Assembly (NCBI GenBank): GCA_038025085.1 | Contig: CM076146.1 | Coordinates: 10,974,001 to 11,038,000, forward strand | Direction of reading: 5' to 3' | DNA length: 64,000 nucleotides | Source: Tetragonia tetragonoides | Taxonomy: Eukaryota > Streptophyta > Magnoliopsida > Caryophyllales > Aizoaceae | Shown here: in pieces, positions 1 through 64,000 of the stretch | How positions within the stretch are numbered: the first letter of the stretch is position 1 | How the letters are laid out: each line of letters opens with the position of its first letter | The notes under the pieces: model-generated | What the model saw: only the letters and a program-made list of their open reading frames with translations | Database searches by the model: none | Told to the model about the DNA's origin: nothing | Program-made: the position numbers and the translations under genes

Positions 1-650
1 ATATTTCTCCTTGAGACCTCTCCAAGGATGCATGTTGGGTAAGCCATCCAGTAAGAGTTCTACCCAGAAACCTTTGTGTATCCTCGTACGATTCTCATAT
101 TTGTAACGCTCGATCACAGTGTACGCACGATGGATGTAGGCACGGATGTCATGTAGCTCGGCATCAGTGGCAAAGAAAGGCTCCACGGGAGGAGACACAT
201 CAGTAGGAGGCGAAGGAGGTACTTGCCGCTTGCATCACCAATATCCTCTAAGTCTGGCATGCTAGGTGAATCAGGGACTCCAGCTCCATACTCAAATCGC
301 ATCTCGAGATCCACAAAGTTAGGCTCAACGCTTGGCTCGTCAGCAGGAGCATTGTCAGCCTCAGGTTCGGACTCAGTAGGTTCCTCATCAGACTCAGAAT
401 CCTCGTTAGCTTCCAAGTCATGGTTAAGATCGATTGGCACGTCGTTATCACGATCACCATGCGCGGGTTGATCCACCTCATGCTCGTGTGCGCCATTATC
501 GTGCGCCACAGGCTCGTGTGCGGCCTCGTCTTGCGTTGGTTTGCTATCAAAGATATGCACGTATTCCACCTCGTTCTCAGATTCAACGATCATCGCTCGT
601 GGTTTTCTACCTCTGGTCGATTTCATCGCAGTCAAACGAGTAATTGCCAT
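1..650 (-). pseudogene. 5' end of gag-region ORF of the outer element, frameshifted
   Basis: Minus-strand ORF starting at an ATG at 650, about 175 bp inside the primer site, as expected for the first ORF of the outer element. It begins MAITRLTAMKSTRGRKPRAM and is then very acidic (runs of D and E) up to residue about 140. A one- or two-base frameshift near 228-232 is likely. After it, another minus frame stays open to the window edge, reading roughly PPSPPTDVSPPVEPFF and later RGLKEKY, which is better protein sequence than the nominal tail. I recognise no domain. A gag or pre-gag protein is inferred from position only. Confidence 0.45.
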
Positions 651-827
651 CTACAAAAGGGCAATCAAACAATAAGGAGATTTAAATCACAATTAAGGTG
701 ATTTCAAGTAATTCCTAACTTCTAGGACTACTACGCTCAACGGTTTAATTACATTTTGTTTTCCCCAAAATGAAACTAATCTTTATTAATTTCATTTATT
801 AAACCTATGCAACCTTTTAAACCAAGG

Positions 828-839
828 GCTCTGATACCA
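828..839 (-). other. Primer binding site, initiator tRNA-Met type
   Basis: On the minus strand this reads TGGTATCAGAGC, the usual complement of the 3' end of plant initiator tRNA-Met. It lies 2 bp inside the LTR end at 842. It sets the orientation (minus) and the inner border of the LTR. Confidence 0.85.
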
Positions 840-841
840 TT

Positions 842-1402
842 TGTAACACCCACGAATTCGCAATGATTTCCAGGGAACTATCGACGTCGCTATACACGAC
901 TCGACACAGCTGAACCATCCCAAACCCAAGGGTTTCTACTGCAACATTTATCGCTAAGGAATAAATGCTAAGCAGAAAGAAAAGCTAGGTATCAAAGGAA
1001 GCATCCAAACAAACTAACATTAATATCAGAGTTGTCTATCAAGTGAACTTAAGTCCATTAAAGTATTATTACAACTTTGCCTTCGAGGGCACAAACCAAA
1101 AATCCCATAATCCAAAAGAAATAATAAGTTTAGAGAACAAGTCCACAATTAAACTCCAAAGCTACATGTCCTCACTCAACAACACCTGCACTTTGGTTTC
1201 CGTGACGGAAACAAGGTACAGAAGAAAAGAGAAGAAACAAAAGAAATAAAAATCAGATAAACTGAACAAACGTCGTCCATACCCAGTAAACACACTTTCG
1301 CAAACCTTACCTGGGTTTTAGAAGAATCATTGAAATTCATTTGCTTGTACAACTACTCATACAATCAAGCACACGCATACTCAATATTCAATTACATGCA
1401 AT
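842..1402 (-). repeat. LTR of the outer element, part 1 (primer-site side)
   Basis: First part of the split LTR, from TGTAACACC at 842 to the GCAAT target duplicate at 1398-1402. It continues at 16758 after T1. The combined LTR is about 2.6 kb. No coding sequence is supported here; small ORFs such as 1043-1249 look like chance. Confidence 0.7.
1398..1402. other. Target site duplication of T1, left copy (GCAAT)
   Basis: GCAAT directly precedes the TGTAGGCTACC end of T1 and is repeated at 16753-16757 directly after its TGTCTACA end. The five-base direct repeat is the usual Ty3/gypsy footprint and fixes both borders of T1. Confidence 0.9.
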
Positions 1403-2249
1403 TGTAGGCTACCGTACTTTTATCCCCTTTTTCGCCCACTTTTTCCTTTGGGTTTCCGGGCAGCCTGGGAGAGCGCGGTCGTTCGGGTTTTCGTGAACCT
1501 TTGAATGCGAATGCACATTAAGATTTTTCTTTTGCACTAAGGACATGATTAAAATTGTCGAAAGTCGCCACCAAATTTAAGGTAATTTGGAAACCTTGGA
1601 ATCAAGTCGATAGTTTAGAAAGACGTCAACTCCATTCCTGTGCACCCCATTCCCTATTGGGGAGATTGATTTCATAAATGAGTTCGGGGGCGTGAGTACG
1701 AGCTAGGAAGGTGTTAGGCACCCAACTCGCCCGTTGACAACAACGGCCTTTACTAATTGATTCAATTTCATTATTAATGCTATGGTTCCAAACAAGGTTC
1801 AATGTGTCCAAATTCCTAGTTTTAACTAAAGGGTTGAACAAATATTATTATTGTGACGACTCTTAACAATTTATCAAATTACATGCTTGTATTGCTAAAA
1901 TCGATAAATATGCTAAAACCTGCAAGTTAGAAGACAAACCAATAATTCATCCACCAATCCACAATAACAAAATTAAAACAATATTCATTCATCCATTAAT
2001 TAGGCTTAATACAAGCTCTTTTGCTCAAAACGCGCCATGCATGTACATACCACATAAACCAAAATCGTTTGTAATAACAAGCAATATAATGATTTATCAA
2101 AAACCCTTAGGTTGGATTACCTAGATGCTCACAATGAACTTATTGGGTAATAATGCTTGAATTCATGCTCTTGATGAAGTGTGAGGGTTTATTTTGTGGT
2201 GTTAGGGCTAACATAAAGAAGGAGTAGGGTCAGAATTTCTAGTTTAATA

Positions 2250-2328
<79 letters not shown>
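2250..2328. repeat. (GA)n microsatellite in T1 3' LTR
   Basis: About 79 bp of nearly pure GA. It lies downstream of the LTR TATA box on the minus strand, so it would be a CU-rich tract in the transcript leader. The matching tract in the 5' LTR is at 16056-16135. Confidence 0.95.
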
Positions 2329-2331
<3 letters not shown>

Positions 2332-2410
2332 TCAACCAAAAGACCAACCATTCAGAGAGAATGTCCAACCTCTCAAATTCCCAACCTCTTCAACTGAACC
2401 CTAAGGTTTG

Positions 2411-2422
2411 TTTATATATAAG
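2411..2422 (-). promoter_or_regulatory. TATA box of T1 LTR (3' copy)
   Basis: Minus strand reads CTTATATATAAA. It lies between the palindrome array (2507-2566) and the GA tract, the order expected for U3 enhancer, TATA box and leader. The 5' LTR copy at 16219-16228 is a weaker TTCTATAAAC. Confidence 0.6.
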
Positions 2423-2506
2423 AGGGGGAGCTATCAGAGGTTGGCACGGAAATCGAGATGGGCCTGGAATTCGCCGTCCGCCAGAAAAGGTCCAGGCGAC
2501 CATACA

Positions 2507-2566
2507 AGCGGCTGAGCTGGCAGGACAAGCGGTCAAGCCGCTTGAACCTGGAGCGGCATGCTTGTA
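2507..2566. promoter_or_regulatory. Palindrome array in T1 3' LTR, shortened
   Basis: Units of the AGCGG...CCGCT palindrome start at 2507, 2528 and 2552. The 2528 unit, AGCGGTCAAGCCGCT, is the clearest. Two units present in the 5' LTR array (16365 and 16386) are missing, as if lost by slippage between units. Confidence 0.75.
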
Positions 2567-3064
2567 TATGCGCCTAACGTGCTTTTCACGTGGGGGAGGC
2601 TTTTTCGAGGGGGTCCCCACGGGTTTGACTGAGTTCCCTTGTTTGATCAAGGGTTGAATCATGGGTTTGGGTTTCCTTTCGGGCCCTTAGGTTCAAAGAG
2701 GCCTATCTCTCAGTGTTGGACTCCAATTAAATTGAGTCCAACTGGTTTGGATCACCTGTACAAAAGGCTTGCACTAGTTAATTCAAATGAACTGGGCTAA
2801 TCATCAGAGCAATTATTCTCGCAACCCAATTTCGAGCAAAATCCAATCCTTTCATCATCTGGTTTTTATGGGGACTTATTATAGACACAATTTTTGGTGT
2901 CTATAGAACCCCTACTTTGGCCGAGCTCGAATAGAGCGAAGGTCAAAGTATTCATGTGACAATTCCTGCAATAAAACAGGAAAACTGAGTGAGGTGACAA
3001 TCAGTTAAAGATAAACAATCATTTTTAGAGTAATAAATTTCCAGGTTTATTTGACCGACAGTTT

Positions 3065-3936
3065 GACCCTATGCTGTAGGTGACACAATAAAAATCCTTC
3101 GATTATTAGTCGAACGGAGAGACCCTTTCGGTTATTAGTCGAACGGAGACACCTATGATGTAGGTCACACAATAAAAATCCTTTGCTTTTTAGTCGAAGG
3201 GGACCCTATGCTGTAGGTGACACAATAAATGTCCTTCGATTTTCAGTCGAAGGGGAACCCTATGCTGTAGGTCACACAATAAATGTCCTTCGGTTTTCAG
3301 TAGAAGGGGAACCCTGTGCTGTATGTTACACAGTAAATGTCCTTCGATTTTAAGTCGAAGGGGAACCCTATGCTGTAGGCTACACAATAAATGTATTTCG
3401 TTAGAAATAAGATAAAAGATAAAATCCTTCGATTTTCAGTAGAAAGGGACCCTATGCTGTAGGTCACACAATAAATGTCCTTCGATTTACAGTAGAAGGG
3501 GAACCCTGTGCTATAGGTTACACAATAAAAATATTTCGTTAGAAATAAGATAAAAGATAAAAATCCTTTGATTTTTAGTCGAAGGGGACCTTATGCTGTA
3601 GGTCACACAATAAATGTCCTTCGATTTTCAGTCGAAGGGGAACCCTGTGTCGTAGGTTACACAATAAAAGTATTTCGTTAGAAATAAGATAAGAGATAAA
3701 AATCCTTCGATTTTTAGTCGAAGGGTGACCCTGTGCTGTAGGTCAAACAAAAAACGTCCTTCGATTTTCAGTCGAAGGGGAACCTTGTACTGTAGGTTAC
3801 ACAATAAATGTCCTTCGATTTTTAGTCAAAGGGGACCCTTTGCTGTAGGTCACACAATAAATGTCCTTCGATTTTCAGTCGAAGGGGGACCCTGTGCTGT
3901 AGGTTACACAATAAAAATATTTCGTTAGAAATAAGA
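3065..3936. repeat. 54-bp tandem repeat (satellite-like) in T1 3' region
   Basis: Tandem copies with a 54-bp period (for example starts at 3231, 3285, 3339 and 3393). Each unit holds a hairpin-forming piece, CCTTCGA-spacer-TCGAAGG, followed by ACCCTATGCTGTAGGTCACACA. From 3393 on, some units are joined by a segment GTATTTCGTTAGAAATAAGAT, giving a higher-order pattern. Open frames across it (3190-3387 minus, 3725-3928 plus) come from the repeat and are not genes. Tat/Ogre elements are known to hold tandem repeats between pol and the 3' LTR. Confidence 0.9.
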
Positions 3937-4151
3937 TGAGTAGTAAAGGGTAATAAAATGTTGCTCAGACCTTAGGTTGGGTGTGAGCCCATGCCATTTA
4001 GCCGAGCTTAAATGTACAAACATGTGGGTTTAAAGTAGTCCTGCTTTCATAAACGGACTTTGGCGCGCAAATAACTGCTATGGGCCTCGCGTGGGGCCCA
4101 CTGATTTTTAACTAATGGCCCATAAAACGCCAGAGCTGAGAAAGTGGGTCA

Positions 4152-4332
4152 GGCGGTCAAGCCGCCACGTCAAGCGGTCGAACCGCTAGGTGGAGCGGCT
4201 ACGTCGCTTGGTGGAACGGTTGAACCGCTCAAGCAAACGGTCAAGTCGTTGGGAGTAGCGGCTAAGCCGCGTGGCTTGCGGTTCAACCGCCAGCTGCGCG
4301 ATCTGACCGTCCACATAGGCGGTTTGACCGGC
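4152..4332. promoter_or_regulatory. Array A: nine 15-bp palindromes at 20-21 bp spacing upstream of the antisense PMD gene
   Basis: Palindromic units of about 15 bp start at 4152, 4173, 4194, 4215, 4236, 4257, 4277, 4298 and 4318. Clear examples are AGCGGTCGAACCGCT (4173), AACGGTTGAACCGCT (4215) and AGCGGCTAAGCCGCG (4257). The period is close to two turns of B-DNA, so all units would face the same side. The array ends 24 bp before a TATA-like box and 292 bp before the ATG of the antisense PMD gene. The same unit occurs upstream of the second antisense gene and in the LTRs. Binding by a protein dimer is inferred. Confidence 0.8.
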
Positions 4333-4354
4333 TACTAGGTTTTCCACGGGTTGT

Positions 4355-4365
4355 GCATAAAAATG
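4355..4365 (+). promoter_or_regulatory. TATA-like box of the antisense PMD gene
   Basis: GCATAAAAATG lies 24 bp after array A and about 260 bp before the ATG at 4624. It is not a perfect TATA box. The leader between contains an upstream ATG at 4382 in another frame, open for about 120 codons, which may just be chance. Confidence 0.4.
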
Positions 4366-4623
4366 AAAAGGGGAGGCCGAAATGGGTCATCTTCCCCATT
4401 TCGAGCCTTCTCCTTTCTCTCTCCTCCATTTTTACTCAAGTTTTCAACCTCCATCAAAGCCTCTAGCTCCAAATCTTGAGGCTTTCTTGCTCAAATTCTT
4501 AGTAGAATTTGATTTTGCTAGTTGTTCTTGTGTTTTTGAGTGTCAAAACTCAAAATTGTGTGAATTTGTGAGTTTTGTGAGTTTCACTCAAATTTCCAAA
4601 AACTCCATTTTTGCTCTTCTTCC

Positions 4624-7600
4624 ATGGCTCCTAAACTTAGAGGAGGTAGGAAAAGGAAGGGGCAAGAGATTGTCATTCATGAGGCCCCGAATATTTTCAC
4701 TCGGATTTTTGTATTCGGTATACCCCATCACCGGGTGGGTGAGAGCCGGGTAGTCCAGGATGAGTTCACTCGTCATGATTTTCATCCTACCGACCGTTGG
4801 GAGCCCAGCGATCTTGTTTTCAAGAAGAAGGAGTGTTTGGTTACCGTTGGTACCAAATGTCGGGTATGTCGTCGTTTCTTTTATTATTTTTTTTGCTCTT
4901 TTACTCTTAGAAAATCATGTGTAGGCAAACATAGAACTTTTAGGTTGAGAACTATAGTGTAGCTAAATGTGGAAAAACCAATTTGCGTGAAATTGTTTTT
5001 CTTGCTAATTTGTGAATTCCCGTAGGTTTCTTATATTATATATATTTTTTCATGTGAAGAATGAATTTGCGTGAAATTCATCTTTAATGGTGGAAAATAA
5101 ATTTGTATGAAATTTATTCTCGTTGCAATTATCATATATTTTTTGTGAAAATAAACTTGAGTGAAGTTTATTTTTGTTGTGGTGGTAGATATTTTTTGAG
5201 TACATTTGTGAAGAATAAACTTGTGTGAAATTTGTTCTCTTTAAAATTTACTCTTGTCACATTGGTTTAGCTAAAATGCTAAATTTTACAAGTTGTAAAA
5301 ATTTAGGACTAAACCTGAGACTGGTAGTTGTTACTAGGATCACGTAGCTAATTGTCTTGCAAATATTGTGTTGTATAGGATATCGACACCACCATGCGGG
5401 GTTATGGTAGCCTTTCGGGTATCAAGAAAGCTCGTAGGTACGTTACTCCTTCGGTCGACGCTATTGTGGAGCGTTGTGGCGTCGGTCACTTTTTAGCGTC
5501 CATCGCTTTTGCGGAGCGCTCCGACCACTTGCTTGTTAGAGATCTTGCGGAGCGGTACTGGGATACTACCAGTACTTTTCATTTTCCTATGGGTGAGATC
5601 ATGATCACCCCTTTCGAGTTTGGTCTCATTTTCTGGCTCCCTTGCACCGGCACTCCTATCACTTATGGAGACGTGAGTAGGGAGGTTATAGTGGAAATGT
5701 TTGGCCTTTCTGGGGCCAACTGGGATAGTAAGGAGTACGGCCGGACTGACGTTATGGTCCAATTCTTGACCAACCCGAGGAAGTTGAATAAGGTCACGGT
5801 GGAGCAGCACGCTCGCCTTTTGTTGGCTTATTTTCTAGCTTGTTCCTTCTTTTTGGATAAAGCTACTAGGTACCATGTTCGCTATTTCCCGTCCTTGCGG
5901 GATATAGAGAGAGTTGAAGAGTACAATTGGGGTCTTACCGCATACTCCTGTCTTCTTCGATGTTTGAGGCAGTCCAGCCGCCTCAGTGGGGAGGAGGGCG
6001 CGTCTCGCATCTCCCTAGTCGGTTATTTAAAGGTTATGGAGGTAATTTCCTTCTACCCTTCTTATACTTTGTGTTTTTGGCTTTTTACTAATAACTTGTG
6101 TCTAATCCATGTGCTTTGCACGTCTTAGATTTGGTTTTATGAGCTTTTTTCCGAACTTGCCCCTCTACTCAGGACAGGGACTTTGTCCTTTTCAGCGATG
6201 CAGACCTCGAAGGGACGGACATCTTGCCCATTTACTACGCTGCACGCCCTTAGGGAGGCGTTATATCCCTTGACCGCTCAGGATGTAAGTAATTAACCTT
6301 TGTGCCTCTTTCGTCCTTTTATCCTTCTGTATGCTCAATCTTTGCTTTTGTAGGTCGACTGGTTTTCCTGGACGGATTACCTCTCGGGTCTGTCGGACAG
6401 ATTTTTGGGTGCTCGGGAGTATGACCATAGGAAGATCCTTATTGAGGGTCCCTTCGGTTTTGAGTGGTTTTTGGGAGAGAGACTGATTAGGCAGACTTTC
6501 TCCAACCTTCCGGCCCCAAGGATTCCTTTGGATCCTCCGGATTCCATGCTTTATGTTTGTCACCTTACTGTGGAGCAGGTAAGGACGGCTACTGTTGGGG
6601 CAAATGCCCTTGAGTATTTGCTTCCGGCTGATCTTGAGGTGGATCTCATGGTGGCATATACTGATTTTGTTGAGGCTCGGTTGTGCCCCAACTTTTCTAC
6701 CGACCCGGTAAATAATGTACTTTGTTTCCTAATTTCGTTTGGTAATTTAGAAATATGTCTAGTATTTTTGGGTCCTTGTAGAGTGTTGCGAGTTCTTCGT
6801 CGTCTCATTCGACCGCTTCCTCTCCGCGCCCTACTCTCCCTTCTATGTCGATGACTTCTACAGGAGCGGATGGATCACCTGAGGTTCTCTTGATTCCTGA
6901 GTTTCATGATCCCGATGAGGAGGTTGAGGGATTGCTTCTACCAGCTGGTTGTAGGGGGGTAAGTGAGAATCCATTGTAACTTGCAATGTTTCCTTTGTTT
7001 TTATACTGACTCTTTTATTTTACGTGCACAGTTGGATGCTGCGGAGGCGCGGAAGATCTATAGAGGCATGCGGGCCTTTAAGAATTGGTTTTCCAGGTTC
7101 GCGTCTCGGAGTGTATGCACGAGTCGTCGGTCCAACGTTCGAGATGTATGTTCATTTCAAGTATAGTGCTCGATTTGAATTTTTGTAATTTTCTGACCTT
7201 GAACTTATTTCGCAGCCTGTTCCCGTGGTGAGGCCTCCCAGGCCTTCAGTTATTCGTACTCCGGAGTCGATGTCTACACCGCAGCGTCCTCCTCCTAGGC
7301 AGGAGAGTACAGAGGTGCGTCAGGGGACGCCTCGAGCTAGAGTGGATACGGGGAATCCATCCCAAGTGCCTTATCTTCCGCAGTGGCCTACACCGCCTCC
7401 CTATATGAGGTATCCGGGCTATCATATGCCCATGTATCCTCCAGTCCCTCCAAGGGGTTCTTGGAGTCAGGAGAGTACGGGGTATGGCGGCTATCCCGAC
7501 ATGTCGGCGCCACCGCGTCATTCACTGGATCCCGCTTACCTGACGTGTTCATTATTTGTTTTTGACCCTAGAGCTTGGGCGATGTCTCAGCCCGGTCCTT

Positions 7601-7674
7601 TAGGTGCTCCATCATCGAGTGGACCCGGAGAGTTGTCTCAGGCGGGTCCGAGTACTGGCGAAGATGGCCACTGA
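4624..7674 (+). CDS. Antisense plant mobile domain (PMD, aminotransferase-like) protein of T1, seven exons, intact
   Basis: Exons: 4624-4863, 5379-6041, 6129-6284, 6354-6707, 6782-6958, 7032-7145, 7216-7674. Every intron (515, 87, 69, 74, 73 and 70 bp) begins GT, ends AG and is phase 0; the frame is open for 720 residues. Residues 1-80 are basic at the start (RGGRKRKG). Residues about 81-350 read as a plant mobile domain: FHFPMGEIMITPFEFGLIFW, then RYHVRYFPSLRDIERVEEYNW, then IWFYELFSELAPLL. Residues 354-471 end in a conserved-looking block; the tail (from 472) is rich in S, P, G and Y. In plants, PMD proteins of the MAIN/MAIL1 type act in the nucleus in silencing and genome stability, and PMDs are also carried by transposons. 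The exact role here is unknown. The introns survive because the element RNA is antisense to them. Confidence 0.85.
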
Positions 7675-8210
7675 TATTTGTTGTAGTGCATTTCGAACTT
7701 TCGGGCTTGTATTAAACCTGCTATAAATTTTTTCATTTTATTCACGCACAAAATTATATCATGCAAATGCCCATATGTGAACTTAATCAACTAATTTCCG
7801 AGTGGAAAATCATAAATTACGATATTCGAGAATTTAGGATTCTCGAGAATTTAGCACATTTGGGGTACGCCTTCCCCTAAAATACAAAATAAAGTAAAGA
7901 AAAGTAAAAACTAGAAAAAGATAATTAAAAGGGGAAAATATTAATAAAGGAAATAAAGAAATCAGAAAATAAAAGGAATAAAAGTGGAACTTGATAATCA
8001 AAATAAAAAGAAGGAAAGAAAATAAAAAGGGAATAAATAGAAAAGTGGCATGAGCCAAAATTAAGGTAAGAAAAATATAAGGAAAGACATCCAAAATCTG
8101 TCCAAGTGGGAGTTAGGAAAGTAGTGCCCGGTCAAACGGTGGGGTCGGTTGGACTGAGGTCTCTCGCGAAATAGCACACCAGGCGCCTATACAGAGTGAT
8201 TACTAGAGCT
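7675..8210. other. Spacer between the two antisense genes, purine-rich on the plus strand
   Basis: No gene is supported. From about 7876 to 8090 the plus strand is almost only A and G with few pyrimidines (AAATAAAGTAAAGAAAAG and similar). The minus-strand frame 7834-8094 is a low-complexity shadow of this (F, L, I rich). The 3' end of the PMD transcript should fall near 7680-7760. Confidence 0.6.
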
Positions 8211-8330
8211 CCTAGCGGCTGTGCTAGAGCTCTAGCACATGCCGCTTGGGCTTGCGGTTTGGCCGCTTGCTGGAGCGGCTAAGCCGCTCGTCCTAGCGGC
8301 TAAGCCGTCTGGACTAGCTGCGAGGCCGCC
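8211..8330. promoter_or_regulatory. Array B: palindrome array upstream of the second antisense gene
   Basis: Full units start at 8253, 8274, 8295 and 8316, exactly 21 bp apart (8274 is AGCGGCTAAGCCGCT, a perfect inverted repeat around its centre). Half units (AGCGGCT at 8214, GCCGCT at 8241) extend it to the left. Between them lies a perfect 20-bp palindrome, TGTGCTAGAGCTCTAGCACA (8220-8239). The array ends 64 bp before the TATA box at 8394 and 143 bp before the ATG at 8473. It matches array A and the LTR arrays in unit and period. Confidence 0.8.
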
Positions 8331-8393
8331 TGGCCGCTTTTTTGTCGGTTGTCTGAATTTCCTTAATTTTTCGACGAGAATCCACCCGTAGCC

Positions 8394-8402
8394 TCTATAT
8401 AG
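8394..8402 (+). promoter_or_regulatory. TATA box of the second antisense gene
   Basis: CTATATAGT lies 71 bp before the ATG at 8473 and 64 bp after array B, a normal plant promoter layout. Confidence 0.6.
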
Positions 8403-8472
8403 TTGGGTTTCTTTCTCTTTTTTCTCACCACTTGCCTTGAGCCCCTAGAGAGAGAAAGCTTGGTTGGCTTCC

Positions 8473-9984
8473 ATGACCGTAGAGGAGAGGTTAGAGCTTA
8501 CTCCCTTCCACCTTAATGCCTTCTTTAACCTCAAACAAGTTAAGATTTTGTGGGACTTTCTTCATGCTTCCATTGAATTTTGGGACCCTGAGTTCCATGT
8601 CTTCCGTTTTGGTGCTCATGAGATGTGCCCTTTGGTGGAGGAGTTCTTCGATATCATTGGCTTTCCAACCAAAAGCCCTCTCCCCGTTCCTTACTTAAGA
8701 AATGCTTTCGTGGGTGATTTTCAAAGGTACCTCGGGTTGTCTCCCCATCAAGCGGGTCAAGTGCTTAATGGTGAGGATGTTGATCTTGCCAAGCTTGTGA
8801 CTTTCTTCACCTCCAAGGCCTGGGATGTGATGGACATGAGGTACAAGAAACGTGCCTTTGTATTTTGCCTCCTGCATCGTTATTTGTTCATTGGTGGTGA
8901 TGAAGATGCTCTTACTCCCTCCGAAAAGAAGTTGACCATCAACAGGGGCAAAGCTTGCCTTCTTAGGGTGACCGAGCAAATTCAATGGGATAGCTCTCCT
9001 ATGCACTTGGTCGTGGGAGAGACAATCCTTGCTTTAGATAGACTCAAGAGCAATCCTCAAGAGTCCTTCACCGGGAGCCCTTTACTCCTTCATGTAAGTT
9101 TCGTGATAAAGTCTTAATCTTTGTGGATTTAACTTTATTTGGTGAAATTCTCATCTTGTATTGACTTGAATTTTCTTTTGTTGCTTTTGTGTAGATATGG
9201 CTTCAAGAGAGACTCCACTTGCTTGAAGCCCCAATAGACACTAGGAAGTTCCTCCCTAAGCACTTTCCGGCAAGGCACCGAAAGTTCTATGAATCCTCTC
9301 GGGAGGACTGGATAGCATACTTCTATACCAACATCCTACCGGTTTGGTTCGTCCCGTGGCGCCGTACCACCAAGATTGTAGGTTGCAGTTGAGAATGTGC
9401 CCTTTACGATGATCATTGGTTTGTATACCTTGACGTTCTTCTTACCGAACCGCCTCCTTCGCCAATATGGCTTAAGGCAAAGGATTCCGAATGTAGGTTG
9501 TGAACCTTCTTGCCAAAGGCCCTTAACATCCTCCATGGTGTCTAATTGGGAGTGGCACTGGAACCGTTGCCAAGTGTGGACTAAGCCGATATACCCGCAC
9601 TCAAACGGGTTACCTAGCTTTTATGAGGAGTGGATTTGGAGCGGTGATCATCAAGTCAACCAAAGGCTCCTAGAAGAGGAAAAGGAGTTGTTCAAAACCC
9701 GCAAATATGACGAGCCCAATGGTGTAAGGATAACTCCCATTCATAGGCCCTCTAAGCCTTCCAAGCCCCAAATTAAGGGTAAGGGAAAAGGTAAGGCAAA
9801 GGCCCAATCTAAGAAAAGGAAGAATCCGGCCCACTCGGCCAAGCAAGCAGCTCCAATTAGGCCCAATGATCACGAGGCCTCTTCTAGCTATGGTAGGGAA
9901 AGATGGGCTCCAAAAGAACGAATGGAACTCGATGAGCCTAGCGAACCCGTCCTAGAGCCCGAAGTCAAAGACAAGGAGGAGTAG
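8473..9984 (+). pseudogene. Second antisense gene of T1, DUF7745/PMD-like, two exons, one frameshift
   Basis: Exon 1 runs 8473-9093 (donor GTAAGT) and exon 2 9195-9984 (acceptor TGTGTAG), a phase-0 intron of 101 bp. Near 9381 one extra base shifts the frame: the first frame hits TGA at 9390, while the next frame is open to 9984. Without the shift the product would be about 470 residues. Its start (LTPFHLNAFFNLKQVKILWDFL, shortened) and HVFRFGAHEMCPLVEEFF recall the DUF7745 proteins common in plant genomes, distantly like PMD; this is from memory and not checked. Residues near KGKGKGKAKAQSKKRKN look like a nuclear localisation signal. The tail is acidic. The ATG at 8473 is chosen because it follows a TATA box and opens the conserved-looking region. 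Confidence 0.6.
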
Positions 9985-10603
9985 TCCACCTCTAGTTGTC
10001 TAGCAAGTCTTGTTCTTTTTGCTTAGTAGTATAATTTAAATAACGGGTTTCCATGCCCAAGTAGATGTAGTTTAGAATTGCCCTTTTATTTATTTATTAC
10101 TTGTCTCGTACTCTTCTTTTTTTTTTTATTAGTGCATGTAATGGACTTTAGCCATATTAATGAAAGACTTGCTTATTTTTGAATTAATCGAATGGATTAA
10201 AACTCCCTTAGAGATTTATTTTATTAAAGTGGTCGGGGCCAGGTTATATGGGTTACCTACATATCCATGCGGAATCAGGCCAATGTAGTTCGTAAAACCA
10301 TATCTCGTTTTTTTTTTTTTTTTTTTCGGTCGTAGGTCCTAGGTGGACAGGTTTGACCGATTTTTACTTGGACTTGGTGCCTTAGTGGGCTCTCTCAAAG
10401 ATTTAACATTTATGCATAGAATTGCTTAAGTTGGTCAATATTTGTGAGTTGAGTGAACACGTTGCCGTCTAAATCCATTAACTTTACCGCTCTACCGGAT
10501 AATATTGTCTTGATAATTTATGGGCCGGCCTAATTAGGCTTGAACTTTCCCCGAGGGTCGACTACAATTGGTTTTACCTCTTTTAGGACTAAGTCTCCTT
10601 TTT
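9985..10603. other. Region between antisense gene 2 and the end of pol, with a conserved block
   Basis: Converging 3' ends of the plus-strand gene and the minus-strand pol. A block at about 10224-10286 (GGAATCAGGCCAATGTAGTT at its core) recurs in T3 at 20017-20085. A T run lies at 10309-10326. Nothing coding is supported. Confidence 0.6.
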
Positions 10604-11603
10604 TTAGTCCTCTAGCCTTGAACGTTGATCAAAATGTCTTGCCATCCTTACTTGGTAGACATGACCATAATGTAGAGCATTTAGTCGTCTTTCATCTAGC
10701 AAGACCAATTGGTCATACCGGGCTTGGACCCAATCCACTTCGGGTAATTCACTTTCCAAAGCTATCCTTAAGGAAGGGATTTCTACCTCGACTGGGAGTA
10801 CCGCCTCCATTTTGTGTACTAAAGAATAAGGCGTTGCTCCTGTTGAGGACCGAATAGTAGTTCTATATCCCCATAAGGCAAATTGTAGCTTGTCGGGCTA
10901 ATCTTCGTAGTTTTCTGTCATCCTTAGCTATCATTTGCTTTACGTTCTTGTTTGCGGATTCTACTGCTCCATTTGTTTGTGGCCTATAAGGTGAAGACTG
11001 TCGATGTTGAATTTTAAACTCAGTGAAAAGTGTGGCAACATCCTTTTTGAATTGGGTCCCGTGATCACTTATGATTTCGTGGGGTACTCCGTATCTGGTA
11101 ATGATGTTGTCATGTATGAACTTTGCCACGTGCTTTGATGCTATTCTTGCGTACGAGCGAGCTTCAACCCATTTGGTGAAATAATCTATCGCGACTAGTA
11201 TCTATTCATGGCCTCCTTTTCCTGTAGGGGAGATTTTTCCAATGTTGTCAATGCCCCATCCAGAGAACGGCCATGGTGAAGTGAATGTATGTAGAGGAGT
11301 AGGAGGTCTATGTTGTAAATTGGCGTGGAATTGGCAGCGTGTGCACTTTCTCACGTATTCGATGTAGTCTTTCTCCATGGTGGTCCAATAGTATCCTTGC
11401 CTTAGGATTTTCTTGACCAAGGTTAGTCCATTCATGTGAGGACCACATACGACGTTATGTATGTCGCTCATGACTTTACTTGCTTCATGTTCCTTTAGAC
11501 ATAGAAAACTTATCCCTTGTGGTGTCTTTTTATAAAGCTTGCCTTGCACATGTATATATTGTGCGGCTAGTCTTCTTAAATCTCTTTGTGCCCTAGGTGT
11601 CAA
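10604..11603 (-). pseudogene. T1 integrase, broken
   Basis: Reading down the minus strand: zinc-binding HHCC part (IHNVVCGPHMNGLT ... CTRCQFHAN), then GWGIDNIGKI with the first acidic residue of the DDE triad, then after a stop near 11218 the core with ISDHGTQFKKD (second Asp) and NGAVESANKNVKQ (Glu). The last piece (10604-10810, MEAVLPVEVEIPSLRI) is in another frame. So it has in-frame stops and a frameshift near 10840 and cannot give a full integrase. In an active element integrase inserts the cDNA into the chromosome. Confidence 0.88.
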
Positions 11604-11612
11604 TTGTGGAGG

Positions 11613-12602
11613 TTAATCACCTTTGGCTAGCATATTGAGAATGTCGGTAAACCATTCCTCTTCTTCTTCCTCATTGGCGCGTACTTCAAGTGCATTACAA
11701 AAGGCGGGCTCAGTGCGCCTTTGAATGTAAATAGGCATGGAGATTACATCATCTGGAATATTTATCATGGAAGCCAATTTTGCTAAGGCATCCGCGAACT
11801 GGTTGTCATCTCTAGGAAGGTATGTGAAACGGACATTAGTGAAATATTTGGCTATCTTTTCAAGATATTCCTGGTAAGGTGCCAGGGATTCGCTTTTCAC
11901 TTTCCAATTTTTGGAGACTTGGTTTATGATGAGAGTGGAATCTCCATATACCTTTAGATCCTTAATTTGTAATTCTATTGCCGCTTCTAAACCAATGATG
12001 CATGCTTTTTATTCGGCGCCGTTGTTGGTTACCTCATGGTCTAGTTTGACGGCTATGGGAGTATGTGCGCCTTCTGGGCTGACTAATAATACTCCTATGC
12101 CATAACCTTTTTGGTTTGATGCTCCGTCAAAGTATAACGGCCAAGTGTTTTCTTCGACACTCATTATTCCTTCATCAGGAAAGTCATGTGTGGTATCTTC
12201 ACTATTAACTGGGTTTTCAGCGAGATTTTCAGAAATGGCATGTCCTTTGATCGCCTTTTGGTGTTCAAACGTTAGATCGAATTCTGAAAGCATGACAGTC
12301 CATCTTGCTATTCTTCCACTAAGAATGGGTTTTTCGAACAAGTACTTTACTGGATTCATCCTTGATTTTATATGGATAGAGTATTGTAGCATGTAATGTC
12401 AAAGCTTCTTTGTTGCAGTGACCAATGCGAGACACGTTTTCTCTAGTGTGGAGTAGCGTGTTTCATATTCTAGGAATTTCTTGCTAAGGTAGTATATTGC
12501 CTTTTCGTCATTCTCCACCTTTTGGGCAAACATAGCACCCATGGCGGTTTCTGTGACTGTTAGGTATAGCATAAGTGGTTTTCCTGGAATTGGCGGAACC
12601 AA
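11613..12602 (-). pseudogene. T1 RNase H and archaeal-type second RNase H, broken
   Basis: 12602-12399 is the first RNase H after RT (MLYLTVTETAMGAMF, YYLSKKFLEYETRYS). 12392-12009 and 11900-11613 hold the second RNase H: LYFDGASNQKGYGIGVLL with the first catalytic Asp, NNGAE, then LPRDDNQFADALAKLAS with the last Asp. All pieces are in one frame and separated only by stops. The stop at 12399-12401 is TGA where relatives have Arg, a CGA to TGA change. The second RNase H marks the Tat lineage. Confidence 0.85.
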
Positions 12603-12620
12603 TACGAGTGGATTAGCTAA

Positions 12621-13430
12621 CTATTCCTTAATTTTGTCGAAAGCTTGTTGGCATTGATCATCCCAGGTAGATTTGGTGTCCTTTTTGAGCTTTTTGAAGA
12701 TAGGCTCGCATGTAATCGTCCATTTGGATATGAATCGACTTATATATTGGAGTCGTCCTAAGAATCCTCTTATCTCCTTTTCATTTTTGGAAGAGGGCAT
12801 ATCTCTTATGGCTTTGATTTTGGTAGGATCAATTTCGATGTCTCTTGTGCTTATGACGAACCCTAAAAGCTTGCCAGAAGTTATTCCAAATGCGCATTTT
12901 TGAGGATTTAATCTCATATTGTACTTTAGAAGCCTATCGAAGAATTTCTTTAGAGAGGGTATATGTCGTTCTCTCTCCTTGGATTTGATGATCATATCGT
13001 CTACATACACCTCAGCTTCCTTGTGCATCATGTCATGTAGAAGGGAAGTTGCGGTTCATTGGTACGTTGTTCCCGCATTCTTCAACCCGAAAGGCATGAC
13101 GGTATAGCAATATGTTCCCCATTGGGTTATGAAGGTGGTTTTCTCCATGTCTTCTTCGACCATTTTTATTTGGTTATACCCTGCATAGCCATCCATGAAT
13201 GATAAGAGGGCATGTCCTGCGGTATTGTCCACCAGTACGTCTATATGTGGCAAGGGAAAGTCGTCCTTTGGATTATCCTTGTTTAGACCTCTAAAATCCA
13301 CGTACATCCTTACTTTGCCATCCTTTTTTGGAACGGGCACTATGTTAGCACCCATTCGGGATATTGAGAAACCGTAATAAAACCGGCTGCGAGCTATTTT
13401 TGCACCTCTTCTTTGATTTTCAATGTCCAA
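12621..13430 (-). pseudogene. T1 reverse transcriptase, broken
   Basis: Minus-strand RT with VPKKDGKVRMYVDFRGLNK, SFMDGYAGYNQI and the catalytic box VYVDDMIIKS. It continues with GKLLGFVISTRDIEIDPTK and FLGRLQYISRFI. Two open pieces (13430-13056 and 13031-12621) share one frame with a stop between them near 13056. It would copy the element RNA to DNA if whole. Confidence 0.9.
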
Positions 13431-13876
13431 TCAGGTTTCATTCTCCGAAGTTTTTGCTTTACCGGTTTTGGATAAAGATTGAGCGGTATTGTATGCTGTG
13501 CTATCTCACGACTTATTCCCGGCATGTCTTTGTAGGACCAAGCGAAAACGTCTATGTATTCTTTTAAGAGATTTATAAAGCTTTCTCGCTCTTTGGGATT
13601 TAACCATAAGCCAATGCGCACTTGGCGCGGGTCTTGATCGCTTGCAAGATTGATTAATTCTGTTTCTTCCACAATTGAAGTCTTGTGTTCATGCTCTAAT
13701 AGTGCTTTAGTTACTTCTTTGGGCAATTCTTGTTCATCTTTTGAATTATTAGCTACTAAGTAATCCAAGAAGTAAGCAGAATCAGTAATCATTTCATTGA
13801 TAGAGGAAACTGGAACATCAACTAAGCCATTACTATTGGCTTTAACATTATTAGACTTGCAAGTAGAATTAAACAT
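13394..13876 (-). pseudogene. T1 pol linker upstream of RT
   Basis: 160-codon ORF in a different frame from the RT. It ends with LWLNPKERESFINLLKEYID and VFAWSYKDMPGISREIAQH, the typical linker of Tat pol between protease and RT. No protease precedes it. A frameshift lies in the overlap 13394-13430. Confidence 0.8.
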
Positions 13877-15161
13877 AGAGGAGTGACAAGTGCAACGTCG
13901 AGGCTAGCTTTGCTCAAAAGGGGAGACTCTAATATGAGCTTCCTAACCAGACGTTGATTACTATTATCGCGCTCCCAACTTTTCAGACCGACTATTTTCT
14001 TCCCAATCCTGGACAGCGGATAAGACTTAGAAAAGGAAAGACTAACAAGTTCCACAAAAGAAAAGTTTTAGAACAAAAGTGGGAAGTCTCTATCTAGAAT
14101 ATTCTATCAACATAGTTACCCTTGGGGACTAAGTAATGAGTTAAGGTCAAAAGATCTTGACGCGGGATAAAATAAAAAGATTTTATACTCTTGACTAAAA
14201 GGAAATGGGGGAGATATTATCTCGACTCAATATGGGATAAATAAAAATATTTTATATTCTTGACTAAAAGGAAAGGGGAGAGATATTATCTCGACTCAAT
14301 ATGGGATAAAGCAAAAGATATTATACTCTTGACTAAACGGAGAGGGGAGAGATATTATCTCGACTCAATATGGGATAAAGCAAAAGATATTATACTCTTG
14401 ACTAAACGGAGAGGGGGGAGATATTATCGAGATCTTTTGGCCTAGACTCACTACCTAAATAAAAGGAAAGAATAAAGCATTCAAGTCTTTCCTAAGGTAA
14501 CGAGCATCCTATAAAACATTCAGGGATATTGTTTCCTAAAAATAAAGATTCTAGACTCAATATTAAGACAAAATCTAGACTTAAAAAAGGAAAAGATCCT
14601 AATTGGGATCTAACCTAATATTCTTTGACGACCAAAAAGACTACTCAAAGATTGCGTTCACATATGGGCAAACAGCACAACAACGCAAATGACATGATTA
14701 TGAAAATCTAGCGTGGACATGGGACTGAGCTTCAACCTAAAACATTGGTTCTAGTTCATGCAATGGGGTAGGCTTAAGGGCTTTGGTCAAAAGGTACTCA
14801 TGATCAAGAATATACTACAATCAGCGGGATGCGCGACAATGTGAGGCATTCTAGTTATCCTACTCGTCGAATGGACGAATGCGTAGGAAGGTACATGAGG
14901 TGGGGGGATCTATGATTCTTGGCAAAGAAGAATCGAGTGGATTCTCACCAAGGCACTTGACCACACTCCATTGGCTAAAAACTAGTTTGAACTTGTAAAA
15001 ACAAGCTCGGAAGTCGCGCAAGCGCATGCACATGAATGCAATGAATGCAAATTAATAGATGAATGACAAGTCAGCAAATAATAATAAGAACACTCAAGGT
15101 AGTGAACCAAGCAAAAATAATGATAATGAATCGATTTTCAAGTTACACCCTCTTAATCATG
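13877..15161. other. T1 leader without gag or protease
   Basis: Where gag and protease should be there is 1.3 kb with no gag-like frame on the minus strand. The only clear structure is the 69-bp tandem array at 14163-14430. The frame at 13822-14055 shows no known domain. So the gag-protease part was lost or replaced. Confidence 0.7.
14163..14430. repeat. 69-bp tandem repeat in T1 leader
   Basis: Units begin with GACTAAA at 14193, 14262, 14331 and 14400, exactly 69 bp apart, with a partial unit before and after. Each contains GAGATATTATCTCGACTCAA, of which GAGATATTATCTC is itself an inverted repeat. The plus-strand frame 14260-14445 only reflects the repeat. Confidence 0.9.
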
Positions 15162-15179
15162 TCCCCAGTGAAGTCGACG
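15162..15179 (-). other. T1 primer binding site, tRNA-Arg-like
   Basis: Minus strand reads CGTCGACTTCACTGGGGA. The same place in T3 reads TGGCGACTTCACTGGGGA, so T1 has two changes. From memory this type of site matches the 3' end of a plant tRNA-Arg, as in Ogre/Tat elements. It adjoins the LTR at 15182. Confidence 0.75.
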
Positions 15180-16054
15180 CTAATAGGCTACCTTATTTTT
15201 CTCCCCTTTTTCGCCCCCTTTTTCCTTCGAGTTTCCGGGCAGCCTAGGAGAGCGAGGTCGTTCGGGTTTTCGTGAACTTTGAGTGTGAATGCACATTAAG
15301 ATTTTCTTTTTGCACTAAGGACATGATTAGGATTGTCAGAAGTCGCCACCAAATTTAAGGTAATTTGGAAACCTTGGAATCAAGTCGATAGTCTAGAAAG
15401 ACGTCAACTCAATTCCTGTGCACCCTAATCCATATTGGGGAAATTGACTTCATAAATGAGTTCGGGGGCGTGAGTACGAGCTAGGAAGGTGTTAGGCACC
15501 AAACTCGCCCGTTGACAACAATGGTCTTTACTAATCGATTCAATTTAATTATTAATGCTATGGTTCCAAACACGGTTCAATTTGTCCAAATTCCTAGTTT
15601 TAACTAATGGGTTGAACAAACATTATTATTGTGACCACTTTTAACAATTTATCCAATTACATGCTTTTATTGCTAAAAACGATAAATATGGTAAAACCTG
15701 CAAGTTAGAAGACAAACCAATAACTCATCCACCAATCCACAAACAAAGCATAATTTAATCATAAGAAGTCATAAATAACAAAATTAAAACAACATTCATT
15801 CTACCATTTTAATTAGGCTTAATACAAGCCAAGCGCGCCATGCATGTACATATCACATAAACCAAATTCGTTACTAATAACAAGCAATATAAAAGTTTAT
15901 TGAAAACCCTCAGGTTGGATTACCTGGATGCTCACAATGAACTTATTGGGTTATAATGCTTGAATTCATGCTCTTGATGAAGTGTGAGGGTTTATTTTGT
16001 GGTGTTAGGGCTAACCTAAAGAAAGAGTATGATCAGAATTTCTGGTTTAATATG

Positions 16055-16055
<1 letters not shown>

Positions 16056-16135
<80 letters not shown>
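16056..16135. repeat. (GA)n microsatellite in T1 5' LTR
   Basis: About 80 bp of pure GA, the counterpart of 2250-2328. Long R/E alternating frames over it are artefacts. Confidence 0.95.
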
Positions 16136-16138
<3 letters not shown>

Positions 16139-16218
16139 TGTCAACCAAAAGACCAACCTTTCAGAGAGAATGTCCAACCTCTCAAATTCCCAACCTCTTC
16201 AACTGAACCCTAAGGTTC

Positions 16219-16228
16219 GTTTATAGAA
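16219..16228 (-). promoter_or_regulatory. TATA box of T1 5' LTR
   Basis: Minus strand TTCTATAAAC, about 95 bp downstream of the last palindrome unit and about 530 bp from the LTR start. Transcription of the element RNA would start just below 16200. Confidence 0.55.
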
Positions 16229-16322
16229 GAGGGGGAGCCGACAGGGTTTAGCACGGAAATCGAGATGGGCCTCGAATTTGCCGTCCGCGAGAAAAGGTCC
16301 AGGCGGCCATACATCTAGGCCA

Positions 16323-16421
16323 AGCAGCTGAGCTGGCAGGACAAGCGGTCAAGCCGCTTGGCCTAGCGGCACAGCTGCTTGTCCTAGCGTGGCCGCTTGG
16401 ACCTGGAGCGGCATGCCTGTA
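16323..16421. promoter_or_regulatory. Palindrome array in T1 5' LTR U3, five units at exactly 21 bp
   Basis: Unit starts at 16323, 16344, 16365, 16386 and 16407. The 16344 unit is AGCGGTCAAGCCGCT; 16386 has lost three central bases but the next unit is still in register. This is the same unit and period as arrays A and B. Confidence 0.8.
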
Positions 16422-16752
16422 TAGGCGCCTGACGTGCTTTTCACGCGGGGGAGGCTTTTCCGAGGGGGTCCACGCAGGTGTGACTGAGTTCCCTTGTTTG
16501 ACCAGGGGTTGACTCATGGGTTTGGGTTCCCTTTCGGGCCCTTAAGAGGCCTATCTCTCAGTTTTGGACTCCAATGAATTGAGTCCAACTGGTTTGGGTC
16601 ACCTGTACAAAAGGCTTCCACTGGTTAATTCAAATGAACTGGGCTAATCATCAGAGCAATTATTCTCGCAACCCAAGTTCGAGCGAAATCTAATCCTTTC
16701 ATCATCGGGTTTTTACGGGGACTTATTATAGACACAATTTTTGGTGTCTACA

Positions 16753-16757
16753 GCAAT
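16753..16757. other. Target site duplication of T1, right copy (GCAAT)
   Basis: Matches 1398-1402; see T1. Confidence 0.9.
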
Positions 16758-18025
16758 TCTTGCTTTAGTGATTATTCGAACACATACAGGCAAACAATCT
16801 TGATTAGAGTAATAAGAGAGCGAATAGAACTACGATTACCCATATTGTTCATAGATATATATAGACATGCCATGGACTTACTCTAGTGTATACTCACATT
16901 ATCTCTAAGATAATAATCGATACGTAAAGAAATAACTAATGGGGAATGATCCGTCCCGAACACGCTACGAGGTGTCCATAGTAAGTAACTTGGGAATCAC
17001 GCATCCCATCTCGATTGCTCGACTACTCCTAGGAATCCATTAGGAGTCTTATTCTCATTTACAATTCAATTCACATAATTGCATTGGTCGACTTAGTGGT
17101 ATAACGAGACCACGACTTACTACTTCATTTCACGCTCATGATAATGAATAATAATAATAACGACGATAACGATATTTATGCATATTGACATAATTATGCT
17201 TTATATATGTCTAATAACATTTTGGCAGCACTTCGGCAGTAAATCATGATATCCAAAAATTACACTTTCAACAAATAATCAATCCAAGTATAATAGGTGC
17301 TCATTAGCACTCAATAATAACCCATACCATTTAGCACATATATTATATCATAATAATATTAGAAATTCAACATCGCCATACATGCTCAATAGTTAGCATA
17401 TGAACTAATTAATTAACGAAACTTCATCATATCATCGTACTCAATATATTTCATATTTACAGTGAAGAAAATATTTCTAATTCTCATATTTAACGACGAT
17501 ATAATTTAATCATGCTTCGCATATTAAATTCACAACAAATAGGCAATTAGCACATAACAAGTCAAAACCTTTTTATGGGTTTTGGAAGGAGGTAGGCAAA
17601 ATCTCTTACCTAACAAACGCTCACTAGACAGTAGGTGCGCTTGCAAATCACAACCCGAACATGCTTGTCCGTTAGGTCCTAATTTACAACAATTACCGAG
17701 ATATAATCAGTAAATACGAAAATCTAAACAGTAACAAAATATTAATCTAGTATTTTATTTACATTTCTTGATTTATTTAAATCAATATAGGCTTTCGAAA
17801 ATCCAGATTCGGGTTCCAAATGAATATAGAAAAATAAAAACAATTATTGAAAAATACTGAAAATACGGAATTAATTAAAACGAAATTATTAAACAAAACC
17901 CTAATTTGTTTTTCGAGTCTAGGCCACGATCACCCAAGCATGGGGACCCACGACCTAGCCCATCACCAAGACCACCACCCACCGACCACCATGGTAGGCG
18001 GTGGCTCGCCGGAGCAACGGCGACG

Positions 18026-18100
<75 letters not shown>

Positions 18101-18803
18101 GAGTTAGAAAGAGAGAGATTGCGACTGAGAGAGAGAGAAGACGCGGGGTGGCTCCAGCAACGCCGGCCACCCGCCGGCGACCACCCAGGCGCGGCAGGCC
18201 ACGATGCGTGAAAACAGGGGAGGGGCACAACAGAGTAAGAAAGAGAGAAGGAGAAAGAGAGAGAAAAAGAGACAAGGAGAGGGAGAGATTACCGGCGGGG
18301 AGGAGGCTGGTGGCTGGCCTGGTGGCCTGCGACAGCAGGGGGAGGGGAGAGGCAAGGTTGAGAGAGAGAGAGGGGAGAGGGTGAGTTGTGCCATGAGAGA
18401 GAGAAGAGAGAGAGAGAGATGTGAGGTTTTGGCTCAGTTTTGTAAACTCATAAATTGGCCTATCTCTTTGCTTATATAGGTCTTCAGTCAATGAAAGTCA
18501 AAACCTACTAAGCTTAGGAATAATTTTCTGATTTAATTGCTAATTAAAACAAAATAAATATTAATTAAAGCTAATTAAAACAATATAAATAAGCCTTATT
18601 ATTTCATATACAAAACAATTTAATTAAATACCTCAAATTTGATAATTATAAATCACGAAATTTCCATAATAATAACTAATATTATTATGGCTTTATTTGA
18701 ATAAATCGAATCGTTATATAAATATATGATTTAAATCTTCGAAACTATTTATAACTGAATTATAAATTGATATTATAATTATAGAAAATATTGAGTTATC
18801 ACA
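16758..18803 (-). repeat. LTR of the outer element, part 2 (U3 side)
   Basis: Continues the LTR interrupted at 1402. It is AT-rich at both ends with a GA-rich and GC-rich middle (18000-18430). It ends with TTATCACA at 18803. Frames at 17847-18491 on both strands are low-complexity readings of GA/CT repeats and no gene is supported. Confidence 0.65.
18030..18097. repeat. (GA)n microsatellite in the outer LTR
   Basis: About 68 bp of GA, followed up to about 18420 by irregular GAGAGA tracts. It is unrelated in sequence context to the GA tracts of T1. Confidence 0.9.
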
Positions 18804-18804
18804 G

Positions 18805-19147
18805 TTTCCAGCCCTCGTTGAGTAGTAGGCCCATTATGACTCCCGTGGCTGGAGGTTGAGCGGATGCTCCCGGATGGGATGTGCCCCAAGCTGGGCCTTC
18901 ATATCAGAATGTGGCCATGGACTTTGCTAGCCAAGCTACAGAGAGCCTCTCCTGGTCGGGGTTTTCGGCGGGTACCCTTATGCGTGCGCCTATGTATTAT
19001 GGACGGGACATGAGACCCAACAACAGCATGCCGATTTACAGCTCGTTCAGTACTCAGGGCTCTTTCTACTACTCGGCCGGGAATTACGGTCATGGACCCT
19101 CCGTTGAAGATGAGGCTGATAGCAATGGTGATGATGACCCCAACTGA
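18805..19147 (+). pseudogene. Last exon of the antisense PMD-type gene of T3
   Basis: The frame is open from 18806 to the TGA at 19145-19147 except for one TGA at 18857-18859 (probably from CGA). It reads S, P, G and Y rich sequence (ADAPGWDVPQAGPSYQN, GSFYYSAGNYGHGPS) and ends EDEADSNGDDDPN. The composition and acidic end match the last exon of the intact gene at 7216-7674 (ending QAGPSTGEDGH). Upstream exons are cut off by the outer element. Homology is inferred from composition and position. Confidence 0.55.
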
Positions 19148-21055
19148 GTAGTGTAGACTTGATTTGTACATCTTGATTTTTGCAACTTGAACTCCTGGTT
19201 TTAAGCATTTTATGTGATATGTGTGTTATTATGACTCGACTATGCCCGTCTTATCATGACAAGATGTACAAGAATATGACATAGTAATATGCACGGGGCA
19301 AAAGGGGAATTGACATGCAAACACGCAGGGACTCAAGACACTGACAAATTATGTATACATGCATGCTTTTTAAGGCGACTCCAGTACTTATACAAATATG
19401 GTGTATGCAGACTCTATTGACTCACGACTCCATGCGGCGTAGCCTAACATGTACGACCCTCCTATAGGGTCTGAAGAGGGTCTTCATATTTGAAAAGTTC
19501 TCTGATCAAGAATTTCATTCCTGTGGTGATCTTAGCAGAGTAAGAGACAAGTGGACAAGACCGGGTGCGGTCAAGGGAGAATCAGCCCCCAGTTTAATGT
19601 GTGGTTCTTGATGATCATGACCTACTCGAGGAGCTAGGATGTTGATGCAGCGGTACAAAATATCCTAACTTAAGGTATGGAGACGAAATGGACAACTTTG
19701 AACATAGTGGACAAGGAAACGACTCATTATGAAAAAGCCCGCAATTGGGAAGTCTATGTGCAAGCCTACGAGAAAGGTGATGAGTATGAATCTAGACGAC
19801 TAAGAGTGATTACATGTGAAACAATGTTCTAAACCGTCGAAAATTTAAGTTGCCTCAAGGTGTTGTATATGTTTTATAATTTTTTTTTTGTTGCCCTAAC
19901 TTTTGCCTAGGCCCCCTTTCAGGTTTTCAACCTATCGGGCTCATTTTTTTTCAGCCTTAGATGAGAATGGTGGAATGGGAGAACTCCTTGTGATCATGTG
20001 ACAAAGTGGTTGTGGTGTCCGGACCTATTTTAGGTTTCCTACGTATCCAATGTGTGGAATCAGGCCAATGTAGTTTAGGACTGCACGATTAAATGGTCGT
20101 GCCTTTTGGAGGGCTTTCGGGTTGTAATGTCAGGTTGGGTAAAGGTATCAAAAAAAAGGATAAAGACTCAAAAAGCCCAATGTAAATCCCCTCCCCAAAG
20201 TATACTAGATGGGAAAGAAGTTTGTGATAATGGTAAGGTGGCTTAAGGACCAATGTTTAGGTAAGGCCATTGTTCGGGTGTGTTTGAAGTGTTTGTACTC
20301 TTTTGGATCTTTGATCGCTCTCGAATTTTTTCTCTTTTGTTTTTTTTTTTACTCTTGAACTTTCAATTTTTTTTTTTTTTTTTTTTTGCATTTCTCTCGG
20401 TGGCTCTTTTTGTAGGTCGGTCCACCTTGCCTAGAAAGTTGCTTCTATCCCCATGTCGCACACACTCATTCCCTGGGTAAGGATGATGTGCTTAAGAAAT
20501 GAAAGGCTATGTGTTTATGGCTCAAAGGGTTACAAGTGGTAATGATGTATAGGGTAGTAAAGGATATTGATGTGAGGTGCCAAATGAATGCCTCCTGTCC
20601 TCGATATGGAAGGTTCAACTGTATGTCCCCAATAGGGATGATCATTAGAGAGTTCCTATTTGATGTTTTCCAGAATGAAGGCTCTTTTTTTATTATTAAT
20701 TTCTTTTGTAATTCCGTCATAGGAAACTTAAGTTCGTCATAGGATTGAACAAAGAACAATGATGGGAATCAAAATGCAATCTTTCTTGAATCGAAGAAAA
20801 GCATTACACGAGAAGTAAGCTAGACTCTATGGACGAATTGAAAAGACAAACTAGACATCATTAGACTTGACTGGACTCGACTAGACTTGCACACTAGGAG
20901 ACTACGACTCTCTTCAACTTCTCGAGCATGGGCTGTTTGACAGGGATTTGGAGGACAAACCCCTGTAGATACTCGTATTGTTCACAACTTAAGTGGAATT
21001 CTTAAGAAGGTCATCTTAGATTAGGATACCCACATCATAAAGCCGGTTGTAGCAG
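19148..21055. other. T3 region between antisense gene and gag, pol missing
   Basis: 1.9 kb where a Tat element should have about 3.5 kb of pol. Nothing pol-like is seen in either strand. A block at about 20017-20085 (TTTCCTACGTATCC ... GGAATCAGGCCAATGTAGTT) matches T1 10224-10286, which in T1 lies just after integrase. T-rich runs lie at 20340-20390. Confidence 0.65.
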
Positions 21056-21874
21056 TCAATTGCTTAATACATGAGGTGTTCCTTGTAAGCAGGTTGTAGA
21101 TTCCTTGATGAATTGGCGGATTTGATCAGTTTGCGAAGGTCGCTCAACCAGTTCGGGTATCTTTAGCCTCCAACACTGAAGGAAGGCAGTGAATCCCTCA
21201 TCTTCTTCTTGTTTGGTGATCTCTAACTCTCGAAGGGTCATAGGTAGAGAAACATTTTCCTTGTAGCGTGCAAGGAAGACTGTAGTGAAATCTGACGAAG
21301 TGTGGTAGTTCTCCAAATTCAAGGTGAAGAACCAACGACGAGTCGGGGCATCAAGAGTCCGTGGGAACAAGTGAATGTAGATATTTTTGTCAACTCCTAA
21401 TAAGCCCATGGCAGTAGTGAAGGCCTTGAGGTGGTCTTGTGGATTATCAGTTCCAGTGAATGTCGGAACCTCGGGCATGGAGAACTTGGCTGGAAGCTTG
21501 CCCTTGACTTTGGGATTGACTTTACCAACATTAGCATTGTAGTTGGCAAACAGGCCACTGTTTTTGAGCATAGAGTAAATCTTTTTGAGCTTAGTGACTT
21601 GCTCATCCTCCTCAGTATAGGAGTCAGAGAGGATTCTCGCTTCCTCCTCTTTCTTCCTTTCAAAATCTTCAATCTTGACTCTCATCCTTTCTAACTCGCC
21701 CATGATCTCATCAAGCTTTTCGTCAGTGGTCTTGACCACGTTGAAGTTTGGGGGTGTGATTGATGAGGTAAGGGATGTATTGAGTGGTGGTGAGCTTTGT
21801 GGTGGTGATGGATTATGGGGTGATGACTTTTTGGAATGTGGTGGTGTCTTGGATGTAGCTTGTACACGAACCAA
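21056..21874 (-). CDS. T3 gag polyprotein, capsid part
   Basis: 272-residue ORF from an ATG at 21874. Residues 1-45 are S/P rich; residues 55-110 are charged and probably coiled (EKLDEIMGELERMRVKIEDF); residues about 140-272 form a retrotransposon gag domain (MPEVPTFTGTDNPQDHLKAF, then APTRRWFFTLNLENYHTSSD and FLARYKENV). Gag packages the element RNA into particles in the cytoplasm. The ORF ends without the CHHC zinc knuckles seen in T2, so the C-terminal part is lost with pol. It is the only uninterrupted gag in the window and could in principle serve T1, which has none. Confidence 0.8.
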   Translation of the reverse strand: MVRVQATSKTPPHSKKSSPHNPSPPQSSPPLNTSLTSSITPPNFNVVKTTDEKLDEIMGELERMRVKIEDFERKKEEEARILSDSYTEEDEQVTKLKKIYSMLKNSGLFANYNANVGKVNPKVKGKLPAKFSMPEVPTFTGTDNPQDHLKAFTTAMGLLGVDKNIYIHLFPRTLDAPTRRWFFTLNLENYHTSSDFTTVFLARYKENVSLPMTLRELEITKQEEDEGFTAFLQCWRLKIPELVERPSQTDQIRQFIKESTTCLQGTPHVLSN

Positions 21875-23282
21875 TCTTCCGGACGATCAAGCCCAACCTT
21901 TGTCACCGTAATTCTTCCTCGAGCCCCCACTCCTGAACGCAAGTCTCAACTTAGAAAGACGCCAAAGAAAGGACTTGAAAACAAAGACTCATATTTTTTA
22001 GAAGACCCTTGATAGCCCCTAAGGGAATGAATCTAAGGACGTCTATATGAACTCGAATGCAGGATGATGAAAATGCAATGACAGAGTTACGACAACAATA
22101 TGTAAGATGCATGACGGACTGACCTTGACATGCATGACAATTAATTGATGCAAAATGACCCTAGAAGACTTAATGAATGACTTGTCTAGACTTCTAGTGC
22201 ATAAGACGTAGTGAACAAATGGAGACGTTGATGAATACATGGTCTGGATGACAAACCAAGCATGATGACTAGTCATGAATCCTAGCATGGAGAGCCCAAC
22301 ATGTATAATGCGATGCAATGCAATGCGTGCAAAGAAATGGAAAAGAAGAAAATAAAAACCTAAGCCTAAATGCCCGATTATTTCCCCTCATATCAAAGGA
22401 AAAATGAAGTCGATGAATCAAAAATGTGAAAAATAGAAAAACGATGGACTATCCTATTTTTTTTTATTTTTCTAGACTCAAAGAGAAATGGAAAATGGGA
22501 TAAAAAAAATAAAATAAAAAAGGAATTCGGCAATCTTTTTTTTTTTTCCGATTTTTTTTTCGGCGCATTTTTTTTTACGCCATTTTTTTGTTTTTTTTTT
22601 GGCCGAATCTAAATTACATCGAAAAAGAAAAAAAAAAAAAAAAAAGAAAGAAAATACAAAAAGTGGGAGAGGGGAAATTGGAGAGACTGGCTTTTTTGTG
22701 CTAAAAGGTCCTAGAAAATTGTTCATGACTTCGACGCTATATGAAGATATATAATCGGGGAAACGAGTGCTAATTGAATTGAATTCTCGCACTGATTTGG
22801 GCATTAGGAACTACCTTAAAAAAAACTCCTAGCACGTAAGTAAATGTTGGCACATAGTCATGACATTCAGGCAAGAATTACAACGACGCAGTTACAAGCA
22901 AACATGTGATCAGACGGGCATTACAACGACACATGCACAACAAGCAAGCGAATGCACGAATGTGGGTTTAGAGGCTTGGGTCCTGTGAGGTTACCACGAC
23001 AAATTACAATTTCCGTCCGGCGGATGGTCGACACATCAATTGTAATTCTTTTTCACCAACAAGATTCGATGAGTCGTGGGTGAGGAAGCACCGGTTTGCA
23101 CGATAAGACAACTGTATATTCCTTTAGATATACAGGTTGTCTACGAGTTACGGACCAAACTTCCTCGAGGGTCGATAAGGTTCAAAAGTTGTGCCAAGGC
23201 ACACGCAAATGATGCAATATATGGAGCATGTTATTAAACAATTAAGCAAACTTGACTTTCGAGTCTCACCCTCTTAAGTAAA
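21875..23282. other. T3 leader between primer site and gag
   Basis: 1.4 kb without a supported gene. It includes a low-complexity stretch at about 22447-22650 with many T runs and one A run (22629-22648). The minus frame 22478-22804 is a shadow of these runs. Confidence 0.6.
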
Positions 23283-23300
23283 TCCCCAGTGAAGTCGCCA
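23283..23300 (-). other. T3 primer binding site, tRNA-Arg-like
   Basis: Minus strand TGGCGACTTCACTGGGGA directly next to the LTR start at 23302. Same type as T1. Confidence 0.8.
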
Positions 23301-24097
23301 CTGTAAGGACCCGGGACTTTCTCCTATGTTCACGGAGTGTGTCCTTATCGAAAATTTGTAAGATGGGGGCTTTAGATAAGTTCAAGGAACCGTCGAGTTA
23401 GAAAAGCGTTTGAAAAGACTTGAATTGAATAAAAACCATGAAAGAGGTCACAAATCTGCTATCGGTGTTTTATCGAAAGGACAAACCAAAGGGACAACCC
23501 AATAGCGCGATATGTGAACTAATCATGATTTTAGAAAGACTCTCGCTCATATAGAACATATGAGTACCTAAGAATAAAGGGTTCGGGGGCGAAGGTACGA
23601 GGTGGGAAGGTGTTGGGCACCCAACTCGCCCATATTATGACGTCCTCTACTAACTCAAGTTTGCTTAATAATTTAAAGACATGATTCCCACACAAACCGG
23701 ATTAACAACCTAGATTAGACTATTAATTGGTTCATCACAAACATCATGACATTTATTATTGACCCTTATTTAGACATGCATTCGATTGGCAAGTTGAGCA
23801 TTACAACAACTAGACATGCTTAGAATTGAAAGACAATATTTAGTAAGCAATAAAAAAACATGATTGGCATGATATCTACATTTTGACTACTAGAAAATAA
23901 ACAGTTGAGCAATAATTTAATTTGATCCCTCAAGAGTTTAGTACCTGAACTGTAGGCTATGTAGAAATTGAATAGTAAAGACAAGATCTTAAGCAAAGAA
24001 TAAATTTGGAAGAAAGAGCGAGAAGCTCGGGAGTACTAAACCGAGATTAGAGGTTGTCACCTGTAGACTATTTGTTTTGAACTGAAGGAGGAGGGTC

Positions 24098-24108
24098 GTA
24101 TTTATAGG
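24098..24108 (-). promoter_or_regulatory. TATA box of T3 LTR
   Basis: Minus strand CCTATAAATAC, a near-consensus plant TATA box, about 455 bp from the LTR start. Confidence 0.6.
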
Positions 24109-24221
24109 CGAATGAATAGGGTTGGACGGGTGGAGAATGGCCGAAATTCGGAGAATGAGCTTGAAAAAAGACGAGTTTCAAAGGACCGAGTGAGCGCCGC
24201 TGGCTGCTGTCAGCTTGTCAG

Positions 24222-24250
24222 CTGGATGTCGTCATAATGACGATATCCAG
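24222..24250. promoter_or_regulatory. 29-bp palindrome in T3 LTR U3
   Basis: Arms of 13 bp around a 3-bp centre (CTGGATGTCGTCA / TGACGATATCCAG), one mismatch. It lies about 115 bp upstream of the TATA box, the place the palindrome array takes in T1. Confidence 0.6.
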
Positions 24251-24561
24251 TCTATTTTTATTTTCGGAGGAATTTTTAGTGTTCCGAAAATGTGAAAAGA
24301 CTATTTTACCCTTCTGCGGTAAAGACGGGTTTACCCTCGACTAGCAACTTGGCAACCGTAAGTCGGAAAAAGATACGAGAGGTGTAGTTGGAAGCTCTTG
24401 AACGGGGCTTTTGAATGTGATCGAAATAAAGGAGTGATAGAAGAAAAACCTGAGACCCTATTTTACGTATCAAAGCAAGAATAGCATTCAAGTTTATAAA
24501 TTACTCATTTCATCATCGGGCTTTTGTAGAGAAATCTAAAGACATTTTTTTGGTGTCTACA

Positions 24562-27249
24562 AGTATTTGAGACCGGCTTCTCTTTTGTTGGGCCAAAAAC
24601 AATCCTGGAGTGCAATGAATACCCTTTTGTTGCACCATGGCCCTGTTACGAAGGGAGAAGTCATTATTTTCCTGGTTTATGTTTTTAGTCGGTTGTGTAT
24701 GGGAAAGTCTTGTAACATATGTCGTACCTTTCTCCACTTAGCAGCCAATGTGGCTTCTATGGAAGGTTCTGCCCCCTTGCCCCCTTTTTCTTTTACCTCA
24801 ATTATATCGAGGATTGAGTCGAATGATCATTCATCCTTCTCGAATAGAGCGACAAAGTTTCCCTTTGTGGATCTTAATTGTGTGGGCACATGTATATTAC
24901 CCTCATTTAGTCCACACATTATCAAATGAGGCGTATGAGCTCCAGCTTCGAACTGAAACAGAGAACTACCTGGGTTCTCTTATTAATTGTAATAGATCTG
25001 CTCGAGGTGAGTGGGGTTGTGTTGCCGAAGCTGTTTTTAATAAATGTGTCCCCTCTAATTCAAATGAATTCCCTCGAGTTATGTTTGAGTTCCTTTCGAA
25101 ACCTCCTTCCTTTAACTGGCACCCTGCTCGAAACTTGGGTGTTGTTCCTAGTGCAGTTGATCCTGTTTGACTAGCTATTCCTGATTGGTTGTCTTCTTTC
25201 AACCCTTTCCTTATTACTGACAATCAAGGTCGGACTTTTTGGAATTCTGTCTTATGTGCTCGTGACCTTCTTTTCATTGACTCCCACGAGATGGGTGCGG
25301 AGGTCTATAATCCCCAACTTGTTGTTAGGAAATTTGGGTTAGTACATACTTGTGCTATTCCTTTTATTAAGACTCTCGATCGCTCCTGGTCTTCGGGGGT
25401 CAATTTACTAGGTTACGTGGTTAGTCAGAAGTTGGAGGACGCTGGTCGTCATGAGCAATTCTTTCGAATGCAACGTACTCTCTCAACCAATATGAGTAAG
25501 AGGAAGATTCTTCCTTGGGTGAGAGCTGCTCGTGCTAAGCTTGGATATGTTCGATGGTGGAACAGGTTTGCTTCCACTTATCTTCATCCTGATTCCCTTC
25601 GACCACGTATTGAAGCAGTTTTAGGGATTCTTTACCCTGAGCCTATTGTGAATGCTGCTGTCCTAGCTCCCTTTCGAGCTCTTGTTTCTCCTCCTTTTCT
25701 TTTTGAGGTATTTCATTTCCCTTATAAGTTACTTTTCATAATTCTTTTATGACTTTTATAACTTATTTCGTTTGGTTGTAGCCTATCCCAGAGGCATTTT
25801 CTGATGAGGAACCAACAAATGAAGGTGCTGTCAATGTGCCCCCTCTTGTCATTGCACCTCTTAACATGGTCCCTCCCTTGTCTTTACCTTCTTCATCTTC
25901 CAGTTTGAAGCATCCTAGGGATATTACTTCTTCGAGTCGAAGAGGGTCATCTTCCGTGCGCCCAGACCGTATCGTTGAGTCTGGTTATTCTTCTTCTGAC
26001 GAACCCCTTGTTTTTAGGCGTCGTCGAAGTAGAGGTATTTTTCTATCCTCATTCTCTTCTTTTATGGATATTTTATATACATATCTCTTACTAATGCTAT
26101 TTGTATGTATGTAGAGGGTTCTTTTTCAATTTTTGTTCGAACCACACCTATCTCTTCTTCTCCTTTACCTGTGGTGGAGCCTATTTCTCAGGCCCTAATA
26201 CTCCATTCATCTGGTATGAACTTCATTCCGTCTATAATAACCTTTCGATTTTCTATTTATTAAAACTGATTTTCTCTCTTTTACATCCTCATGTAGAGCC
26301 CATAGTTGAGGATTTGCCTCCTTTAGTTCCATCGGGACATGTTTCTCCTGTTCGTGCTCCTAATATTCATTCGCCTTCGAGTTTGAATTTCTACTTCTTT
26401 CTTTTTCTTCTCCTTATTTTCGAAAATAACAGAGTTATTTCCTTTTTTAGGTACGGTGAAAATAGCTATTTCATCCGACTTAGAGGATGTTGTAGCAGAT
26501 AACTCTAAGTTAGAGGATCCATGTTTATCCTCTCCTAACCCTTCCCTTGATCAACAGCCAAACTTGGTTGTTCAACCGTAACCTGAGACACTGGTTGCTA
26601 TAGGTTAGAATTCTTTTATATTCTAAATTTCTGCTCATTCGTGAACTTTTTCTCATTCGTGAACTTTTTATCTCATAACTTCTCTTTTGTAGGTATTCCA
26701 ACACCTATTTCATCTTCTCCTTCCGTTGCAACCATGCCTTCGAAGGCTGAGGACCTTCATTTAATATATGCCTTGTCATCTGATATTTCTAAGGTTGAGA
26801 TTGCGTTGAGCTTCAACACTTCTTTGTTAGTATTGAATCCCTTTTTCCTGAACGAATTAGGGGTTTCATTATTAGGAATGTTGATGTTCTTGTCCAGTTC
26901 ATTCGAGATGCTCACGATGCATCTATATCAGATACTGCCCTAAATGTGTTATCTACTCAACTCGAGGAGGCTCACACATTACTTCAACAAGAGGCAGGAG
27001 TTTATCAAACTTTATCTACTGAACTATCTGATATTGATCAATAATTGCAACTCCTTCAAACTCGTAGGGGTCAACTTTTTGAGCAAGTGCCCTCCTTCTA
27101 ATCTGCCTTTACGGATGAGGAGACCCAATTAACAGATTTGGCGAAGACTGTTAAAGATCGTATAGATAGGGTATCATTCCTTAGATTCTCACAAACCACA
27201 GTTAGGGCTATTCTAAGTTCCCTTAGACATTGTTTGAATGCCTTCGTGT
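24562..27249 (+). pseudogene. Antisense PMD-like gene of TD, 5' truncated and decayed
   Basis: Counterpart of the T2 gene at 33153-36480, joined at the point where T3 inserted. It reads LLLGQKQSWSAMNTLLLHHG, then EVIIFLVYVFSRLCMGKSC, shifts frame near 24790-24810, then RKILPWVRAARAKLGYVRWW and LHPDSLRPRIEAVLGILYP. Exon 1 ends 25707; exon 2 is 25782-26034; further short S/P-rich exons follow, and the last exon ends near 27249 with a coiled region (LNVLSTQLEEAHTLLQQEAG). In-frame stops include one at QQP (near 26580) and two in the last exon. The N-terminal third is beyond the left edge, past T3. Confidence 0.7.
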
Positions 27250-27432
27250 AATATTCTTTTCCGTCAATATGAACACGTGACTTTTATTTGACTTTTGACC
27301 ATTTTTATTTTCTGCGTTATCTTTGTCGTTTTCCGTATTTTTCTTTGTTTTTATCGCCCCTTTATTCTATGAATAGGCTACTTCACGATCGTTCATTCTC
27401 ACCCCTATTCATTCCATTTCTTCTCTTCTTCT

Positions 27433-30400
27433 TGTGGGGCCAGATTCTCGGGTATTCTGAATTAGGACCTGGGAATCGTTGCATTACATGCCAGAGGCAC
27501 GTCCCAAGGAAATCGACCGATTGAAGAGGTCAATTGTCAAGGAATCATCATAAGGTTCGAAGTCGCCAACTTGTTATAGCCCGAACAAGGACGGGTTTTT
27601 ACAAAAGAAGAGTCGCCACCTTGTTATTACCATGGTTTTATAAAAGATTTTAAAGAAAACGAATTAAGAAACCCCAAATTTAACTCCATCGCGATAAGGC
27701 ACGAAAATTCTTTGACTGGTCTGTGAATACAAAGATCTGGGTTCGGGGTCTAGGTTAGAAGGTGCAGACGTCCTCGGAGTCGTCTCCTCCTCCGTACTAA
27801 GTACGGGCTCTTTACTAATACGTTGTATCCCATATGAAAGCTTGAGGTTGGTTACATTATGCCTAGAAAAAGTAAAAGAACACATAAACATTCACATTGT
27901 CACACAACATGTTCACACGATAAGAAAAAAAAAGTTTATTTATAAACAGTATGTTCATTTATATACCGGCGAGTTTGGATATTGCAAATACTGCACTACG
28001 TACCATTTATCGTAGGTCTTGATTCTACTCCTAGATCAAAACCCTGACGTAGTTCTGACAGGGGGATCCGGTCAATAAGACTCCTTGGGTGCCACTAAGG
28101 CAGGTATGGATGTTCTTTCCCGTAAAGAGGGATATAATTGAGAAACTTATGGGATGACTCGCAACTTAGAGTCGAATTGATCTGAGTAACCCCCCTACTC
28201 TCCTCGAAGAAGTAGGAAAAGGCTCAAATGGGATGATTAGCCTGCTCATTCGAGGCGTTCAACCCAACAACATTTGGTAATATACGGGGATCAACCCAAT
28301 TCTTAGCTTTGAGTATAAATATTAGACTTCTCAAAAAATATTCGTTCTTTACTGAGGAATAACATTCATTAGGGATGAATATATGTATGACTTGTGTAGG
28401 TGGTGGGTGTGTATTGGTGGGTAATGGCTTAAAAGAGTCTTTCCGATAGGATCCTCCCGAATGGCCCGAAGCCAAATAAGAGGGGACGATCAATTATTTA
28501 ATTCTATTCGATCATAGGTATTCCACTGGGGAAAATGGTTGTTTCTGGGGAAATGTGGATTCCACTGGGGTATGTGATTTGTATGAAGGTGATTTCATGA
28601 AATGGTAGGTGGAACGCCAATGATCGCGTGTAAGAAAATTTCTGATTCTAACCTCGAATTTGGCCCCGGGCCGGATTTGTACATAAATGAACATACCGTT
28701 TTAAAACAACAATTATATATGTACATACAACCACACATGTTGAGCACACAATTTTTATTTTTTAGTATTAGTCGAGATGGTTTATTAGGTGAGAGAAATG
28801 CAAATGCAAATAATTACAACACCTGTTAACAATGGCTCTAAGTAACAAATTACAAGAGTCCAAATTAATTACACAATACAACACAAATGAAAATAATAAA
28901 ATTTCTAAATAAGGAAAATGTCTCGGTCTTCATTGAAGTGGGGCCTCCGGGGCTCGTTCTCGATCTTCGGATCCAACGGTGGAAAAACCAATGACAAATC
29001 ATTACTTAGTTAATTAGGTTTATTCCTTAAAACTAATATTTACATGACACAATTGATTAAATGGACAAGGAAATGGTCCAAATGAATTAATATATTAACC
29101 AAGTTATTTTTAAAACTAACTAGACACTTTACGGAGCTATACTGGAGAGGATCACATTTTTATCATTTTATTTGATAAATTAACAAAAATCCTAAACTGA
29201 AGAAACGAAAACTGTTTTTATGCAAGTCTGGATGCAACTTCAATAAATCATAACTATATCTTCAAGTAAGCAAATGGATTGATTCTCAAGTCTAACTTGT
29301 GTCATTTTTGGTCCTCTTTCTCGTGTAAAACTATCAAGTCAAGAAAATGCCTGAGAATAAAGTTATTTACGAATTACAACTTACTGAAAATGGTTTTCGA
29401 ACTTGCAGCGTTTGATTTTATATGAATTAAATACTAGTGATCTAAGTTTAATTTTATAATGAATTAAACTAGAACCAATGATTAATATGTAAACAATTTG
29501 GTGTGAATTTATCACATGTTTAAGTTATTAAACGAAAATAAACAAAAGTACTGTACACATCCTCTTATCTTTTTGTTTGAATGTTTATTGTTGATAGTGA
29601 CAAATTTGAATCCGGATTTCAATTAATCATTAACAATAGGATACATGTCCAAATCAAATAATTCCAAAGCCTATAATGGTCCAAATTGAGTCTAGTTTCT
29701 AGTCCTCTTATGCTCTTACAATTATAGTTCATGACCAGGTAGATATGAACTGATCTTCAAAATGGGACAAATTTGATTCAGTTTTGGTAATGGATTAATC
29801 TGATATTTTATTGTCAACAAAAGTTTTCAAATTGTAGGGATTTTATTAGGTATGTTGAGGAGTGTACACTAAAATATAAAAATAAAAAAACTATCTTAAG
29901 GAGGGTTATTGAACTCTTTATTCTATGTCATGAAAACGGATTTAAGTCCGTTTTGTCCAGCAACAGTTCGACATTAAATAAATCACCAAAAATCTAATTC
30001 TTAACCAAAATGGGTGAAACTGGTTTCGGTGGATTTATGATTCTGTCTACTTCATTTTAGTCAAAAAGGAACTAAGTCCAATTGTTCATGGTTTATTACT
30101 TATTTATACATCTAGACTCTACTATAAGTTTTAGGCTAGTTAACTTAGATTGATTTTCAGCGGTGATCCAACCGTTAGATCAGAGATTTCTTTACATGGG
30201 TGGATAGATAACAAGTCATGGTTTCCACAGCCACTGAATTTGTTACAATCTGACCGTTAGATATTCAAGAGCGACCCAAGAAATTTACATCTTAAACCTG
30301 TCAACAAAATCCGAGATCTAAAATCTACAACCTAATGTCATTGTTAACTTATTTATGTACATGAACCACTTTTATTACATTTTTTACATGATAAGTATGG

Positions 30401-31470
30401 GTGAAAGATTAGCACAATGATACACAATCACGACAATCGCTCAACTCATCCTCACCGCAAAAATGGTCAAGAAGTGGTATACCCACTAAGCCCTCCATGA
30501 GTGGCTAATCCTAGCAAATGATCGTGTGAAAAATGAGGGGTCATATAACGACCGAACTCATATCACATCGACCTTTAAAAAAAGAAAGAGATGGGGGATT
30601 AGAGAGCCAAACTTATACATTCTTACAATTTAGCTTTGTTTCTTCAATGCTCGAACTTGAATACCCACATGTGTGGGCTTAATCACAAATGCCTTCTACT
30701 TGTGATTAACACTAAAAAAAATGAAGTTCTATACTAGAGACGGAATAAGCTTAAAATTAGAGAGAGAATTTCGAAAACTAGAGAAAGAAAGAGCGATTGA
30801 AGACCCAAGGCACTTCTACTAGAGAAAGAATTTCTAAAACTAGAGAGAGAGAGAGAGATTGAAGGCCTAAGGCACTTCTACTGGAGAGAGAATTTCTAAA
30901 ACTAGAGAGAGAAAGAGATTTTGAAGGCCCCTAAAAATAAAGATGGGAATGAGTATTCGTAGCTTAAGGAGAGGTGAGGGGGTCGGTTCTAAATAAATAG
31001 AGTTATGAGGGGGGTAACGGTTTAATTTATAAATACTTGGGGGACTACCTTGCACAATTATTATTAGTCCATCATCATGGAATTTGTCTCTTAGTCATTG
31101 GATGGGAACAAAGGAATCAAGTTCATGATTGCCTTTGTCTCTTCTAAATGGAGGAGATAGAAGTGAATATTGTGATGTCATGCATGATATCATAAGATGA
31201 TGTCATGAAATGATGTCATGCATGACATTATAATTCCATGTTTTTTTTATGTATTTTCTCTTCTTCTTTTTCTTTTTTTTTTTTTTTTGGATTTTTGCTT
31301 TATTTTCTCCTTTGGGATTTGGGCTTGTCTTTGCTAAAGGGTTGGGTCACATTATGGACATTAAATGCCCTTTTTAGCCCAAATGATTTAATTAAGGTAA
31401 TTACATTTAATGCTAATATTAACTGTAGTGATTATTTAAAAGGAATACGAGTCAAAATTCAGCGTCTACA
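27433..31470 (-). repeat. Solo LTR, 4.0 kb, of a Tat/Ogre-like element
   Basis: Flanked by CTTCT (27428-27432 and 31471-31475); ends TGTGGGGCCAG ... AGCGTCTACA. Sequence left and right of it is continuous with the T2 counterpart, so it is an insertion. AGTCGCCACC lies 178 bp from its left end, as in the T1 LTR (about 161 bp), and it starts TGTAGACGCTG on the minus strand, so I read it as an LTR rather than an internal region. I find no second copy of its ends inside. No gene is supported within; it is mostly AT-rich with purine-rich tandem tracts at 30730-30930. The CTTCT flank lies in a CT-rich stretch, so the exact base is less sure. Confidence 0.65.
30730..30930. repeat. About 70-bp purine-rich tandem repeat in the solo LTR
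   Basis: Three imperfect copies of a unit with GGCACTTCTACT, AGAGAAAGAATTTCTAAAACT and AGAGAGAGATTGAAGGCC. It covers the right part of the LTR, likely the promoter or leader side. Confidence 0.65.
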
Positions 31471-32008
31471 CTTCTCTCCTCATTTGATTGTGTTTATTTT
31501 GGAGATTGAAAGGTATGGTTTCAGATTCGTATGGTGTTTATTCTCATGTCATCAGGATTCTATAGGCACCATGTCGAGTATACCCAGTCTTCTCCCTGTT
31601 TGTTTATCCCACCCCTTGAATTTTTTCTTTTTTCATAAACCTTTCGAGGAGATGTTAATTAAATTCGCTTCGTATATGATCACCCATATTAATTCATTTC
31701 ACTTGGCCCTTAGCAAGATGAAATTTGTTATAATCCCTTTCGATATGGCGTTAATATCCCCTAATTACATATATAATCACCCATATTAACCTATGTCATT
31801 CGCGTCTTGTCGGTTTAATTTTATTGACAAGTGCTGTCGAATACACCCTTCGAATATTGGCGTATTCTTCCTTGATATTTTTGATGACCCGGCCAGATGT
31901 TCTTTTTCCAGCATTTATCCTCAAGACGACTCTTTCGAATATCAACACTCTTTTTGGGGCCTCAATGTAGAAGCTTTTGTAATAAGTCGACTTTATTAGT
32001 TTGATCTC
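31471..32008. other. TD 3' noncoding region conserved with T2
   Basis: From about 31555 to 31990 it matches T2 36770-37320 with shared pieces such as TATATGATCACCCATATTAAT and ATATATAATCACCCATATTAA. It lies between the antisense gene and the end of pol. The open frame 31238-31789 crosses the solo LTR border and is not a gene. The last five bases (32004-32008, ATCTC) are the T2 target duplicate. Confidence 0.7.
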
Positions 32009-32704
32009 TGTTGTTGTGTTTTGTACTTAGGGGTCACAAACAACCGTGAGGGGCAGTCCTACGGCCCTTAAGGAGGTCTTAAATAAGGTCGAGGACTATC
32101 TTAGAGCAGGTCATTCCCTATTCGAACCTACCCTTCCACCCCAGGACACCCGTTTGGTCAGGAGGTGGGCACTTAGTGACAATGATAGCTATTACAGATA
32201 AGTATTCGGATACTTTTAATCAGAGAGCCATACATACAAGCATCAAAAAAAGAAATTTAAAAGAGCATGATTTAGGAAGGAAAACTAAACATACTTCATT
32301 CGATTAAAGAAAGGCATACATTCGATTCAGAGAAAAAAAAAACAAAAAGGGATAGAAGCAATTATACCTCACATGAAGGCGCCATTGCTGAGTGGCTGGG
32401 TTACATACTCGAAGAGCCTAAGTTACAATCTACTCCTAAACTACGCTACTCTAAAACTACTTTTTGACGTCTCGTCAATATGAGCTCAGCTCCCTTGTTC
32501 CTCTGTTCTTCTTTTTTTTATAGGGGCTTCAGATAACTGCCCATGATCTAGCAGTTCTTCTTTTCATCCACCTTCTTCATGTTGGCGTTCCACTTCCCCA
32601 CGTTCTCCACTTCTCCTGAGTGTCTTTGTGTTATGCTGGGTCTTCTATACTTGGCCTTTCGTACAACTTCCTTTTGCATAAAATACTTTTGTACATTTAT
32701 ATTT

Positions 32705-32759
<55 letters not shown>

Positions 32760-32879
32760 TTCTATTTTATGAGTCTTTTCTTATATTAAGACTCTTAAAG
32801 TCTTTTCATTTTGACTTTGACTTATATTGACCGACTTATCTACTGCCTTTCTAAGTTCAATTTTATTTCGTGTGTAACA
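32009..32879 (-). repeat. T2 3' LTR
   Basis: Plus-strand start TGTTGTTGTGTTTTG, end CGTGTGTAACA. It matches 45355-46196 almost base for base outside the (TA)n tract at 32708-32758, which is shorter in the other copy (46042-46070). Confidence 0.93.
32708..32758. repeat. (TA)n microsatellite in T2 3' LTR
   Basis: About 50 bp of TA; the same place in the 5' LTR has about 28 bp, so it changed length after insertion. Confidence 0.95.
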
Positions 32880-33152
32880 ACTTCCCCCCTAATACATATA
32901 TAAACGGTTTGAGTTTATTTTTTATTATTGTGTAAGTGGCGCTTCGTTTCCCGCGTCTTGATGATACAGTAACTTTTGCATGTGTCTTTTCATTGGTTAT
33001 GGGTAATGGTGCGTTTCAGTTAATGATGACTCTAGCTCCTATATATGTCCTCGTTTTCTCTACTTCCTTTATTCCTTTGCTTTCCTCTCTCTTCAAAACC
33101 CCAATTTCTCCATACAAATTCTTCCTCTTCGCTTTTAATATTTTCAATCCTC

Positions 33153-36100
33153 ATGGCTAATTCCGAACCGTTTCTTGATTTAAAAGGTGTTGATAACCTT
33201 AAAAAAAGCTAAGGATGCTGTTAAGCTTTTTGAAATCATAAAGGATTACCCAGACTTATATCGGCCTTCGAGGCTTCAGCATCGAAACGCTGTGATTCAA
33301 TCTCCCCCGGAACCTCCATTCTCTTCGAGTCGTCTTCCAGGCTTCTCGTTAGGCCCTAATTTTGATTCTAAATCTTTTATGGAAGAATATGAGACTTTCT
33401 TATCTCATTTCGATCAGGTTTTTCCTAATTTTCAGTCTTGTCGTTCCTTATTTTTCTCTGGCAATGCTTTTGAACACGCATTTATTCATGCTGGCAACAA
33501 ACCTATTCATGGTTGGGTAAATGAAATTAAAGACACATTTCCTCGAAAGTGGTTTGATCGTTTTAAATATTTCCATGGTCGTTTGAAGGATAATCAAATT
33601 TATGACTTTATTCGTTTGACTTTGTTTAAAACCATTCCTTTTGAAGTCAATGTCTCTCTTTCTATTTTACTTTCGTCGAATCCTGCTATAAATTGTTTTA
33701 TTTCGGGTAGTGGAATTCAAACTGTTACTCTAGAAGATATAGCATTCTTTACAGGTTTAAGTCCTGACACCTCAACTGTAGAACTTTGCTATATTCGTTA
33801 TTCTCCTGCTGCTATAAGAGAGTATTTAGAGCCTGCTTCTGTTTTACTCGGTCAAAAACAGTCGTGGAGTGCTTTAAATTCCCTTTTATTTCATCCAGGT
33901 CCTGTTACAAACAGAGAGGTTGTTCTCTTCTTAGTGTATGTTTTTAGTCGGTTATGTATAGGGAAGTCTTGCAATATAGGTCGAATCTTTCTTCCCTTAG
34001 CAGCTAATATCGCTTCGATGGAAGGTCCCATCCCCTTAGCCCCATTTCTTCTGGCCCAACTGTATTGAGGTCTTAGTCGCATGGTTATTGAACCTTCTCA
34101 AATTTATAGGCAGACCTGTCCTTTGTGGATTCTGACCGTTTGGGCCCATGTGTATTACCCTCATCTGGTCCATACTTTATCTGATGAAGACTATGATCTC
34201 CAATTTTGAAGGGAGACGGAGAAATTTGGGGGTTTTCTTCTCAACTGTAATAAGTCTCTTCGAGACAAATGGGGTTGTGTTGTAGAGGCTGTTTTCATCA
34301 AGTGTGCCCCTTCCATTCCGCAAGATTTTTCCCGGGTTCTTCTTGATTTCCTTTCGAGACCCCCACTTTTTAACTGGCACCCTGCTCGAGATTTGGGTGT
34401 TATCCCTAGCGCTGTTGATCCTACTCGAATAGCTTCCCCTTCTTGGCTCTCTGCCTTTAATCCCTTCCTAATCTCTGATGGTCAAGGCCAGCACAATTGG
34501 AATTCTGTATTATGTGCTCGTGACCTTCTCTTCGTTGATTCCCATGAAATGGGGGTTGACGTTTATAATCCTCAACTTCTAGCTAGGCAGTTTGGTTTGA
34601 TTCAAACCTGCGTTGTCCCATTCATTGAGACCCTCAATCGGCCTTGGTCTTCAAGGATTAATCTGTTAGGGGCTGAGGTCAGTCAGAAACTAAAGGATGC
34701 TGCTAATTATGAGTTGTATCTTCGAACTCAGTGCACTCTTTCCACTTATAGAAGCAAGAGGAAGATTCTTCCTTGGGTGAGAGCTGCTCGAGTTGAGCCT
34801 GGTTATGCTCGATGGTGGAATCGATTTGCTTTTGCCTATTTGCATCCCGACTCTCTTCGTCCTCGTATTGAGGCTACTTTAGGAGTTCTTTATCCTAAGG
34901 ATCCTAACAAGACTGTTGCTATTGCTCCTTTCAGAGCCCTTGCGTCTCCTCCTTTCCTTTTTGAGGTATTTTCTTCCTTTATATAAATCATCTTTTATTA
35001 CCATGTTTCACAGTTTTCCTTCGCCCTATATAACTTGTGTTCTTTTGATTGAAGCCTAATCCGGAGATCTTTTCTGACGAGGAGCCAATCAACGAAGATA
35101 ACACTAACGTATCTCCTCTTATTGTGACCCCAATAAGTATGATGCCTTCATCATCTATACCTTCTACTTCTGGCCTAAAACGGCCTAGGGATTCCCCGTC
35201 CTCTAGTCGAAGAGGTCCACCTGTTATTCCTTCAGATTCAATCGAGGAGTCTGATCCTTCTTCGTCTGATGAGCCCCTTATTATTAGACGTCTTCGAAAT
35301 AGAGCTAACTTCTAATTCAACTCTTCGTAAGGCTTTTGTTATGGATGAATTTCTGACTTTGTTATTTTGTTTGTATATAGGAGATACTACCCCTCTCGTG
35401 GCTAACCTTGATTCCCAAGCTTTGGTGGTATTTCCATCTGGTATGGTTTTCTAGCCTTTTTTTCGATTGGCTGTACTATTTGTATTTTTCTCATACTTGT
35501 TTGTATTTTCATGTACAGAGCCTGTGGTTGAGAGTTCAACGCCCTCTTCTCCACCAAGGCCAACTTCTCCTTATCATATTCCTATATATTACTCGCTGCC
35601 CCTCAAGTATGGATTCTTTTACTTCTTTCTTTTAATCTCTATTTTTGCCTAAAATAACCAAGTTATTTTCCTCTTCTAGGTAGGGTAGAGATATCTATCT
35701 CATCTGATTCTGATGATATTGGGTCAAATAATCCTAGGTTGGAGGACCCAATTTTACCCTCTTCCAACCTTTCTCCTGATCCTCAACCAGATTCAGCTGT
35801 TCAATCACCTCCAATCGAAGAGGCAACTACTTCTCAAACTGATAGGGTGGTTGTTACAGGTTCGAATTCTTTTATTCTAATTCTTTATTTCTTTCATGAA
35901 TTTTACACTTATATTTTCGTTATAATCTGTAGGTGTTTCTATGCCTACTCCTACTGTGAAAATGCCTTCCAAGGCTGAGGATTTTCGTTTGATTGATACT
36001 CTTTCATCTGATTCTACTCGTGTCGAAACTGCAGTTGAGCTTTAAGGTTTTTTTGTTAGTATCCAGTCTCTTTTCCCTGAAAGAATTAGGGATTTGATAC

Positions 36101-36480
36101 TTAACAATGTGGGAGTTCTTACTCAATTCATTCGTGATGCTCGCGACGCATCTCTGTCAGATGATGCTTTGAAGGTGTTGTCTACTCAACTCGAAGAGTC
36201 TTATACCCTTCTTCAGCAGGAAACAGGATTTTATCAGGCCTTGTCTGCTGAGTTGTCTGATATTGATCAACAACTACAACTCCTTCAAGCTCGTAAAAGT
36301 TTTCTTTTGGAACGAGTGCCTTCTTTACAGTCTAATTTTGCTGGCGAAGAAATTCGCTTAACAGCCATAGCAAAATTAGTTAAGGATCGTATGGATAGGG
36401 TATCTTGTCTTAGGTCTTGTCAAACCACTATTCGGGCTATTTTGAGTTCCCTTAAGCAGTGTTTGGACATTCTTGTATGA
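33153..36480 (+). pseudogene. Antisense PMD-like gene of T2, about six exons, decayed
   Basis: Start ATG at 33153 (MANSEPFLDLKGVDN), 110 bp after a TATA-like CCTATATATG. Exon 1 runs to 34965 and encodes a PMD-like domain: VFSRLCIGKSCNIGRIFLPL, LTVWAHVYYPHLVHTLSDE, RKILPWVRAARVEPGYARWW. Further exons are about 35055-35304, 35381-35440, 35519-35606, 35680-35859 and 35934-36480; the last encodes a coiled segment (SAELSDIDQQLQLLQAR). Breaks: an A run at 33201-33207 is one base too long, TGA stops at 34066 and 34207 (both CGA to TGA), TAA near 36045, and the exon 2 donor at 35305 is CT in place of the GT kept in TD. The gene is a different PMD type from that of T1. No known function. Confidence 0.75.
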
Positions 36481-37575
36481 TTTTCTTTTCGTTAATATGA
36501 ACACGTGTTTTGACTTTGACCATTTTGTTTTCTGTGTGGTCTATGTAATTTTCGTGTTTTTCTTTGTTTGTATCGCCCTCTTTTGTTTTATTTTCCTATA
36601 AATTGACCCTATTGTGGTCACTTCTCTTCACTTCTCTTCACTTCTCATTCTCTATCTTTTCTATTTCTCTTCTCTTTCGACCATGCTTTTTTAAAATAAA
36701 AAAAAAAATGGATATCCATGAGTTTCTCAATTGATAGGATAATCGCTCTTATATCGTTGTGATTCCAGACACCATGTCGAATGTATCCTATCTTTGCTTA
36801 ATCATTTAGCCATATCTTTTGCCTCTTTTCTATTTCATAAACCTTTCGATGAGGTATTAATTAGACTTGTTTCGTATATGATCACCCATATTAATTTATT
36901 TCGCTTGGTCCTTATCAAGATGAAATTTGCTATAACCTCTTTCGTTATAGCCCTAATATCCTCTACTTACATATATAATCACCCATATTAACATAGGCAG
37001 CCTTATCAGGACGAGTAGGGTGATATTCTTTTCTTCTTTTTCGTTCTTTCTTCTTGTCAAGGCCTGTCAAGTACACTCACTGGGCGTGGGGTACTTTTTC
37101 CTTGTCAGGGCGAGTAGGGTGATTTTGCCCCCTTCATTCTTTTATTAGTACCCTTTCAAATACACACACTGATCCTGTGGTGTTTTACTTTGGTATTTTT
37201 GACCGGATATTTGTTTTCCAGCATTTATGTTCAAGATATCTCTTCGATCATCAGATAAAAAGACGCCTATTCAAATAGCATTTTACTAGGGCTTTCTTTA
37301 TATGGATCTTGTAATAAATTGATTCGAATTACCTATGTATTTTAGCTTTCGTTTATCTCTTTCCAAAGCTATGGAAACCTATTGTAAATGTTATCTTTGT
37401 ATATATCCCAAGTCGAAGGAAAATATTTCTTTAGATATTTGCCATTTATTGCTCGTCCAAATTGCTTGCCATTCGTATATAACAATTTGTATGCATTTCC
37501 TGGTTCAATGCTTTTGATAATGAATGGTCCTTCCCAATTTGGAGACCACCTCCCATAAAATTTATCTTTTTGTCC
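36481..37575. other. T2 noncoding region between antisense gene and integrase end
   Basis: About 1.1 kb, converging 3' ends. The part 36770-37320 is conserved in TD (31555-31990). Frames here are short. The lower-frame end of integrase may extend to about 37340. Confidence 0.6.
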
Positions 37576-38571
37576 TTAAGGTAGTATTGTTTTCCATACC
37601 AATTCGTCCTTGGAAAACTGTTTCTTCCTTACTCTTTGATTATAACATTTTTCGGTTTGTCTTTTTAATCTATGAATATTTTGTAATGCTTCGATTTGTA
37701 AGATCTCTTGATCCAACTGTTCAATATTCATAGCCTCTTCGTACTCTTGTGGTGATAAATTAATTTGTTTAAGTATTCGTTCGGATTTGATATTCATTTC
37801 GACAGGTATAACTGTTTCATGTCCAAATACCAATTGAAATGGAGTTACTAGTATGCTCTCTCTAAGACTTGTTCGATAATCCCATAACGTTTCTAATAGT
37901 AGTTCATGCCAAATACGAGGATTGTCTTTTATCATTTTAGCAATTCCTCTTTTTATGATCTTATTACTTGACTCTGCTTGATCGTTCGCTTGGGCATAAT
38001 ATGGAGTAGAATTTGTCAATTTAACAGATAGTCTTCCTAAAAAGGACTTTATTTCGTCACTATTGAATACCTTAGCTTGATCCACTGTGGTAGTCTCAGG
38101 GATCCCAAATCTAGTAAATATATTTTCGTTGATAAAATCTACTATGTCACTAGATGTTATATTTACAAAAGACTTCGCTTCGACCAACTTTGTAAAGTAA
38201 TCAGTGGCTACTAAAACATATTTATGGTGCTTTGATGAAGCAGGTCTAATTTCTCCAATAATATCCATCGCCCATCCTCGAAATGGCCATGGTTTAATTA
38301 TACTATGGAGTTTGGCTGCTGGGACTCGTTGAATACCACTATGTTTTTGGCATGGTCTGCACCCTTTAGCATATTGTAAACAATCTCTAGTGACTGTTGG
38401 GCAATAATACCCATATTGGTGTATTAGTCTTCTCGATTTTTGCCGTGTTTTGTGGGCTCCACATATGCCTTTATGTATTTCTCCCATGACTAGCAATGCA
38501 TCGTCTAAGTCTAGACATTTAAGCAATATACCGCTAAACCTTTCGAAACAGTTGTTCTCCATCATACACAT
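37576..38571 (-). pseudogene. T2 integrase
   Basis: 331-codon frame. HHCC zinc part: GEIHKGICGAHKTRQK and CLQYAKGCRPCQKH. Catalytic core: GWAMDIIGEI (first Asp), TVDQAKVFNSDE (second Asp), NDQAESSNKIIKRG (Glu). Then FQLVFGHETVIPVEMN and a C-terminal region with KCYNQRVRKKQF. The three catalytic acids are kept. It is one piece of a broken pol, so unlikely to be made. No chromodomain is seen. Confidence 0.88.
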
Positions 38572-38779
38572 ATCGATGTGCTATGAGTTTTAGTTTGTTC
38601 GAATATTTCTTCTTTGATGTTTCTTGGAGGAATTCAATTATTTCGTCCCTCTAATCAACCTCCTTGATCATAATATCTACTTTATTAATTTCCATCGTTA
38701 TTCTTTCCTCGAATGGAACAAGTTCCTTGGCCTTGATTGTAATCTTTTCGTGGAAATAACTCCAAGGAATTTTATACCT

Positions 38780-39703
38780 TCATACTAATTGAGCCAACTC
38801 GTTTGCTATTTTATTTTTGATTCGAGGGATATAATATATTTTTACTTCATAAAAGTATTGCAATAGTTTTTTAATTCTAGCATTTCCTAGAATCGTCATT
38901 GGACTGAAGCATTTGAAGATTCCTTTTGTTTGATTCACGATTAGTTGAGAATCTCCTTTTATGATTACGTTCTTGGCTCCTAACTCGAGAAGGCTTTCCA
39001 GACCTAAAATTAAGGCTTTGTAATTTGCCCTGTTGTTTGTACAAGGTCCATCGAGTTGTACAGCTATTTTCGTAGGGACTCCTGTTGGTGATATTAAATA
39101 TATTCCAGCACCTGCTCCTCTTTTTGTCGAAGAGCCATCGAAATATAATTTCCATGGAACTAGACCAACATAGTCATCTTCAAATTGATTTTCTAGATCA
39201 ACACTAATTGATGGATGATCTGCTAAAAAGTCAGCCAAAGCTTGTCCTTTTATTGCCTTTTGTGGTATATATCTAATATCGAATTGAAAACGTTGAAGGC
39301 TCCACTTGTTTAGCCTTTCTTTTAATAGTGGCTGTGATAACATATATTTCATTATATCTGTTGGAGATACTACTTCGACTGTAAAGGACATGAAATAATG
39401 CCTTAATTTTAATGAGGCAAAGTATAAGCTATAACACCACTTTTCGATGGATGTATATCTAGTCTCTGTATCTGCTAAAGTTTTTGATAAATAGAACACT
39501 GCTTGTTCTTTTCCATTGTCGTTCTCCTGTACCAGTAAACATCCCATTGAAGTATCCCCTATTGAGAGATATAATCTTAGAGGCTTTCCCATTCGTGGTG
39601 GGATTAAGACTGGTGGCTCTGATAAGTATTGTTTGATTTTTTCGAATGTTATCTGATGTATTGGTTTCCATTGGAAGTCTTCTCCTTCCTTGGATTTTAG
39701 CAA
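38780..39703 (-). pseudogene. T2 RNase H and archaeal-type second RNase H
   Basis: 307-codon frame starting at the end of RT (PRMGKPLRLYLSIGDTSMGC, VFYLSKTLADTETRYTSIEK), followed by the connection and the second RNase H: WKLYFDGSSTKRGAGAGIYL (Asp), VIIKGDSQLIVNQTKG (Asp) and NKIANELAQL near the end. The last motif normally has Asp or Glu-rich DALA; here it reads NELA. The second RNase H defines the Tat clade. Confidence 0.85.
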
Positions 39704-40446
39704 CGATGAAAAGTTCTTTGTTTTATCTGCTAAATTAGATATGAACCTTCGGATAAAATTGATTTGTCCTAGGAATCTCTGGAGCTCCTTTTTGTTCGTA
39801 GGTTATTTTGCTTCTCAAATTGCTTTCACTTTGTTCTTATCAATTTGAATTCCTCGTTGGTGGATAAGAAATCCCAAGAAATTTCCTGCCTGTACTTCAA
39901 AAGCAAATTTGAGTGGCTTCATTTTTAATTTATACTTTCGCATTCTTTTGAATGAATTTTCTAAATGATCTAGATGATCCTTATGTGTTTGTGATTTTAT
40001 CACCACATCATCTATATATACTTCCATAAATTTTCCTACCATATCGTGAAATAGGTAGTTCATGGTTCTTTGATATGTTGCTCCTGCATTCTTGAGTCCA
40101 AACGGCATTACAATCCATTCGAACGTTCCTAAGGATCATGGACATCTAAATGCAGTTTTGTTTCTATCTTCCCTAACTATTCATAATTGATAATTCCCTG
40201 AGTATCCATCCATAAATGATAAGACTTTGTGTCGAGATGCTGCGTCGATTAGAGTATCAGCTACTGGCATAGGGTATTCATCCTTTGGGCTAGCTTTGTT
40301 AGATCTCTGAAATCTATACACACTCTGATTTTTCCATTCTTTTTAACAACTGGAACAACATTGGCTAGCCACTCGACGTATTTGGCTTGCCTTATGAATT
40401 TTGCTTCAAGTAAATTCTCTATTTCCTTTTTGACCCCCCAAAACAA
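39704..40446 (-). pseudogene. T2 reverse transcriptase, broken
   Basis: N-terminal part 40446-40261 (VPVVKKNGKIRVCIDFRDL) and catalytic part 40108-39815 (MPFGLKNAGATYQRTMNYL, then VYIDDVVIKSQ with the YIDD box, GNFLGFLIHQRGIQID). The stretch between, and the end after 39815, carry frameshifts and stops. Confidence 0.85.
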
Positions 40447-40455
40447 CCTCTGGGG

Positions 40456-40941
40456 CTATCCTTCGTGGAGGTGCATAATTGGTCTACAATCCTTTTTTAT
40501 AGGTAGCTCGTGTTGTGCTATTCGAGTGTCTATCCCAGGCATCTCATGGTGAGACCAAGCAAAGCAATCTCTGTATTCGATTAGGATTTTGATAAAATCC
40601 TCTTTCTCTTTTGGAAGTAACTTTGCACTAATGTAAGTTATTCTGGGTTTTTCTTTTGTACCCAAATTAACTTCTTCGAGTGGATCTTGTATTCCCATTT
40701 TTATATCCTCGTTTTTCTCCCAGATTCGTTCTGGTATTTCATATGTGATATCTTCTTGTGTTTCTTTTAATTCGTTAGTCATTGCGTGAATTAGCTTTCG
40801 TTCACTATTTAGACTTGCCACAACTCTTAGAGTTTTATCCAAAGCTTTCTTCAATTCAACTACAGAATCATTTTCTTCGTAAAAAACATTTGTATTAATT
40901 CGAGTAACATCTTTACAATCTATTGTTCTAGACATAACCAT
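40456..40941 (-). pseudogene. T2 pol linker between protease and RT
   Basis: 161-codon ORF ending DCFAWSHHEMPGIDTRIAQHE, the Tat signature upstream of RT, as in T1 13394-13876. The rest is charged and of unknown fold. Confidence 0.75.
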
Positions 40942-40986
40942 AATTCTTAAAAATGATAATGATTACAATAATTTCTAATCCTATTT

Positions 40987-41823
40987 CTAGGAAGCTGTAA
41001 TTTTCAAGGGTCCTTCCTTTAGTTTGTTACTAAAGTCCCTGATTTTCGCTTTATCATCTTCTTCTGATCTTTGATTGACCTCTTTTCTTCGTTGTTCTTC
41101 GAGCACCTCTATTCGAATTGGCGCGCACTCTCCCGTGTAGAACCTGGCTTCCACAAAATTAGCAGTGGTTAAATGAGGCTTTTCTTCCGCCTTAATAGTT
41201 TCAACTTTCTCACCATTCCAAATTATCAATATTTGGTGTAAGGTAGATGGTATGCAATAATTGCTATGGATCCAGTCTCTTTCTAATAAAGCCTGATAGC
41301 TAGAACTAGTATTAACCACAAAGAAAGCAGTATAGGAGATCGTATTTTCTACTTTAATTTTGACTGTTAACAGTCCATCGGATTTAGTGGCTTGCCCCGA
41401 GAAGCCATATACTGCTACGTCTGCAATTATTAAATCCTTCAGGGATTTTCCTAAAAGTGGTAATGTAGATAATGGTAGTACATTCACAGCTGCCCCATTA
41501 TCAATTAAAACTCTATTTATCCCAATATTATCAATTTCTGCTTTGATATATAATGGCTTGATATGATTATTATTTATGGCTTTTCTATCCAATAACTCCT
41601 TGAAAACTGGGTCTATGTTATGCTCACAAGTACAGGCCTCAATCTCTTCAATCTCTGAGATGTTTAGGTTTTCATAACATTTTAAATCTAGGAGGGTATC
41701 CTCTATGAATTCGTATGGTGAATCATCTAAAGTAGAAGTTAAATTTCGTTCTATTTCTAGATAAGACTGAGAGGACATACCTGATTGAGCCATGAATTCG
41801 TAGGCCTCCTCTTCTTCTACCAT
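40987..41823 (-). pseudogene. T2 protease region
   Basis: 278-codon frame. Near residue 110 it reads INRVLIDNGAAVNVLPLSTL, an aspartic protease active-site loop in which the usual D-S/T-G is DNG, as I recall for other Tat elements. A later VYGFSGQATKS matches the flap region. The protease would cut the gag-pol polyprotein. It is separated from gag by a stop near 41843. Confidence 0.75.
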
Positions 41824-41844
41824 CTCGTGCCATCGCTGACGTTC

Positions 41845-43113
41845 TTAGTTTTGTCTTTCTGGCTGAATCTCTGGGTGCATGGCATCCACCATGCTCACTT
41901 CAGTTTTATCTTCGAAATTCAAAGCCCTTTGAACAGCTTGCGTTCGTGCAAACTCTTCGTTGTTGACGTAGATCTCGATCCCATCATCTGAGGTATATTC
42001 GTCTTCCTCTCGATCCCTCCTTTCGGTATTACTAGGAAGAACTTTTACCTCCCTCATTTGATCCCTAAGGGTATCTATGTCCACTCCTTCACTTTGTTTT
42101 GCTGGACATTGGATTTTTCCAACTTGGATTTGCAATGTTCCTTTCGACATTGCATCTTCATCAATCTTCAGTTGATTGACGAGTGCCTCTTGTTGCATCT
42201 TCATTGCAACCTGAGCTCTAGCATGGCTTAATTTCTCTGCCACCTGTTTCCTCTCTTGAGCTCTCGAAGGGATGCACCCTAGCTGATTCATATGAGAAGC
42301 TCGGGTATCTTCGAAATACCCTGACGCCCTTAACCCATTCTGAGGTAAACCCCCTCTAAGGGCGTATATGCCCCCCAATCTGCCTCCTCTACCTCCTCGA
42401 TATCCTCTTCCCGTAGGGAAGACATCCATTCGTGGACGTTTGGGCATTCCATAACTTCGTTGATAGGCCGGTACCCAGTTCGGATCATTAAATATAATCT
42501 GTAGCCGCACTAATTCGAAGTGCAGAGTATCAGAACAGTCATGACATAATACCTTCTGTAGTCCTTTAAGGTTAGTAGCAATTTTCGGAGTTACTACACC
42601 TTCTGTTTCGAGGACCTCTTTGTAGGTTTTGTCCCTAACATTAATCACCTGTTCTTTATTAACAGACCTTACCTCTTGCTGATGTACTTCGATATCATCA
42701 GCTGTTTCCATTCCTAGAGTGACCCTTTCGACATAGGTCAACTCTACTATTCCAAGTTCCATTTGCTTAGCAACAAACCTTCGAAATATTGGACATTGGT
42801 CAGTAGTATGTAGAGTATTCATGTGCCACCTACACATTCCTTCGAGCCCTTCATCTTTGGCCTTAGGAAATGTCAAAATTCCCTAGTCAATGTATCTGTT
42901 GAACAAGATGTTGGCCATTTTCGTGTAATTCGATATCTGCAAATACGAAATATTAGATATGTCAACATCTATCATATTGATTTCTACGTTTTGTTGAAAA
43001 GGGTCTTTTTCAATTTCTGTTTTATCGTCGTTAGGAAAAAATAATTCCTTTTCGTCTATCTTTTTCTGTATGATATTTCGAAAGTATGTACAATCATTAG
43101 TTTTGTGTGTCAT
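41845..43113 (-). pseudogene. T2 gag C-terminal part with two CHHC zinc knuckles
   Basis: Two frames (43113-42883 and 42876-41845). The second opens with CRWHMNTLHTTDQC, a C-x2-H-x4-H-x4-C knuckle. The first is preceded by a like motif around CK-stop-HNTMTHKTNDC, where Trp has become TGA. Then a G/R-rich box (GRGYRGGRGGRLGG) and a charged tail. The knuckles and RG box probably bind RNA. I infer it is the nucleocapsid-like part of gag. Confidence 0.7.
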
Positions 43114-43277
43114 AGTGTTATGTCATTTACAATATGGCTTTTTCTCTAACTCTGCATCTGAAGGTATCCTAATATTTCTAGTCCTCCTAATTTTCTTATT
43201 AGCGAGTAACCAGTCAAATATCTTATCAGCTTTCGAAATATCAAAAGAATATTTCTTAGGCTTACCCCCTATATCCG

Positions 43278-44936
43278 CTAACTATCTTTCTTTTCGAGTT
43301 TAGGACAAGAGAATGGTGGTCCTTTCTTAAATTCAGTATAATCTATTTCGAAAGGATCTTTAAAAACCCATGGTGCTTCTATTTCGAATGGGTTGAAACA
43401 ATGGTGTTTCCTTTGACTTTCTTCTCTTAGCATATTTTCGTATCGTATTGCACTTTCTGCTAATTCTCTAAAGTCATGAAAAGGAAGGCCATCGAATTTC
43501 ATTCTATATTCTATGGCCATATTCTCTTTAGCTAATTGTAAAAAAAAAATTTCGGGTAAATTTGTGTGACATCTTATCCTAACTCTTTTAAACCTAGATA
43601 GATATTCCTTTATTGATTCCCCAGTGTGTTGTCGTATTCTAGCAAGATCACTCATTGAAATGCCTGGATCGGTTCTAGCAAAGTGATTTTGGAAATGGAA
43701 TTGCATTTCTTCCCAACTATATATCGAATTTGGGGCTAGGCTTATATACCAATTAAAAGCAGTTCCTGTTAAAGAACTAGGAAACATTCGAAGTTTTAGA
43801 TATTCGTTATCTGCTGCTTCCCTACATTGACATGAGAACCTAGCTACATGTTCTAATGCAGATACATTATCCTCTCCTGAAAATAAAGTAAAATCAGGGA
43901 CTCTAAATCCTCGAGGGAAAGGATGTGCTCTATCTATCCAATCAGGGTAAGGTTTACTCGTTAGGGGTCTGTTTACTTTTCTCAACGTTGGCCCGTATAA
44001 TCTTTCTACTATTTGTTTGATTTGTGATTGAATAGATTCTTCCCCCATCATTCCTCGCATCGTATATGGATATGTGGTGGGTTGTGTACTATATGGATCA
44101 TTTGTTCCATATCTTGTATTATTATACTATGTATTCTGACCAAAAGTAGTTGGTCTTCTCCATTGATAATTTCCTTCGAAAGGCTGATAAGGGTTTCCCT
44201 GCCCCATAGTCGTGTACCCTGGTGGATTAGGGTCATAGTGAATAGGTTGTGAAGATATATTAGATGTCCTGGGGTATTCGAAAGGAATCCCAGGATTTTT
44301 ATCTTTTCCTATATTATCTTTATCTCCTGTGGGTCCTAGACCTAAATTCGTATTAACTCCAGGAGATGATGTCAAATTGATCGGATTTGACGGTTGGCTT
44401 GTTTCAAAATTCCTAAATGTTCGTTGAGGTTCCCTGGGGAAGCCTGGTGGTGGATATCCTATAGGTGTCTCAATATTTTCTCCTATAGGTGATTTATCTT
44501 TCACAGTTCCTCTAGTCAACTGTATGATCTTTTCGATGAGTTTATTATGCTTTTCAATATGTGGCTCTAAATTCACTGTCACGTCACTAGCCATACTTTT
44601 CGATAAGGCTGTAAATGTAGAATTGAAGGTCTCATGTATATCTAGTATGATTTTTCCTACTTCTTTAGCTAGACATTCTTTCGAGTCTGTCACTATGCTA
44701 TCTACGATTTGATGGAAAACCCTTGAAGTATCATGTGCTAAGGCTCTATATTGGTCATTATACTCTTTTCGTTGGCTTTCTCGGGTCTCTAATAGAGTTT
44801 CTTTCATACATTCCACAAACTTCTCATAAACTTCTTGTATATCGAACTTAGTTTTTCGTGGAGTTTCTTCACGAGAAGAAGAGGCTTGAGGTTGGGATGT
44901 TGCGTTTGAAGCATTATCCTCTCTTTGGATACTCAC
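43278..44936 (-). pseudogene. T2 gag, N-terminal and capsid parts, one internal stop
   Basis: Starts at ATG 44936 (MSIQREDNASNATSQ). 44936-44127 is a helical then Pro-rich N-terminal part (GYPPPGFPREPQRTF). After a TAG at 44127 the same frame goes on to 43278 with the gag capsid domain (FTLFSGEDNVSALEHVARFS, TGTAFNWYISLAPNSI, FQNHFARTDPGI, RRIRQHTGES-like). It stops at KKDS, and gag continues in the next feature. TD has its own break a few codons away. Confidence 0.85.
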
Positions 44937-45030
44937 TTTCTGTTGTTCATTTAGTAATATCTTGTGTTAGTATGTTTACTGCTTTACTTCTCTTGCCCTT
45001 TTGATCATCCTTTATTGCTTTTTTATTACC

Positions 45031-45057
<27 letters not shown>
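45031..45057. repeat. Poly(A) tract in T2 leader
   Basis: 27 A residues between gag and the SINE fragment. Confidence 0.95.
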
Positions 45058-45062
<5 letters not shown>

Positions 45063-45095
45063 TTGCAAATGTATTTAAAAAAAAAGAAAAAGTTT

Positions 45096-45201
45096 TTGTG
45101 GGTCTTTCGGAAACAGTCTCTCTTTTAGGCGACTAGTTAGGGGTAAGACTGCGTACATCTAGACCTCCCCAGACCCCGCCCTAGGCGGGATACTTACTGG
45201 G

Positions 45202-45247
<46 letters not shown>
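45096..45247 (+). mobile_element. TS-type SINE, 5'-truncated, with (TTG)n tail
   Basis: Plus-strand GTCTTTCGGAAACAGTCTCTC, GGGGTAAGACTGCGTACATC, CTCCCCAGACCCCGCC and ACTGGG followed by about 15 copies of TTG (45200-45247). From memory this is the 3' half of the TS-like SINE family of plants, whose copies end in (TTG)n. The tRNA-derived 5' half with its box A and box B is not visible. It sits between the T2 gag start and the primer site, in the 5' leader of T2. Confidence 0.7.
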
Positions 45248-45334
45248 GGGTACTCATGTCACCAGATATATTTCTTATTTGAGACCTAGTTTGAGGCATT
45301 AAAAGGATTTATTCGTGGAGTGTATTTCGTAACT

Positions 45335-45351
45335 CCCACTGTGGTCGCCAA
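45335..45351 (-). other. T2 primer binding site
   Basis: Minus strand TTGGCGACCACAGTGGG, 3 bp from the LTR start at 45355. It has the TGGCGAC start of the tRNA-Arg-like site but a different body from T1 and T3, so it may use another tRNA isoacceptor. Confidence 0.7.
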
Positions 45352-45354
45352 ATT

Positions 45355-46039
45355 TGTTGTTGTGTTTTGTACTTAGGGGTCACAAACAACCGTGAGGGGC
45401 AGTCCCACGGCCCTTAAGGAGGTCTTGAATAAGGTCGAGGACTATCTTAGAGCAGGTCGTTCCCTATTCAAACCTACCCTTCCACCCCAGGACACCCTTT
45501 TGGTCAGGAGCTGGACACTTAGTGAAAGTGATAACTATTACAGATACGTATTCAGATACTTTTAATCAGAGAGCCATACATACAAGCATCAAAAAGAGAA
45601 CTTTAAAAGAGCATGATTTAGGAAGGAAAACTAAACATACTTCATTCTATTAAAGACAGGCATACATTCGATTAAGAGCAAAACAACAAAAAGGGATAGA
45701 AGGAATTATACCTCACATGAAGACGCCATTGCTGAGTGGCTGGGTTACACGCTCGAAGAGCCTAAGTTACAATCTACTCCTAAACTACGCTACTCTAAGA
45801 CTACTTTTTGAAGTCTCGTCAATATGAGCTCAGCTGCCTTGTTCCTCTGTTCTTCTTTGTATTTATAGGGGCTTGAGATAACTGCCCATAATCTAGCAGT
45901 TCTTCTTTTCATCCACCTTCTTCATGGTTGCTTTCCACTTCCCCACGTTCTCCACTTCTCCTGAGTGTCTTTGTGTTATGCTGGGTCTTCTATACTTGGT
46001 CTTTCGTACAACTGTCTTTTGCATAAAATACTTTTGTAC

Positions 46040-46075
<36 letters not shown>

Positions 46076-46196
46076 CTTCTATTTTATGAGTCTTTTCTTA
46101 TATTAAGACTCTTAAAGTCTTTTCATTTTGACTTTGACTTATATTGACCGACTTCTTTACTGCCTTTCTAAGTCCAATTTTATTTCGTGTGTAACA
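45355..46196 (-). repeat. T2 5' LTR
   Basis: Partner of 32009-32879. A TATA box on the minus strand lies near 45856-45866 (CTATAAATAC). Flanked on the right by the ATCTC duplicate. Confidence 0.93.
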
Positions 46197-46201
46197 ATCT
46201 C

Positions 46202-47412
46202 ATGTATTCGCTTATTCTAGTTTTCGTTGTGAAAATCTATTGTAAATGTTATCTTTATAAATATTCCAAGTCGAAGGAAAATATTTCTTTATATATTTGC
46301 CATTTATTGCTCGTCCAAATTGGTTTCCATTTGTATATAGCAATTTATATGCATTTCCTGGTTTAATGCTTTCGATAATGAATGATCCTTCCCAATTTGG
46401 AGACCGTTTCCCATAAAATTTATCTTTTTTTCCCTTTAAGAAGTATTGTTTTTCAAACTAATTCGTCTTTGGCAAACTCCTTCTTTTTTACTTTTCGATT
46501 ATAGTATTTTTCTGTTTGTTTCTTTAGCTTATGGATTTTCTGAACGCTTCGATTTGTAGGATCTCTTGATCCAATTGTTCAATATTCATAGCCACTTCAT
46601 ATTCTTGTGAAGATAGATTTAGCCTCTTCATATTCTTATGAAGATGGATTTATTTCATTAAGTATTCGTTCAGACTTAATACTCATTTTGACGGGTATTA
46701 TTGCCTCATGTCCAAATACTAATTGAGATGGAGTTACTTGTATGCTTTCTCTAGGACTAGTTCGATAAGCCCATAAAGTTTCTAAAAGTAAATCATGCCA
46801 CCTTCAAGGATTGTCTTTTATCATCTTGGCAATTCCTCTTTTTATAGTTTTGTTAGTTGATTCGGCTTGTCCATTTGCTTGGGCATAATAAGGTGTAGGA
46901 TTCGTTAATTTTACAGATAATCTTCCCAAGAAAGATTTTATTTCGTCACTATTGAATAGTTTGGCCTGATCTACTGTGATCGTCTCAGGGATTCCAAATC
47001 TGGTGAAAATGTTTTCGTTAATAAAATCCACCATATCACTTGATGTTATGTTTACAAATGGCTTAGCTTTGACCCATTTTGTGAAGTAATCAGTGGCTAC
47101 TAACACATATTTATGATGCTTGGATGAGGCAGGCCTAATTTCTCCAATAGCGTCCATTGCCCATCCTCGAAATGGCCATGGCTTGATTATACTATGGAGT
47201 TTAGTTGCTGGAACTCGTTGAATGCCACCATGTTTTTGGCATGGCCTACATCCTTTTGCATACTGTATACGATCTCGAGTAATAGTGGGCCAATAATATC
47301 CATATTGGTGTACTAATCGTCTCATTTTCTGCCCTATTTGATGAGCTCCACATATGCCTTCATGTATTTCTCCCATGACTAACAAAGCGTCATCTAGATC
47401 TAGGCACTTCAA
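46202..47412 (-). pseudogene. TD integrase
   Basis: Main frame 47412-46804: GEIHEGICGAHQIGQKMRRL, YAKGCRPCQKHGG, GWAMDAIGEIRP, VDQAKLFNSDE, NGQAESTNKTIKRG. It keeps all HHCC and DDE residues. The C-terminal part goes on in broken frames to about 46450. Near copy of the T2 integrase. Confidence 0.82.
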
Positions 47413-47514
47413 TAATATCCCACTAGAATCTTTTCGAAATAGTTGTTCTTCATCATATACATATCGATGTGCTATTAGTTTCAGTTTATTAGAGTACTTT
47501 CTTTTCGATGGTTC

Positions 47515-48363
47515 TTACAGATATTCAATTATCTCTTCTCTCCAATCATTTTCTTTTGTCATAATATCAATTTTATTGATTTTCATTATTGTTCGTTCTT
47601 CGAATGGAATAAGATCATTAGTTTTTATTGTAATATTTTCATTAGCTATTTCGTTTTCTATCCGAGGGGTGTAATATATTATTACTTCATAAAAATATTT
47701 CAGTAACTGCTTAATTCTGGCATTACCTAGAATTGTTGTCGAGCTAAAGCATTTGAAGATTCCTTTAGTTTGATTCACTATTTATTAGGAATCTCCCTTT
47801 ATGATCACGTTTTTAGCCCCTAATTCGAAAAGGTTTTCTAATCCTAAAATTAAGGCTTCATATTCTGCTCTATTGTTTGTACATGTTCCATCTAATTATA
47901 TTGCAATTTTAGTAGGAACTCTTATTGATGATATTAAATATATCACAGCTCCTACCCCTCTTTTAGTGGAGGAACCATAAAAATATTATTTCCATAGGAC
48001 TAATTCAATACAGTCCTCTTCGAATTGTATTTCTGAGTTAACTTGAATTGATGAATGATTTGCTAGGAAATCAGCCAAAGCTTGTCATTTTATCGCCTTT
48101 TGTGGTATGTATCTAATATCAAACTGGAGAAGGTGAAGACTCCATTTGTTTAGTCTTCCTTTTAGCAGTGGTTGTGAGAGCATATAATTTAATATATCTG
48201 TTGGAGATACTACTTCGATAGGTGTATACCTAGTCTCTGTGTCTTCTAAGGTCTTTGATAAGTAGAACACTGCTTGTTCTTTTCCATTATCATTTTCTTG
48301 TATCAATAAACATCCCATTGACGTATCTTTAATCGAAAGATATAGTCTTAATGATTTTCCCAT
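47515..48363 (-). pseudogene. TD RNase H region, broken
   Basis: 48363-48085 is the first RNase H (LYLSIKDTSMGCLLIQENDN, VFYLSKTLEDTETRYTPIE), with an internal deletion compared with T2 before VVSPTDIL. 47778-47515 is the end of the second RNase H (MNQTKGIFKCFSSTTILGNA). The part between is in scattered frames. Confidence 0.7.
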
Positions 48364-48467
48364 TCGCAGTGGGATTAAAACTGGTGGCTCAGATAAATAT
48401 TGTTTTATCTTTTCGAACGTCTCTTGGTGTATTGGTTTTCATTGGAATTATTCTCCTTCTTTGGATC

Positions 48468-49276
48468 TTATAGTGATGAGAAATTCCTGGTTTTATCTGC
48501 CAGATTTGATATGAATCTTCGAATGAAATTGATTTGCCCCAAGAATATCTGAAGTTCCTTTTTGTTCGTAGGGGGTTTTGCTTCTAATATTACTTTCCCC
48601 TTATTCCTATCAATTTCGGTTCCTCTTTGATGGATAAGAAATCCAAGAAAGTTCCCTGCTTGGACTCTAAAAGCATATTTGAGTGGGTTCATCTTTCATT
48701 TGTATTTTCGCATTCGTTTGAATGAATTTTCTAGATGATCCAAATGTTCTTTGTGGGATTGTGATTTTTTTACAACATCATCTATGTATACCTCCATAAA
48801 TTTTCCTATCATGTCCTGAAATAGGTAATTCATAGTCATTTGATACGTTGCCCCTGCATTCTTAAGGTCAAAGGGCATGACGATTCATTCGAATGTCCCT
48901 AAAGATCCTAGACACCTGAATGATGTTTTGTGCCTATCTTCTTTGGCTATTCGTAGTTGATAATACCCTGAATATCCATCCACAAATGATAGAATCTTTT
49001 TTTTTGCTCATCAAAGGATAGAATCTTATGTTGAGACGCTGCATCAATTAGAGTATCAGCCACTAGCATAGGATACTCGTCTTTTGGACTCGCCCTATTC
49101 AAGTCTCTAAAATCTATACATACTCTAATTTTTCCATTCTTTTTGATCACTCGAACCACATTTGCCAACCATTCTACATATTTGACTGGCCTTATGAATT
49201 TCGCTTCCAGTAAATTCTCTATCTCCTTTTTAACTCCCAATACTACTTCTAGGGCTATCCTTCGTGGAGGTTGCAT
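48468..49276 (-). pseudogene. TD reverse transcriptase, broken
   Basis: 49276-48947 (VIKKNGKIRVCIDFRDLNRA), 48878-48696 (VYIDDVVKKSQSHKEH) and 48692-48468 (GNFLGFLIHQRGTEID). The frame changes between the pieces. The insertion TTTTTTTTTGCTCATCAAAG near 48999-49018 looks like a short duplication. Confidence 0.8.
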
Positions 49277-49354
49277 AATTGGTCAATAATCTTTTTTTAT
49301 GGGTAGCTCATGTTGGGCTATTCGAGTAACAATCTCATGCATTTCATGGTGGGC

Positions 49355-49627
49355 CTAAGCAAAGCAATCCTTGTATTTGTTTAGGATTTTAATAAAGTCT
49401 TCTTTTTCTTCCATGGTTAGTTTTGCACAGATATAAGTTATTCTAGGATTTTCTTTAGTTCCCATATTAACTTCTTCTAATGGATCTTGTATCTCCATTT
49501 TTATGTCTTCGTTCTTTTTCCAGATTCGTTCTGGTACCTCATATAGGATATTATCGCCTTGTATTTCTTTTACCTCATTTGTCATTGCATGAATTAACTT
49601 TTGCTCGTTGTTTAATCCTACTACCAC
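49355..49627 (-). pseudogene. TD pol linker
   Basis: Counterpart of T2 40456-40941, shorter. Ends KILNKYKDCFA before a stop. Confidence 0.65.
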
Positions 49628-49787
49628 TCTTAGTGTTTTATCTAAAGCATTCTTTAATTCAACTACATAATCACTTTCTTCGTAAAAACATTTGTATTAA
49701 TTCGAATAGAGTTTTTACAAGCTATTGTCCTAGACATAATAACTATTTAAAATAAGATAATAATTACAACTATTTCTATTCCTATGT

Positions 49788-50621
49788 CTAGGAAGCTGTA
49801 ATCTTCAAAGGTCCTTCCTTTAACTTGTTTCTAAAATCTCTGGCCTTTGCTTCGATGTCTTCTCCTTGCCTTCGCTTGGCTCCTTTCTGTTGTTGTTCTT
49901 CGAGCACCTCTATTCGAATTGGTGCGCATTCCCCTGTGTAGAACCTGGCTTCCACAAAGTTAGCATTAGTTAAATGAGGCTTTTCTTCTGCCTTCACAGT
50001 TTTAAATTTTTCGTCATTTCAAACTATTAGAATTTGGTGTAAAGTAGATGGTATGAAATAATTGCTATGGATCCATTCTCTTCCTAGTAATGCTTGATAA
50101 CTAGAACTAGTGTCAACTATAAAAAATGCAGTATAGGAAATCGTATTCCTTACTTTAATCTTGACTGGTAGCAGTCCATTCGTTTTAGTGGCTTGCCCAG
50201 AGAAACCATATACTGCTACATCTGCAATTATTAAATCATTCGTGGAGTTTCCTAAAAATGGAAGAGTAGATAATGGTAGTACATTTACGGCTGCTCCATT
50301 ATCAATTAAAACCCTATTTATACCTATATTATCAATTTCTACTTTGATATATTGGGTCTTAATATGATTATTATTTATGGCTTTTATATCCAATAAATCT
50401 TTTAAAACTGGGTCTACGTCATGTTCACAAGCACAGGCTTGTGTTTCTTCGAAATCTAATTTATTTAAATGTTCATAACACCTTAAATCTGGAAGTGTAT
50501 TTTCGATGAATTCATATGGTGAGTCATCTAAAGGAGAAGGTAAGCTTCCTCTGGTGGAGAAGACATACCTGTTTGGGCCACAAATTCGTAAGCCTCCTCT
50601 TCCCCCTCGATCTCGTGTCAT
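49788..50621 (-). pseudogene. TD protease region
   Basis: 50621-50019 has the same INRVLIDNGAAVNVLPLSTL loop and VYGFSGQATKTNG; 49997-49788 is the end (RFYTGECAPIRIEVLEE). A frame break lies near 50010. Confidence 0.72.
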
Positions 50622-51607
50622 CGAGGTTGACCCCTGCTTTGCCCTTCTTGATGGATCTCTGGGTGCATGATCTCCACCATGCTAATTTCTGCATTGTCTT
50701 CGAAGTTCAAGGCACGATGTACACCTTGCGTTCGTGCAAACTTCTCATCATTGACGTAAATTTCTATTCCGTCATCATATTCGTCTTCTTCTCTTTCTCT
50801 TCTTTCGAACTTGCTTGAGTGAACTTTCACATCCCTCTTTTGATCACTTAAGGTGTCTATATCCACCCCCTCGTTTTCTTTGGTTGAACATTTGATTTGT
50901 CCAACCTAAATTTGCAATGTTCGTTTTGACATTTCATCCTCATTAATCTTCAGTTGGTTGATGAGGACTTCTTGTTGCATTTTGATTGCAACTTGAGCTC
51001 TTGCATGACTCAATTTCTCAGCCACCTGGCTTGTGTTTCTTCGAAATCTAATTTATTTAAATGTTCATAACACCTTAAATCTAATTCATATGGTGAGTCA
51101 TCTAAAGGAGAAGGTAAGCTTCTTTCTAACTTTGGTGGAGAAGACATACCTGTTTGGGCCACAAATTTGTAGGCCTTTTCTTCCTCCTCGATCTCGTGTC
51201 ATTGAGGTTGATCCCTGCTTTGCCCTTCTTGATGGATCTCTGGGTGCATGATCTCCACTATGCTAATTTCTGCCTTGTCTTCAAGTTCAAGGCACGTTGT
51301 ACAGCTTGCGTTCGTGCAAACTTCTCGTCATTGACGTAAATTTCTATTCCGTCATCATATTCGTCTTCTTCTCTTTCTCTTCTTTCAAACTTGCTTGAGT
51401 GAACTTTCACATCCCTCTTTTGATCACTTAAGGTGTCTATATCCACCCCCTCGTTTTCTCTTGTTGAACATTTGATTTGTCCTACCTGAATTTGCAATGT
51501 TCCTTTTGACATTGCATCCTCATTAATCTTCAGTTGGTTGATGAGGGCTTCTTGTTGCATTTTCATTGCAACTTGAGCTCTTGCATGACTCAATTTCTCA
51601 GCCACCT
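50436..51607. repeat. Tandem duplication of about 0.58 kb in TD gag-pol
   Basis: Copy 1 starts at 50436 (GGCTTGTGTTTCTTCGAAAT) and copy 2 at 51028 with the same sequence; both end with GCCACCTG (51021-51028 and 51600-51607). The copies differ by small indels and scattered substitutions, so the duplication is not recent. T2 has a single copy. Confidence 0.85.
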
Positions 51608-52337
51608 GTCTTCGTTCCTGGGCTTTCGTAGAGATGTTTCCCAATTGAGTCATGTTGGAGGGTCGGGTATCTTCGAAATACCCTGAAGTCCTCATACTTT
51701 GTAGAAGCAATCCTCCTCTTAGGGCATATCTTCCCCCCAATATGTCACCTCTACCTCCTCGATACCCCCTTCCTGCAGGAAACGCATCCGTTTGTGGACA
51801 TTTGGGTATTCCATAGTTTCTTTGGTAGGCTGGCACCCAATTCGGATCATTGGGTATAATTTGTAGACGCACTAATTTGAAGTGCAGAATATCAGAACAG
51901 TCAGGACATAGTACTTTCTGTACGCCTTTCAGATTGGTAGCAATTTTCGGAGTTACTACCCCTTCTGTTTCGAGTGCTTCTTTATATGTTTTGTCCCTGT
52001 CATTGGCTGTTTGCTCTTTGTTAACAGGTCTTACCTCTTGCTGATGTACTTCGATGTCATCAGCAGATTCTATTCCTAAGGTGACCCTTTCGACATAGGT
52101 CAGCTCGACAATTCCTAGTTCCTTTTGCTTGGCAACGAACCTTCGGAATATCTGACATTGATTAGTAGTGTGTAGTGTATTCATGTGCCACCTACACATT
52201 CCTTCCAATCCTTCATCCTTGACCTTTGGCAAGGTTAAAATGCCTTGATCTATGTACCTGTTGAACATGATGTTGGTCATTTTCGTGTAATTCGATACCT
52301 GTAACCACGAAATGGTAGATGTTTCAATATCTATCAT
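51258..52337 (-). pseudogene. TD gag C-terminal part with zinc knuckle
   Basis: 359-codon frame, close to T2 42876-41845: CRWHMNTLHTTNQC knuckle, GRGYRGGRGDILGG box and acidic tail. The last part overlaps the tandem duplication. Confidence 0.72.
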
Positions 52338-52440
52338 GTTTATTTGTAAGATCTGCTGAAACGATCTTTTTTCTATTTATGTTTTGTCTTCCTCAGGAAA
52401 AAAGCAGTTCCTTATCCTCTATCTTCTTCTGTATAATATT

Positions 52441-54225
52441 TCAAAAATATGTACAGTCACTAGTTTTGCGGGTTGTAGTATTATGCCATTTACAGTATGG
52501 TTTCTTTTCCAATTCTGAATTCGAGGGTATCCTAATATTCTTGGTCCTCCTAATTTTCTTATTAGTAAGTAACCAATCGAATATCTTATTGGTTTGTGTT
52601 GTATCAAAGGTATACTTCTTTGGTTTCCCACCTATTTCGACAAACACGTCTTTCTTTTCGAGTTTAGGACAATAGAAAGGTGGCCCTTTCTTAAATTCAG
52701 TATAATCTATTTCGAATGAATCCTCAAAACCCCATGGTGCTTCTACTTCGAATGCATTAAAGCCTTGGTGTTTTCTTTGACTCCCTTCTCTTAGCATATT
52801 TTCATATCGTATTGCACTTTCTGCTAATTCCCTAAAGTTATGGAATGGAAGACCATCGAATTTCATTCTATATTCTATAGCCATAGTTTCTTTAGCTAAT
52901 TGTACAAATTCTTTTTCAGGTAAATTTGTATGACAACGTATTCTAGCCCTTTTAAATCTAGACAGATATTCTTCTACTGACTCTCCAGTATGCTGCCTGA
53001 TCCTAGCTAAGTCACTCATCGAAATGTCAGGATCTGTTCTGGCAAAGTGATTTTGGAAATAAAATTGCATTCCTTCCTAGCTATGTATCGAGTTTGGGGC
53101 TAGGCTTATATACCAATTGAAGGCAGTTCCAGTTAAAGAACTAGGGAACATTCGAAGTCATAGATATTCATCATCTGTTGCTTCCCTACATTGACATGAT
53201 AATCTAGCTACATGCTCTAAAGCAAAAACATTATCTTCGCCTGAAAATAATGTAAAGTCAGGGACTCTAAATGCTCGAGGAAATGGATGTGCTCTATCCA
53301 CCCAATCAAGGTAAGGCTTACTCGTTAAAGGCCTATGTACTTTTCTTAAGGTTGGACCGTATAGCCTTTCCACGATTTTTTCAATCTGTGATTGAATGGG
53401 TTCTTCCCCCATCATCCCTGATATCGAGTAGGGATATGCAGTAGGTTGTGCATTGTATGGATGATTATTGTTATCATTCATTCCATATCTAGGATTATTT
53501 TATTGTGAATTTTGGCCAAAACTTGCTGGCCTCCTTCCCTGATAATTCCCTTCGAAAGGAGGATAGGGATTTCCTTGTCCTATTGGGATGTGTCCGTGTG
53601 GATTAGCCTCGGACTACATAGGCTGTGAAGATATATTAGATGTCCTTGGATATTCGAAAGGAATCCCAGGGGTTTTATCTTTCCCTATGTTACTTCTATC
53701 TTCTGAAGGTCCTAAACCCAGATTCGTATTTATCCAAGGGAAAGATGTCAAATAATAGGATTCGATGGTTGGCCTATTTCGAAATTCCTAAATGCTCGTT
53801 GAGGCTCCCTTGGGAAACCTGGTGGTGGATACCCTATAGGTGACTCGGTATTATTCCCTATGGGCATTTTATCTTTTAAAGTTCCCTCGGCCAACTGTAT
53901 GACCCTTTCGATGAGTTGGTTATGCTTTTCTATATGTGGCTCTAGATTAACTGTCACATTGGTTGCCATGCTTTTCGACAAGGCTGAAAATGTAGAATTA
54001 AAGATCTCATTTATACCTAGTATAATTTTATTTACTTCTCTAGCCAGACTATCTTTCGAATCTGCAGCTACGCTTTCTAAAATTTGGTGACAACCCCTTT
54101 AAGTTTCATGTGCTAAGGCTCTATATTGATCATTATATTCTTTTCGTTGGCTTTCTCGAGCAGCCAATAGAATTTCTTTCATACACTCAACTTCTCATAA
54201 ATTTCGTGTATTTCAAATCTTGGTT
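52441..54225 (-). pseudogene. TD gag, N-terminal and capsid parts, broken and 5' truncated
   Basis: 53070-52441 (FQNHFARTDPDISMSDLARI and a first knuckle CKWHNTTTRKTSDC in which the second His is Arg), 53481-53158 (FTLFSGEDNVFALEHVARL) and 53981-53748 (GYPPPGFPREPQRAF). Similarity to T2 gag ends at about 54225, inside the N-terminal part, so the start codon, leader and LTR are missing. Confidence 0.75.
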
Positions 54226-54448
54226 TTCAAGTATCGAGTCATAAAAATCACTTGCATTTCCATGAAATGGTTTTGAGGAGAAAGAACTCGCTCACTTGAC
54301 TGTCGAGAGGAAGAAGAAAGAGAGAGGGAAGCGCGTGACAAAATGCCATTATATTTTCGCTATATTACAAATCTACGATTATGGTCCACCCAACATAGAT
54401 GGACGGAGGTCCACATAAAAAAAAAAATCACATGGTGGCCTAACAAGA
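54226..54448. other. Unassigned junction between TD and the LINE
   Basis: 223 bp not matched to either. It may be host DNA or the target of the LINE. No gene seen. Confidence 0.5.
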
Positions 54449-54489
54449 CTTTTTTTTTTCTTTTGGCAACTAGCAATACATATATTAGA

Positions 54490-55074
54490 CACTTTATATT
54501 TCCTAACTTGAGATCCAAGACAATGAGATGAGTTAACTTCAGCACTAGGCACTTTAACAAAAACTAGATGACCAAAAGTATTAAAACACATCCTAATGTC
54601 CTGAATTAAGTCAGCTACTTCCATGGGAGCAACTTGATCACCCTTCAACATCTTAACCAACAGCAGGCTATCCGTGCGTATTGTAACTGAACACCAAGTC
54701 TTCTGAGCAACCCACGAAAGACCACGGAGACATGCAACCATCTCCGCATTGAGAGCTGAATCATGCAGTAGCCAGTCTAAACCTGCACCATTACTCAGAT
54801 TAAGATCAGTATCCAATAAACACCAAGCCACACCTGCTCGTAGAGTAACTGAGTCCCAAGAACCATCTATACATAAAATTTTCATTACTGGTTGAGAATT
54901 ACTCCACACAGCAGTATAAATGAGAGGTTGCTGCAACATATCCTCATTCTGCTCAGCAGTTTTCCTTAAATTTATTCCTGTAGCTGCAGTCTGAGCAGCC
55001 AAAAAACAGGACGCAGCCCAATTGTTAGCTAGATCAATAATCTCCTCAGGCTTAGCTCTCTCTCTGCAAAACAC
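54490..55074 (-). pseudogene. LINE RNase H domain
   Basis: MKILCIDGSWDSVTLRAGVA (first Asp), NAEMVACLRGLSWVA (Glu), VTIRTDSLLLVKML (Asp). This is the RNase H of plant L1 elements, related to cellular RNase HI. It overlaps the previous frame by 23 bp and is in another frame. Confidence 0.8.
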
Positions 55075-55402
55075 CAGAGTTTCTAGCCAACCAAATACTC
55101 CAAAGCAAGGCAGCTAAAAGTATAAGACCCCTAGAATCACAACCATCACTCTTGAAGAAGTACTCAATGAGATCAGCAAGCCATGAATTAAAGGAAGTGA
55201 AGGTGTTTGCATCAGGATTTATCCCCAATGGACCACAACGCCAAATATGCTTGACAAAACTACAGTCTCGAAAAAGATGATCAAGAGACTCCTGTCCATC
55301 CAAACAAAACACACATTGATCCTGATTACTCATACCCCTCTGAATCAAATTATCCTTAAGAGAAGAGCATTGTGAAGTAATTTCCATAAGAAAAGCTTCC
55401 AA
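55052..55402 (-). pseudogene. LINE zinc-binding region (zf-RVT)
   Basis: Reads MSNQDQCVFCLDGQESLDHL, then FRDCSFVKHIW: C-x2-C ... H ... C, the zinc-binding region after LINE RT. Confidence 0.78.
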
Positions 55403-57483
55403 TTAGGCACAAGAGAAGAAGCCCAAATAAATCTCCAGACTCGCCTCTTCCACGCCACAGCTCCATCAAGTATCTGGGATTCAGAACCAAGAACTGCATA
55501 ACCAGACTTAACAGTGTACTTACCCGAGAAAGTCCAACGCCAATAGCATACATCCTTCCCTAAATCTGGACAAATGTCAGTGGCAAGTATTTTGACAGCA
55601 TTCTGTAAATCAAAGAAATGGCTAACCTTAGCATGATCCCAAGTGGAGCCATTGCTGTCCAAAAGTTCACTAACCCACAGAGGCTTATGACCAACAATTC
55701 CAGGTTTGAAAGATACAGCAGTCCTACACGCCCAAATATCCTCCTCTATTTTAACACCTTGACCAGAACGGATCCTCCATGGTAGCCCTAATGACGCCAC
55801 ACAAGCACCAGCTAGAACACTCCGCCAACCCCACATAGCATCAGATCGAATATGCCTCTTATTAGCAACTGTCCAGATAGGACCCCCACCATACCTAGCC
55901 TTATATACTTCAGAGATAAGCAAGTTCTCCTCATTTTTAATGCGCCATGCCATCTTAGCCAACAAAGCCTGATTAAAAGTTGAAATATCACGAATACCCA
56001 AGCCACCCACAACCTTAGGAGGAGATAGAACTTCCTTACTCTTCCAATAAATACCTCTTCTCTCCGTTGAGCTTTGCCACCAAAAAGTTTCCATAATCGA
56101 ATTAATTTTGTTGCAAATAGATCTTCGAACCAGGAAGATGGAAATAACATGCAAGCTTAAAGCCGTGAGAACAGCATTAATTAAGACCAATCTTCCTGCT
56201 GCAGATAACCCAATATGATGCCAGAGACGAAGTTTAGCTACCACTGGCACTTTATCAATAAAAAAATTGAAGCTTGACTTCTTCTGCCTATCAAAAATAA
56301 CCGGAGTCCCAAGACATTTTCCAAGCTCAGCTTGAGAATTGACATTTAAAATGCTTCGAAAAAAGATCCTTAGAAAGAGGGGGAGAATTATCACTAATCT
56401 TGATAAAGGATTCTTGCATATTGACTACTTCACCCGAGACAGAACACAAGTCAGAAACAATGCTACTAATAGTATTGCAGGAAGTATGTGTAGCATGAAA
56501 GAACAACAAAGCATCATCCGCAAAGAAAAGATGAGAAATCGGAGGCGCTGTTCTCGCAACGTTAATACCTTTGAACACCCCAATATCCTGAGCATGTGAA
56601 AGCATTGAAGAGAAGGCCTCAATACACAGTGCAAACAAATAAGGTGAAAGCGGATCACCCTGACGCAGGCCTGATCTGCGTGGTTTGAAAGGTGCAGAAG
56701 GCTCACCATTAAAGATAATAGCATATGAAACAGTTGAGACACGCTACATAATTACCTGAATCCAACGATCAGGGAACCTGCATTTCTCCAATACCAACTC
56801 AAGAAAGTGCCAATCCACTTGATCATAAGCCTTATTGAGGTCCAGCTTTAAAGCAGCTAAGAATTTAGACCCATGCTTCTTTCTTTTAAAATGGGAAAAT
56901 ACTTCGTTTGCCACAAGGCAACTATCAGCAATTAACCTCCCAGGAATAAAAGCATTTTGAAAGGGACTGATCAGTTTTGCAATCACCTTCTTGAGTCTAG
57001 TGATGAGGACTTTTGAGGTGCATTTATAAATCACATTGCATAAGCTTATTGGCCTGAACTGAGAAACAGAATCTGGGTTCTTTGATTTGAGGATCAAGAC
57101 AATATAAGTGAAATTAATTTCCTTCAAGAGAAAACCAGAGTTGAGAACCTCCAAAACAGCATCAGTAACCTAATCACCCACAATTGGCTAAAGCTTTTGA
57201 TAAAAACAAGCTGGAATACCATACGGACCAGGCGCTTTGGTTCCCTTCATAGCAAACATGGACTTCTTAACTTCTTCACGTGAAAAAGGCAGCTGAAGAT
57301 GAGCAATATCCTCTTCATCAGGAGCACGCTGAACCAAACCAATTGAGTTTTGCAACAGATCATAAGAAACAAGACTTTAGTGATTTAAAAAGTCATGAAG
57401 ATACGCTTCAGTGATCCTAGTAAGTGGCTCCAAGTAGGTAGTTACTCTTTCTTCAATAGCATTCCACTTGTACTGCCCAATGC
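55345..57483 (-). pseudogene. LINE reverse transcriptase, broken
   Basis: 57154-56744: FRPISLCNVIYKCTSKVL, FQNAFIPGRLIADS, LKLDLNKAYDQVDW (catalytic Asp). 56742-56327: AFSSMLSHAQ region and LFFADDALLFFHAT with the FADD box. 56394-55345: thumb and connection (TERRGIYWKSKEVLSPPKVV). Upstream of 57154 the sense continues to about 57480 (GTKAPGPYGIPACFY) after a stop. Frames change at about 56740 and 56390. Confidence 0.85.
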
Positions 57484-59079
57484 CCTACAGTCATTCTGAA
57501 TACAGCATTATCAACACTGATGAGAATGTAAGAATATTATTGCTCAGAGTTCAGGCAATAAACATTCGAAGATGTTGAATAATTTAATCATTGCTCTGTG
57601 TAGCACCAATCGTTATGCACCTCTAAATCATGATTCTGTCCAGGAAAGTATGAAAATTATCAGAAGCTTGAACCAGTTTACAAACATAAGAATATACTGT
57701 GTACAGCAAACAAAGGTCTCTACACGCCAAAAAGAGTTGAGGGAGTAGCAGATAGTAATGTTAACCTTTAAGCGTGGAAACAATGATTTGCATGCAACTG
57801 ATAAGTATGCTCCATGAAAGAAATTATAGAACATAAGATGTCAAAAAGAAATGATTCTATGATTCCACTGTACTCTCTTTCTTCCAGGAAATAATGCCCA
57901 TATGCCCGTATAATTTGAACAAAAATGTGACAACTAATCCATGACAAAGGGAGTCTGTGACAGTGGGGTGAAGAACATAACTCTTTACAAAAAAAAAATT
58001 GTGATGCAAAAAAAAATGTAAATCTTCTGACATTATCAAGCAAGGATTATTCAGCTAGGGAAGAGAAGAAGGACAAATTAACTCAAAGGGAAGAACAGAA
58101 GATAAACCCACTTCAAAAGCTAATACTCCTCAGGACTGTTTAACCTCCAACGAAAGGTATTCAAAGCCAAAGAACCTTATTTTCAAAACAGTCAATAAAT
58201 TCTAGAGCAACATCAACAAAGGGTGGAGAGGTTAGTTTCAAATATTGGCGCATCTTACCAATTGTTAACCACCACTTAAAGAATAAAACCAACAAGCTAG
58301 TAGAGTCCGAGTCCAAGTTAACTCCTACATTGGAAGGAATCTCTCATCCTTTTTGGTCTTTTTTTCATTTGCTTTTTTCAGTATAGCCGAAGTTGCATTG
58401 GACGTTTATAAACTTGTTTGATTCTAGCGAACCATTCTATATTCCTACGTGTCACCAGGATCATCATACAAGACTTTAACAATGTGCATCAGACAAGGAA
58501 AAGCAACGTCAACTCAACTTACAACCACCAAAACGGAGGTCCCAAAAAGAATAACAATTTAACATGCTAAGAACCTAGCATTTCAAACATTCGACAAAAC
58601 ACAGTGATATAGATAGAGCAACCTAAAGGAGGCTTAAAATCAGTATCCTAGAGACTGCAATTGCAAAGTTAACCAGCGTGCAACAAGATTTTGAATTTCC
58701 CTATCATGAAGCAAGACTATATATACATGAAGCAAGACTATATATACATGAAGGGCCAATTTTCAAAAGTTTTAAGTAGTAAGAGGAACTCAAACATTTC
58801 AAAATGCAAGTGTCAATATATCAGTACCAAGGGAAAAAAAAAAAGTTGAAGTTAAACGCTTGTCAGCTAAACGCCCCTGAGTGCCACATTTGATGTCTTT
58901 CCAGATGAAGTTGTAATAAACTAAGACTGAAAATGCTTCCAACAGTGGTTAGACAAGGAAATGGAATGGATAGAAAATGACATACGCATCAAGCCTAGCC
59001 TCACTGGAAGACAAACACCAAACACATTCAAGACGAAACGATAGAAGAATGCATCAAATATATGACAGAGAGTAGTACA
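57484..59079. other. Intergenic region between LINE and F-box gene
   Basis: 1.6 kb, AT-rich, with no supported gene. A 22-bp direct repeat (CATGAAGCAAGACTATATAT) stands at about 58707-58748. Part of it must hold the 3' UTR of the F-box gene. Confidence 0.6.
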
Positions 59080-60360
59080 CTAGCTGACTAGGTCAATACT
59101 CACATTGTTCTCAGCAGTACTTGAGCACCAATTCTTCAACGTGACAAGGGTATGCGTATATGTAAAGATAGAGAAAAAGCGTCCACCATGCATATCACGA
59201 AATGCATTTCTGTGCAATATTTCAAGCCTATGATTCTCAAGATGATACATAAACAGTACACGTGCTGAACCCAGAATAATGATGTCAGATTTTGGATGAA
59301 ACGCGTAGGGTTGTAACCACACAAGACCACTATAAAGCTCCACCTTTGACACCTTTCCCACAACAAACTGAGATGATATCTCATACTTTAAACTCCATTG
59401 CTCAGAATCACAACAGGTCTTAAGCAACCAAATGCGAAAATAGTCGTCCTCCTGCTTGGCATAAGAGAGACATCCTTTCAACAGCCCAATACATCCGTGT
59501 GCAGGTCCTATTACCGTACTTGGGCAATCAATTATGCAGACTTTGAAAGCTTTAAGGTCAATTCTTAGAATGTTATTCAACACAGATAATCGATATAATG
59601 CATCCTTCATGTAAATAGAATGCCTGACCAACCGAAAACATTTATCAGCAGCCGGTGGCTCTACTTGCACCTCATGTCTCATCCACTCACCAGTTTGGGA
59701 ATAAAAGACTTGCAAATACTGTGGCTGACTAGTAAGAGACAAAATAACAATCCGGAAATGAATGGACTCAGAAGGGTCAAAAGCTAGTGAGGCATATAAT
59801 GAAGGCAAACGAAGAGAAGGGCAAGGATGAGGAATGGGCACACATTCTCTGATTGCAGGGTTACACAGGTAGAACTGGGGTTTAGGACGCTTAACAAACA
59901 AAAGCAAACCATTGCAACAGTCCAGAAAATCAGGACCTCGATGTTTAAATGGCAATAGATGTTCGTACGACATCCTAGCATCAGAATCATTATTAATAGA
60001 ACGATGGAGAGTGGCTTTGAAAGGAGCAGATTTTATATAGTGAATAGCATCAGAGTGGCCCACGAGATGGAGAACCTGTTTTATGACATCTACAGAGCTG
60101 TTTGTCTTAACAGAGCTCAACTTACACTCAAGCCGGGCAACACGAAAGTAAACTCCCGAAACCGGAGCCTTAATGGACAAACGAGGAACACAGATATAGG
60201 AAATGATTCTGTGCCATTCCTTTGACACACACTTGCACCTAACCAGATCCATTTCCGGTAAGCTACTTAATATATCAAAAACCAGATCTTCACATAATAA
60301 CTGAAAGCGCTTTCCTTGACTGGTCATTTTTTCCTGGAAAGCAGCACTTAAAACCCGCAC
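59080..60360 (-). CDS. F-box protein with F-box-associated domain
   Basis: Single-exon ORF of 426 codons. The F-box lies at residues about 22-62 (LCEDLVFDILSSLPEMDLVR, CKCVSKEWHRIIS). Around residue 150 CCNGLLLFVKRPKPQFYLCN and PAIRECVPIPHP mark the start of the F-box-associated region, which continues to the C-terminus. In plants such proteins are the substrate adapters of SCF ubiquitin ligases and bind SKP1 by the F-box. The nearest type from memory is the At5g07610-like group; the substrate is unknown. The Met at residue 12 (MTSQGKRFQLLCEDL) may be the true start, giving 415 residues. A possible 5' UTR intron acceptor (TTTCTCAG) lies at 60385-60392 on the minus strand. No breaks are seen, so it is probably a working gene. 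Confidence 0.85.
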   Translation of the reverse strand: MRVLSAAFQEKMTSQGKRFQLLCEDLVFDILSSLPEMDLVRCKCVSKEWHRIISYICVPRLSIKAPVSGVYFRVARLECKLSSVKTNSSVDVIKQVLHLVGHSDAIHYIKSAPFKATLHRSINNDSDARMSYEHLLPFKHRGPDFLDCCNGLLLFVKRPKPQFYLCNPAIRECVPIPHPCPSLRLPSLYASLAFDPSESIHFRIVILSLTSQPQYLQVFYSQTGEWMRHEVQVEPPAADKCFRLVRHSIYMKDALYRLSVLNNILRIDLKAFKVCIIDCPSTVIGPAHGCIGLLKGCLSYAKQEDDYFRIWLLKTCCDSEQWSLKYEISSQFVVGKVSKVELYSGLVWLQPYAFHPKSDIIILGSARVLFMYHLENHRLEILHRNAFRDMHGGRFFSIFTYTHTLVTLKNWCSSTAENNVSIDLVS

Positions 60361-61754
60361 AGATGCCTCTTCTCTAATAACCGCCTGAGAAACAGTAGAT
60401 TATAAAAATTAGTATCCACTATCCCCCCATCATCCATCGTAGTAAGAAGTTACAGCAACGAAGGTTGTGGCAATACATCTCTGAAACTCAAAAGGTTAAA
60501 GCACAATACAGAATAAATTATACTTGTAGAATATAAGAAAGCTTTAGATGATTTTTTAACTTGCAAGCATTCAGCAATGAAACAGCACAAGTTTTAGACA
60601 TTATCAGCGCTAAATGATGACTCGTATCTAATCTTTATTTCCATAATCATTGCACAGATTAGTAACATTCATGACCTACTAACTTGAGAGAAAGAACTCT
60701 CAATGTTTGTCTACCATTTATCTTATGCCATTCAACAATTAATCAGAAAGGTCATATTTTAAGCCCTACCCATCATCAAATAAACTTCTAGGTCAAGAAA
60801 TATGAGAAAGCCAGGATGACTGCTATGTTATGCATTTCAGTTATGGTGTGTATACTTGATAGACGATTTGAGGTGAATTTGTTCAATGCCTAAGAGAATT
60901 GCACGTTTGGAATTGATCCAGTTCTATGACCTTTCAGGCTTTCATAACCGCTTAAATTTGGAGAATTTAAAATTACACCCCTCCACCTTGTAACTTCAAA
61001 ATTATCTCCCTCCTCCCTCTTCCCTACATTTGGAAGATTTCAGTTCATCAAAACGCTAGATGTGAAGGCATTTTTCTTCTATTGAAATTCTATTGAAATT
61101 CAGAATTTCAATTTGAGTATCCAAACACACTCTTATGGAAATCCCCTGGCACATTTGAGCACATTGACATCAACAAATCCACGATTAGAGGCAAGAGCCA
61201 AAAATATATATACATTTTAAGAAGATAGAAGTTACAGAAACAAACACGATAGCTGGGTTATTTAGAAGTGTACCAAGTAATTGGAACCTCCTCATCAAAG
61301 GCTAGCATATTAAGCAGGAAGCTTTTCATCAATAGAGCCAAACACAATAATCCAACCTCTAAATCTGACCATATTTATAGAAGCAAAGTGGTATAAGCAC
61401 ATCAAACATGTAACTACAAATCAACAAGAAGAAACAGGTCAAAGATTTGAACTTTGGGTATTCAAACTGATGAATCAGATGAGATACATAAAAGCTGGGT
61501 TTTTATGGGGCACAATCGATAGTTTTGATGCAGCTTTCAGCTTCTCAAATCTCAATTATCAAGTGGGATATGTACTAAGTGACCCAAAGGCAACGATGAA
61601 ACCAGATCAAAGATACATACAAACTTTTCAACAAATTGGAACATAGACAAACACAAAGATTGAATTGCAAGTTTGTACCAATAAAAATGTTTTAATTGGT
61701 ATAAACATGCATCGCATAAAAATAAAACTAGTACTCCATATACTTATATCTAAT

Positions 61755-61776
61755 CATCTATCTATCTATCTATCTA
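61755..61776. repeat. (ATCT)n microsatellite
   Basis: About five copies of ATCT. Confidence 0.9.
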
Positions 61777-62084
61777 TAACTCTTTATAGAAAGAAACTCT
61801 TAAAGTTTGGTGGTGTCAACATTATGCACTTTCTATTCTACTCATTCAACAACTTAAAGCTTTTCAATAAGAAAGGGGAAAAAAATAGTACTCATCAAAT
61901 TAGTACCCTCCTCAAATATATAAGAATCAAAATCAAGTAAAATTTGTTTAGTTTCAATTGCACGTTAATCTCCTAAACTTCTATCGTATAACTACCAATT
62001 AAAAAAGAGAAGTTGATTAGGAAAAAAAAATCAAACGAGATGAAAGGGCAAATGCGTATTTTTATTCACTAACTATGTTATCAG

Positions 62085-62330
62085 GACTAGGGTACGGGTG
62101 TCGAGTGTGGGTACGGGTCCAAGTGTCGGATACGTCATGGTTTGAAATTTGAGGACACGGGGATGTTGTCCAAAATTAGAGACAAGGGTACGGGGAACCT
62201 GTCCTAAACCTGGACACGGGTGCAGGGGTATGGCATTTTAAAAATACTTCGCCTCTCGCATCGCGCCTCGTGTTTTTGGACCCTATCACCTCGGAGCGCC
62301 TCGCGCTTTTTTAAACACAGCAGACTAATC
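62085..62330. repeat. Dispersed-type repeat rich in GGGTACGGGT
   Basis: Repeated GGTACGGGT, GACACGGG and GTGTCGGATACG pieces, then CGCCTCTCGCATCGCGCCTC. I recall such sequence as widely dispersed in plant genomes, but cannot name the family. It is GC-rich in an AT-rich region. Confidence 0.5.
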
Positions 62331-62442
62331 CCATGGGACTTGAAGTGAACAGGCAGGAAGTTCTCCATTGGCTCTGAGGGGGCTCTGATTTGGAACCTCT
62401 AGTCATATAAATTTTCGACATTTTTGGTTTTTATGTTTGAAT

Positions 62443-62461
62443 CCCCCCCCCCCCCCCCCCC
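62443..62461. repeat. Poly(C) tract
   Basis: 19 C in a row. Confidence 0.95.
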
Positions 62462-63601
62462 GCTTTTTTTATATTTAGAAATCATGTTTTGGTGCCTTGT
62501 TTTCTGTCTCTGTTTTTGTGCAAAATACTAGACATAAGTAATATTTATCTCTGGAGCAATATGATCTGGCTTACTAGTACTCTTATTTTTGGTCCCAACT
62601 ATTTGTTGTTTTTTGTTAGTTTGTATAGAAGTTGGGTGTCAGTACTCAGGGCTCTCTGATAATATGTCAGCCAAGATCTATATGGCTGACCTGAGTAAAT
62701 GATTTAAGACTCGATTGGGTTGGTGCATTGGTTCGTGTGCACATTGGGGTTCAGTTTAATGGCGGGAAAAATAATTTTTTGGGGAAGTGGTTTGTTAAGA
62801 ATGTTAACTTTTCAGACTTTCTTGGAAAATAATTTGCCTACCAATAAGTTGCTCGTTGGGTAGAGTCCAACTTGAAGAAATGAACAGAATATTCCACTTG
62901 ATATGTGATTCTATGAGGTCTACAACTCTTTGTTTATGAAACAATTTAAGGAGAATGAATGAGGTGCTCTCGACGTGGTACCAGCTTACGAGGATTTTAA
63001 GCCGAATAGCTACAATTAGCTAGAACGATACTTATTTTCTGGTTAATTATAGGAAAATTTGCGGCAACTATTATTTCTATGTCACTTTTTATAAACAACT
63101 ACAGTATCTTTTATGGCACTACCTTTTTGGAATACGGCGAAGTTAGGGCCTAAAGTGATGAAATTACTCTTTAAAACCTTATTTTAAATTCATAATGAAG
63201 ATTCCTTCCTCATTTGGTTTGTGGCTCTCTTCAAGACCAACCCACCTCCTGTCTTAATCGAAAAATTGACATAAGCATAGTGAAGAAAAAAAGAAACAGT
63301 TTTGAGGGCAATATAAGAGTTTAGTGTGGGCATTGAGGAGGTCTTGAATAGTTCGTACGTTAGGATTTTTGGTGGGCTTGATTTTTTTGAGGGGAATGTC
63401 CTTTGTTGTGTCCTTGTGGGAGATTAAGCATTCTTGGTGAGCAGTTGAAGATTGATTCATGTCTACTTTGAAACTTACTTGTGAACTGTTCTTGCTAGTT
63501 TTAAGGAATGGAAGCTCATTAACTAGGTATAACATGCTGTTTATAGTTGTTTAGTTTATTCATGTTTCTGGGCGCTGAAGTTTGTTGAAATAACTAATCA
63601 G

Positions 63602-64000
63602 GCCCTGGATGCTGAGGGCATGGATATGGAAATTGACTTATCCAACCTGGGGACTGTCAACACAATGTTTGCTGCATTATTCAGGTAAACGGAATTCTAA
63701 ATTTAGTGTTTCAATGCAATTGTTTTTCTCTGCTTGCTGAGCAATTTGTATATTGTTGGTTTCCAGTAAGCTAGGTGTCCCTATCAAGACAACCATCTCT
63801 GCTAATGTTCTGGAAGAAGCACTAAATGGAACTGTGACTGTTAGCCCACTACCCATTGGGACATCAGTTAGTGGAAAGGTGCTTATTTGATTATTGCTTA
63901 AATTCGTGTTTTTTCAAATGCAGTTTCTTCATATGTTCTATGTTTCTATTGCAGGTAGAGAAGCAATGTGCCCACTTCTTTGGTGTGACAATCAATGAGG
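63602..64000 (+). CDS. ARG1: ARG1-like DnaJ-family protein, three internal exons, runs off the window
   Basis: Exons 63602-63684, 63767-63878 and 63955-64000+, with GT-AG introns of 82 and 76 bp. They read ALDAEGMDMEIDLSNLGTVN, FAALFSKLGVPIKTTISANV, EEALNGTVTVSPLPIGTSVS and KVEKQCAHFFGVTINE. I recognise this as the part just after the J domain of ARG1 (ALTERED RESPONSE TO GRAVITY 1), a membrane-associated DnaJ protein needed for gravitropism in Arabidopsis. The acceptor is placed at ACTAATCAG (63601) because the ARG1 protein joins there. The exons with the J domain are not seen in the 3 kb upstream. The rest of the gene is beyond the right edge. The three exons are free of breaks. Confidence 0.75.

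What the first reader, a model, noticed from the sequence alone, without database searches (positions are those of the whole stretch)
4152..4332. Nine helically phased palindromes upstream of an antisense gene inside a retrotransposon
Nine 15-bp palindromic units (AGCGGYYNARCCGCT type) start every 20-21 bp, about two turns of DNA, and end 24 bp before a TATA-like box of the antisense PMD gene. Bases between units vary more than the palindromes, as expected for a row of dimer-binding sites and not for a simple satellite. The same unit appears at three other places in T1, always just upstream of a TATA box. This looks like an operator or enhancer module shared by the element's sense and antisense promoters. 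That the spacing and motif exist is seen; regulation, and that one of the T1 proteins might bind, are inference.
Basis: partly seen in the sequence, partly recalled or inferred. Interest (0 to 1): 0.88.

Follow-up and report, generated by a model that had tools for sequence, protein, structure and literature searches.

The report
Palindrome arrays at retrotransposon promoters
A plant jumping gene carries rows of evenly spaced mirror-image DNA motifs in front of its own promoter and in front of two genes that run the opposite way, so one DNA-binding protein may control both directions; very similar motifs are already known from an unrelated family of plant jumping genes.

Summary
Nine palindromic units start every 20-21 bp at 4152-4332; all nine keep at least 5 of 6 bases of a CGG-N5-CCG core and six are exact (shuffles mean 0.15, maximum 2). 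Of 13 exact CGG-N5-CCG sites in the 64 kb window, 11 lie in four arrays of one element and 2 in its PMD coding sequence; exact cores with any other gap from 0 to 12 are absent from the arrays. Arms are more conserved than spacers, far more strongly than in a 54-bp tandem repeat of the same element. The element (1403-16752, minus strand, TSD GCAAT) is a dual-RNase-H Ty3/gypsy retrotransposon with two antisense genes, PMD and DUF7745. Arrays precede both genes and the LTR TATA; the DUF7745 promoter shares a further 36-column block with the LTR. Best reading: dimer-binding control arrays shared by sense and antisense promoters. The kind is known: Sirevirus (Ty1/copia) repeated motifs (PMC2829016), Inga's being AGCGGTASTACCGCT. 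New are the superfamily and the antisense PMD/DUF7745 link. Binder and regulation are untested; one copy was seen, as the genome search did not complete.

The parts
1403..16752 (-). LTR retrotransposon T1, flanked by the 5-bp target site duplication GCAAT (1398-1402 and 16753-16757)
   Evidence: LTR pair 93.0% identical, 1377 of 1481 aligned sites
4152..4332 (.). Array A: nine palindromic units (CGG-N5-CCG core), period 20-21 bp, upstream of the PMD gene
4356..4362 (+). TATA-like CATAAAA of the PMD gene (weak match, use inferred)
4624..7674 (+). Antisense PMD gene, apparently multi-exon (open stretches include 4624-4862, 5379-6125, 6129-6293, 6354-6851, 7189-7671); exon limits inferred, not spliced here
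   Evidence: PF10536 E=1.3e-14 on ORF 5394-6128; frames; no Pfam match in five further stretches
8160..8194 (+). Block upstream of array B shared with the LTR U3 (36 alignment columns, same orientation to transcription)
   Evidence: score 41, 1000 shuffles at most 27
8232..8330 (.). Array B: five unit positions at 21 bp (three exact CGG-N5-CCG at 8255, 8276, 8297; the unit at 8232 keeps only its right arm), upstream of the DUF7745/PMD-like gene
8396..8401 (+). TATATA box of the DUF7745 gene (use inferred)
8464..9984 (+). Antisense DUF7745/PMD-like gene (ORFs 8464-9117 and 9397-9984; open stretch 9195-9389 between)
   Evidence: PF24924 E=5.1e-6, 26.2 bits against a cut-off of 26; PF10536 below cut-off on both ORFs
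1403..2905 (-). 3' LTR; TATATATAAA 86-90 bp downstream of array C
2507..2566 (.). Array C in the 3' LTR (one exact core at 2530; degenerate units at 2507 and 2552)
15182..16752 (-). 5' LTR; TATAAA 97 bp downstream of array D
16323..16421 (.). Array D in the 5' LTR (one exact core at 16346; four weaker unit positions at 16323, 16365, 16386, 16407)
16417..16452 (-). LTR copy of the shared block, just upstream of array D in transcription direction
   Evidence: coordinates converted from the alignment
10604..13430 (-). pol remnants in the order RT, RNase H, second RNase H-like domain (RVT_3), integrase, interrupted by stops

Best explanation
The arrays are proximal cis-regulatory elements: rows of inverted-repeat binding sites (CGG-N5-CCG, commonly AGCGG...CCGCT) for a dimeric plant DNA-binding protein. 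They sit upstream of the core promoter in the LTR (sense genomic RNA) and of the promoters of the two antisense genes, so one factor can act on both transcription units. The 21-bp period puts successive dimers on nearly the same helix face and would allow cooperative binding. Shown: motif, period, N5 specificity, arm-over-spacer conservation, position upstream of TATA-like boxes in three promoter contexts, a second shared block between the LTR and DUF7745 promoters, and the match to the published Sirevirus motif. Inferred: that a protein binds the sites, that the binder is a host factor (a LOB-domain/LBD protein is the candidate I would test first), that binding activates transcription, and that the TATA-like boxes are used.
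For: 11 of 13 exact CGG-N5-CCG sites of the window lie in the arrays; for each other gap from 0 to 12 the arrays hold 0 and the window 0-5. All 13 lie within T1. Exact cores exceed shuffles in array A (6 vs mean 0.15) and B (3 vs mean 0.03), 0 of 500 each. Arms vs spacers: 1.37 vs 0.38 bits in A; first six units by period alone 1.56 vs 0.74, p=0.005; 17 units of A, B, D 1.26 vs 0.50, p=0.003. In-element control, the 54-bp repeat with inverted arms: 1.72 vs 1.50, p=0.052. Lag-21 peak in A, B and D. TATA-like box 23-97 bp downstream of all four. LTR/DUF7745 shared block. Sirevirus repeated motifs have the same layout, and 8 of the 12 with a CGG-CCG core have N5. LOB-domain proteins are said to bind GCGGCG, and dimerisation of wheat Ramosa2 to serve palindromic DNA discrimination (introduction of PMC10118128, passages).
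Against: One element copy only. Units were picked by motif, so the arm/spacer contrast is partly built in; the period-only test reduces this but does not remove it, and the control repeat leans the same way, weakly. Dyad covariation within units is weak (A, 5-bp arms 36 of 45 vs 32.8 shuffled, fraction 0.06; 7-bp arms 47 of 63 vs 41.8, 0.035; A+B+D 7-bp arms 83 of 119 vs 74.6, 0.012). CATAAA is a poor TATA. The LTR arrays hold only one exact core each. Inverted arms also occur in the 54-bp repeats, which have no promoter role that I can see. No expression, binding or chromatin data.
Confidence: 0.68

Rival explanations
1. Tandem-repeat by-product: a 21-bp module containing a palindrome was duplicated by slippage or template switching, as is common in this part of such elements; the period is the duplication length and there is no regulatory role.
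For: [quoted passage not shown]). The two LTRs differ by 39 bp within the array, nearly two periods, and by 9 bp at its edge, so the arrays do change length.
Against: Spacers are far more degenerate than arms while the period persists, unlike the 54-bp array. The same N5 unit stands in three promoter contexts; the only other exact cores in the window are two in PMD coding sequence.
Confidence: 0.15
2. RNA-level or silencing role: the palindromes form hairpins in element RNA and act as small-RNA sources or targets, as reported for maize Sirevirus LTR palindromes.
For: Array A RNA folds better than 200 of 200 shuffles on each strand (z -6.05 and -6.59). Maize Sirevirus palindrome clusters are small-RNA hot spots (Bousios 2016 as cited in passages of PMC10760457 and PMC5311732).
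Against: Any DNA palindrome folds on both strands, so folding does not discriminate. Array A lies upstream of, not in, the inferred antisense mRNA (though in the sense RNA). Regular 21-bp spacing and TATA proximity are not expected. It could coexist with the best explanation as a cost.
Confidence: 0.1
3. Self-encoded operator: the PMD and/or DUF7745 protein made from the antisense genes binds the arrays and counters silencing or feeds back on both promoters, in the manner of VANC proteins of VANDAL elements.
For: Each antisense gene carries an array at its own promoter. Both predicted proteins have basic, NLS-like stretches (by eye). VANC binds short motifs gained by tandem repetition in non-coding parts of its element (PMC5735166, passages). 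The Grande antisense protein localises to the nucleus (PMC7264820, passages).
Against: The same palindrome type occurs in Sireviruses, another superfamily, which fits a conserved host binder better. The one PDB match to the PMD ORF is at chance level (E=0.031), so no solved relative suggests DNA binding.
Confidence: 0.07

Closest known systems
Sirevirus repeated motif (RM), Ty1/copia (Bousios et al. 2010, PMC2829016; sections 9 and 19 and passages read)
   Same: Palindromes with a CGG-CCG core (N5 in 8 of 12), many copies, upstream of the LTR TATA and upstream of an extra gene between pol and 3' LTR; Inga RM AGCGGTASTACCGCT matches T1 unit 4173 at 13 of 15 positions (8-13 of 15 over the nine units).
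   Different: T1 is Ty3/gypsy with dual RNase H; the extra genes are antisense PMD/DUF7745, not sense ENV; fewer LTR copies; 20-21 bp period (no period is given in the sections I read).
Antisense genes of Retand/Grande-type Ty3/gypsy elements (PMC11963269, parts 1-2 of 5 and passages; PMC7264820, passages)
   Same: [quoted passage not shown] Grande gene23 is transcribed from its own promoter.
   Different: PMD/DUF7745 instead of TRP28; the passages I read mention no palindrome arrays; LTRs of 1503 and 1571 bp exceed the 315-1194 bp given for Retand clusters.
VANDAL/VANC anti-silencing system (PMC5735166, passages)
   Same: [quoted passage not shown]
   Different: The VANC motifs shown are 8-9-mers in VANDAL elements and bound by an element protein; no trans-factor is shown for T1, and its motif is a 15-bp palindrome.

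Membership tests
Sirevirus RM-type palindromes | Dyad-symmetric unit with CGG-CCG core | tested here: met
Sirevirus RM-type palindromes | At least eight copies per element | tested here: met
   9 units in array A; 11 exact cores in four arrays
Sirevirus RM-type palindromes | In the LTR, shortly upstream of TATA | tested here: met
   86-97 bp; 3 and 5 unit positions in the two LTRs, one exact core each
Sirevirus RM-type palindromes | Extra copies upstream of an additional gene between pol and 3' LTR | tested here: met
   Arrays A and B; but these genes are antisense and not ENV
Sirevirus RM-type palindromes | CpG-island character | tested here: inconclusive
   CpG o/e 1.22 in A, 0.86 B, 0.77 C, 0.54 D; element 0.75; GC 0.59-0.63
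Sirevirus (Ty1/copia) element | Integrase before RT (copia order; recalled) | tested here: not met
   Order RT-RH-RVT_3-INT
Ty3/gypsy Tat-type | RT-RH-second RH-INT order | tested here: met
   dual RNase H of the Tat family also in PMC9289625 passage
Retand lineage | RT phylogeny within Retand | not tested
   No plant RT reference set used
Retand lineage | Antisense TRP28 domain (97% of clusters in PMC11963269) | tested here: not met
   Nine antisense open stretches scanned with Pfam: PMD and DUF7745 matches only
LBD-bound palindrome | Half-sites and spacer fit a LOB-domain dimer | tested here: inconclusive
   CGG half-sites resemble GCGGCG; the spacer preferred by a LOB dimer was not seen in any paper passage
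VANC-type anti-silencing system | Element protein binds the repeats | not testable with these tools
   No binding data

The most novel reading that the evidence does not exclude
A Ty3/gypsy retrotransposon has independently arrived at the Sirevirus palindrome design and uses it as a bidirectional switch: its own antisense-encoded PMD/DUF7745 proteins bind the helically phased palindromes at the LTR and at their own promoters, balancing genomic RNA against accessory-protein output or lifting host silencing.
Probability: 0.07. Interest if true: 0.85.

Novelty: new variant of a known kind. Interest (0 to 1): 0.5.

Why it matters
If two unrelated superfamilies of plant retrotransposons use the same CGG-N5-CCG palindrome rows at their LTRs and accessory-gene promoters, a common host factor is likely, and its identity becomes a direct test. 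It also gives a concrete candidate control element for antisense genes of Tat-type retrotransposons, whose functions are described as unknown (PMC7264820, passages).

Tried and rejected
Relatives: the PMD exon found no protein relatives (0 of 404 candidates at E up to 0.001). RT and DUF7745 found none in viral contigs (0 of 7 and 0 of 2 candidate stretches). RT in genome contigs gave 1 of 33 stretches, 26 residues in a bacterial MAG, judged irrelevant. A two-unit pattern gave two viral contigs, not followed. Genome contigs is bacterial and archaeal and viral contigs viral, so this says nothing about distribution in plants.

Considered and rejected: array A as a copy of the LTR array (its flanks do not align; the upstream flank of array B does, its downstream flank does not). 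Array A as an ordinary tandem repeat (contrast). PMD genes as such carrying arrays: the PMD ORF at 33187-34068 and the T1 PMD ORF do not match each other by tblastn at E up to 1e-3, and no exact CGG-N5-CCG lies outside T1. Not determined: PBS, host species (that the DNA is from a plant is my judgement from the plant-type retroelements and PMD/F-box proteins). LBD as binder rests on one introduction and general knowledge; a review of LOB proteins searched for GCGGC, CGG and palindrom gave no such words. I found no paper on such arrays in Ty3/gypsy elements in searches; the listings were capped (for example 20 of 34, 15 of 38) and the library is partial. PMC11302176, looked at in passages, has no such arrays there. 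Bousios 2016 is not held and is known here only from citing passages.

Rows dropped: the dyad count used A, or A+B+D (17 units); array C was left out as a near-duplicate of D. The 19-row information profile used A, B, two units of C and three of D; the 17-row one left C out. Two degenerate unit positions of D and one of C were in none of these counts.

Full report
What is there. At 4152-4332 nine palindromic units start at 4152, 4173, 4194, 4215, 4236, 4257, 4277, 4297 and 4318. Six hold an exact CGG-N5-CCG core and three miss one core base. Dinucleotide shuffles of 4140-4340 give 0.15 exact cores on average and at most 2 in 500. At 10.5 bp per turn, successive centres are 2.0 turns apart for the first six units and 1.9-2.0 for the rest.

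The element. The array lies in an LTR retrotransposon on the minus strand, 1403-16752, with GCAAT on both sides. The LTRs are 1503 and 1571 bp long (boundaries), and 93.0% identical over 1481 aligned sites. The minus strand encodes RT, RNase H, a second RNase H-like domain (RVT_3) and integrase, in that order and interrupted by stops, which is Ty3/gypsy with the dual RNase H of the Tat group. No gag match was found in the minus-strand stretches scanned between pol and the 5' LTR (13394-13903, 13822-14067, 14860-15051). The plus strand carries two genes antisense to pol: a DUF7745/PMD-like gene from 8464 (DUF7745 just above its cut-off) and a PMD gene from about 4624 that looks multi-exon.

Where the unit occurs. 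Exact CGG-N5-CCG occurs 13 times in 64 kb, always in this element: 6 in array A (PMD promoter), 3 in array B (DUF7745 promoter), 1 in each LTR, and 2 in PMD coding sequence (7488, 7505). For gaps of 0-4 and 6-12 bases the arrays hold none. Arrays A, B and D each have their strongest self-similarity at lag 21. A TATA-like box follows the arrays at 23, 65, 86-90 and 97 bp; that of the PMD gene is weak.

Drift of arms and spacers. In array A the arms carry 1.37 bits, the centre 0.84 and the spacers 0.38. Because units were chosen by motif, I repeated this on the first six units by period alone: arms 1.56, spacer 0.74, p=0.005; on 17 units of A, B and D: 1.26 against 0.50, p=0.003. A control exists in the same element: the 53-54-bp repeats at 3096-3917 also have inverted arms (CCTTCGA-N7-TCGAAGG), but there the arms carry 1.72 and the rest 1.50 bits (p=0.052, 14 copies), a small difference in the same direction. 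Covariation of the two arms within units is only weak.

Links between promoters. Apart from short chance-level matches, promoter A has no detectable similarity to the LTR or to promoter B outside the units. The upstream flank of array B matches the LTR flank upstream of array D over 36 columns ending in CAGGCGCCTATACAG, in the same orientation to transcription (score 41; 1000 shuffles reach at most 27). The downstream flanks do not match. So the DUF7745 and LTR promoters probably share an old promoter cassette, of which this block and the palindromes remain recognisable. The two LTRs differ by 39 bp inside the array and by 9 bp at its edge, so the arrays change length.

What is known. Bousios et al. 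2010 (PMC2829016; sections 9 and 19 and passages) described palindromic repeated motifs in 13 Sireviruses (Ty1/copia), 12 of them with a CGG-CCG core: at least eight and up to 32 copies per element, upstream of the LTR TATA and, in elements with an ENV gene, upstream of ENV. Of those 12, 8 have N5. The Inga motif AGCGGTASTACCGCT matches T1 unit 4173 at 13 of 15 positions. The paper itself says that function needs testing. Later work, seen as citing passages, found maize Sirevirus palindrome clusters to be small-RNA hot spots; [quoted passage not shown] Antisense genes in Retand/Grande are known (PMC11963269, parts 1-2 of 5 and passages; PMC7264820, passages), and PMD in Gypsy elements is known (PMC9289625, passages). 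None of the passages I read describes palindrome arrays at antisense promoters.

Mechanism. The strict N5 gap, the drift pattern and the positions fit binding sites for a dimer. A host factor is likelier than a self-encoded one because the same design recurs in another superfamily. LOB-domain proteins are a fair first candidate: they are said to bind GCGGCG, and dimerisation of wheat Ramosa2 to serve palindromic DNA discrimination (introduction of PMC10118128). This is inference. RNA folding is strong on both strands, but any DNA palindrome does this, so it does not favour the RNA rival.

Limits. One element copy, no expression or binding data, host species unknown, and the whole-genome search did not complete (11 requests). 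Whether the arrays are general to the family, which the finding proposed as the main check, is therefore open.

Noticed in passing
window 3096-3917: 53-54-bp tandem repeats next to the 3' LTR also carry 7-bp inverted arms (CCTTCGA-N7-TCGAAGG), 14 copies: a second, different palindromic repeat in the same element, with no promoter seen beside it.
   Followed up: partly
window 14164-14428: 69-bp tandem repeat, 3.8 copies, between the 5' LTR and pol, where gag would be expected.
   Followed up: no
window 24552-27363 and 33187-36583: Two regions with blocks about 74% alike, one with a PMD-like ORF at 33187-34068 (34.8 bits, cut-off 34.9); no tblastn match to T1 PMD and no exact CGG-N5-CCG.
   Followed up: partly
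window 37372-44855 and 46230-54227: Two neighbouring stretches with blocks 80-86% identical that look like copies of one retrotransposon (gag PF03732 in both, integrase PF00665 in the first; RT not scanned), with no exact CGG-N5-CCG.
   Followed up: partly
window 4078-4125: GTGGGGCCCAC and GGGCC/GGCCC motifs, TCP/site-II-like by recall, lie just upstream of array A.
   Followed up: no
window 59080-60360: F-box protein ORF with a beta-propeller domain.
   Followed up: no
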